From assembly GCF_001945525.1 (NCBI RefSeq), contig NZ_MPJW01000090.1:1-39345 (forward strand): a stretch of 39,345 nt of DNA, in the 5' to 3' direction. Both the position numbers and the translations under genes were made by a program. Below the pieces are notes generated by a model. It was not told the origin of the DNA, ran no database searches, and was given only the letters and a program-made list of their open reading frames with translations. Each line of letters opens with the position of its first letter. The stretch's first letter is position 1. This stretch comes from Ileibacterium valens. GTDB lineage: Bacteria > Bacillota_I > Bacilli_A > Erysipelotrichales > Erysipelotrichaceae. This document shows, in pieces, positions 1-39,345 of this stretch.

Positions 1-248
1 CGACAGACAGAGTAATAGCGGCAGAGTTTTCTGCGACAGCAGCGACATCAATCTCTACAAACTCTATTCCTTCAGCTTTCGCAGACCTTTCCAATCTGCG
101 TTTCCAGTAGCCAAAAGAGGTATAGATCAAGCCATTCTTCTGGCAGAACTCCTTCTGAGAAAGTCCGGACAGGTGATAAGCCTGAACCTGTCTGGTCCAG
201 AATTCCCGGTTTCCTTTTCTGGTTGACGCATAGTGATAATTCGGCATA
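1..248 (-). CDS. tnpA: IS66-family accessory protein TnpA (OrfA), 3' part outside window
   Basis: Translating the minus strand from the ATG at 248-246 gives about 82 residues that begin MPNYHYASTRKGNREFW and run off the left edge without a stop. A helix-turn-helix-like stretch follows (LSGLSQKEFCQKNGL, then YWKRRLER). This is the pattern of the small first protein (TnpA/OrfA) of IS66-type elements, which normally precedes TnpB and the large TnpC transposase. A GGAGG ribosome binding site lies at 259-263 on the minus strand and supports this start. TnpB and TnpC would lie to the left of the window. The gene points away from the PTS operon. The family call rests on recognising the HTH pattern, not on a search. 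Confidence 0.7.
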
Positions 249-510
249 ATGAAAAATCCTCCAGTTTCGTTGTAGATAATCTAACAACGGTCACCGGAGG
301 GTTTAACCCCGTCAAATATAAAGAACTTACTTTAAAATCTGTCAACGGTAAATGAAAGCGATATCATAATTGATTCTAAGAAGCTAAGAATTCATCTCAT
401 TTGTATTATCAATAGCATAATTTAGATGAAATTTTTTTGGGATATGAAGCAGAATAATATCACACAATTATATGGGCAAAAGGCTTGAAAGAAAGCGTAT
501 TATTGGTATT

Positions 511-524
511 TAAAACGTTTCATT
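511..524. promoter_or_regulatory. Possible catabolite-responsive (cre-like) element
   Basis: The core AAAACGTTTCA at 512-522 resembles the CcpA-binding cre palindrome (TGAAAACGTTTTCA-like) but misses one T and the leading TG. It sits about 95 bp upstream of the best promoter of the mannose-PTS operon, where carbon catabolite control would make sense. With two or more mismatches in AT-rich DNA this is only a candidate. Confidence 0.2.
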
Positions 525-618
525 CCGGCAATTGTATGGTATTTTAAAATAAATTATGTGAATAATGTGTTTGGAATAAGTTTTTTTAATTTTTTATCCC
601 ATATTTTCGCGTGATTAA

Positions 619-646
619 TTGAAATATGTTCAGCATAGCTTAAGAT
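619..646 (+). promoter_or_regulatory. Candidate sigma-A promoter of the PTS operon
   Basis: A TTGAAA -35 hexamer (619-624) and a TAAGAT -10 hexamer (641-646) are separated by 16 bp. Transcription would start near 653, leaving a leader of about 115 nt before the IIAB start. No sigma-54 -24/-12 element and no LevR-type activator gene were seen, although some Firmicute mannose-PTS operons use them. Confidence 0.4.
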
Positions 647-768
647 AAAAGGGAATAACAATTACTCAGAAAGTTGCGCTGAATTTGTAATTCTCCAGGC
701 AATGAAAGAGCTTAATTCAGATGAATAATTTGCTGTTTCGGTGCCTGAAAGTAAAGGAGGAAAATTTA

Positions 769-1755
769 ATGGTAGGAATTATCCTTGCCAGTCATGGTGA
801 ATTTGCCAATGGAATCAAGCAGTCCAGCGAGATGATTTTTGGCCAGCAGCCTGACGTGCAAGCCGTTGTTCTGATGCCCAGTGAAGGACCAGATCAGTTC
901 CGGAAAAAACTTGAAGATGCTATTGCAAGCTTATCCAATCAGGAACAGGTTCTGATTTTGTGCGATCTCTGGGGCGGAACTCCATTCAACCAGTCCAGTG
1001 CCGTCATTAAAGGACATGAAGACACTTGGGCTATTGTTACTGGCATGAACCTTCCAATGATCATCGAAGCCTATGCTCAGAGACTTGGAAGTGATGATGC
1101 TCATGAAATCGCAACACACATCTGCAAAACTGGTGCGGAAGGATGCAAGACTCTTCCAGAATCTCTGCAGCCTGAAACAGAAGGTGCCGCTCCGGCAGCT
1201 GCAGCACCAGTCGCTCAGGGAGCTATCCCTGAAGGCACTGTATTAGGAGACGGACATATTAAATATGTACTGGCTCGTGTCGATTCCCGTCTGCTGCATG
1301 GTCAGGTTGCAACTGCCTGGACCAAAGCGGTAAACCCGGATCGTATCATCGTTGTATCTGATGGCGTAGCTCATGATGATTTACGTAAATCATTGATTGA
1401 ACAGGCGGCTCCTCCAGGAGTAAAAGCCAATGTTGTTCCAATCGCTAAAATGATTCAGGTCGCTAAAGACCCACGTTTTGGTGCTACAAAAGCCATGCTG
1501 CTCTTTGAAAATCCTGAAGACGCTTTGAAAGTTATTGATGCTGGAGCAGACATTAAGGAACTGAATATCGGTTCCATGGCTCACTCTCTTGGTAAAGTCG
1601 TTGTTAATAATGCAATTGCACTTGGCAAGGAAGATGTTGAGACATTCAAAAAACTGAAAGAAAAAGGAATTAAGTTCGATGTCCGTAAAGTACCGGCAGA
1701 TTCCAAAGATAATATGGATAACCTGGTGGCCAAGGCGGAAGCTGAACTGAAATAA
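769..1755 (+). CDS. manX: PTS mannose-family EIIAB component
   Basis: This 328-residue protein is the cytoplasmic, phosphate-carrying subunit of a mannose/fructose/sorbose-family phosphotransferase. The IIA domain comes first, with the phospho-His in ILASHGEFANG (His9) and the typical DLWGGTPFN segment. An Ala/Pro-rich linker at about residues 138-160 follows. The IIB domain then begins with VLARVDSRLLHGQVATAW, whose His takes phosphate from IIA and passes it to the sugar. A perfect AGGAGG seven bases before ATG 769 decides the start; an in-frame ATG at 721 lacks such a site. It is first in a four-gene operon with IIC, IID and DUF956. The substrate cannot be fixed from sequence; mannose or glucose is usual for the IIAB-fused form. 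Confidence 0.93.
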   Translation: MVGIILASHGEFANGIKQSSEMIFGQQPDVQAVVLMPSEGPDQFRKKLEDAIASLSNQEQVLILCDLWGGTPFNQSSAVIKGHEDTWAIVTGMNLPMIIEAYAQRLGSDDAHEIATHICKTGAEGCKTLPESLQPETEGAAPAAAAPVAQGAIPEGTVLGDGHIKYVLARVDSRLLHGQVATAWTKAVNPDRIIVVSDGVAHDDLRKSLIEQAAPPGVKANVVPIAKMIQVAKDPRFGATKAMLLFENPEDALKVIDAGADIKELNIGSMAHSLGKVVVNNAIALGKEDVETFKKLKEKGIKFDVRKVPADSKDNMDNLVAKAEAELK

Positions 1756-1770
1756 ACCTCAGGAGGATAT

Positions 1771-2574
1771 ATGAATATTATTCAGATGATATTAATCGTT
1801 CTTATCGCCTTCCTGGCCGGTTGCGAAGGTATCCTGGATGAATTCCAGTTCCATCAGCCTCTGGTTGCATGTACCTTAATCGGTCTGGTTATGGGCGGCG
1901 ATAACCTGACAGCCTGCGTAATGCTTGGCGGTCAGCTGCAGATGATTGCTCTTGGATGGGCAAACGTTGGTGCAGCCGTAGCTCCGGATGCCGCATTGGC
2001 AGCCACCGCTTCAGCCATAATCCTTGTTCTTGGCGGACAGGGCGTCAATGGTGTTTCTACTGCAATTGCTGTAGCCGTTCCTCTGGCTGTAGCTGGTCTG
2101 TTCCTGACCATGGTCTGCCGTACCCTTTCTGTACCTATCGTTCACAGAATGGATGCTGAAGCAGCTAAAGGAAATATTAAAGGTCTTGAAATGTGGCATC
2201 TGTTTGGAATCCTGATTCAAGGTCTCCGTATTATGATTCCATGTGCAGCTCTGCTGTTTATTCCAGCTGATGTGGTTCAGAATGCTCTGAACTCCATGCC
2301 AGCCTGGCTGACTGATGGTATGGCCATTGGTGGAGGAATGGTTGTAGCTGTTGGTTATGCAATGGTTATCAACATGATGGCTAATAAAGAAGTATGGCCA
2401 TTCTTTGCTCTTGGTTTTGCCCTCGCCGCACTTTCTCAGTTAACTCTGATTGCTTTAGGTGTTATCGCAGTTGCTCTGGCTCTGATTTACCTTCAGCTTT
2501 CTGAAAACAAAGGAACCGGTGCTGGCGGTTCTGTATCAGGTGACCCTCTCGGGGATATCCTGAACGATTACTAG
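1771..2574 (+). CDS. manY: PTS mannose-family EIIC component
   Basis: This 267-residue hydrophobic protein is the membrane IIC subunit of the mannose-family PTS and forms the sugar channel together with IID. It opens with a membrane segment (IIQMILIVLIAFLAG), followed by the family-typical region GCEGILDEFQFHQPL and GLVMGG near residues 20-45. Several more glycine/alanine-rich membrane segments follow. Length matches the usual 260-270. A good AGGAGG lies just before the ATG, 15 bp after the IIAB stop, so it is co-transcribed and probably translated at the same level. Confidence 0.93.
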   Translation: MNIIQMILIVLIAFLAGCEGILDEFQFHQPLVACTLIGLVMGGDNLTACVMLGGQLQMIALGWANVGAAVAPDAALAATASAIILVLGGQGVNGVSTAIAVAVPLAVAGLFLTMVCRTLSVPIVHRMDAEAAKGNIKGLEMWHLFGILIQGLRIMIPCAALLFIPADVVQNALNSMPAWLTDGMAIGGGMVVAVGYAMVINMMANKEVWPFFALGFALAALSQLTLIALGVIAVALALIYLQLSENKGTGAGGSVSGDPLGDILNDY

Positions 2575-2593
2575 GTCTGAAGGGAGAATAAAA

Positions 2594-3526
2594 ATGACAC
2601 AGAATGTGAATACTACCGAGAAAAAATATTCTCTCGATAAGAAAACCCGTCAGAGCGTAATGTGGCGTTCAACATGGCTTCAGGGTTCCTGGAACTATGA
2701 ACGTATGCAAAATGGTGGCTGGTGCTTTGCAATGGTGCCAGTGATCCGCAAGCTTTATCCAAAAAAAGAAGACCAGGTTGAAGCAATGAAGCGTCATATG
2801 GAGTTCTTCAATACTCATCCATATGTTGCCAGCCCAATTCTGGGTGTAACCATGGCTCTTGAAGAAGAAAGAGCGAATGGCGCACCAGTTGATGATGCAG
2901 CCATCCAGGGTGTTAAAGTCGGTATGATGGGACCTCTGGCTGGTATTGGAGACCCAGTATTCTGGTTTACAGTAAGACCTCTGCTGGCTGCCATGGGTGC
3001 TTCTCTGGCCATGTCCGGAAACATCATGGGACCAATCCTGTTCTTCGTTCTCTGGAACGTAATTCGTATTGCCTTCATGTGGTATACACAGGAATTTGGT
3101 TACAAGGCAGGATCTGCAATCGCTTCTGATATGTCCGGTGGACTTTTACAGAAGGTTACTAAAGGATCATCCATCCTTGGTATGTTTGTTCTTGGTGCGC
3201 TGATTGAACGTTGGGTAAACGTAACATTCACACCAACAGTTTCTACTGTTCAGCTGCAGGAAGGTGCCTATATTGACTGGGCTAATCTGCCTGCAGGTTC
3301 AGAAGGAATCCGTACGGCTTTAGAGCAGCAGGCTGCTGGTCTGTCCTTAAGTCCTGAAAAAGTGACTACGCTGCAGCAGAACCTGAATGATCTGATCCCT
3401 GGACTTGTTCCTCTGTTACTGACCCTGCTTTGCTGCTGGCTGCTGAAGAAGAAAGTTTCTCCAATCGTCATCATCATCGCTCTGTTCCTGGTTGGTATCC
3501 TTGGACATCTTGCCCATATTCTTTAA
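2594..3526 (+). CDS. manZ: PTS mannose-family EIID component
   Basis: This 310-residue protein is the IID membrane subunit that pairs with IIC. The N-terminal half is soluble and carries the family pattern SWNYERMQNGGWCFAMVP, then MEFFNTHPYVASPILG and GPLAGIGDP. The C-terminus has a run of membrane helices (about residues 135-160, 185-205 and 270-310). A GGGAGA ribosome binding site precedes the ATG, and the gap from IIC is only 19 bp. Length fits the family (about 280-310). Mannose-type IIC/IID pairs are also bacteriocin receptors in lactobacilli and listeriae; whether that applies here is unknown. Confidence 0.93.
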   Translation: MTQNVNTTEKKYSLDKKTRQSVMWRSTWLQGSWNYERMQNGGWCFAMVPVIRKLYPKKEDQVEAMKRHMEFFNTHPYVASPILGVTMALEEERANGAPVDDAAIQGVKVGMMGPLAGIGDPVFWFTVRPLLAAMGASLAMSGNIMGPILFFVLWNVIRIAFMWYTQEFGYKAGSAIASDMSGGLLQKVTKGSSILGMFVLGALIERWVNVTFTPTVSTVQLQEGAYIDWANLPAGSEGIRTALEQQAAGLSLSPEKVTTLQQNLNDLIPGLVPLLLTLLCCWLLKKKVSPIVIIIALFLVGILGHLAHIL

Positions 3527-3582
3527 TCAGGTGATAAGGTTTTATGAACTGATCTGTATTTATCCAGAAAGGGGACATTGTT

Positions 3583-3963
3583 TTGGTACAGTCGATTAAT
3601 CACAAGGCTGACTTTGTTGTTAAGGGAACATCTTTTTCCGGATTTGCCGATTATGGACAAATCATGGTAGGAGATCAGGCTTTTGAATTTTATTCGGATC
3701 GAAATGTACAAAAAAATATTCAGATCCCCTGGGATGAAGTGGATGTAGTGATTGCAGCGGTATATTTTAAGGGAAAGTATATTCCAAGAATCGGTTTAAA
3801 AACGAAATCGGATGGAACTTTCATGTTTTCTGCAAGAGAACCAAAGAAGCTTCTGCATTACATCAACCAATATATTCCGGCAGATCGAATGTACAGATCC
3901 TGGACTTTCTTTGAGGTTGTTAAAAAGAATTTTCAGAATCGTCATAAATCATCAAAATCTTGA
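3583..3963 (+). CDS. DUF956 family protein (ManO-like) of mannose-PTS operon
   Basis: This 126-residue soluble protein, with segments such as VKGTSFSGFADYGQIMVGD and IPWDEVDVVIAAVYFKGKY, is of the DUF956 type. DUF956 proteins are regularly the last gene of mannose-PTS operons in Firmicutes (sometimes called ManO) and are thought to tune PTS expression or activity; the mechanism is not established. The start is a TTG at 3583, preceded by an AAAGGGG site; no good ATG exists near the conserved N-terminus. It begins 56 bp after IID, and the operon terminator follows its stop immediately. Confidence 0.8.
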   Translation: MVQSINHKADFVVKGTSFSGFADYGQIMVGDQAFEFYSDRNVQKNIQIPWDEVDVVIAAVYFKGKYIPRIGLKTKSDGTFMFSAREPKKLLHYINQYIPADRMYRSWTFFEVVKKNFQNRHKSSKS

Positions 3964-3968
3964 AATTG

Positions 3969-3996
3969 AAAAGAACAGCGAAAGCTGTTCTTTTTG
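3969..3996 (+). terminator. Rho-independent terminator of the PTS operon
   Basis: A 9-bp perfect stem AAGAACAGC/GCTGTTCTT (3971-3979 with 3984-3992) encloses a GAAA tetraloop and runs into a T-tract ending at 3995. It starts a few bases after the DUF956 stop codon. The rest of the gap to 4265 contains no recognisable gene and no good promoter consensus. Confidence 0.9.
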
Positions 3997-4265
3997 CTTT
4001 TTGGCTGCTCATTTTTTTCAAGAAACTGAACATACATTCTGAATCTATTCGATATCCTTAGAAATTGTTGTCTAATTCTTAAGAAACTTTTGCGATAAAT
4101 TGTCGATCAATCCGGCATAATATTCATGAAGTTGAAAAGAGCGTAGGATTTTGAGCTCATTTAAATACGATTTTGGAATAAAATGAAAATCTGTTGAATC
4201 GTTTTACAGACAAGAAAGATGTTTCTATCGTTCGTACTAGATTAAGTAGATTGTGAGGAATAAAT

Positions 4266-5384
4266 ATGAAATGTAAAAATTGCGGTTACGAGAATATGGA
4301 TGAAGCCAATTTTTGTATTAACTGCGGTACAAAGATTGAAAAAGATGAATCAAACTCTGATGATAAAGTTTCTCTGGATCTGAATAAGGAAGCTGACCAA
4401 TTGATTACAGTAGATCAGAATAAAGAACCTGTCTCTATAGATGATGATGTAGAGCAGAATTCCAATAGCGATGAAGCAAGTGATGATCAGATCACTCCAG
4501 AATGGCATTTCGTTGAAAATAAGGAATCCGTTGGGCCATTCAAGCAAAGTCAAATGGTTGAATTCTATCAACAGGGAAGAATTACAGATTCTACCTATGT
4601 TTGGACACAGGGCATGAGCAACTGGGTTCATCTTGCAGATACTTCTCTTATGGGGCTGATAAATGAATCGAAGGCGGCCAAAGAAGAACACTATCCTGAG
4701 AAAACCTTGGATCAGATTCAAAAAGAAACTGAAACTTTTGATACTTCATATAATGACTACAGTCAGTCTGAACCGAATAAATCGGAAGACTGGTTTTACG
4801 TCGATAACGGTAAATCGGCAGGGCCTTATTCACAGGAAGCTATGATTTCATTAATCAATAATGGGGTCCTGAATCCGGCTTCGTACGTCTGGAAAGAAGG
4901 AATGAATGACTGGACACGTTTAGATCAATCAAATTTGAGCGCTTTTATTCCCAGAAATACAAGAAGCTCTGATTCTGATTATTCTTCATCTCAGACCTAT
5001 CAGAATCAGTATGAAACGCCAATTTCAAACACTGTAATTACTCATTCGGTAATTCTATACATCTTACTGAGTATACTGACCTGCGGTATCTGGTATTTCG
5101 TTTGGGTTTATATGCTGGCTCGTGATATTAACTTGATTGCTGCCCGTCAGCAAAAACCAAAAGGACTCGATCCAGTGCTGTCGTTTATCCTTATCCTGCT
5201 TTCCTGTGGTGTATTCCAGATTTTCTTCTTCTGGAAAGAAGAAAATGTACTTGCCCAGTTCAGAGCAAGAAATTATCAGGTTCAGAACCAGTCGATTCTA
5301 ACTGGGCTGCTGGCTATATTCTGTCCATTAGCTTCCGCTGCTATTATTCAGGATCAGCTGAATTGTCTGATTAAATATGAATAA
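4266..5384 (+). CDS. Zinc-ribbon, double GYF_2 and DUF4234 membrane protein
   Basis: The 372-residue product is modular. A zinc ribbon uses Cys3, Cys6, Cys17 and Cys20 (CKNC ... CINC). An acidic linker follows to about residue 78. Two GYF_2 (DUF4339-like) repeats lie at 80-130 and 176-228, each with an aromatic start (WHFVEN / WFYVDN), a GP[FY]xQ turn and a [YV]VW..GM..W ending. A hydrophobic C-terminus resembles DUF4234 (about 262-335, including SILTCGIWYFVWVYMLARDIN) with a last membrane segment near 345-362. GYF-type folds bind proline-rich peptides in other proteins, so this is plausibly a membrane-anchored adaptor; that is inference. GAGGAA precedes the ATG. The next gene overlaps its end by 8 bp. 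Confidence 0.78.
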   Translation: MKCKNCGYENMDEANFCINCGTKIEKDESNSDDKVSLDLNKEADQLITVDQNKEPVSIDDDVEQNSNSDEASDDQITPEWHFVENKESVGPFKQSQMVEFYQQGRITDSTYVWTQGMSNWVHLADTSLMGLINESKAAKEEHYPEKTLDQIQKETETFDTSYNDYSQSEPNKSEDWFYVDNGKSAGPYSQEAMISLINNGVLNPASYVWKEGMNDWTRLDQSNLSAFIPRNTRSSDSDYSSSQTYQNQYETPISNTVITHSVILYILLSILTCGIWYFVWVYMLARDINLIAARQQKPKGLDPVLSFILILLSCGVFQIFFFWKEENVLAQFRARNYQVQNQSILTGLLAIFCPLASAAIIQDQLNCLIKYE

Positions 5385-5787
5385 GGAAAAGAACATTCAA
5401 AAGCAAACAGACAACTATAATATTCCAGACCTTCCGTTTACTGATCGTAAGGCTCATGAAAGCAATAAAGGAAAGCAGAGAGTTGAAGCTGCTTTCCTTT
5501 TCTTCGTGATCGGCCTGGTTGTGTTTGTTTTTGGCTATCATTGTCCGATCCGTTATATTACTGGGATCGATTGTCCAGGATGCGGAATGACAAGAGCTTT
5601 ACTGGCTTTGTTGAAGGGAGATTTGGCAGCATCAATCGCCTTTCATCCCTTTTTACTGCCATCTATTCTGTTATTTGGAATGACAGTGGTATCTTATTTA
5701 AAATCAAATAAAAAAGCAGCGGAAATTTGTTTGTATATCTGGAGTGCAGGAATGCTCATTTGTTGGATAATAAAGCTTGTAAACTGA
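5377..5787 (+). CDS. DUF2752 family membrane protein
   Basis: This 136-residue protein has a hydrophilic N-terminus (about 35 residues), a first membrane segment (about 38-54), then the DUF2752 signature GIDCPGCGMTRALLALLKGD at about 63-82. Two more membrane helices follow. The CPGCGMTR motif has two conserved cysteines that could bind metal or be redox active; no function is established for the family. Its start overlaps the preceding GYF_2/DUF4234 gene by 8 bp, so the two are translationally coupled and probably act together. The N-terminal tail is longer than in most family members. Confidence 0.8.
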   Translation: MNKEKNIQKQTDNYNIPDLPFTDRKAHESNKGKQRVEAAFLFFVIGLVVFVFGYHCPIRYITGIDCPGCGMTRALLALLKGDLAASIAFHPFLLPSILLFGMTVVSYLKSNKKAAEICLYIWSAGMLICWIIKLVN

Positions 5788-5863
5788 ACGATATACATTA
5801 GGTGAAATATCTATATAATCTTCAGTTTTACTGCTTATCTTAAAGAATTAGGAGCTGACGGTA

Positions 5864-7942
5864 ATGAACTGGATACTTACAATATTATTCCTGGTTGTCT
5901 TCAGTCTGCTGAATATATCAGGAGGATCAGCACTACTGCAGGCGAGTGGTTACAACAATAATTCAAAAATGAAGAGTTGGATTATTGGTTATTTCGCAAT
6001 GTTTTTTATTTTGTTTTTTCCTGGACAGTTGGCTATTCATTTTCATATATCCTGGAATTTGTATGTGATTATCAGCCTGATTTTATTAGCTGGCTTTTAT
6101 GCTTACTCGATCTGGTTTCTTTTTAAAAATAAAAAAACTACCCTATCATTTAAGAAACTGAAATTTGATCAATATATACATAAAAGTATAAAGTTTATAT
6201 TCGATTATTGGCTTTTAATAGTATTCGTAGCCCTGTTTATGGCTTTTTCAATTGCTAATCAGCTTGCCTATTTGTCTATGAATTATGATGACGCTTATTA
6301 CATTGGAAAGATGGTTGATCAGATAGGTTCAGCAAGCATGATGATGGAAAACTATGCGGATGGGGGACTAGACCCGTTAATTAATCTGGATTTTGCCCGT
6401 GTGATGAATACTTATGAAATATCATATGCATTACTTGCATGGATTTCAGGGATTTATCCGGTGTTTTTCATGAGAGTAACTATGGCTGTCTGTTCTTATA
6501 TGTTATTTAGCTTTTCTTTAATGTGTATCGCCAGACAGTTTTTACCTGTGAGCATTAGGCAATTTGTTCTAACTCCTTTCTTTTTGTTTTTATTGCCACA
6601 GGGCTTTTTTATGGAAATGCTGCCGGATAACCTGGTCTTTTATTCGTATGATTTGTGGCAGTTTACGAATGCGGCTTATTATGGCTCCTCTGTGGTTCGC
6701 ATGAGTGGGATTTTCGTTCTGTACTATTTTGCTTATCCGATGATTTCCAAATTTAGCTTCAGAAAACTTTTGATTGTTGCAATGTTAACATTATCGTTGA
6801 CTTCGTTTTCAACAATAGCGGTGAGCCTTTTTATATGTTTTGCTTCAGCAATGGTTTTAATCAAATGTTATTCATCTCTGGTTAAAAGTATCAAAAATCG
6901 AAAATGGATTATATTCATACTATCCTTGATAATCAGCGCAGCTTTGATCTACATTGGATGCAGGTTAAATTCAATCACTGAGCTCAATGAAAAAATGCAG
7001 CGCTTTTTGCAGATCACGGAACAATCAGTCGAAAGATTCTATTCCAAAGATCCGTTTACGTTTTATAGCTGGATACTTATTCCATTATTGTTAATTTTTA
7101 GCTGGCGTAAGTCTGGTTTATATCTCTCATTGTATGCACTGGTATTCTTTTTAATTTTGCTTCCGTTTAGAGCAACGTTGTTACAGTTCTTAATGAGTTG
7201 TGGGGTTTTATTTGTATATAGGCGGGTATTGGCAAGCTATCAGTATCTGATGGTTTTTATATTTGGATTGAGTATTCTTTTGATTCTGTACTGGCCAAGT
7301 CGATGGATGAAAAAGATCAGTTGGATGAAAAAGACCAATTGGATCATCCCAGCTGTTCTTAGCATAATCACTATTCTTGGAACAATTCAAACTTTCGTAA
7401 CCAATCAGGAGGCTTTTAAGAACGATATAAAATTCAACGGAAGCGGAATCAGCAAGTATGGATGGGATTTTTCTCGTCTTCTGAATTTTGATGAGAATAT
7501 GGTACCGCCATTTATTAAAGATCTGGGAGATGAAATAAAAAAGATTAATGAACCGAGAATTCGGTTATATACGCAAGCCCTGTATAGTCCTGGTGATAAT
7601 GGAGAAAATTACGGTCTTAGTCCTGGAAATTTACTGGCGATTTCTTCAAAACCGGCTGTACTTAATTTAGGTGGTCATTTAGGAATAGATCCAGAAGATT
7701 TTAAACGTATTGAATCATTTATAGCAGCTGGCAATTATTCGGAAGAATTTTTGAGTCTTCTTGAGAAAAATAACGTCCCTTATTTTTTATCCACAAATGA
7801 AGATGCGTCTATAGCATTACAACAGCTTGGGGCTGAAGAGCTATTTTCTATACCTATGACAGAAAACAATAAAGCAAAATTATACAGATTTAATTGGATT
7901 TCAAGTGAAGCACCGACTGAATCGAATCAATCTATTCGATAA
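5864..7942 (+). CDS. Large polytopic membrane protein, GT-C/DUF6077-like
   Basis: The 692-residue product has roughly a dozen or more membrane helices between residues 1 and about 515, followed by a soluble C-terminal domain of about 175 residues. After the first group of helices comes SMNYDDAYYIGKMVDQIGSA (acidic pair at 142-143). An acidic pair in this topological position is typical of the first external loop of GT-C glycosyltransferases that use lipid-linked sugars. The overall look also recalls DUF6077 membrane proteins. AGGAG precedes ATG 5864. It lies 76 bp downstream of the DUF2752 gene on the same strand and may be in the same operon. I cannot name a substrate, and the enzyme call is an inference from topology plus the DD motif. 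Confidence 0.6.
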   Translation: MNWILTILFLVVFSLLNISGGSALLQASGYNNNSKMKSWIIGYFAMFFILFFPGQLAIHFHISWNLYVIISLILLAGFYAYSIWFLFKNKKTTLSFKKLKFDQYIHKSIKFIFDYWLLIVFVALFMAFSIANQLAYLSMNYDDAYYIGKMVDQIGSASMMMENYADGGLDPLINLDFARVMNTYEISYALLAWISGIYPVFFMRVTMAVCSYMLFSFSLMCIARQFLPVSIRQFVLTPFFLFLLPQGFFMEMLPDNLVFYSYDLWQFTNAAYYGSSVVRMSGIFVLYYFAYPMISKFSFRKLLIVAMLTLSLTSFSTIAVSLFICFASAMVLIKCYSSLVKSIKNRKWIIFILSLIISAALIYIGCRLNSITELNEKMQRFLQITEQSVERFYSKDPFTFYSWILIPLLLIFSWRKSGLYLSLYALVFFLILLPFRATLLQFLMSCGVLFVYRRVLASYQYLMVFIFGLSILLILYWPSRWMKKISWMKKTNWIIPAVLSIITILGTIQTFVTNQEAFKNDIKFNGSGISKYGWDFSRLLNFDENMVPPFIKDLGDEIKKINEPRIRLYTQALYSPGDNGENYGLSPGNLLAISSKPAVLNLGGHLGIDPEDFKRIESFIAAGNYSEEFLSLLEKNNVPYFLSTNEDASIALQQLGAEELFSIPMTENNKAKLYRFNWISSEAPTESNQSIR

Positions 7943-8122
7943 TGAATACATTAAGCCAGTTAACACCCGTTTAGCTAAAGCACAATACATAAATATCTTC
8001 AAAGGCTTAAGTTTTCCGGACAACTCTTGGATCGGTAAAAATTTTCCCTGTTTGCCTTGAAAGAATTCCGGTATGATTTAATCGCTTATGATCTTGTGGT
8101 AAACAGGACGAGGAGAGAGATT

Positions 8123-9490
8123 ATGGAGCGTGAAAAGCTTGGATCGCGTCTGGGCTTTATTCTGCTTTCTGCCGGTTGTGCAATTGGCATTGGCAACGTA
8201 TGGAAATTTCCGTATGTAGCTGGGCAGAATGGCGGAGCGATTTTTATTCTGATTTACCTGTTTTTCCTGGTAATTCTTGGGCTGCCTGTTATGACTATGG
8301 AATTTGCGATGGGCCGAAGCGCGCAGAAGTCCGTTGTTCAGATTTATCAGAAATTGACGCCTAATAAGAAAAACTGGTTCTGGCATGGTAAAGCAGCACT
8401 TGCTGGCAATTACCTGTTGATGATGTTTTATACGACTGTATGCGGCTGGATGCTTAAATATTTCATCGATACATGTTCCGGACAGTTTGTTGGTCTGAAT
8501 ACTGAAGAAGTCAGCAGTCGATTTGCAGAGATGATCGCCAATCCCTGGTCGCTCATCATTTGTATGGGAATTGTTGTAGTGGCTGGATTTGCAGTCTGTG
8601 CGGTTGGTTTACAGAATGGACTGGAACGAATAACCAAGTGGATGATGCTGGCTCTGCTTTGCATTATGGTATTTATGGCTATCAATTCAGTGATCACACC
8701 TGGTTCAGAAGAAGGAATCCGTTTTTATTTGATGCCGGATTTCCAAAAAGCCGAAGCGGTTGGCTGGGGTAATGTCATTGTCAATGCGATGAATCAGGCT
8801 TTCTTTACCCTGTCACTGGGTGTAGGAGCAATGGCGATTTTTGGATCCTACATTGAAAAAGATCACTCTTTGCTGTCGGAATCGGTCAATGTAGCCTGTT
8901 TGGATACATTCGTCGCTATTACAGCAGGGCTGATTATAATTCCTTCCTGTTTCGCTTTTCAGGTGGAAGTCACTGCAGGCCCCTCTTTGATTTTTATCAC
9001 TTTGCCCAATATTTTCAACGCGATGCCTTTAGGAAGATTCTGGGGCAGCCTGTTTTTTGTGTTTATGAGTTTTGCAGCTTTTTCTACAGTGCTTGCAGTC
9101 TTTGAAAACATCATTTCGGCAACGATGGATCTGACTGGATGGAGCAGAAAAAAATCATGCCTGATCAATTGTGGTCTGGTCTTCGTGCTTTCGCTGCCAT
9201 GCGCACTGGGATTCAATGTTCTTTCCTGGATTGAACCCCTGAAAGCCGGAAATACAATTCTAGATTTTGAGGATTTTCTTGTTTCAAACATTCTCCTGCC
9301 GCTTGGTTCTCTCATCTTTGTGATCTATTGCACTCACTCTCTTGGTTGGGGATGGGATAGCTTTGTTAAGGAGGCCAATACAGGAAAAGGAATAAAAATT
9401 CCTGAATGGATGAAGTTTTACTGCGCATGGATTCTGCCAGCGGTTATTTTATTGCTGTTTATTGTTGGTCTGATGACTTACTTTCAGTAG
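8123..9490 (+). CDS. Sodium:neurotransmitter symporter family (NSS/SNF) transporter
   Basis: This 455-residue LeuT-fold transporter is likely to take up an amino acid with sodium. The family hallmark is the unwound first helix, AGCAIGIGNVWKFPYVAGQNG at about 17-37, with its GNVWKFPY core. Also present are the TM6-type segment FFTLSLGVGAMAIFGSYI and later SFAAFSTVLAVFENIIS. I count about 11 membrane helices, the number usual for bacterial members. An upstream in-frame TTG at 8057 would add 22 residues, but AGGAGAG six bases before ATG 8123 makes the shorter form more likely. It is probably monocistronic, with a strong terminator downstream. The substrate cannot be read from the sequence; branched-chain and aromatic amino acids are common for this family. 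Confidence 0.9.
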   Translation: MEREKLGSRLGFILLSAGCAIGIGNVWKFPYVAGQNGGAIFILIYLFFLVILGLPVMTMEFAMGRSAQKSVVQIYQKLTPNKKNWFWHGKAALAGNYLLMMFYTTVCGWMLKYFIDTCSGQFVGLNTEEVSSRFAEMIANPWSLIICMGIVVVAGFAVCAVGLQNGLERITKWMMLALLCIMVFMAINSVITPGSEEGIRFYLMPDFQKAEAVGWGNVIVNAMNQAFFTLSLGVGAMAIFGSYIEKDHSLLSESVNVACLDTFVAITAGLIIIPSCFAFQVEVTAGPSLIFITLPNIFNAMPLGRFWGSLFFVFMSFAAFSTVLAVFENIISATMDLTGWSRKKSCLINCGLVFVLSLPCALGFNVLSWIEPLKAGNTILDFEDFLVSNILLPLGSLIFVIYCTHSLGWGWDSFVKEANTGKGIKIPEWMKFYCAWILPAVILLLFIVGLMTYFQ

Positions 9491-9564
9491 TCCTGCTCAG
9501 AATGAAATTCAGACGGTCAGAAAGTTTGGAATGTTGTTCTAAATTTCTGGCAGATGAAAAATGG

Positions 9565-9612
9565 AAATGAACAGAATCAATTCTGAAATGAAAAGATTCT
9601 GTTCATTTTTTT
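9565..9612 (+). terminator. Rho-independent terminator after NSS transporter
   Basis: A 14-bp perfect stem AAATGAACAGAATC/GATTCTGTTCATTT (9565-9578 with 9595-9608) has a 16-nt loop and merges into a T-tract. It lies 75 bp after the transporter stop. The roughly 170 bp between it and the lysine-riboswitch promoter holds nothing recognisable. Confidence 0.88.
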
Positions 9613-9784
9613 GCGTTATTTCTCAATGCCATTGATTCAGGAAGCAGACTTGAATAGCTGAATGATCTTCGATTGCTTTCGCTCTTAGCTTATTCCCATG
9701 TAAAGATAAGAATCTGAATACTCTTGATGATCAAATCTATCATATTTGTTTTTGCGTAGTGGGCACAATAGCCGTTGTCCTTCA

Positions 9785-9813
9785 TTGACACTCAGTTATC
9801 GACTTTATATAAT
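9785..9813 (+). promoter_or_regulatory. Sigma-A promoter of the lysine riboswitch transcript
   Basis: A perfect TTGACA -35 (9785-9790), a 17-bp spacer and a perfect TATAAT -10 (9808-9813) lie just ahead of the lysine riboswitch. Transcription is expected to start near 9820, about 20 nt before the aptamer. This is the strongest promoter consensus in the window. Confidence 0.85.
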
Positions 9814-9838
9814 CAATGAAGAAAATTGATGAAATAAA

Positions 9839-9996
9839 AAGATAGAGGCAGCGATGCAGATGAGTACTTTTTGGAGAAGGCATTCGATGAAAAGAAGGAA
9901 AGGCAATCATCGCCGAAAAGAAAGAAATGGCAGTTTCGTTCTTTGGTACCTGGGGGAATACCTCATGTACTCCTTCAGTCGAAGAGGAGTTATCTT
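9839..9996 (+). ncRNA. Lysine riboswitch (L-box) aptamer
   Basis: The leader contains the L-box core in the expected order: AGAGGCAGCGATGC, an AGTA loop, TTTGGAGAAGGCATTCGATG, then GGAAAGGCAATCATCGCCGA. Hairpins follow, including AAAGAA/TTCTTT (about 9922-9943) and GGTA/TACC. The closing stem P1 is AAGATA at 9839-9844 paired with TATCTT at 9991-9996. In known L-boxes, lysine binding stabilises P1 and favours the downstream terminator, switching off lysine uptake or synthesis genes. Here a terminator follows at 10012 and an ABC transporter at 10057, so excess lysine should shut off the transporter. Recognised by eye from the conserved core. Confidence 0.9.
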
Positions 9997-10011
9997 AATA
10001 ATTACTTGTTG

Positions 10012-10034
10012 ACTGTGGGTACCACAGTTTTTTT
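10012..10034 (+). terminator. Riboswitch-controlled attenuator terminator
   Basis: ACTGTGG/CCACAGT (10012-10018 with 10022-10028) around a GTA loop is followed by a run of seven T's (10028-10034). It lies 15 bases after the lysine aptamer and 22 bases before the start codon of the binding protein, with the ribosome binding site between them. The CAGTC at 9976-9980 can pair with GACTG at 10011-10015, a short candidate antiterminator. Confidence 0.85.
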
Positions 10035-10056
10035 ATTTCCTGTAAAGGAGAAAAAG

Positions 10057-10905
10057 ATGAAAAAGATGTTCTGGGCAGCCAGCTGTGCTGCCATCCTGCT
10101 TGTGGGATGCTCGTCTTCTCAACCTACAGAAGATGCTTCTGCAGACAATGCTTCGGATGCTTCAAAGGGAACCTTTACTGTCGGAATGGAATGTGACTAT
10201 GCTCCGTTCAACTGGCAGACAGCTGAGGAAGGAGAGACAGCCGTTTCTCTTGGAACTGGAGCTGGTTATTGTGATGGCTACGATGTAGTCGTGTCGAAAG
10301 CAATTGCCGATAACATGGGTAAAGAGCTGGTCATTAAGAAAGTAAACTGGGATGGACTGCAGCCAGCAGTAGAATCCGGTGAAATTGATGCCATTATTGC
10401 TGGTATGACCGCTAATGATGAACGTGAAGAAGGTCTTGATTTCACAACTCCATATTATGGATCTGAAATGGTTATGATCGTTAAAAAGGGATCTGAAGCT
10501 GAAAACTTTAAGGATATTCAGGACTTTTCCGGCTGGAAAGTAATCGGTCAGAAAAACACGAACTATGATGATGTAATCGACCAGATTGAAGGAGTTGATC
10601 ATGTGACTCCAAAATCAAAATATCCAGAACTCATTCTGGCTCTTCAGGCAGGAGAAGCCGATGCGATTACTGCTGAACTTCCTGTAGCTAAAGGAATCGT
10701 AGCCGCAAATGATGATCTGACATACATCACTTTTGATGAAGGAAAAGGTTTTGACGTAGATACAACTGTATCCATCGGGATGAAAAATGATTCAAGAGAT
10801 TCTGAACTTTTCAAATCTGTTCAGGCAGCTCTTGATCAGATCGATGAAGATACCCGAGGCGACTGGATGCTTGAGTCTGTAGACCGCGCACCTACTGGTG
10901 AATAA
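10057..10905 (+). CDS. Lysine (cationic amino acid) ABC transporter, substrate-binding lipoprotein
   Basis: This 282-residue solute-binding protein belongs to the amino-acid family 3. A signal peptide ends in a lipobox LLVGC with Cys18 as the lipidation site, and a Ser/Ala/Asp-rich linker follows. The mature domain starts FTVGMECDYAPFNW and contains GYDVVVSKAIADNMGKEL and DAIIAGMTANDEREEGLDFT, all family-typical. AAAGGAG seven bases before ATG 10057 fixes the start; an open in-frame extension from 9871 runs through the riboswitch and is not real. The lysine riboswitch upstream makes lysine the most likely ligand. It is followed 5 bp later by the permease gene. Confidence 0.92.
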   Translation: MKKMFWAASCAAILLVGCSSSQPTEDASADNASDASKGTFTVGMECDYAPFNWQTAEEGETAVSLGTGAGYCDGYDVVVSKAIADNMGKELVIKKVNWDGLQPAVESGEIDAIIAGMTANDEREEGLDFTTPYYGSEMVMIVKKGSEAENFKDIQDFSGWKVIGQKNTNYDDVIDQIEGVDHVTPKSKYPELILALQAGEADAITAELPVAKGIVAANDDLTYITFDEGKGFDVDTTVSIGMKNDSRDSELFKSVQAALDQIDEDTRGDWMLESVDRAPTGE

Positions 10906-10910
10906 AATTC

Positions 10911-11639
10911 ATGAAAGTTGATTTAGGATACGCCTGGTCGATATTACTGAAATCCTGGCCCATGTTCTGGTACGGCATTAAAATTACCGTCGCCTTTGCT
11001 GTTGTCGGAACAGTCTTTGGATTTCTGATCGGTCTGATTATTGGAGCGATTCGAGGGATGCCAGTAGATCCTCTCGATTCACCATTCAAAAAAGCGCTGA
11101 AAAAATTTGGTCAGATGATTACTGGCTTATACATCTGGGTCTTCCGTGGAACCCCAATGATGATACAGGCCTGCTTTATCTATTATCTGCTGCGCCCAAT
11201 TATCCATTGGGATGCTATTACAGCCGGTTTTGTTATTATTTCTATTAATACAGGAGCCTATATGGCTGAGATCTTGCGCTCAGGTATCCAATCCGTTGAT
11301 CCTGGACAGACTGAAGCGGCTAAATCCTTAGGAATGACAAATCTTCAGACGATGATTCATGTTATTTTCCCTCAGGCGATTAAGAATACTTTCCCTGCAA
11401 TCGGAAACCAGTTAGTCGTAAACCTGAAGGATTCCTGTATGATGAACGCGATTTCGGTGACCGAGCTGTTCTTCCAGTCCTCTTCAATTGCTGGAACAAA
11501 TATGAAGTTTGTTGAAGTCTATCTGGTTACTGCAATTCTGTACCTGATTTTAACAACTCTGGCTACCTGGATTCTTAACGTGATTGAAAGAAGAATGAAT
11601 AAGACCAAAACAGTTGCTTTAAAGGAGATGTCTGCATGA
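10911..11639 (+). CDS. Lysine/amino-acid ABC transporter permease
   Basis: This 242-residue integral membrane protein is of the HisM/GlnP type. The N-terminus ([20 protein letters not shown]) begins the permease core. The EAA loop that contacts the ATPase is visible as [20 protein letters not shown] at about 144-163. It carries about five to six membrane helices. A single permease gene implies a homodimer, as in several Gram-positive amino-acid importers. The start lies 5 bp after the binding-protein stop with only a weak GGTGA-type site, which suggests translational coupling. Its stop overlaps the ATPase start. Confidence 0.92.
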
Positions 11640-12394
11640 TGGATCCCATTATTAAAGTTGAACACTTAAAAAAGCATTTTGGAGATCTCGAAGTGCTCGA
11701 TGATATTGATTTTTCTGTCAATAAAGGGGAAGTTATTTCGATTATCGGCTCAAGCGGCAGCGGCAAAAGCACCTTGCTTCGATGCATTAACCTGCTTGAG
11801 ATCCCTGATGGAGGAACGATCTCGTTTCATGGAAAAAATATCCTTGATAAGGACCGCAATCTGACGGATTATCGTTCAAAAGTCGGAATGGTCTTTCAAT
11901 CCTTCAATCTTTTTAATAATAAAAACGTAATCGATAACTGTATCATTGGACAGCGTCAGGTATTAAAACGCTCCAAAGAAGAAGCCAGAAAAATTGCTGA
12001 AGGTCATCTTCAGCGGGTTGGCATGTCAAATTTCCTGAATCACGCTTCTACAAAACTATCTGGAGGACAAAAACAGCGAGTGGCAATTGCCAGAGCTTTA
12101 TCAATGGATCCAGAAGTGCTTCTCTTTGATGAACCGACCAGTGCCCTTGACCCTGAAATGGTCGGGGAAGTTCTCGAAGTTATGAAAGATCTGGCCAGAA
12201 ATGGTCTTACCATGGTCGTAGTCACTCATGAAATGCAATTTGCCAGAGACGTTTCAGACCGGGTGATCTTTATGGATAAAGGAGTTATTGCTGAACAGGG
12301 TACTCCGGAAGAAGTTTTTGAAAATCCAAAAAATGAAAGAACTCGTCAGTTTCTTTCCCGTTATTCCTCAGCTGGAGTTTCGGATAAGAACTGA
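11636..12394 (+). CDS. Lysine/amino-acid ABC transporter ATP-binding protein
   Basis: This 252-residue ATPase has the complete motif set: Walker [10 protein letters not shown] (residues 38-46), Q-loop VFQSFNLF, signature LSGGQKQR, Walker [15 protein letters not shown] and switch His in [10 protein letters not shown]. It energises the permease encoded just upstream. Two adjacent ATG codons (11636 and 11639) follow AAAGGAGAT; the first overlaps the permease stop as ATGA. It is the last gene of the riboswitch-controlled operon; a terminator follows at 12477. Length is normal for the amino-acid importer class. Confidence 0.94.
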
Positions 12395-12476
12395 TCATCT
12401 GCTGATCTGTTCTGGATTTTGCGGACGGTCAGAATCGAAGAAACAATCAGCGGGTCATTAAAATTTTATTCAACAA

Positions 12477-12516
12477 AAGCAAAGGGATGAGGTTGTCTTC
12501 ATCCCTTTTGTTTTGA
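12477..12516 (+). terminator. Rho-independent terminator after the lysine ABC operon
   Basis: AAAGGGATGA/TCATCCCTTT (12481-12490 with 12499-12508) forms a 10-bp stem with an 8-nt loop and ends in TTTTGTTTTG. The A-rich left flank could let it work in both directions. Confidence 0.88.
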
Positions 12517-12636
12517 TATTTGGGGACATGATCGTTTGAAAGTTGATAAGTTGTTCTGAAAATTCTGCTTATGAGAAGAGAGAACGTTTATAATAAAAAG
12601 AGAACAGATATATTTGAAATTATAAGGAGGATATTC

Positions 12637-14229
12637 ATGGAAAAAAGACCTGTTGTTCTGGTTGTCATGGACGGCGTAGGCGTTTCTGATAACGAACTGG
12701 GCAATGCAGTAAAAATGGCTTATAAACCAAATCTGGACGAACTTTGGAATAACTGCCCGCATACAGTATTAAGAGCTCATGGGCTTGCTGTCGGCTTGCC
12801 ATCTGATTCAGATATGGGTAACTCTGAAGTCGGCCATAACGCCATTGGCTGCGGACAGATTTATTCTCAGGGGGCGAAACTGGTTAACGAAAATATCGAA
12901 TCCGGTGCAATGTTTGATTCAGCTACCTGGAAAGATCTGGTTGAAAACGTAAAAGCAAATGATTCAGTTCTGCATTTCCTTGGACTGCTCTCGGATGGAA
13001 ATGTTCATTCCCACATTAACCATCTCAAGGCAATGATCGAAGAAGCAAAAAAAGAAGGCGTAAAGAAAGTACGCGTTCATATTCTTCTTGATGGCCGCGA
13101 TGTTCCTGAAACCAGTGCATTAACATATGTTGATGATATTGAAAACTTCATGAACGCATTGAATGATGATCAGTTTGATGCTGAGATTGCGTCTGGCGGT
13201 GGAAGAATGCAGATTACCATGGACCGTTATGAAGCCAACTGGCCAATGGTTGAAGCTGGCTGGAAAATTCATGTTCTTGGTGAAGGAAGAACTTTCCCAT
13301 CAGCAACTGAAGCCATTGAAACGTACCGCAATGAGTCCGGTGTAGTCGACCAGGATCTTCCAGGATTCGTGATTGTTGATGCCGAAGGCAATCCTAAAGG
13401 AACAATTAACGATAAAGATTCAGTCATTCTTTATAACTTCCGTGGTGACCGTGCTCAGGAAATTTCATTAGCATTTGATGGGGATGAAACATTTGATAAA
13501 TTTGACCGTGTAAAAGTACCAGATGTAAAATTTGCCGGTATGCTGCAATACGATGCGGATTTACAGATTCCGAAGCATTATCTTACTGAACCACCAAAAA
13601 TCAACTACACATTAACCGAACAGCTCGTCAAGGATGGCATCAGCGAATACGCTATTTCCGAAACTCAGAAGTATGGACATGTGACTTATTTCTGGAATGG
13701 AAACCGTTCAGGTAAATTCGATGAAGATCTTGAAGTTTATGAAGAAATCGAATCGGATGTTATTCCATTTGAGCAGCGTCCATGGATGAAATCGGCTCAG
13801 ATTACTGACAAACTGTGCGATGCCATTCGTTCCGGTAAATATGATTTCCTCAGAACCAACTATCCTAACGGAGATATGGTCGGCCATACTGGAAATCTTG
13901 AAGCAACGATCATTGGTGTTGAATCCGTTGACTTGGCTTTAGGACGTGTCATTAAAGCAGTAAAAGATGTCAATGGAATCCTCATGGTTACGGCTGACCA
14001 TGGAAATGCCGATGAAATGTATGAAAAACCAAAGAAGAAAGATGCTCCTTTAAAAGCAAAGACTTCTCATACATTGAACAAAGTTCCATTTATTATTTAT
14101 AATTTCGACTGCACATTAAAACAGGATGACGATCTTGGACTTTCCAACATTGCTTCTACTGTCTGCCAGGTTCTGGGTGTTAAACCGAACGAACACTGGA
14201 GAGAGTCAATCATTGAAGAAGTAAAATAG
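12637..14229 (+). CDS. gpmI: 2,3-bisphosphoglycerate-independent phosphoglycerate mutase
   Basis: This 530-residue cytoplasmic glycolytic enzyme interconverts 3- and 2-phosphoglycerate, using two Mn ions and a catalytic serine. Visible motifs are the metal Asp in VVMDGVG (Asp12), the phosphoserine site SDMGNSEVGHNAIG (Ser63), HFLGLLSDGNVHSH, LLDGRDVPETSA, GRMQITMDRY, YNFRGDRAQEIS, NYPNGDMVGHTG and VTADHGNADEM. It is slightly longer than the usual 505-515 residues. The first motif reads DGVG where DGWG is most common. AGGAGG lies eight bases before ATG 12637; an upstream in-frame start at 12571 is rejected. It is monocistronic here, not in a gap-pgk-tpi cluster. Confidence 0.96.
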   Translation: MEKRPVVLVVMDGVGVSDNELGNAVKMAYKPNLDELWNNCPHTVLRAHGLAVGLPSDSDMGNSEVGHNAIGCGQIYSQGAKLVNENIESGAMFDSATWKDLVENVKANDSVLHFLGLLSDGNVHSHINHLKAMIEEAKKEGVKKVRVHILLDGRDVPETSALTYVDDIENFMNALNDDQFDAEIASGGGRMQITMDRYEANWPMVEAGWKIHVLGEGRTFPSATEAIETYRNESGVVDQDLPGFVIVDAEGNPKGTINDKDSVILYNFRGDRAQEISLAFDGDETFDKFDRVKVPDVKFAGMLQYDADLQIPKHYLTEPPKINYTLTEQLVKDGISEYAISETQKYGHVTYFWNGNRSGKFDEDLEVYEEIESDVIPFEQRPWMKSAQITDKLCDAIRSGKYDFLRTNYPNGDMVGHTGNLEATIIGVESVDLALGRVIKAVKDVNGILMVTADHGNADEMYEKPKKKDAPLKAKTSHTLNKVPFIIYNFDCTLKQDDDLGLSNIASTVCQVLGVKPNEHWRESIIEEVK

Positions 14230-14300
14230 TTCTTTATTTATGATGACAGGAAAAATTCTCTGAATGATTCTGCTGCAGAAATTAAATCCTGATGGCTTTC

Positions 14301-14343
14301 AAGAAGTCTTGCCTTTCATTCGTTAGGTAAGACTTCTTTTTTG
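14301..14343 (+). terminator. Rho-independent terminator after gpmI
   Basis: A 14-bp stem AAGAAGTCTTGCCT/AGGTAAGACTTCTT (one G-T pair; 14301-14314 with 14325-14338) has a 10-nt loop and a T6 tail. It starts about 70 bp after the gpmI stop. Confidence 0.9.
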
Positions 14344-14493
14344 TGATTTAGTGGCATGTTTGCGGTATGGATAATTGCTTTGACAGGATAGAAATTCTGA
14401 GCTTCTTACAGAGGATCATAAAAGACAAATTGATCCAGACTAAACATTTCGAAGAATAGTTTTAGTTCAAAAGAATAAATTCAGGACAATGAT

Positions 14494-14521
14494 TTGTAAA
14501 TCAGACCAAATTGAATAAAAT
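14494..14521 (+). promoter_or_regulatory. Candidate promoter of the serine-hydrolase gene
   Basis: TTGTAA (14494-14499) and TAAAAT (14516-14521) are spaced by 16 bp, about 35 bp upstream of the proposed start. It is a plausible sigma-A promoter in AT-rich DNA. Confidence 0.35.
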
Positions 14522-14554
14522 TGTTAAAATTATGGGAGAAAAAGCCGGAAGATA

Positions 14555-15472
14555 TTGAACTTACTTTCTGCATCTCTGTATTATAGAACAATGAAATCAA
14601 TGGTCCTCAGCCTGATTTGTATGACACTGACATCTCCTTTTTCAAATCGGCTTTTCTATGAAATATCAGATTCGCAAGATTCGGAAATTCCTACCATAAC
14701 GGAGCTTGACCGCTTAGTCGAAGACTCCATTTCCTTATGTGTGGGAACTTCATTTTCCATGAATAAGGCATCGAATACCATGAATGATTATATTGCCCTC
14801 AACCGTCCAGAAAAGCAAAACTGGTCTGTTTCAATCATTGACCTGAATACAGGACAGACCATCGGATACAGCGAATCTGAAAACCAGACTGCTGCCAGTT
14901 CAATCAAATTATTTGTTGCAGGCGCCGTCATGGAACATAGAGATAAGCTGTTAGAGAAATATTCAGAAAATCAGATCGACCAGCTTCTGAGATTGTCGTT
15001 GATTATTTCGGATAACGATTCAGCGACTCAGCTTATCTCCATGCTTGGCAGCGGGAATACCACCAAAGGAAAAGAAATAGTGAATAAATACTGCCAGGAG
15101 CATGGATTTGACTCGACTTTTCTAGGGATCCTTTTTTCAGGATTAGATCCGAGCGGAACCTATAACACCACCAGTGCAAAAGATACCGCCAGATTCATGG
15201 AAGAGATTTATCATCACCGTTTAGCCGGCAGTGAAAAAATTCTCGGATATCTGGCTGATTCTGAGCGGTTAGCAAAAATTCCTTCTGCCATTCCCGAAGG
15301 AATTGCAACGGCCAATAAAACCGGTGAGTTAAATAATACTCAAAATGATACCGCAATCGTCTATGCGAGAAGACCGTTTGTCATCAGCATTCTAATTGAT
15401 GAAGCAGAATACAGTCGGGCAGCGATTGATATACAGGAGCTCACCAGACTGATTTATCCTTATTTCGAGTAA
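14555..15472 (+). CDS. Serine hydrolase of class A beta-lactamase fold
   Basis: The 305-residue protein has the serine penicillin-binding/beta-lactamase signature set: S-x-x-K (Ser115-Ser-Ile-Lys118 in TAASSIKLF), SDN (152-154 in IISDNDSATQL) and KTG (255-257 in ANKTGELN). Domain order and spacing fit the Beta-lactamase2/class A fold. I do not see the ExxLN omega-loop Glu that true class A enzymes use for deacylation; the corresponding stretch reads SGLDPSGTYNTTSAKD. A cell-wall or unknown hydrolase role is therefore more likely than drug resistance. The N-terminal hydrophobic stretch suggests export. The start is uncertain: TTG 14555 with GGAAG just upstream, or ATG 14591 without a clear ribosome binding site. 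Confidence 0.75.
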   Translation: MNLLSASLYYRTMKSMVLSLICMTLTSPFSNRLFYEISDSQDSEIPTITELDRLVEDSISLCVGTSFSMNKASNTMNDYIALNRPEKQNWSVSIIDLNTGQTIGYSESENQTAASSIKLFVAGAVMEHRDKLLEKYSENQIDQLLRLSLIISDNDSATQLISMLGSGNTTKGKEIVNKYCQEHGFDSTFLGILFSGLDPSGTYNTTSAKDTARFMEEIYHHRLAGSEKILGYLADSERLAKIPSAIPEGIATANKTGELNNTQNDTAIVYARRPFVISILIDEAEYSRAAIDIQELTRLIYPYFE

Positions 15473-15475
15473 AAT

Positions 15476-15505
15476 AATAACAATAACCAGCTGGTTATTG
15501 TTATT
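15476..15505. terminator. Perfect 15-bp palindrome, terminator-like hairpin
   Basis: AATAACAATAACCAG (15476-15490) is followed directly by its exact reverse complement (15491-15505), three bases after the serine-hydrolase stop. As RNA it would fold into a long AU-rich hairpin. The T-run after it is poor, so it may be a weak terminator or an mRNA-stabilising element; a protein-binding palindrome is also possible. Confidence 0.5.
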
Positions 15506-15562
15506 TAGATAGAACAGGACAGGCTCTCTTTGCAGAGCCTGTATTCATGTCAGAAAGGAATA

Positions 15563-16276
15563 ATGCAATCTATGACGATTAAAACAATATTGTTTGATCT
15601 GGATGGAACCCTGCTCCCGATGGATCAGGAAGTGTTCATTAAATATTACTTTGGGGCGCTGGTAAAACATATGGAGCCTGAAGGATATGAGCCCAAAAAA
15701 CTGATTGATTCAATCTGGAAGGGTACAGAAGCAATGGTTAAAAATCGCTCTTCAATGACTAATGAACAGGTCTTCTGGGATAAGATGAAGGAATTTTATG
15801 GAGATTCCGTGATGAAGGATCTGCCAAAATTTGAAGAATTCTATAAAACTTCCTTTCAGAATATTTCTGCAGTATGTCCCCCGGATCCTGAATCTGCTCC
15901 ATTGATTAAACAGTTAAAAGAGCAGGGATATCAGCTGATTCTGGCTACGAATCCGATCTTTCCAGCAATCGCGACAAACAGTCGCATACGTTGGGGGAAT
16001 CTCAATCCTGAAGATTTCGATCTGGTGACAACTTATGAGAATTCCTCCAGAGCAAAACCAAACCCTGAATATTTTCAGGAAATTCTTGAGAAGTTGAATC
16101 TGAATCCTGAAGAGTGCCTTGTGGTTGGAAATGATATGACTGAGGATCTTTGTGCCAGTAAGATTGGCCTACCCGTATTTATTCGTACAACTCACCTGAT
16201 TAATAAGGAGAATCGTACTCTGGATTCTATTCCTCATGGCGATTTTAAAGAGTTGATTGAGTACTTATCTGTTTAA
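15563..16276 (+). CDS. HAD-superfamily hydrolase (phosphatase-like)
   Basis: This 237-residue protein has all HAD motifs: motif I ILFDLDGTLLPMD near the N-terminus with the nucleophile Asp, motif II LILATNP, the lysine of motif III in SSRAKPNPEYF, and motif IV VGNDMTEDLCAS. A helical cap domain lies between motifs I and II (about residues 20-95). Such proteins are usually small-molecule phosphatases; the substrate is unknown. The start is ambiguous between ATG 15563 and ATG 15572 (MTIKTILFD); AAAGGAA ends only a few bases before 15563 and is rather far from 15572. An upstream in-frame extension from 15530 has no support. Confidence 0.85.
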   Translation: MQSMTIKTILFDLDGTLLPMDQEVFIKYYFGALVKHMEPEGYEPKKLIDSIWKGTEAMVKNRSSMTNEQVFWDKMKEFYGDSVMKDLPKFEEFYKTSFQNISAVCPPDPESAPLIKQLKEQGYQLILATNPIFPAIATNSRIRWGNLNPEDFDLVTTYENSSRAKPNPEYFQEILEKLNLNPEECLVVGNDMTEDLCASKIGLPVFIRTTHLINKENRTLDSIPHGDFKELIEYLSV

Positions 16277-16348
16277 GACTGTTTCTGTAATAAATCCTGG
16301 AGAGCTCCTGATGTATGCGCTCTGAAATCAACCATCAGTTTCCTGCGA

Positions 16349-16354
16349 TATAAT
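16349..16354 (+). promoter_or_regulatory. Candidate -10 box upstream of femX
   Basis: A perfect TATAAT lies in the 302-bp gap between the HAD gene and femX. No good -35 sits at the right distance, so this is only suggestive. Transcription from here would give a leader of about 220 nt that includes the hairpin at 16521-16573. Confidence 0.3.
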
Positions 16355-16520
16355 AAAGACGCTGACAGAATGCGATCGTATTGAGTGGATTAAGAAGATC
16401 ACAAAAATGATAAAAATGAATCAGTACAAGAACCAGGGAATCAGAAAATAGAAATTTTGTCAGCTAATAACTAAAGCAGCTATAGAAATAGAACTGATTT
16501 TTTTTACAGAAAGGGGGATA

Positions 16521-16573
16521 CGGCAATTCCTCTGTACCTGACGTTTTATCTTAACGTCTGGGGTTTTATGCCG
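16521..16573 (+). promoter_or_regulatory. Structured leader with mini-ORF in front of femX
   Basis: A stem-loop GACGTT/AACGTC (16540-16545 with 16553-16558), extended by CC/GG across a T-T mismatch, sits inside an outer CGGCA/TGCCG pairing (16521-16525 with 16569-16573). Right after the hairpin, GGGG (16560-16563) precedes an ATG at 16568 that opens a four-codon frame (Met-Pro-His-Glu) whose TGA overlaps the femX ATG. No other ribosome binding site lies close to the femX start. Translation of femX may therefore be coupled to this mini-ORF. The structure was found by eye and not folded by a program. Confidence 0.35.
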
Positions 16574-16578
16574 CACGA

Positions 16579-17841
16579 ATGAAATTAACGATTAAAACGA
16601 TTGATAATGACCAATATCTCGATTTTGGTCAGAAACAGGATAATTGGTCCTTTTTACATTCGATCGAGCAAAAAAGAAAATTACAGAACGGTCAATATGA
16701 TACGTCGCTGATTGGCTTTGTCGATGAAAAAGACGAACTGAAGGCTGCCGCTTTAATTGCGAAGGCTCCGGTAGCTAAGATTTATCAGTACTGTCTGATT
16801 CCAGGTGGTATTCTGATGAATTATGAAGATGAAGAGTTAATTAAGGAAACCACAAAAACTTTAAAACCCTGGCTTGCCTCGCAAAACATTTTGTATATGC
16901 AGATGAGTCCCTACCTACCATTAATCGAAAGAGACCAGAATGGTCAGGTTGTAGAAGGTGGATTTGATCATACCAATATTCCTAAACTGTTTAAAAAAGC
17001 AGGATATAAATATCTTCCTCCTGAAAAAGGATATGATCTTTCAAAAGATCCGATGTGGATGTCAGTGCTTTATTTTGATGGTCGGGATATTGACACTCTT
17101 CTTAAGGATATGGATCAGCAGACTAGATGGTCGATCAATCGCGCTCGTAAGTTTGATCTGAGCATCAGAGAGGCAAGGAATGATGCCGATCTGAAAAAAT
17201 TTACCGATATGATGATTCACACCGGGCAAAGAAACAACTTTGATGGTGGTGATGAAGACTATTATCGAAGAGAAATGGCCGCATGGCAGGACAATGCCGA
17301 CTTGTTGCTGGCGTTTATGGAGCCTTCAAAAACCATTGAATCACAGGAACGCCTGAAAGAGGACAGTCAAAATGAGTTGGCGGAAGTAGAGAAGAAGCTT
17401 GAAGAAACTCCATCAAGCAAGAAGTTCAACAAGAAAAAGAAGGTCCTGCTTGAAGCCATTGAACTGGCTGACAAGAAAATTGATGAAGCACAAAAACTTT
17501 GTGAAAAATATGGAGATGAAATTTTGCTTGCCGGCTGTATTTTCCTGAATACAGTCAACGAGACGGTTTACATGCATTCTGGAGCTTACGATGAGTTCTT
17601 TAAATACAACGCTCCATTTGCCATTCATTATGAAGAAATTAAAAGAGCAATCGCAGCTGGAAGAAAATCTTACAATTTCTTTGGAATCAGTGGAAATTTT
17701 AACAAGGATGAAGAGGGATATTCACTTTTCGATTTTAAACGCGGATTTGGAAGTACGGTCGTAGAAAATATGGGAACTCTGATCCTGCCAGTCAAAGATA
17801 TAGAATTTTCGATTTACAATCGTTTAAAAAAGGTCGTTTAG
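16579..17841 (+). CDS. FemABX-type peptidoglycan bridge aminoacyltransferase
   Basis: This 420-residue protein uses aminoacyl-tRNA to add amino acids to the peptidoglycan stem peptide. Fem-type features are the N-terminal GNAT-like half (SLIGFVDEKDELKAAALIAK, then YQYCLIPGGILMNY) and the segment MDQQTRWSINRARKFDLSI. A lysine/glutamate-rich helical arm (about residues 250-318), matching the Fem coiled-coil insertion, follows. The second GNAT domain contains LLAGCIFLN and ends in YNFFGISGNF and LFDFKRGFGS. Length matches FemX/MurM (about 400-420). There is no obvious ribosome binding site directly before ATG 16579; see the leader entry. Which residue it adds cannot be told from the sequence. 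Confidence 0.9.
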   Translation: MKLTIKTIDNDQYLDFGQKQDNWSFLHSIEQKRKLQNGQYDTSLIGFVDEKDELKAAALIAKAPVAKIYQYCLIPGGILMNYEDEELIKETTKTLKPWLASQNILYMQMSPYLPLIERDQNGQVVEGGFDHTNIPKLFKKAGYKYLPPEKGYDLSKDPMWMSVLYFDGRDIDTLLKDMDQQTRWSINRARKFDLSIREARNDADLKKFTDMMIHTGQRNNFDGGDEDYYRREMAAWQDNADLLLAFMEPSKTIESQERLKEDSQNELAEVEKKLEETPSSKKFNKKKKVLLEAIELADKKIDEAQKLCEKYGDEILLAGCIFLNTVNETVYMHSGAYDEFFKYNAPFAIHYEEIKRAIAAGRKSYNFFGISGNFNKDEEGYSLFDFKRGFGSTVVENMGTLILPVKDIEFSIYNRLKKVV

Positions 17842-17865
17842 ACTTTTTTGACATGAATTTATAAT

Positions 17866-17915
17866 AAAAGCCGCTATCGTTCTGATTTAACATCAAGCGA
17901 TAGCGGCTTCTTTCT
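17866..17915. terminator. Bidirectional terminator between convergent genes
   Basis: AAGCCGCTATCG/CGATAGCGGCTT (17868-17879 with 17898-17909) is a 12-bp perfect stem with an 18-nt loop. T-rich tails flank both sides (TTCTTTCTTT on the plus strand, A-rich on the left). It serves femX on the plus strand and the hypothetical membrane gene ending at 17966 on the minus strand. Confidence 0.9.
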
Positions 17916-17965
17916 TTGTTTGAAAGCTGGCATTCTATTTTTTACGATGATATTTACGAAATGAC

Positions 17966-19612
17966 TCAGGATAGTTTGTCAAATCCATCATCTCCTGGAA
18001 GAAAAATCAGTGGATCATCGGATTGATCTTTCAGGCTGTCATTACTTTCATAAGCTAAATCAGAGTGAGTTGGATGACCATGATTTCTCTTTTTAGTAAA
18101 AGTTGGAATTGAAAGATCCAGGGAATCTTCTGAATAAATTTCAGATTGATTTGTTTTGGAATTCTTACTGAATTGAGTGGATCTGGTTGATTTATCCTGG
18201 AGTCTGACATGAGTTTCATCATCTGCAGTTTCATTGACTTTGTTTATATATTCAGAAATGTTCTTGTTCTCTAATTCTTCATCTTCAAGATCATTAAATT
18301 CTATATCGTATTCATCATCATATTCATCCTCAGCAGTTTTAAGATCAAGGACTCGATCGATCAGTGATTTTGGATCTGGGATTTTTACTTTTGGTAAAGA
18401 CGTATTTGAGAATAATTTCATTTCGCCAAACTGATTCTGTACTTCTTCAGGTGTTGGCCTTGGAATTTTAAGAATCGGCAGGATAGCCCACAACAGAATT
18501 AATAATCGAATTCCATCAAACAGAGCAAACCATAAAAAAACAGAGAGTCTGTAAACGTGATCTTCAAGCGGATGGATATAGTAGCCTCTCAGAACATAGA
18601 AATAGCTGATTCCTACAATGACTTCAATCCCAATTCCTATTACAATCAATGCTTTGACTCCAGTCTGTTTTAGATACAGAAAAAACATTGGAATCGTCCA
18701 GATCACGGCGGAAATAATGCATAGAGTAAACATAATTGAAGTTGCAAAAGTGAATTTGCCATTTGCCGATTTAAACAGTATGCTGCAGACTTCAGTCAGA
18801 ATTGGAAACAGAACCATTTCTCCGTAGACAATCACTCCTAAGCGAACTGCGGCTTTGGGATAGGTCAAGGGCTCGTGATCGAGCATGAAGATTCCAGCAA
18901 GCCATGGATGTTTTGCAAGTCGATTGCGAACCCGACTCTGGCTTTGGCTGTTTTCTTTTGGGCCATAATCATATTCAGCCTGATAACGAGCATCCGGGCT
19001 TGAGAAATCAGGAACTCGTACCGGAGCAGCATTAGGGCTCTGAAACTCTCTTTGAGATTTTTCTGATTGTCGATCTGGCTGATTGTAAGAATAGGAGTTG
19101 CTTACCCGTCCTGGATTCGAAACTGGTCTTTCGTTCATGTCGGAGTCCTCATATACGACAAGGGTTTTATCAAAAAAGATTTTTCCATAGTATGAGGTAA
19201 ACATCCATCGTCCAAAACGAAACAAAAAGTAAGTTTCAATCAGCATTAGAATTGCCCAGATCAGCCAGACAATCCAGGCGGCCGGGTCTGAATAAACCTT
19301 GTATAACAGCCAGAAGGAAAAGGCCCCCTGCAGAGCGCTCATTGCATAAAAAACAGTTTTAGCTGCAGGCTTGCCGGTATCAATGACAAATACGACAAGA
19401 AGCCATGCAATGGAGCTGATCACTGTAGACGTGATATAAATCATGTCGAGGAATTCGGACTGTGGAAGAAAACTCTGATTTAATACAAAATATGCTGCAA
19501 AAAAGAACAGGCATATTAATGCATACATCATAATGGCAGAGGACATAATCCTCCGTTTTGCTTTTTTTAGCAGTCTGATATCATTTTGGTAACTGGTTTT
19601 CATGTATTCCAT
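17966..19612 (-). CDS. Hypothetical membrane protein, 4+4 helices with disordered linker
   Basis: I do not recognise this 548-residue protein. The N-terminal half has four membrane helices (about 24-45, 55-77, 85-104, 111-133). A Ser/Gln/Pro-rich linker of about 100 residues follows (150-235, probably disordered), then a second set of four helices (about 253-280, 290-314, 319-340, 354-382). The C-terminal tail of about 165 residues is soluble, with a dense acidic stretch near 428-450 (EDEYDDEYDIEFNDLEDEE). A basic cluster (KKAKRR) precedes the first helix. The start may be ATG 19612 or ATG 19603; GGAA lies just before the latter. The nearest co-directional gene is beyond 20303, past a terminator, so it stands alone. 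No catalytic motif was seen. Confidence 0.7.
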   Translation of the reverse strand: MEYMKTSYQNDIRLLKKAKRRIMSSAIMMYALICLFFFAAYFVLNQSFLPQSEFLDMIYITSTVISSIAWLLVVFVIDTGKPAAKTVFYAMSALQGAFSFWLLYKVYSDPAAWIVWLIWAILMLIETYFLFRFGRWMFTSYYGKIFFDKTLVVYEDSDMNERPVSNPGRVSNSYSYNQPDRQSEKSQREFQSPNAAPVRVPDFSSPDARYQAEYDYGPKENSQSQSRVRNRLAKHPWLAGIFMLDHEPLTYPKAAVRLGVIVYGEMVLFPILTEVCSILFKSANGKFTFATSIMFTLCIISAVIWTIPMFFLYLKQTGVKALIVIGIGIEVIVGISYFYVLRGYYIHPLEDHVYRLSVFLWFALFDGIRLLILLWAILPILKIPRPTPEEVQNQFGEMKLFSNTSLPKVKIPDPKSLIDRVLDLKTAEDEYDDEYDIEFNDLEDEELENKNISEYINKVNETADDETHVRLQDKSTRSTQFSKNSKTNQSEIYSEDSLDLSIPTFTKKRNHGHPTHSDLAYESNDSLKDQSDDPLIFLPGDDGFDKLS

Positions 19613-19812
19613 TCTATATCATCAAAATCAGTTCCGAAAATCACAGGAAGAAAATCATTTGGAACCTCTTCATGCCAAAGGGCTTTCAGTGTGAAATCAG
19701 AGAAAAAGCATGATTAATAGAATGATTTGATCAGCTGAAATCTTTTTACACAATTATTTAGAGGCCTGCATCTGTGATCATGCAATTATTGAAAGGAAAA
19801 GGAATATATAGT

Positions 19813-20190
19813 ATGAGCAAACACCAAACATCAGTATCAGTGACAAGAAAAGTCGAAGAAGCAGGACTGGCCTGTACGATGAAAAGCGGTTCATTGCCTG
19901 TATTGGCTACTCCGCAGATGATTGCCTGGATGGAAGAGGCAGCCTGTCTTTGCCTTGATCTTTCAGAAGAGCAGACATCGGTAGGAATTTCAATGAATGT
20001 CTCCCATGATGCTCCTTCACCAAAAGGAGCGGACATCCGAATAGAAGCCAATCTGCTTTCAGACCAGGGAAAAATTCTGGATTTTGAGGTCACCGCCTGG
20101 ATGAAGGATGTCTGTATTGGTAAAGGATTACATCGTCGAGCCATAGTGAATAAGAAGAAATTTCTTTCGAGAGTTTATCCTGAACAGTAA
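19813..20190 (+). CDS. FlK-like hotdog-fold thioesterase
   Basis: The 125-residue protein matches the fluoroacetyl-CoA-thioesterase-like (FlK) branch of hotdog proteins. The pattern is LATPQMIAWMEEAACLCL, then TSVGISMNVSHDAPSP, ILDFEVTAWM and GKGLHRRAIVNKKKF. FlK uses Thr42, Glu50 and His76; at comparable spacing this protein has Thr33, Glu41 and His65, so the catalytic set appears intact. It would hydrolyse a small acyl-CoA; the natural substrate of most family members is unknown. The start at 19813 follows AAGGAAAAGG with a spacing of about 10; upstream ATGs at 19774 and 19780 are possible. It stands alone, divergent from the hypothetical membrane gene, and ends in a strong terminator. Confidence 0.8.
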   Translation: MSKHQTSVSVTRKVEEAGLACTMKSGSLPVLATPQMIAWMEEAACLCLDLSEEQTSVGISMNVSHDAPSPKGADIRIEANLLSDQGKILDFEVTAWMKDVCIGKGLHRRAIVNKKKFLSRVYPEQ

Positions 20191-20196
20191 GCGATA

Positions 20197-20252
20197 GTAA
20201 AACCTCCCATGATTTCGCGACAGATTCGAGTCGAAATCATGGGAGGTTTTGT
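20197..20252. terminator. Strong bidirectional terminator (19-bp perfect stem)
   Basis: The arms at 20199-20217 and 20232-20250 are exact reverse complements of 19 bases (core CCTCCCATGATTTCG) around a 14-nt loop, with A's on the left and TTTTGTTT on the right. It terminates the thioesterase gene and the convergent minus-strand gene that ends at 20303. Confidence 0.92.
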
Positions 20253-20302
20253 TTATATGGATTATTTATATTGGTTATACGGAAAACATTCAAAATGAGA
20301 GA

Positions 20303-22024
20303 TTACTGGTTTTCCTGTTCTTTCTGATAGGCTTCGAGGGCAGGATCTGTGGAGATCAGACCATCTTTTAAATAGTCGAGCGTATCCATTGATCCCTGGT
20401 CCGTCCAAACCAGATATCCAAACAGATTGGCATCGGTCAATCCGAGGATTTCACGGCATAAACGATCTGCGTTCGTATTGTTATAGCCTTGCAGCCAGGG
20501 TCTCATTTCAGCAGGATAAACGGTTGAGTTACCGAGTTCATCAGCCTGCTTAGTGAAAGCTTCTGTGATTTGACGGGCTTCTTTATCAAGATCCTGAAAG
20601 CCATACAGCCAGGCAGGAAACTGGTCAAGGTAAAGCATCGGAGAAACAATATCCGCAGCCGCTACCAGCGCCGGATAATACTGACCAATATCGTAATCAT
20701 ATTGTTCTGCCACTACACCTGAATAAAGGTCAGCCGCAACATAGGTATGGAGCGGTTCAAGAAGTTCTCTAAGATAGTACAGAAACCCCTGGATGGCACT
20801 GACTTTTGACTCATTGTATGTATTATGGAATTCAAGTTTTCCTTCGGCTTCCAGCTTTGTTCCATTATCCGGAAAACGGCAGTAATCCAACTCGACTTCG
20901 TCAAACCCAATTTCTGCAAATTCCTTAGCAAGGGCTCCGTTATATTCCCATACGTCTCGAACGTAAGGACTGGCCCAATAGGATTCGGAAAGAACGACTA
21001 ATTCATCGGTGCCTTTATACGTTATGGCCTGTTCAGGATGATCAACGGCATATGAGTTGTCTGCAAATGTTTCCATACGGCCAACCATATAAAAGCCTGC
21101 CTGTTCCATTTCAAGAACAAGGTCTTTGAGATCTTCCTTGCTGATCAGTACATTTTTTAACACATTTTCAGTGCTGTTGTAATATTGTTCTGGAACCTCA
21201 CTGTCATAGTAAAGCTGTCCATTCAAGCCTTTCAATCCAACCACAAGACAATTCACACCAGATTCTCTGGCGATTTTTTTAATTTCTTCCTTATTCTTGA
21301 TTAAGTTTTCAAGGGTTACGTGAACTCCACGCAGATTTTCCCGGATCGGATTATCAGAGTAGTTAATGCTTTCCATTCCTTTGAAATCATTCTGATCGAC
21401 ATAGGCCCATTGAGAATAACCATCATAAAATGTATTGTCATAAACCGCATTGTATTTCAGATCGGTTCCGTATTGCTTCATTGCATTTTCATGGGTGGTT
21501 TCAACCAGACCGCCAGGAATGAAGTAATTCTGGCCATCTTTTTCAATCTCAAACCATGCGATTCGTCCGGTTTCAGGATCAAGATCACTGGCCAGAGCAT
21601 TGACAACTTTGAGCTGTTCACCTTTTTCAACAATCAGATCAGAAAGATGACCTTCCTTATCTTCACGCAGGTTCAGCATTCTTCTTGGATAGACATACTC
21701 GTAATCCACACAATCGAGTTTGCTTTCTGAAAGATTCTCATTTGGAATTGTCAGAATAGCATCTTTATAGGCAACTTTCGTTTTTTCGTTTCCGCGTTCT
21801 TCGACGGTTACTTTTGCTCCCCTTGGAATCGTGAAAGAATCTTCTGCAACCTCTCCGGCCAGCAGATAGGGTTCTGTAATGGTCAGCTTTTCGCTATCTG
21901 AAAGAATATACATTTTTGGATGAATCAAATCTTCAAAAAATGGATACACCAGAGCAGCAAGCGCCGCACAGACCAGAACAAGAATAAGAGCAGGCCGCAG
22001 CCATTGGCTTTTTCGGTTGTTCAT
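20303..22024 (-). CDS. Putative glycoside hydrolase, GHL13/DUF4015 type, membrane-anchored
   Basis: The 573-residue protein has an N-terminal signal anchor (about 10-30, PALILVLVCAALAALV), and SH3-like or cell-wall-associated beta segments at about 40-180. A (beta/alpha)8-like domain of the GHL13 (DUF4015) type follows from about 232 to 555. The hallmark is GFDEVELDYCRFP at 373-385, close to the usual GF[DE]E[IV]xFDYxRFP, with acidic residues of the kind used by glycosidases. GVHVTLEN opens the barrel and DIVSPMLYLDQFP lies near the end. It should act outside the cell on a polysaccharide; the substrate is unknown. GGTGAT precedes the ATG. It lies 83 bp downstream of the VanZ-like gene on the same strand. 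Confidence 0.82.
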   Translation of the reverse strand: MNNRKSQWLRPALILVLVCAALAALVYPFFEDLIHPKMYILSDSEKLTITEPYLLAGEVAEDSFTIPRGAKVTVEERGNEKTKVAYKDAILTIPNENLSESKLDCVDYEYVYPRRMLNLREDKEGHLSDLIVEKGEQLKVVNALASDLDPETGRIAWFEIEKDGQNYFIPGGLVETTHENAMKQYGTDLKYNAVYDNTFYDGYSQWAYVDQNDFKGMESINYSDNPIRENLRGVHVTLENLIKNKEEIKKIARESGVNCLVVGLKGLNGQLYYDSEVPEQYYNSTENVLKNVLISKEDLKDLVLEMEQAGFYMVGRMETFADNSYAVDHPEQAITYKGTDELVVLSESYWASPYVRDVWEYNGALAKEFAEIGFDEVELDYCRFPDNGTKLEAEGKLEFHNTYNESKVSAIQGFLYYLRELLEPLHTYVAADLYSGVVAEQYDYDIGQYYPALVAAADIVSPMLYLDQFPAWLYGFQDLDKEARQITEAFTKQADELGNSTVYPAEMRPWLQGYNNTNADRLCREILGLTDANLFGYLVWTDQGSMDTLDYLKDGLISTDPALEAYQKEQENQ

Positions 22025-22107
22025 CAGATATCACCATTTTCAATTTAGCATAATCAGTGATGAATTGCCAATTATGCCATATTTACCGTATTTTCAGGAA
22101 TTTTGTG

Positions 22108-22617
22108 TCAGGATGATTTTGTGTTTTTTAAGGACGATATTGAAAGGATACTATGCAGAAGAATTCCGCATAAACCTCCACAGGTATCTAACAGGACGTC
22201 GCTGAACTGACCTGAGCGCTGATCCGTAAATGTCTGATGCCATTCATCGCTGCAGGCATACAGAAATACGACTGCTAAACTGAGCAGAAATGGCTTTTGA
22301 AATCCATTTTGCAATATCCCGCATTTATTTTGATCAGCATCACTCAGATTCGAATGATCAGGGAAGTTTACGGGTAAAAATACTCCGCTGATCGAAAACC
22401 CCAGACAAAAATAGATCGAGAAATGAGCAGCTTTGCGAATCAAAAATGAGGCTTGCTGTTCACTCAGAAACCAGGTTAAAAGAAAGAGAAAGCGACCTGA
22501 GAGGCCTGAAGAATCACTTCCGTTCTGACTTGAAAAAAAGAAGATAAGCCCCATCAGGAATATGGAAAGAATCAGCCAGGCTGCCTTTCTGGGGTTCTTA
22601 AAAAACGAAAGGTTCAT
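22108..22617 (-). CDS. VanZ-like family membrane protein
   Basis: This 169-residue protein has about four membrane helices and the VanZ pattern: FFFSSQNGSDSS after helix 1, IRKAAHFSIYFCLGF (61-75), ACSDEWHQTFTDQRSGQFSDVLLDT and a final GGLCGILL helix. VanZ proteins are linked to low-level teicoplanin resistance, but most homologues are of unknown function. A hydrophilic loop of about 25 residues between helices 2 and 3 is longer than usual. AAGGATG precedes the ATG. It is probably co-transcribed with the GHL13 gene downstream, which hints at a shared envelope role. Confidence 0.85.
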   Translation of the reverse strand: MNLSFFKNPRKAAWLILSIFLMGLIFFFSSQNGSDSSGLSGRFLFLLTWFLSEQQASFLIRKAAHFSIYFCLGFSISGVFLPVNFPDHSNLSDADQNKCGILQNGFQKPFLLSLAVVFLYACSDEWHQTFTDQRSGQFSDVLLDTCGGLCGILLHSILSISSLKNTKSS

Positions 22618-22831
22618 CGTATATTCATCCTTGAGCCAATTAAGTAATCAATTAAGAAATTAGATTCATTTAAATCATAAGGGTGATGGATTGGGTTCAA
22701 ATTCATTCGCTTTCTCCTAATATATTCATATCCATTGCTTTAATTCGTTTTACGACAATAAAAAAGGCTTTAAATTATAGAAATGAAAAATTGCCTTAGA
22801 AAACATAGTAAAGATTCTTTGATCAGAAAAA

Positions 22832-22877
22832 GAAAAAAATGACTGTACTCTGTAAAAAACAGCAGAGAAAACAGTCA
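22832..22877 (-). terminator. Rho-independent terminator of the HAD/SAK gene
   Basis: On the minus strand TGACTGT (22877-22871) pairs with ACAGTCA (22846-22840), with an inner CTCTG/CAGAG stem, followed by seven T's. It lies 26 bp beyond the stop of the HAD/SAK-like gene. The remaining gap to the VanZ start (22618-22831) shows no gene. Confidence 0.75.
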
Positions 22878-22902
22878 GATCATAACAGAGTTCCTGATTC
22901 GC

Positions 22903-23412
22903 TCATGATTGAAAGCGCAGGGCAGACCGCGCTTTTTCAAATTCAGTAAGATAAAAACCGTTCGGGCAATGAATGAAATGATTTCCAAATGGCTTTGAAA
23001 GGTTCATATCATCCAGGATGATGTACTTCACTCCAGGATGATGTCTGAGGTAACTACGAATCAGGTCGGAGCGTATGCTCCCTGAAGGAAGTTTTGCAAT
23101 TACGGGTTCTATTTTCTGAATTTTCATCAAAGCCTTCAATTCAGACAATGAATGAAATATTCGCCAGGAAGAGGTGACAACGATTTCGGCATGAAATTCC
23201 CTGATCAGTTTTTCAAGGAATGCGCAGCAGACAGGATCAAAATCGCGGTAAACGATATTTACAATTGAATTATTGATATTTTTGAGTTCAGGTTCACCAA
23301 GTTCGTCTGCCAATCTGATATTGAGATCATCAATTACGGGGGATAAGTGATCAGGTTTAAGATGTGGCTCCAGAACTCCACCGAAATCAAGAAAGATGAC
23401 AGGATGGTCCAT
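22903..23412 (-). CDS. HAD-fold protein of the Swiss-army-knife (SAK) type, motif I altered
   Basis: The 169-residue protein has the outline of the HAD domain found in Swiss-army-knife RNA-repair-type proteins: IFLDFGGVLEP at the N-terminus, IVVTSSWR (about 76-83) as motif II, a basic helix, and YIILDDMN near 130-137 as motif IV. The nucleophile Asp9 is present, but the second Asp of DxD is Gly11 (DFG instead of DID). That acid/base residue is needed in classical HAD phosphatases, so activity may be lost or changed. The start at 23412 has AAAGGA about 14 bases upstream, a long spacing. It is transcribed alone between a 14-bp hairpin upstream and a terminator downstream. Confidence 0.72.
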   Translation of the reverse strand: MDHPVIFLDFGGVLEPHLKPDHLSPVIDDLNIRLADELGEPELKNINNSIVNIVYRDFDPVCCAFLEKLIREFHAEIVVTSSWRIFHSLSELKALMKIQKIEPVIAKLPSGSIRSDLIRSYLRHHPGVKYIILDDMNLSKPFGNHFIHCPNGFYLTEFEKARSALRFQS

Positions 23413-23434
23413 GGTTATAAGATTTATCCTTTCT

Positions 23435-23466
23435 TCAGTTTATTCAAAAAGGTTTGAATAAACTGA
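23435..23466. repeat. 14-bp perfect inverted repeat upstream of the HAD/SAK gene
   Basis: TCAGTTTATTCAAA (23435-23448) and TTTGAATAAACTGA (23453-23466) are exact reverse complements around AAGG. It lies 23 bp upstream of the minus-strand HAD/SAK gene. It could be an operator or an RNA hairpin in that leader. No T-run follows on either strand. Confidence 0.6.
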
Positions 23467-23686
23467 GCAATTAGAAAACTGAGTCTGCTCTATAAAGTCA
23501 GACAGTTGAATGGGACTATGGATCTGAGTGCAGATGGTTTTAAATCCAGCTCGGTTGACCATTCAGATAAAGATCAGTTTCAGGTGTTCTGCAATGAATT
23601 CTTTTACTAAAAAGATATAACGGTATAAACCCGGTTTGAACAAAATGAGAAAAAGATCTGTTTTCGATCCCAATAAATACATAAAC

Positions 23687-23714
23687 TTGACGGTTTAAAG
23701 ACCAAATTTATATC
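23687..23714 (+). promoter_or_regulatory. Candidate promoter for ktrB
   Basis: TTGACG (-35, 23687-23692), a 16-bp spacer and TATATC (-10, 23709-23714). It is the best sigma-A-like match on the plus strand upstream of ktrB, but it lies about 420 bp from the start codon. Confidence 0.4.
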
Positions 23715-23990
23715 CTTTCGACCTTAGAATCTGGTAAAACAGAATTAAAATCAGATATTAAAGTTCATTGGTTTTATAGTGCTGAATCAGGGATCTGAGC
23801 GCTGAAGGTTGGTTTGTCAGATGGATAGGCTATGATGAAGCTGAATGGGCAGGTCTGTTTTGTTTCTGATGATGAATCTGTCTGAACCTGTTGTTTTATG
23901 AGAGAAGACATACAATTGAACTGAAAGTGAAAGCTCAATCATCTGGATTTCAGTCTCTAAAGTGACTGATTCTCATACTGAACTACCCTT

Positions 23991-24016
23991 CCATAAGGCG
24001 AATCAAAGCCTTATGG
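23991..24016 (+). other. Hairpin in the ktrB leader
   Basis: CCATAAGGC (23991-23999) and GCCTTATGG (24008-24016) form a perfect 9-bp stem with an 8-nt loop. No T-run follows, so it is not a standard terminator. It may be part of a structured leader. Confidence 0.4.
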
Positions 24017-24129
24017 ATTGTTCCATATTAAAATTGGCTTTGGTTGAATTCAGTAGAATAACTTTGATAATTAGAAGAAAACGAATTAAAAGTTTGAAAA
24101 TTGAATATAGCAGTGAAAAGGAAATGAAA

Positions 24130-25443
24130 ATGACAAAGAATATCAAACGATGGTTTGTGAAGACTTCGCCGGCGAGGCTTCTCGTCGTCGGTTTTGGACT
24201 GGTGATGTTAATTGGCGGCTTTCTGCTCTGGCTGCCGATCAGTCGAAATCCGGGAACTGAAGTCAGTTTTTTTGACAGTCTCTTTGAGGCGGTCAGTGCG
24301 GTTTGTGTGACTGGTTTGACTGTGGTGCCTGTTGGTCAGACCTATAACTTTTTCGGGCGTCTGGTTCTGGCTGTCTTAATCCAGATCGGAGGTATGGGAA
24401 TTGTCCTGCTGGGAATTGGACTGATTCTTCTGGCTGGAGGTAAGCTGGGATTTAAAACCCGTTCTTTATTTATTCAGGCTCAGAATCTGATGGGGTATTC
24501 TGAGATTCTGAAGATGGCTCGTAAAATTTTATGGGTGATGTTTGGAATTGAACTTGCGGGCGCTCTTCTATGCTGGCCGATCTTCATGGAGAACTATGAT
24601 CCATGGTCGGCGCTGGGATTTGCCTGCTTCCATTCAATCTCCGCGTTTAATAATGCCGGATTTGATATTCTGGGTGGCTATGATTCATTAACAATGTATG
24701 CCGATAATATTCCCATGGTGACGGTGACTTCGTTTCTGGTGATTTCAGGCGGCTTTGGGTTTATTGCCCTGATTGACCTGTTTAAGCAGAAGTTTCATTG
24801 GCGGTCTTTACTTTTAAATACCAAGATTGTCATTGTGATGACTCTAAGCCTGCTGATTGGCGGAACGATCATATTTAAACTGACAACGGATCAGACATGG
24901 CTTGAAGCCTGGTTTCAATCCGTTATTGCAAGAACCGCAGGCTTTGCGACCTATCCGTTAGCGAATTTCTCTCATTCAGCCATTCTGATCTTTACCATAT
25001 TAATGTTTATCGGAGCCAGCCCAAACTCAACCGGCGGCGGAGTAAAAACGACAACTGTTTTTGTTGCAGCGGTAAAGGCTTTTTCAAGTTCAGCTGAGCA
25101 TGATGAAGACAGCGTGTTTTATCGCCGAATCCCTGATCTGGTCTTTTCAAAAGCGTTTGTCGTTTTGTTTTTTGGAATGTTCGTTGTTCTTTGCGGCTCG
25201 TTTCTGGTGATGATTGGAAATCCGCAGGCAGATATGGATCAGGTTCTTGTAGAAGTGACAAGTGCTTTTGCCACGGTTGGATCATCCATGGGGCTGACTC
25301 CGGATTTGAGCTTTTTCAGCAAGGCGGTCATCATGATCTGCATGTTTATCGGACGCCTTGGTCCGGTTACGATTGCCAACCTGTTGGTTACCGGTTCAGA
25401 AAAGGCTGCCCGGTATACCGAAGAAAATGTTCTGATTGGTTAA
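24130..25443 (+). CDS. ktrB: Potassium uptake protein, KtrB/TrkH family
   Basis: This 437-residue membrane protein is the ion-conducting subunit of a Ktr potassium system. Four pore repeats are visible, each with a filter-like loop: SAVCVTGLTVV (about 56-66), ISAFNNAGFDIL, RTAGFATYPL, and TSAFATVGSSMG near the C-terminus. A final helix with MICMFIGRLGPVTIANLL is typical. Length (about 440) fits KtrB better than the longer TrkH. ATG 24130 is spaced 8 nt from AAGG; ATG 24124 is too close and the long frame from 23962 is not supported. KtrA is encoded 220 bp downstream on the same strand. Confidence 0.93.
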   Translation: MTKNIKRWFVKTSPARLLVVGFGLVMLIGGFLLWLPISRNPGTEVSFFDSLFEAVSAVCVTGLTVVPVGQTYNFFGRLVLAVLIQIGGMGIVLLGIGLILLAGGKLGFKTRSLFIQAQNLMGYSEILKMARKILWVMFGIELAGALLCWPIFMENYDPWSALGFACFHSISAFNNAGFDILGGYDSLTMYADNIPMVTVTSFLVISGGFGFIALIDLFKQKFHWRSLLLNTKIVIVMTLSLLIGGTIIFKLTTDQTWLEAWFQSVIARTAGFATYPLANFSHSAILIFTILMFIGASPNSTGGGVKTTTVFVAAVKAFSSSAEHDEDSVFYRRIPDLVFSKAFVVLFFGMFVVLCGSFLVMIGNPQADMDQVLVEVTSAFATVGSSMGLTPDLSFFSKAVIMICMFIGRLGPVTIANLLVTGSEKAARYTEENVLIG

Positions 25444-25482
25444 TCAGTTTCGCATCGAAGAAGATGAAAACATTGCTTTGAA

Positions 25483-25501
25483 ATCCATGAATGGCATGGA
25501 T
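25483..25501 (+). other. Small hairpin between ktrB and ktrA
   Basis: ATCCATG (25483-25489) and CATGGAT (25495-25501) form a 7-bp stem with a 5-nt loop, 40 bp after the ktrB stop. The 220-bp spacer otherwise shows no gene. It lacks a proper T-run directly after it, so attenuation between the two genes is only a possibility. Confidence 0.3.
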
Positions 25502-25663
25502 CAGATATCGATTACTTTTTTCTGATTAGAAGCAGAGGATAATAAATTCTGGATATGGGCTTAATCTGCAATGGCTTAAAATGTTTTTGAAATCTGTCGA
25601 AGATGAAGGTATTCCAGAAATTCGTTTTTAAATCACGTTCTCAAGTAATACGAGGGAGGAACT

Positions 25664-26344
25664 ATGAGATATAAATTTTCCAGACAGCAGGCTGCCTATG
25701 CCGTCATCGGACTTGGACGATTTGGAACAGCCGTTGCCGAAACTCTGGTTGATAATGGCCAGGAAGTCATACTTGTCGATAAGGACCCGGACCGAGTCCG
25801 CGATCTGCGTTATCTGAGCGATTATGCTTACGTCATTAATCATATGGATCAGAAAGCTCTTGAAGAAATTGGAGTAGGCGATGTCCAGGTAGCCATCGTA
25901 TGCATTGGATCAGCGATGGACGTCAACATTCTGACCACGCTCTATTGCATCAATCTGAAAGTCCCAAGAGTCATTGCCAAAGCCAATTCTTTGGATCAGG
26001 GGCAGATTCTTTCCAAGATCGGCGCTGAAGTGGTCTATCCTGAGCGGGAAATGGGCAAACGTCTGGCCAACCAGCTTCTGAATAAGCGAGTGATGGATTA
26101 CTTCTCTGTTTCTGGAAATATTGATGTGGCTCAGGTAGAAGTACCGGATGAATTTGCTGGCAAGAAACTGGATTCGCTGAATCTGCGTCAGAACTGGGGG
26201 ATCAGCATTATTGCCATTCAACGCGGAAAGAATTCAATTGAAGATGTTCAACCGGAATTTGTTTTTGAAAAGGGAGATACGATAATCATTATTGGAAGCA
26301 ATGATAATATTCACCGGTTTGAAACTGAATTTGACGATGAATAA
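25664..26344 (+). CDS. ktrA: Potassium uptake regulatory subunit KtrA (RCK domains)
   Basis: This 226-residue cytosolic protein gates KtrB. The N-terminal RCK_N Rossmann domain begins YAVIGLGRFGTAVAETL (about 12-28), with the acidic strand end VILVDKDPDRV that contacts the nucleotide ribose. AIVCIGSAMDVNILTTL follows. The C-terminal RCK_C domain (about 138-226) includes AGKKLDSLNLRQNWG and GDTIIIIGSNDNIHRFE; in known KtrA proteins this part binds c-di-AMP. GGGAGGAACT precedes the ATG. It is followed immediately by a terminator. Confidence 0.93.
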   Translation: MRYKFSRQQAAYAVIGLGRFGTAVAETLVDNGQEVILVDKDPDRVRDLRYLSDYAYVINHMDQKALEEIGVGDVQVAIVCIGSAMDVNILTTLYCINLKVPRVIAKANSLDQGQILSKIGAEVVYPEREMGKRLANQLLNKRVMDYFSVSGNIDVAQVEVPDEFAGKKLDSLNLRQNWGISIIAIQRGKNSIEDVQPEFVFEKGDTIIIIGSNDNIHRFETEFDDE

Positions 26345-26367
26345 TCCTGCTCTGGCAGGATTTTTTT
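26343..26367 (+). terminator. Rho-independent terminator after ktrA
   Basis: AATCCTGC/GCAGGATT (26343-26350 with 26355-26362) with a TCTG loop and seven T's, starting inside the ktrA stop codon region. Confidence 0.9.
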
Positions 26368-26414
26368 GCGTGAATAGCCTGTGATAAAATGACAGAAAAA
26401 GGGGGAAACCGGGT

Positions 26415-27320
26415 ATGGATAAAAAGATTGTCCTGGTTACAGGAATGTCCGGTGCAGGAAAAACATCGGCGATGAATGCTCTGGAAGATCTGGGGTATTA
26501 CTGCATTGACAGCTTTCCAAGTGAACTCTTGGGTGAAATGGAAAGCCTGATGGAACAAGGGGATCCAAAATACGACCGGCTGGCTTTTGCGGTCAGCGCG
26601 TTGGAATACCTGAAGTTTATGAATTTTTTCGATGCGCTCAATCGACCAGTTCAGGTGATCTTTGTCGATGCGGAAGATGATGAACTGCTGCTGCGCTATC
26701 GATTTACAAGAAGACAGCATCCCTTAATCACTATGAATATGGCTACAACACTCGAAGAAGCTATAGAACTTGAACGTGATTATTTTGATCATCTGCAGCA
26801 GAATATGAAAAACACGATTCATATTGATACGACAAAAATCACCCCGCAGGCTTTGAATAACCAGGTCAGAAGATATTTTACAAACGAAACCAACGACCAG
26901 TTTGGAGTCACTTTTCAATCTTTTGGATTTAAGAATGGGATTCCGATGGATGCGGATGTGGTCGTTGACGTACGTTTTCTTCCAAATCCGTTTTATGAAG
27001 CGGCTTTAAGAAATAAAACCGGAAATCAGAAAGAAGTCTACGATTATGTGATGGGTAAGGAAGAAACTCAGGAATTCATTCGAAGATTAAAGGAATATAT
27101 CGATTTCGTCCTGGACTCCTACCGAACTCAGCAAAAAAATCATACAATCATTGCCATTGGCTGTACTGGCGGACAGCATCGTTCTGTCTCCATCGCCAAC
27201 TGGCTGTATGAAACCTATAAAGATAAGTACCGGTGCTGGAGAAGTCACCGCGATATTCAGGAAGAGGCTGCTGATGATGAAAGTCAGGATGAGACTTCCA
27301 ATAGAGGAGGCTTCAGATGA
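26415..27320 (+). CDS. rapZ: RNase adapter RapZ / nucleotide-binding protein YvcJ
   Basis: This 301-residue P-loop protein opens with Walker A GMSGAGKTSAMNALEDLG (GMSGAGKT at 10-17). A Walker B-like FVDAEDDELLLRYRFTRRQHP follows. The C-terminal domain has DVRFLPNPFYEAALR, the segment YIDFVLDSY and IAIGCTGGQHRSVSIAN, the set that defines the family. In E. coli RapZ delivers a small RNA to RNase E; the Firmicute YvcJ role is less clear. GGGGGAAACC precedes the ATG. It overlaps yvcK by 4 bp and heads the conserved rapZ-yvcK-whiA cluster. Confidence 0.95.
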   Translation: MDKKIVLVTGMSGAGKTSAMNALEDLGYYCIDSFPSELLGEMESLMEQGDPKYDRLAFAVSALEYLKFMNFFDALNRPVQVIFVDAEDDELLLRYRFTRRQHPLITMNMATTLEEAIELERDYFDHLQQNMKNTIHIDTTKITPQALNNQVRRYFTNETNDQFGVTFQSFGFKNGIPMDADVVVDVRFLPNPFYEAALRNKTGNQKEVYDYVMGKEETQEFIRRLKEYIDFVLDSYRTQQKNHTIIAIGCTGGQHRSVSIANWLYETYKDKYRCWRSHRDIQEEAADDESQDETSNRGGFR

Positions 27321-28321
27321 AAAACGTCGTTCTGATCGGAGGCGGTACCGGATTATCAGCGATGATGCAGGGTCTTAAGGAACTTGATGATATTAACCTG
27401 ACGGCCATTATCTCTGTAGCCGATGATGGTGGAAGTACCGGCCGTCTTCGGGATAACTATGATATGCCTGCCATGGGTGATATTCGTCACGTCCTTTGCG
27501 CTATGGCAGCCGATCGTGATGATTCGATTTTTCCGGCTTTGATGAATTATCGGTTCTCGGGAGATGAAGATGTAGGCGGTCATCAGCTTGGCAATCTGAT
27601 CTTCACAGCGCTGACGGATATTACCGGTTCATTTATGGGAGCCGTTCAGGCAATTGGAAAAGTTCTGAAAGTTCGTGGAGAAATTCTGCCGGTTTCATTG
27701 GACAATGCCATTCTGTATGCGCTGATGGCTGATGGAACTCTTGTACGTGGCGAAAAGAATATTCCATCATTGAATAACTCCATTGAAAAGGTCTTCTATC
27801 AGCAGAAGGTTCAACCGTATTCCAAAGCGGTGAAAGCCATTGAAGAAGCTGATCTGATCATTTATGGTATTGGCTCATTATATACGTCGATTATCCCTAA
27901 TCTGATCGTCGATGGAATCTCGCAGGCGATTTATAACAATCTGTGTCCAAAAGTCTACTTCTGCAATGCGATGAGTCAGCCTGGAGAAACCGATGGATTT
28001 TCCATGGAAGATCATGTAAGCGCCCTTGAAAAACACCTGTATAAAAATGCAGTGGATTGCTGCATTTTAAACAGCCGCCCAATTCCTGAAGAAACTCTTC
28101 AGCTGTATGAAAAATCGGCGGGTTATCCAATCAATGCCTTATCCGAAACCCATACCTATCAGGTCTGGAAACGCCCATTGATTCTAATCGATGAAAAAGG
28201 AAAAATCAGGCACGATCCAATGGCTGTTGCCGATGTTGTCGAAGAGCTCGTAAAACAGCTTTCCGATTCAGTAAAGCCTGTCATAAAGACTGACCTGCAA
28301 GCTTCAGAAATATCGCAATAG
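27317..28321 (+). CDS. yvcK: YvcK family gluconeogenesis/cell-shape factor (CofD-like)
   Basis: This 334-residue protein belongs to the CofD/YvcK family. It starts VVLIGGGTGLSAMMQGLK, then VADDGGSTGRLRDNYDMPA and GDIRHVLCAM, which form the nucleotide-sugar binding pocket. SGDEDVGGHQLGNLI and YGIGSLYTSIIPNL follow. In Bacillus it is needed on gluconeogenic carbon sources and for cell-wall synthesis, and it binds UDP-sugars. The ATGA overlap with rapZ and a GAGGAGG-like site show tight coupling. Length is usual (about 320-335). Confidence 0.95.
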   Translation: MKNVVLIGGGTGLSAMMQGLKELDDINLTAIISVADDGGSTGRLRDNYDMPAMGDIRHVLCAMAADRDDSIFPALMNYRFSGDEDVGGHQLGNLIFTALTDITGSFMGAVQAIGKVLKVRGEILPVSLDNAILYALMADGTLVRGEKNIPSLNNSIEKVFYQQKVQPYSKAVKAIEEADLIIYGIGSLYTSIIPNLIVDGISQAIYNNLCPKVYFCNAMSQPGETDGFSMEDHVSALEKHLYKNAVDCCILNSRPIPEETLQLYEKSAGYPINALSETHTYQVWKRPLILIDEKGKIRHDPMAVADVVEELVKQLSDSVKPVIKTDLQASEISQ

Positions 28322-28417
28322 AAAATTCGGAAAAATTCTGTGACCTCAATCCGAGCAGTCAAAGATGATCCGCAAAGTCAATGATCAGATTATATAATTC
28401 AAAGAAAAATAGTGACA

Positions 28418-28452
28418 AAAAACTGAATGATCAAAAAGATCATTCAGTTTTT
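28418..28452. terminator. Hairpin terminator between yvcK and whiA
   Basis: A 15-bp perfect stem AAAAACTGAATGATC/GATCATTCAGTTTTT (28418-28432 with 28438-28452) has an A5 loop, about 100 bp after yvcK and 45 bp before whiA. The T's are part of the stem, so it may act as a partial terminator. It implies that whiA is also made from its own promoter, which I could not place. Confidence 0.7.
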
Positions 28453-28497
28453 AAAGATTAGAAATAAGTTGAAACAGCAGAAATAAAGGAGGCCGCT

Positions 28498-29499
28498 ATG
28501 TCGTTTTCAAGTGAAATAAAAAAAGAAATAACCCTGGTAGAACTTGATCCGGCACAGGCCAGAGCACAGCTTTGTGCGATCCTGCTCGATCGGGCAAGTC
28601 TGAATATGAATCAACGCGGCTGGTATCTTTCCTTTCAGACTGAAAATGCAGCGATTGCTAAACATGTATTTTCATTGTTTAAGGTAACTTATGCAATTGA
28701 ACCCAAATTATCCGTAATACGGAAGATGAATCTGAAAAAAAACAATATTTACCAGATTCAGGTTCATGACTCGGCTACTCATATTCTCGAAGATCTGACG
28801 ATCATGCGGGAAAGCGGTTTATCTCCTGTGCCATCCTATCGTCTGATTCGGTCTGAGAAAAATGCGCGAGCTTTTTTACAGGGGATCTTTCTGGCTTCGG
28901 GTTCGATTAATAATCCAAAAACTCCAAATTATCATTTGGAAATGTCCTGCTCTTCACTGGAACTGGCGGCCTGTATCGAAAAGCTGATGAATCGATTTTA
29001 CTTTCCGGCAAAACGAATCGGGCGAAAGAATTTACAGGTCGTTTATATGAAAACCGGGGATAAGATCGCTGATTTTTTAAGACTTTTAGGAACAAGCAAT
29101 GCTCTGTTTGAATTTGAAGATACCCGGATTCAGCGGGACTTCTATAATCAGATCACTCGTCTGGATAATTGTGAAGTGGCCAATGAGATGAAATCCATCA
29201 AGGCTGGTCAGGAACAGCTGATCTGGATTGATACGATCGAAAGTGAACAGAAAACGGGAATGCTTTCTGAAAAAGTCAGGCGGGTCATGGAAATTCGCAA
29301 GAAATACCCAGAGGCATCAGTCAATGAACTTTGCGAACGAATTCAGGCAGAATATGGCGAAAATATTACCAAATCAGGAATGAAGCATAGAATTTCGAAA
29401 ATACGGGAACTTGCAAACCTTTTAATCAGGGAAAAGGAGCAAAGTATTCTTCGAAAGCAGAAAAAAGAAGCTGTAGAAGGGAGTGCTGGCTCTGAATAG
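28498..29499 (+). CDS. whiA: DNA-binding protein WhiA
   Basis: This 333-residue protein has the WhiA layout. The N-terminal domain begins SFSSEIKKEITLVEL. A LAGLIDADG-like central region follows, with RAFLQGIFLASGSINNPKT and YHLEMSCSS. The C-terminal helix-turn-helix includes KVRRVMEIRKKYPEASVNEL and GMKHRISKIRELA. WhiA controls sporulation in actinomycetes and cell division or chromosome segregation in Firmicutes. AAAGGAGG lies before the ATG. The C-terminus (about 20 residues, rich in Lys and Glu) is longer than average. Confidence 0.95.
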   Translation: MSFSSEIKKEITLVELDPAQARAQLCAILLDRASLNMNQRGWYLSFQTENAAIAKHVFSLFKVTYAIEPKLSVIRKMNLKKNNIYQIQVHDSATHILEDLTIMRESGLSPVPSYRLIRSEKNARAFLQGIFLASGSINNPKTPNYHLEMSCSSLELAACIEKLMNRFYFPAKRIGRKNLQVVYMKTGDKIADFLRLLGTSNALFEFEDTRIQRDFYNQITRLDNCEVANEMKSIKAGQEQLIWIDTIESEQKTGMLSEKVRRVMEIRKKYPEASVNELCERIQAEYGENITKSGMKHRISKIRELANLLIREKEQSILRKQKKEAVEGSAGSE

Positions 29500-29617
29500 A
29501 CAAAATGATTATGATCAACACTCTTTGATGATCATGAAAGATCAGATTACCCAATTCCTTTTTCATAAAAAAGGAATTAAAGGGGATAAAAATAAAGAGG
29601 ATAAAAGAGATTGTTCG

Positions 29618-30157
29618 GTGTCTAAAAAACTCTGTGTGGCGGCCGCGGTTTCTTCTTTACTGTTTGCGGGCTGTTTTCAGCCTCCTAAACTTGCCAAGCA
29701 GACATTTACACTCGAACTTGGAGCTGATGTCTATGCCAATCCGGATGTTTATCTTGAAAACGCTGATGAAGTCAATTCAAAAAAACTCTCGATCGAAGTA
29801 GAAACTCCAGGGATTGCCAAGCTCGATAATCGATTTGTGAGTACTGGCAGTGAGTATCTGGCGGTTGGGGAATATGACTTTGTTTTAGTCAATGGATCGA
29901 AGCGAACACCTTTTGCGGTCAAGATCAAAGATACGAAACCGCCGACGATTACCAATGACGTCACTGAACTTTCAGTAGGGTATGGACAGATCATCGACTG
30001 GGCATCTGTGTTTGATGCGAAAGATCTTTCTGAAGTTTATTATGAGGCTCCTTTGGATGCATCTCTTGTCGTGGGAGAGCAGGATATAACCGTTCGAATT
30101 ACTGATCGCTTTGGCAATGGAGTGGACCGGGTGGTTCATTTAATGGTGGGTGTATGA
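29618..30157 (+). CDS. Lipoprotein with bacterial Ig-like domain
   Basis: The 179-residue product starts at GTG 29618 with a compact lipoprotein signal peptide (SKKLCVAAAVSSLLFAGC; lipidated Cys19). About 80 residues of mature protein follow, then an Ig/HYR-like module opening with DTKPPTITNDVTELSVGYGQ and ending ITDRFGNGVDRVVHLMV. The same frame is open upstream to a GTG at 29483 inside the end of whiA, with a GAAGGGA site; that version would put 45 charged residues before the signal peptide and is less likely, but no strong ribosome binding site favours 29618 either. It overlaps the NusG_II gene by 4 bp. Function unknown; probably an extracytoplasmic partner of the next two proteins. Confidence 0.65.
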   Translation: MSKKLCVAAAVSSLLFAGCFQPPKLAKQTFTLELGADVYANPDVYLENADEVNSKKLSIEVETPGIAKLDNRFVSTGSEYLAVGEYDFVLVNGSKRTPFAVKIKDTKPPTITNDVTELSVGYGQIIDWASVFDAKDLSEVYYEAPLDASLVVGEQDITVRITDRFGNGVDRVVHLMVGV

Positions 30158-30513
30158 AAAAAGCAGATGGGATTTTAATAATCTGCCTGATGATCTTTTC
30201 TGTGCTTTCTTTGATTCCTCTTTTCAATGGTTCGATTATGCCTTCAACAGCCGTCGTAAAGATCCGAAATGAAGAAATCATGCGAATCGATCTGAGTCAG
30301 GATGGAGATTATGATGTGGATGGAACCCTGGGAAATGTACATATTTCTGTTAAGGATGGATCCGTTGCGGTTACTCAGGAAAATTCACCGAATCATTATT
30401 GCTCAATGCAGGGATATGTAGATTCAGTCAATACTCCAATTGTCTGCCTTCCAAATGATACGGTTATAACCATTGAAGGAGCAGATGAAGAGGAGGATAC
30501 AGTCATTTCATGA
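30154..30513 (+). CDS. NusG domain II-containing membrane-anchored protein (DUF1312)
   Basis: This 119-residue protein has an N-terminal membrane anchor (about 5-24, GILIICLMIFSVLSLIPLF). A beta-rich NusG_II domain follows, with VVKIRNEEIMRIDLSQDG, GNVHISVKDGSVAV and CSMQGYV, ending in IVCLPNDTVITIEG. Such proteins typically neighbour Gx-transporter and flavin/quinone-related genes in Firmicutes; their function is unknown. Both ends overlap neighbours by 4 bp (ATGA), so lipoprotein, NusG_II protein and Gx protein form one translational unit. Confidence 0.82.
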   Translation: MKKADGILIICLMIFSVLSLIPLFNGSIMPSTAVVKIRNEEIMRIDLSQDGDYDVDGTLGNVHISVKDGSVAVTQENSPNHYCSMQGYVDSVNTPIVCLPNDTVITIEGADEEEDTVIS

Positions 30514-31031
30514 GGCGTTCACCAATTCAAAAAATGGTACGGCTGGCCATGCTGACTGCTGCTGGCATTTTGCTGCAGCTGATTGAAAGTTTCTTCCCGG
30601 TGGTTATGATCGTTCCTGGATACAAACTTGGTCTTGCAAATATTGTCGGGTTATATGCTTTATACGCGTTTGGACTTCGTGAGATGGTTATTGTCACTTT
30701 GCTTCGAATTGTTCTGGCAGCTCTTGGACAGGGAACTCTGTTTTCCGTTGCGTTCATGCTTTCCATGGCTGGGGGAACTCTGGCCATATGCGCAATGGCT
30801 GCAGCGTATAAAAGCAAGATTTTTTCGATTTATGGCGTGAGTGTAGCGGGAGCTGCTGCGCATTCGATCGGGCAGGTTGCTGCTATCACCATTCTTTATC
30901 AGCAGTACTTTATGCAGTTGTATTTACCGATTCTGGTGGCCTTATCGATTGTTTCCGGTTTATGCATTGGATTGCTCACCCATTCGCTCTTAAAACGAAT
31001 GCCGATGGATAAGCGGCAGGCAGCTGTTTGA
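30510..31031 (+). CDS. Gx transporter family protein (HepS component I-like)
   Basis: This 173-residue membrane protein has about five helices. It matches the Gx transporter family, often annotated as heptaprenyl diphosphate synthase component I: MVRLAMLTAAGILLQLIES, PGYKLGLANIVGLYAL, LRIVLAALGQGTLF and MSMAGG-like LSMAGGTLAICAMA. The fold resembles ECF-type S components (small-molecule membrane carriers), so a role in uptake of an isoprenoid, flavin or vitamin-like compound is plausible but unproven. It ends the three-gene operon; a terminator follows. Confidence 0.85.
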   Translation: MRRSPIQKMVRLAMLTAAGILLQLIESFFPVVMIVPGYKLGLANIVGLYALYAFGLREMVIVTLLRIVLAALGQGTLFSVAFMLSMAGGTLAICAMAAAYKSKIFSIYGVSVAGAAAHSIGQVAAITILYQQYFMQLYLPILVALSIVSGLCIGLLTHSLLKRMPMDKRQAAV

Positions 31032-31103
31032 TCTGCTCCTTCAAGAATCGAATTACTATGAGTAAAAATTGTCAATAATCTATCAGAAATGTATGAAATC
31101 TGA

Positions 31104-31133
31104 CTAACGCTATCCCGTTGGATAGCGTTTTTC
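31104..31133 (+). terminator. Rho-independent terminator after the Gx operon
   Basis: AACGCTATCC/GGATAGCGTT (31106-31115 with 31120-31129) forms a 10-bp stem with a CGTT loop and a T tail, about 75 bp after the Gx gene stop. Confidence 0.9.
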
Positions 31134-31282
31134 TCTGCATTTTTTTTGAAATCGTTCATAATAATCCTATTCGTTTGTTCGACTGAGAAAATCGATCCGT
31201 ATGATTCTGAATTCTTTTTAATCATTCAGGATTTAATTTGTCATGAGAATTGCGGATTTCGATTTCTTAGAAAGGGTTATTC

Positions 31283-31939
31283 ATGCTTCGTATTGGACTG
31301 GATATTGGATCGACGACGATCAAATGCATTGTTCTTGATGAACAGGATAAAGTGCTTCATTCGAGTTATGATCGTCATCATTCACAGATTATTGCTAAAA
31401 GCAAAGAGGTCATTGAATCATTATCAAAGATGTATTCTGATCCACTTTATATTTCTGTTTCCGGATCAGCGGGGATGGGACTGGCGCAAAAGCTTGACCT
31501 GGATTTTTCACAGGAAGTCTATGCCACCAGAAAAGCCATCCAGCATTTGCTTCCAGAAAGTGATGTGGTAATTGAACTTGGTGGTGAAGATGCCAAGATT
31601 CTTTTCTTTAATGGAGGAATGGACTTCTGCATGAACGGCAGCTGTGCAGGAGGAACTGGATCCTTCATCGATCAGATGGCTTCTTTACTGCAGGTATCTT
31701 CAAAGCAGCTGAATGAACTGGCTAAAAAGGCGCAGCGCTTATATCCAATAGCCAGCCGCTGCGGAGTCTTTGCAAAAAGCGATATCCAGCCTTTGCTCAA
31801 CCAGGGTGCACGAAAAGAAGATATCGCGGCTTCCATCTTTCGATCGGTCGTTTCTCAGACCATTGCAGGGTTAGCTCATGGAAGATCGGTTGAAGGAAAT
31901 GTCGTTTATTTAGGCGGACCTCTGACCTTTTTTTTCTGA
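31283..31939 (+). pseudogene. 2-hydroxyacyl-CoA dehydratase activase, fragment 1 (first ATPase domain)
   Basis: This is the first BadF/BcrA-type ASKHA ATPase domain of a very large activase-related protein. It starts RIGLDIGSTTIKCIVLDEQ (phosphate loop), with VIELGGEDAKI, the iron-sulfur cysteine loop NGSCAGGTGSF and SRCGVFAKSDIQPLLNQGA. AAAGGG precedes ATG 31283. The frame ends at 31939 right after LGGPLTFFF. Reading through a run of eight T's (31928-31935) with one T fewer restores the family sequence [16 protein letters not shown]. The reading frame is therefore broken by a single extra base. This may be a real mutation, a slippage site or a sequencing error. Activases of this type use ATP to reduce a partner dehydratase. 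Confidence 0.8.
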
Positions 31940-32885
31940 GCTGCGAAAATCATTTGATGAAGCTTTGAATGTCAGAGGAATCAATCCTGATCTTTCTTTG
32001 TATTATGTTGCCTTTGGTGCGGCTGCTCTTGCTAAAGGAAAATCCGTAGTTTTAAAAGATATTTTAGCGAAAATGGATGCAGTTGAGCAGATTTTTGATT
32101 TTGAGAGCCTGCCTCCTTTATTTAAAAACGAACAGGAAAAGAAAGAATTTCATTTAAGACATTCGATAGAGCTTCCAAAATTTTCAGATCTTCTCGATGA
32201 GCGGCCAAAAAACTTATATGTGGGAATCGATGCGGGTTCAACAACGACTAAATGCGCTGCAATTGATGAAATGGGAAGGTTGTGTTTTTCCAGTTATGAT
32301 TTTTCAGGCGGAACTCCCATTGAGCATGTTCGAAAGTTCTTATTAGATGTTCAGGAGCAGTTTCCAGATGCATCGATTGCAGCCAGTGCAGCGACTGGAT
32401 ATGGAGAAGAGCTGATTCAGGCAGCTTTTCGGGTTGATTTTGGAGTGGTTGAAACTATCGCCCATTATTTAGGAGCCCAAACTTATGATTCAGAGGTAGA
32501 TTTCATTATTGATATCGGTGGACAGGATATCAAATGCTTTCACATTCATGAGCAGACTGTTGATCAGATTTATTTAAACGAAGCGTGTTCTTCAGGCTGC
32601 GGCTCATTTCTGTCGGCTTTTGCACAGACTCTCGGTTATGATATGGAGACTTTTTCAAAGAAAGCCCTTGAAAGCAGACACCCCGTTGATCTTGGAAGCC
32701 GCTGTACAGTTTTTATGAATTCAAGAGTCAAGCAGGCTCAGAAAGATGGAGCCTCATTAGAAGACATAGCGGCAGGCCTGGCGATTTCAGTGGTAAAAAA
32801 TGCTTTATATAAAGTGATTCGAATACCAAAGGGGCAAAAACCCGGAGAACACATTCTGGTGCAGGGGGGGGACATTCTTAAATGA
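31935..32885 (+). pseudogene. 2-hydroxyacyl-CoA dehydratase activase, fragment 2 (second ATPase domain)
   Basis: This continues fragment 1 in the +1 frame. After [19 protein letters not shown] comes a second complete ASKHA domain: [47 protein letters not shown], the cysteine loop [11 protein letters not shown] and [13 protein letters not shown]. No ribosome binding site or start codon serves this part alone. The frame stops at 32885 shortly after a run of eight G's (32864-32871). Dropping one G restores [18 protein letters not shown], the expected family continuation. Tandem ATPase domains in one chain are normal for the giant (about 1400-residue) members of this family. Confidence 0.8.
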
Positions 32886-34368
32886 TGCCGTCCTTCGCGC
32901 CTTTGAGCTTGAAACGAACGCTACAGTCATCAGACCTGCGATGGCCTCGCTGATGGGCGCATATGGTGCGGCTCTTTATGCCAGATCACAACAGGAGACA
33001 CTTTCTGCAGGCTCAACGATTCTAAAAAAGGAGCAGCTAAGAAATTTTCAGCATCAGACCAGAACCTTTCGCTGCAAAGGTTGTACAAATTCCTGTTTAT
33101 TAACCATGAATTCTTTCGGACATCTAAAAACTCACATCTCTGGTAACCGATGCGATAAACCTCTCGTAAAGCGAAAGTCACAAAATGCCAATAATATCTA
33201 TGAATATAAAAGGATAAAACTAGCAGCTTTTGACTCATTTGAAACAGAGAAAAAGACAATAGGAATTCCACTGGTTCTCAATATGTACGAACTTCTTCCT
33301 TTCTGGCATACTCTGTTTTCACGACTTGGATTTGGAGTAACGGTATCGGGCTTTTCAGATGCGAAACTGTATCACTCAGGCCAGTCAAAAATTCCAAGCG
33401 ATACAGTCTGCTATCCTGCGAAGCTTTCTCATGGTCATATCGAACGCCTGAAGAAAATGAAGTGCGATCATATCTTCTGGCCTTGTCTTTCTTATAACCT
33501 GGATGAAGGAAAGAGTGTAAACCATTATAATTGTCCCATTGTGGCTTATTATGCTGAATCCGCTCAGAGTACAAACTCTGGTCCCGAGATTCTAAGACCT
33601 TATTTTGGGATCCATCGGCCAAAGGATTTTAAAAAGCGATTCACAAAATGGATTCGCGATGAAATCGATCCAACCCTATCGGCAATTCAGATTCATCGTA
33701 CCATTGATTATGCTTATCAGGCTTATTACGACTATATGGATGATGTTGCCAGGATGGCTGATTCATGGCTTGAAGAGGCAAGAAAGAAAAAACAGAAAAT
33801 TATCATTTTATGCGGACGGCCTTATCATATTGATCCTGAAGTGATTCATGGAATTGATCAGTACCTGACTTCTTTGGGGTGTCTTGTTCTATCGGAAGAT
33901 TCGATTGCCCACCATACGAAAAAGGCGGATACAGATGTGTTAAATCAATGGACTTATCATGCAAGACTCTATGCAGCGGCTGAATATGTGGCAAAAATCA
34001 ATAGTCCTGATTTGCTTCTGGTGCAGCTTGTCAGTTTTGGATGCGGCGTCGACGCCATCACTGCGGATGAAGTCAGAGCCATCCTTGAAGACAGTTCTCA
34101 GTTATATACCCAGATTAAGATCGATGAAACTTCAAATCTGGGAGCCATCCGCATTCGACTTCGTTCTATGCTTGCAGCCGCCGATTCTCAGTGGAATCCA
34201 AAGGGATCCAGTTCACTTCAGAATCTGAAAAGAGAACAGAAGCCTGATCATGAAACAGAGGAGAAGTATGACCAATCGAGTAAGCCAACCGGTATTCACC
34301 AGAGAAATGAAACAAACCCATACCATCCTTTTTCCAAACATGCTCGACATTCATTTCCGCTTTCTTGA
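32872..34368 (+). pseudogene. 2-hydroxyacyl-CoA dehydratase activase, fragment 3 (DUF2229 region)
   Basis: This continues from the G8 run in a third frame. It finishes the second ATPase domain ([14 protein letters not shown]), followed by a cysteine cluster FRCKGCTNSCLLTMNSF and GNRCDKPL that likely binds an Fe-S cluster. The DUF2229 (CoA-enzyme-activase) region comes next: GIPLVLNMYELLPFWHTLF, SDTVCYPAKLSHGHIE, IILCGRPYHIDPEVIHGI and VQLVSFGCGVDAITADEV. Family similarity stops near LGAIRIRLRSMLAA (about 34183). The last 45-60 codons, up to the stop at 34368, look out of frame, because the family sequence continues in the overlapping gene at 34268. Confidence 0.78.
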
Positions 34369-35536
34369 AAATATCCTCAATGCAAGCGGCTATCATGCCA
34401 TGCGCCTGATGAATGAAGGAGCGTCGATCTGTGAACTTGGATTGCAGTATGTTCATAACGATACCTGTTATCCAGCTCTTTTAACGATCGGGCAGATGCT
34501 CGATGCTCTTTTGAATGGAATGGCAGATCCAGGTCATACTGCTCTGATTCTGCCGCAGACGGGCGGCGGCTGCAGAGCAAGCAATTATGTCTTTTTACTG
34601 CGAAAGGCCCTGGATGCGGCTGGTTATCAGCAGGTTCCGGTGATTTCTCTGAATATTTCGGGTCTGGATTCGCAGCCTGGATTTGATCTGAATTTGCCTT
34701 TGCTTCGAAAAATGCTCGCAGCTATGGCCTATGGGGATTTACTGATGGCATTATCCAATCAGACTTCTCCCTACGAAACCCATAAAGGGCAGACGGAAGA
34801 GCTGGTGGCAGCGTGGATCAATGAGCTGAGTCAACATTTTAATGAAGGACATGGATATGATCTGAAGACGATGAAAAGAAATGCGGCTAAGATCGCGCAA
34901 AGCTTTCATCAGATTCCAGTGAATTGTATTCCAAAAATCAAGTGTGGAATTGTTGGAGAAATCTATGTAAAGTATTCTGCCTTGGCCAATAATCATCTCG
35001 AGGATTTTTTGAAGAATAACGATTGCGAAGTCATGGTCCCTGGAATTATGCAGTTTTTGCTTTATGCGGCCGATATACCCATTGAAGATGCCAGACGGTA
35101 TGGAGGAAGAAAAAGCTCTCAGCTGATGTCGATAGCCATGTTTGAATTTTTGCAGAAGTATGAATCTTTGATGCTTGATGCCGTTGCACAGTATTCTGAA
35201 TTTACTGTTCCCGCTTCATATAAAGAGCTCAAGGAATTAGGCGCCGAAATGATTTCTACTGGATGCAAGATGGGAGAAGGATGGTTATTAAGTGCTGAAA
35301 TGGCCGAACTGGCCAGCAAGGGATATGACAATATCATTTGTGTGCAGCCGTTTGGCTGTCTGCCGAACCATATTATTGGTAAAGCAATGATGGGACGAAT
35401 TCAAAAAAAGTATCCTAATGCCAATGTCACAGCCATTGACTATGATCCAGGATCCGCTAAAGTGAATCAGGAAAATAGACTCAGACTTCTTCTTTCAATC
35501 GCCCAGGAATCCTTACAGGATCAATTCGAATCGTAA
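34268..35536 (+). CDS. Activase-related C-terminal part, 2-hydroxyacyl-CoA dehydratase-like
   Basis: This 422-residue protein corresponds to the C-terminal third of giant activase-related proteins and resembles the D-component fold of 2-hydroxyacyl-CoA dehydratases. Features are QPVFTREMKQTHTILFPNM near the N-terminus, YVHNDTCYPALLTIGQ, ALILPQTGGGCRASNYVF, the tail ICVQPFGCLPNHIIGKAMMG and AIDYDPGSAKVNQENRL. Conserved cysteines in DTCYPA, GGGCRA and FGCLPN suggest Fe-S binding. It overlaps fragment 3 by 101 bp in another frame. AGAGGAG four bases before ATG 34268 gives it its own good start, so it may be a natural separate gene; in many relatives it is fused to the upstream part. Confidence 0.75.
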   Translation: MTNRVSQPVFTREMKQTHTILFPNMLDIHFRFLENILNASGYHAMRLMNEGASICELGLQYVHNDTCYPALLTIGQMLDALLNGMADPGHTALILPQTGGGCRASNYVFLLRKALDAAGYQQVPVISLNISGLDSQPGFDLNLPLLRKMLAAMAYGDLLMALSNQTSPYETHKGQTEELVAAWINELSQHFNEGHGYDLKTMKRNAAKIAQSFHQIPVNCIPKIKCGIVGEIYVKYSALANNHLEDFLKNNDCEVMVPGIMQFLLYAADIPIEDARRYGGRKSSQLMSIAMFEFLQKYESLMLDAVAQYSEFTVPASYKELKELGAEMISTGCKMGEGWLLSAEMAELASKGYDNIICVQPFGCLPNHIIGKAMMGRIQKKYPNANVTAIDYDPGSAKVNQENRLRLLLSIAQESLQDQFES

Positions 35537-35695
35537 AAAAGAATAAGGAGACTGCTGGTTAAAAACAAAATCGCTGAAGCGGTTTATCACTGGTTTGGTA
35601 TTCTGTTTTAAACGCAGACTTAAAGAATTTTGTAAGTAGTAACAATCGTAATGATAAGAGGATCGTTTGAGTGAAGTTTGAAAGGAGTTGAAGAA

Positions 35696-36373
35696 ATGGC
35701 TGATCGATTTATTGCTGCCCTGAATCAGATTGAGCGGCAGATGAAGGATATGATTTTATCTGTTTCTTCAGACCACACTCCTTTTCACGAATTTGTCAGT
35801 GAAATTCAGGGTGAAAAGATGTCAGATAATGACTATTTTCGAATTCTTGAAACTTTCTATGGCGAATATATGCGAAAGCAGCAATCAAAAGCTCAGATGT
35901 ATTGTCTGATGCGAATGATGCAGCTTGAAAAAGCGCAAAATGTACGATGGATGCGAAAGATGTTTCCAAAGATTGAATTTTCAAATGCTCCAAATCCGTC
36001 TCTGAAAGCTTTTATCGATCGAAAAAGACCATTTTATCAGGCATTGTCGGATAAGATCGAAAGAAAATGCGTGCTGATCAGTACTGCTATTGTACTGATT
36101 ATCCTTCCAATTCTGATCTTGTCGCTTAACTTGAATTCGTTTCTGAGTCTTTTGATCGTTTTTAGCTTATGGGGATTTCTGCTTCGTCTTTCATCGCGCT
36201 GGATTGTGCCCACACTGCTGCAGGAGCGGATTGGAATGCTCAGCAGCAAGCTGTCTGATGTCCATCAGGGATTTGAAAAAGGGATGAAATTTAAAAATCC
36301 ACCCCTGGTTCTTTTTGATATGCCCCGATTTGTAAAAAGCGGTACCAGACGTCTGATGAAAGCTTTTTGTTAA
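35696..36373 (+). CDS. Hypothetical protein with central membrane hairpin
   Basis: I do not recognise this 225-residue protein. About 120 mostly helical, charged residues come first (MADRFIAALNQIERQMKDM onward). Two closely spaced membrane helices follow at about 125-142 and 146-165 (VLISTAIVLIILPILILSL, then LLIVFSLWGFLLR). A basic C-terminal part of about 60 residues ends in FVKSGTRRLMKAFC. AAAGGAG lies seven bases before ATG 35696. It sits 159 bp after the activase-related gene and 58 bp before rex, on the same strand. No enzyme motif was seen; a membrane-associated helical scaffold is as far as the sequence goes. Confidence 0.65.
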   Translation: MADRFIAALNQIERQMKDMILSVSSDHTPFHEFVSEIQGEKMSDNDYFRILETFYGEYMRKQQSKAQMYCLMRMMQLEKAQNVRWMRKMFPKIEFSNAPNPSLKAFIDRKRPFYQALSDKIERKCVLISTAIVLIILPILILSLNLNSFLSLLIVFSLWGFLLRLSSRWIVPTLLQERIGMLSSKLSDVHQGFEKGMKFKNPPLVLFDMPRFVKSGTRRLMKAFC

Positions 36374-36386
36374 TAAAATTGATTTA

Positions 36387-36415
36387 TTCACAAATTAAAT
36401 CATTCGTGTTATGAT
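36387..36415 (+). promoter_or_regulatory. Promoter of rex with possible Rex half-site
   Basis: TTCACA (-35, 36387-36392), a 17-bp spacer and TATGAT (-10, 36410-36415) place the transcription start about 10 nt before the rex ATG at 36432. The -35 is part of TTCACAA, identical to one half of the Rex operator (TTGTGAA-N-TTCACAA). The other half is not clear, so autoregulation is only suggested. The ATG at 36411 lies inside the -10 and cannot be the start. Confidence 0.5.
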
Positions 36416-36431
36416 AGCTTCGGTGATAAAT

Positions 36432-37106
36432 ATGAGAAACGCGAACAGCGTACCTAAGGCAACTCTGCAGCGATATCCAGTCTATCTGAAGGCGCTTAGA
36501 AAGCTGCAGAAAAATGGTGTGTCGAAAATCATGTCCAAAGAACTCTCGCAGTTTGTCGATATTGAACCGACGACCATCCGCAGAGACTTTTCATTTCTTG
36601 GGAACCTTGGAAAGCAGGGTTATGGATATGAAGTCGATAAGCTGATTGATATTTTCAATGCAGAGCTTGGGGTCGATTTCGATGAGAAAATCATTCTGGT
36701 CGGAGCTGGCAACCTTGGCAGAGCTTTGCTTAATTACAATAAATGGGATTATGTCGTAGGAGAAATTGCCTGTGCTTTTGATACCGATCCTGAAAAAGTC
36801 GGATCCATGTTTGGAGTTCAGGTTTACCATATGGATACGCTTGAAGAAATGATGCCTGCAGGATGCCGAATCGCAATTCTGACGGTTTCAGAAAATATTC
36901 AGGATACTGTCGATCGGCTGATTAAGAATGGAATCACCGGTATTGTTGACTTCACGCACGAACATTTTAAAGTCCCGCGCGGCATTGTCGTAAAATATGT
37001 AGACGTGGTATCATCGATTCAGGAGCTTGTTTTCGTGACAAATTCCATGAATACCACATCTTCGGATGAACCTCATCCACAAATCGCCACATCCGATCAG
37101 GCCTGA
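36432..37106 (+). CDS. rex: Redox-sensing transcriptional repressor Rex
   Basis: This 224-residue protein has an N-terminal winged helix (about 8-75; TLQRYPVYLKALRKL, then FVDIEPTTIRRDFSFLGNL and GKQGYGY). An NAD(H)-binding Rossmann domain follows, with ILVGAGNLGRALLNY (GAGNLG at 91-96) and CAFDTDPEKVG. The C-terminal swapped helix carries VVSSIQELVFVTNS. Rex senses the NADH/NAD ratio and represses fermentation genes. GGTGA six bases before ATG 36432 supports the start. It is separated from asnS by a 500-bp T-box leader. Confidence 0.95.
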   Translation: MRNANSVPKATLQRYPVYLKALRKLQKNGVSKIMSKELSQFVDIEPTTIRRDFSFLGNLGKQGYGYEVDKLIDIFNAELGVDFDEKIILVGAGNLGRALLNYNKWDYVVGEIACAFDTDPEKVGSMFGVQVYHMDTLEEMMPAGCRIAILTVSENIQDTVDRLIKNGITGIVDFTHEHFKVPRGIVVKYVDVVSSIQELVFVTNSMNTTSSDEPHPQIATSDQA

Positions 37107-37214
37107 AAATAGAAAGCAGGTCATGATAAATCGGACCCATTCCTGAACCAGTCAGGAAATCAAGTAGTTGAAATACAAGATTCTTAGTAGAAAAATCATT
37201 GAGAATATTCAAAG

Positions 37215-37502
37215 GCATCGAAGCAGAACTTCAGGGATCGAAAGTTGAAGAGAGCCGGCATTATGGTGAAAGCCGGTCGCCCGCTCCCAAAAAGAACAGC
37301 TGTGAAGCCGGATTGGAGAGAGTCCAGTAAGATCTCAGAGGCATTATTATTGTCTTATAGGTTTATGGAAAGGTAGACAGTCCCGGAAACCGCCGTTATG
37401 GTCAGAGTGCTGCAAAATCTAACTGTTTTTGCAGAAGTCGGGATGGTACCGCGGTCTTGTAAAGAATCGTTCCTGTCATTTTATATGGCTGGAACTTTTT
37501 TT
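37215..37502 (+). ncRNA. T-box leader controlling asnS
   Basis: The conserved T-box sequence GGGATGGTACCGCGG is at 37440-37454, inside an antiterminator whose UGGN bulge (TGGT) pairs with uncharged tRNA CCA ends. Upstream, AGAGAGCCGG and GGTGAAAGCCGGT (about 37248-37276) form the stem I apical part, and TGCAAAA/TTTTGCA forms stem III. An AAC triplet at 37295-37297 is in a suitable place to be the specifier codon, which fits tRNA-Asn and the asnS gene downstream. The 5' limit of the element is approximate. It reads through when tRNA-Asn is uncharged. Confidence 0.85.
37469..37502 (+). terminator. T-box-controlled terminator
   Basis: GTTCC/GGAAC (37469-37473 with 37491-37495), continued by GTC/GGC across a T-T mismatch, is followed by seven T's (37496-37502). 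It lies 15 nt after the T-box sequence and is the attenuator that the antiterminator competes with. Confidence 0.85.
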
Positions 37503-37613
37503 GCTTTCTGTCATAAATTATTGGATGATCAGAGCAAAGCGACAAAATTTGTGATGAATTCAGGCAGATCAGCTCTGCTGATCAGGAAAGTGAAGAGATA
37601 AAAGGAGTTAACT

Positions 37614-38969
37614 ATGTTAATTAAAAAAATCAAAGAAAATCTGCAGGATTTAGATGGGCAGGAAGTTGTACTTCAGGGATGGGTTCGAACTAACCGCAAG
37701 TCCAAAAATCTGGGTTTCATTGAGTTGAATGATGGCAGTTCATTTAATGGGATGCAGGTCGTTTATTTTCCGGAAATGGATGATTATGAAGAAGTAAAGA
37801 AAATCACTACTGGCTCAGCGATTGAAGTGACAGGAAAAATCGTCCTGACACCTGAATCCAAACAGCCAGCTGAAATTCAGGCTTCTAAAATTGAAATTCT
37901 TGGCATGGCTGATCATGAATACCCGCTTCAAAAGAAAAGACACAGCTTTGAATACCTCAGAGAAATACCGCATGTCCGCCCACGCGCAAATACTTATTAC
38001 GCCATGTTTCGCTTACGTTCAGTTCTAGCCATGGCCATTCATACGTTCTTTCAGGATCGTGGCTATGTTTATGTTCATACACCTGAAATTACAGGCAATG
38101 ATGCTGAAGGAGCCGGAGAATGCTTTACCGTAACAACCCGAACCGATCAGGATTGGGAAAAAGACTTCTTTGCGAAACATGCTCAGCTGACTGTTTCCGG
38201 ACAGCTTCACGTTGAACCATTTGCCTTAACATACAGAAATGTTTATACCTTTGGACCGACTTTCCGTGCCGAAAATTCAAATACTACACGTCATGCTTCT
38301 GAGTTCTGGATGATTGAGCCGGAAATGGCTTTTGCCGACCTCTCTGATAACATGGATGTGATTGAAGATATGATCAAGTACTGCATCAATTACGTTCTTG
38401 AACATGCTCCTGAAGAAATGGAATTCTTTGAAAAGGTGATAGATAAGGAATGCATTAACCGCATTAAGCATGTGGCTGGTTCTGATTTCAAACGAATGAC
38501 CTATACCGAGGCGATTGAAGAGCTTAAAAAGGCGGCTGATCAGTTTGAAAATAAAGACATCTTCTGGGGAATGGATCTGCAGAGTGAACATGAACGTTAT
38601 ATCTGCGAAAAAGTGGTTCAGGGACCTGTTTTCCTGACAGACTATCCAAAGGATATAAAAGCTTTCTATATGCGTGAAAACGAGGATGGAAAGACGGTAG
38701 CTGCCTGTGATCTGCTTGTTCCTTATGTTGGAGAACTTGTGGGAGGATCACAGCGTGAAGAAAGATATGATGTTCTTGAACAGAAGATGAAAGACATGGG
38801 GATGGAACTAGAACCATTGCAATGGTATCTTGATCTGCGTCGTTTTGGCGGCTGCAAGCATTCCGGATTTGGATTAGGATTCGATCGTATGCTGATGTAT
38901 CTAAGCGGAGTTCAGAATATCCGTGATGTTCAGCCTTATCCAAGAACTCCACGTAACCTGATTTTCTAA
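37614..38969 (+). CDS. asnS: Asparagine--tRNA ligase
   Basis: This 451-residue class II synthetase charges tRNA-Asn. The N-terminal OB-fold anticodon-binding domain (about 1-100) has VVLQGWVRTNRKSKNLGFIE. The catalytic core has LRSVLAMAIHTFFQDRGY, HTPEITGNDAEGAGE, motif 2 FRAENSNTTRHASEFWMIE and motif 3 GFGLGFDRMLMYLSG. The segment ITGNDAEGAGECF and the HASEFWMIEPE end of motif 2 suit AsnS better than AspS. AAAAGGAG precedes the ATG. The T-box upstream with an AAC specifier independently supports the asparagine call. Confidence 0.96.
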   Translation: MLIKKIKENLQDLDGQEVVLQGWVRTNRKSKNLGFIELNDGSSFNGMQVVYFPEMDDYEEVKKITTGSAIEVTGKIVLTPESKQPAEIQASKIEILGMADHEYPLQKKRHSFEYLREIPHVRPRANTYYAMFRLRSVLAMAIHTFFQDRGYVYVHTPEITGNDAEGAGECFTVTTRTDQDWEKDFFAKHAQLTVSGQLHVEPFALTYRNVYTFGPTFRAENSNTTRHASEFWMIEPEMAFADLSDNMDVIEDMIKYCINYVLEHAPEEMEFFEKVIDKECINRIKHVAGSDFKRMTYTEAIEELKKAADQFENKDIFWGMDLQSEHERYICEKVVQGPVFLTDYPKDIKAFYMRENEDGKTVAACDLLVPYVGELVGGSQREERYDVLEQKMKDMGMELEPLQWYLDLRRFGGCKHSGFGLGFDRMLMYLSGVQNIRDVQPYPRTPRNLIF

Positions 38970-39126
38970 GATTCAGAACTCAGCAAGACAAAAAAATCAA
39001 AATGCTAAATTCATTGGATGTTTCGTTTTGAAGCGATGAGCTGATATTTTGAGCCAGTTATTCTGAGTCATCCAGACAAAATCATAGAACTTTAAAGGGG
39101 CTGTTAAATTTCTGACAGTCCAAAAA

Positions 39127-39171
39127 TAAAAAGAGGCACCTGATCCGTAATGGATGAGGTGCCTCTTTTGG
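39127..39171. terminator. Bidirectional terminator after asnS
   Basis: AAAAGAGGCACCT/AGGTGCCTCTTTT (39129-39141 with 39157-39169) forms a 13-bp stem, continued by ATCC/GGAT past a G-G mismatch with a 5-nt loop. A's flank the left side and T's end the right arm. It lies 160 bp after the asnS stop. Confidence 0.9.
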
Positions 39172-39177
39172 TAAAAT

Positions 39178-39345
39178 ATGTTCATGATCAATAAACAAAA
39201 TTACCAAACACACTATAACTCGATTCAGGGCCGTTTGCCACTGCTCCATTCTCTCTTCCCTCATATTGAGATGGATTCTGTCTTCACTACTGTCAGTTCC
39301 TTTGTCGATGATTATCTCGACCTTGCCCTTTATCCTTCTTTTGCC
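39178..39345 (+). CDS. Unidentified open frame cut by the window end
   Basis: From ATG 39178 (or 39184) the frame stays open for 56 codons to the window edge, starting MFMINKQNYQTHYNSIQ and continuing with LLHSLFPHIEMDSVF. I do not recognise a family from this piece. No ribosome binding site precedes the ATG, and the frame begins immediately after the terminator. It could be the start of a transposase-like or unrelated gene, or chance. Confidence 0.3.
   Translation, partial: MFMINKQNYQTHYNSIQGRLPLLHSLFPHIEMDSVFTTVSSFVDDYLDLALYPSFA

Follow-up and report, generated by a model that had tools for sequence, protein, structure and literature searches.

The three neighboring genes at 4266–7942 of the window, the whole 39,345-nucleotide stretch of Ileibacterium valens DNA that was analyzed, are best read as two independent units lying side by side, a reading to which we give a probability of roughly 0.6: a conserved membrane module encoded by genes 1 and 2, and a displaced GacL-like GT-C glycosyltransferase, the predicted product of gene 3, that would decorate a rhamnose polysaccharide. 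Genes 1 and 2 are a widespread, uncharacterized, and conserved membrane-protein pair, and the original place of gene 3 was probably in a rhamnose polysaccharide cluster on another contig, C247, of the same genome assembly (291 contigs). The useful results are the rule by which DUF2752 proteins are paired and the predicted assignment of DUF6077 to the GT-C enzymes.

Layout of the Region

Gene calling and Pfam agree with an earlier sequence-only reading of this DNA, which described three open reading frames, the first two overlapping by 8 bp and the third following after 76 bp, with a zinc ribbon and two GYF_2 repeats attached to a membrane domain in gene 1 and a CPGCGMTR cysteine motif in gene 2, where it starts at residue 66 (table 1). 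The G+C content of each gene lies below the window mean of 40.8%. No terminator was found between genes 2 and 3, and given a 76-bp gap of this kind the two genes may be cotranscribed. The strongest promoter-like match of the region falls within the same gap, in a region where such matches overall showed no excess over shuffled sequences.

Table 1. Positions of the features discussed in the window and on contig C247
Feature	Position	Strand	Basis or remark
Intrinsic terminator closing the PTS/DUF956 operon upstream	3967–3996	+	13-bp stem and T-run; bounds the cluster on its upstream side
Gene 1 (372 aa): zinc ribbon, two GYF_2, DUF4234 membrane domain	4266–5384	+	Pfam
Domains of the gene 1 protein	Zinc ribbon, residues 2–23; GYF_2, about residues 79–125 and 176–221; DUF4234, residues 261–327		Pfam
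Gene 2 (136 aa): DUF2752 membrane protein, cysteine triad C56, C66, C69	5377–5787	+	Pfam, alignment, model
Candidate promoter of gene 3, TATACA-16-TATAAT	5792–5819	+	Top match of the region; class not above chance
Gene 3 (692 aa): DUF6077, predicted GT-C glycosyltransferase, D142–D143, alpha/beta C-terminal domain	5864–7942	+	Pfam, model, alignment
GT2 gene of the putative donor pair on C247	L103 6529–7236
DUF2304 gene of the putative donor pair on C247	L103 7236–7703
Flippase-like membrane protein (424 aa) in the C247 cluster	L012 11987–13261		No Pfam match

The Membrane-Protein Pair

The zinc ribbon (Zn_Ribbon_1), both GYF_2 copies, and DUF4234 of gene 1 all score above the curated Pfam cut-offs. 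The two GYF_2 copies have a joint E value of 5e-33, and the GPF/GPY and VW..GM..W cores can be read intact in each. GYF domains of other proteins bind proline-rich peptides. The first GYF region matches by sequence a solved GYF domain (7z3c) of the Myxococcus gliding motility protein GltJ (AglX), a membrane protein that shares with gene 1 the presence of a zinc ribbon and a GYF region. The likeness is partial: the NCBIfam GltJ model matches gene 1 weakly (47 bits vs. an equivalog cut-off of 450) and, unlike GltJ, gene 1 has two GYF copies, has DUF4234 in place of the GltJ membrane part, and lacks motility genes in its vicinity. No paper on the zinc ribbon and GYF region of GltJ was found in the literature searched. 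Membrane proteins with paired GYF domains are also part of the GAP1-N2 GTPase conflict systems, where, in planctomycetes, they are associated with GTPase/GAP1 genes (PMC7159879). Gene 1 likewise combines two GYF domains with a membrane-spanning region, but in contrast to these systems none of genes 1–3 matched a PADLOC defense model, and for this reason an anti-phage defense system was dropped as an explanation of the three genes.

Gene 2 belongs to DUF2752 (PF10825; 70.7 bits vs. a cut-off of 27, E value 1e-19). Four of its residues, C56, C66, P67, and C69, are at least 90% conserved in the DUF2752 alignment, and all three cysteines are lost jointly in a single member (L082), as expected of residues sharing a disulfide or metal site. 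The structural model (pLDDT 84, pTM 0.58) shows three long helices, the first two separated by short ones, and matched no known fold in a search of the PDB; a profile search of PDB sequences with DUF2752 likewise returned nothing. There are basic residues around both the N-terminus and the loop joining the second and third long helices (KSNKK), so by the positive-inside rule the cysteine segment would lie at the membrane face on the outer side. The literature searched contained no mention of DUF2752 or of the function of any of its members.

DUF2752 is present in 39 of 148 genomes sampled from the order. We classified 57 DUF2752 loci (40 neighborhoods from the order, 16 from the class, and the window) with our own profiles and found that 49 have a same-strand partner gene within 150 bp, the remaining eight having none. 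The partner is of the DUF4234 type at 28 loci, eight with a zinc-ribbon/GYF head and 20 bare, and of the TM2 type at 21, including two that were identified by eye (L073 and L107); Pfam confirms both domains in example partner genes. Paired genes mostly overlap by 1–29 bp or abut, with DUF2752 in second place, and the order and overlap of genes 1 and 2 are typical of this arrangement. The only DUF4234 domain of the I. valens genome is the one in gene 1, next to DUF2752, which makes the pairing far from chance. Moreover, a tandem-GYF_2 gene adjoins DUF2752 in eight of the nine genomes of the order that have one, G139 being the exception.

On the DUF2752 tree the partner type switches seven times, at least two of these switches being forced by well-supported branches, as compared with 16 for shuffled labels. 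Together with the partner counts this indicates that the same position is filled by two different Pfam families. Presence or absence of CxxCG in DUF2752 was not significantly associated with partner type (P = 0.066), a comparison that is also confounded by kinship. No paper on the neighborhoods of bacterial TM2/CD225 genes was found in the literature searched.

The simplest inference from the pairing is that DUF2752 and its partner would form a complex. Genes 1 and 2 would then constitute a conserved two-protein membrane module, in which DUF2752, with a cysteine triad predicted at the outer membrane face, works with a small membrane-domain partner. In I. valens this partner would bring a cytoplasmic zinc ribbon and peptide-binding GYF domains and so could link the module to other proteins: the membrane module would have an adaptor head in the cytoplasm and a cysteine site on the outside. 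DUF2752, DUF4234, and bacterial TM2 proteins thereby become one testable two-protein module, giving a clear first experiment for small membrane proteins previously without a hypothesis.

The DUF6077 Protein as a Predicted GT-C Enzyme

Residues 5–357 of the gene 3 protein match DUF6077 (PF19554; 42.1 bits vs. a cut-off of 27, E value 6e-11), with no Pfam match to PMT. The GT-C likeness, acidic pair, and C-terminal domain proposed for this protein from sequence alone are all recovered by structure prediction and alignment. An AlphaFold2 model built with 17 homologs (pLDDT 76.5, pTM 0.84) has as its best 19 PDB fold matches only GT-C enzymes or complexes containing one, among them DPY19 (E value 3.2e-4, TM-score 0.39), STT3 in OST complexes, archaeal AglB, AftD, and PglB; the matches that follow are only transporters at noise level. 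Several of the matched structures are also among those named as the best HHpred matches of GT-C enzymes that act in wall glycosylation (PMC8035078). As the TM-scores are moderate (about 0.4), the likeness is one of fold and not of close kinship. The DxD-like acidic pair is D142–D143, within NYDDAYYIGK; in the alignment of the 17 homologs the pair is conserved and D142 is nearly invariant, and by the positive-inside rule the loop that carries it is predicted to be extracytoplasmic. After the last predicted membrane helix (about residue 513) the model is mixed alpha/beta. A profile search of PDB sequences with DUF6077 returned nothing, and no paper on the family was found in the literature searched. 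Based on the fold match, the model confidence, and the conserved acidic pair, we predict that gene 3 encodes a GT-C glycosyltransferase.

Relatives of Gene 3 and the Putative Donor Synthase

The gene 3 protein falls in a clade with support of 100/99 together with L084, L086, L009, L010, L085, and L091. Its five closest relatives (L009, L084, L010, L086, and L011) all directly adjoin a GT2 and a DUF2304 gene, and the same two genes are present within about 5 kb at 13 of the 22 loci from relatives that were examined. The GT2 proteins checked contain DxDxQ, a proposed hallmark of polyisoprenyl-phosphate glycosyltransferases (PMC10821137). In the GacI/GacJ/GacK/GacL system of the Streptococcus pyogenes group A carbohydrate, a DxDxQ GT2 and a small membrane protein make an undecaprenyl-phosphate sugar that a GT-C enzyme uses on the outside on a rhamnose polysaccharide: GacI, stimulated by GacJ, makes GlcNAc-P-undecaprenol, and GacL is thought to move the sugar onto rhamnan (PMC8035078, PMC10821137). 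The relatives of gene 3 resemble this system in lying directly beside GT2 and DUF2304 within dTDP-rhamnose gene clusters. By analogy in position and size, DUF2304 may be a GacJ-like partner. Gene 3 differs from GacL, which has a PMT-2 domain (PMC8035078), in being a DUF6077 protein, and in I. valens it is detached from the donor genes that its five closest relatives keep in one operon with the GT-C gene. The earlier suggestion of an envelope glycan was thus a good guess, in view of the GT-C-like fold and of relatives that occur in polysaccharide clusters, and DUF6077, a family without an assigned Pfam function, gains a testable role as a GacL-like transferase in the decoration of rhamnose polysaccharides.

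The single DUF2304 gene of the I. valens genome is on C247 beside a DxDxQ GT2 gene, in a cluster with homologs of rmlA, rmlC, rmlB, and rmlD (dTDP-rhamnose polysaccharide). In two relatives (G053 and G145; loci L010 and L086) the gene order is GT2, DUF2304, DUF6077, MerR-methyltransferase, rmlA, rmlC, and rmlB, whereas on C247 DUF2304 is followed directly by MerR-methyltransferase, rmlA, rmlC, rmlB, and rmlD, the DUF6077 slot between DUF2304 and MerR-methyltransferase being empty. The genes from MerR to rmlB are 48–85% identical between I. valens and these relatives. The G+C content of gene 3 (34.7%) is closer to that of the C247 cluster (35–38%) than to the window mean. The I. valens protein that groups in one clade with the DUF6077 proteins of these two relatives is the product of gene 3. 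Gene 3 appears to have moved out of this operon slot, and its product would work outside the membrane with an undecaprenyl-phosphate sugar as donor, supplied by the one GacI/GacJ-like pair on C247, adding the sugar to a rhamnose-containing surface polysaccharide.

One Complex or Two Units

The sequence-only reading treated the three genes as one cluster, suggested that they might encode a single membrane complex, and looked to co-occurrence in relatives. They do form a cluster in the I. valens genome, but across relatives only genes 1 and 2 stay together. Co-occurrence thus holds for the first two genes, whereas DUF6077 adjoins DUF2752 in I. valens only: it was absent from the surroundings of all 56 further DUF2752 loci, taken from the order and class, and was next to DUF2752 in no other genome among samples of 148 from the order and 295 from the phylum. 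A conserved three-gene set was therefore rejected. A GT-C profile match beside DUF2752 at one further locus (L117) was weak and spurious, arising from an unrelated 785-aa membrane ORF. Where relatives have both units these are apart, by 46 kb in G046 and on different contigs in G001, G145, G073, G089, and G120, so a complex of the trio lacks comparative support. It is possible that the three genes share expression or a functional link restricted to I. valens. One version, a single membrane complex with the glycosyltransferase recruited or regulated by the zinc-ribbon/GYF protein together with DUF2752, draws on the common strand, the short terminator-free gap before gene 3, and the low G+C content of all three genes, but with the units separate elsewhere and the top promoter-like site of the region sitting between genes 2 and 3 we consider it distinctly unlikely. 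We regard as a long shot the related idea that a widespread and so far undescribed bacterial membrane module is built around DUF2752, with a DUF4234 or TM2 partner and swappable cytoplasmic heads (zinc ribbon, GYF), and that in the I. valens lineage this module has captured and controls a polysaccharide-decorating GT-C enzyme; if true, a cytoplasmic peptide or metal signal would switch surface sugar decoration.

Two independent units, with gene 3 displaced from the C247 cluster, is the reading we prefer. Gene 3 shares only about 30% identity with the relatives that hold the slot, and its end branch is long (1.67), so relocation of the same gene is no more than probable and independent acquisition is the alternative. 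Gene 3 would in that case be a GT-C gene acquired separately, and not the displaced C247 member. It would decorate a different acceptor (teichoic acid, some other polymer of the wall, or a protein), and its lipid-linked donor could be the same one or a different one. The C247 cluster already has a second DUF6077 gene, and in CsbB/GtcA-type glycosylation of LTA or WTA there are known GT-C enzymes whose genes lie away from that of the GT-A partner (YfhO and GtlB; PMC8035078). Gene 3 resembles YfhO and GtlB in this detachment but belongs to another Pfam family, and the GT2 and DUF2304 pair of I. valens is of the GacI/GacJ type and not the CsbB type. We consider separate acquisition unlikely in view of the well-supported clade with relatives directly tied to GT2 and DUF2304, the intact motif, and the slot left empty in the I. 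valens genome itself. That gene 3 is merely a decaying copy, under weak constraint since leaving the operon and doing nothing important, would fit the long end branch and the detachment from the donor synthase, but is highly improbable for a full-length 692-aa frame without stops that retains the acidic motif and other invariant residues. The second DUF6077 gene, which is more distant and lies further along C247, could share the same donor.

Additional DUF6077 genes and other features

The polysaccharide cluster on contig C247 of the source genome encodes a second DUF6077 protein of 653 aa, which falls in a different clade from the window DUF6077 protein. In genome G028, a single GT2 and DUF2304 pair precedes a tandem pair of DUF6077 genes, an arrangement that suggests two transferases supplied by one donor. 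A MerR-HTH and methyltransferase fusion protein, flanked by DUF2304/DUF6077 and rmlA, is kept in three genomes and is perhaps a regulator of the polysaccharide or a methylase of its sugars.

A DUF2752 homologue at locus L082 has jointly lost all three cysteines and retained its TM2 neighbor. Many genomes of the order contain short open frames (often about 60–140 aa) with one GYF_2 match, apart from the DUF2752 gene, and these possibly form a small family of their own.

The window also encodes a serine beta-lactamase-like protein and a FemAB-family peptidoglycan aminoacyltransferase. Its 2-hydroxyacyl-CoA dehydratase activase-like gene, with two BcrAD_BadFG parts followed by DUF2229, is broken across consecutive frames. 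The first and second breaks coincide with an eight-T run and an eight-G run; the breaks are either homopolymer sequencing errors or the mark of a genuinely broken gene.

Coordinates of the additional features (G, genome; C, contig; L, locus)
Feature	Location	Position
Second DUF6077	L012 (source genome)	8101-10062
Tandem DUF6077 after GT2 and DUF2304	L011 (G028)	1-3223
MerR-HTH-methyltransferase	L010 (G053)	10138-11283
MerR-HTH-methyltransferase	L086 (G145)	8502-9665
MerR-HTH-methyltransferase	L103 (source genome)	7707-8900
DUF2752 lacking the three cysteines	L082	3860-4225
Single GYF_2 match (example)	G128:C17	31634
Single GYF_2 match (example)	G160:C16	3533
Beta-lactamase2	Window	14555-15472
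FemAB	Window	16579-17841
Activase-like gene	Window	31283-35536
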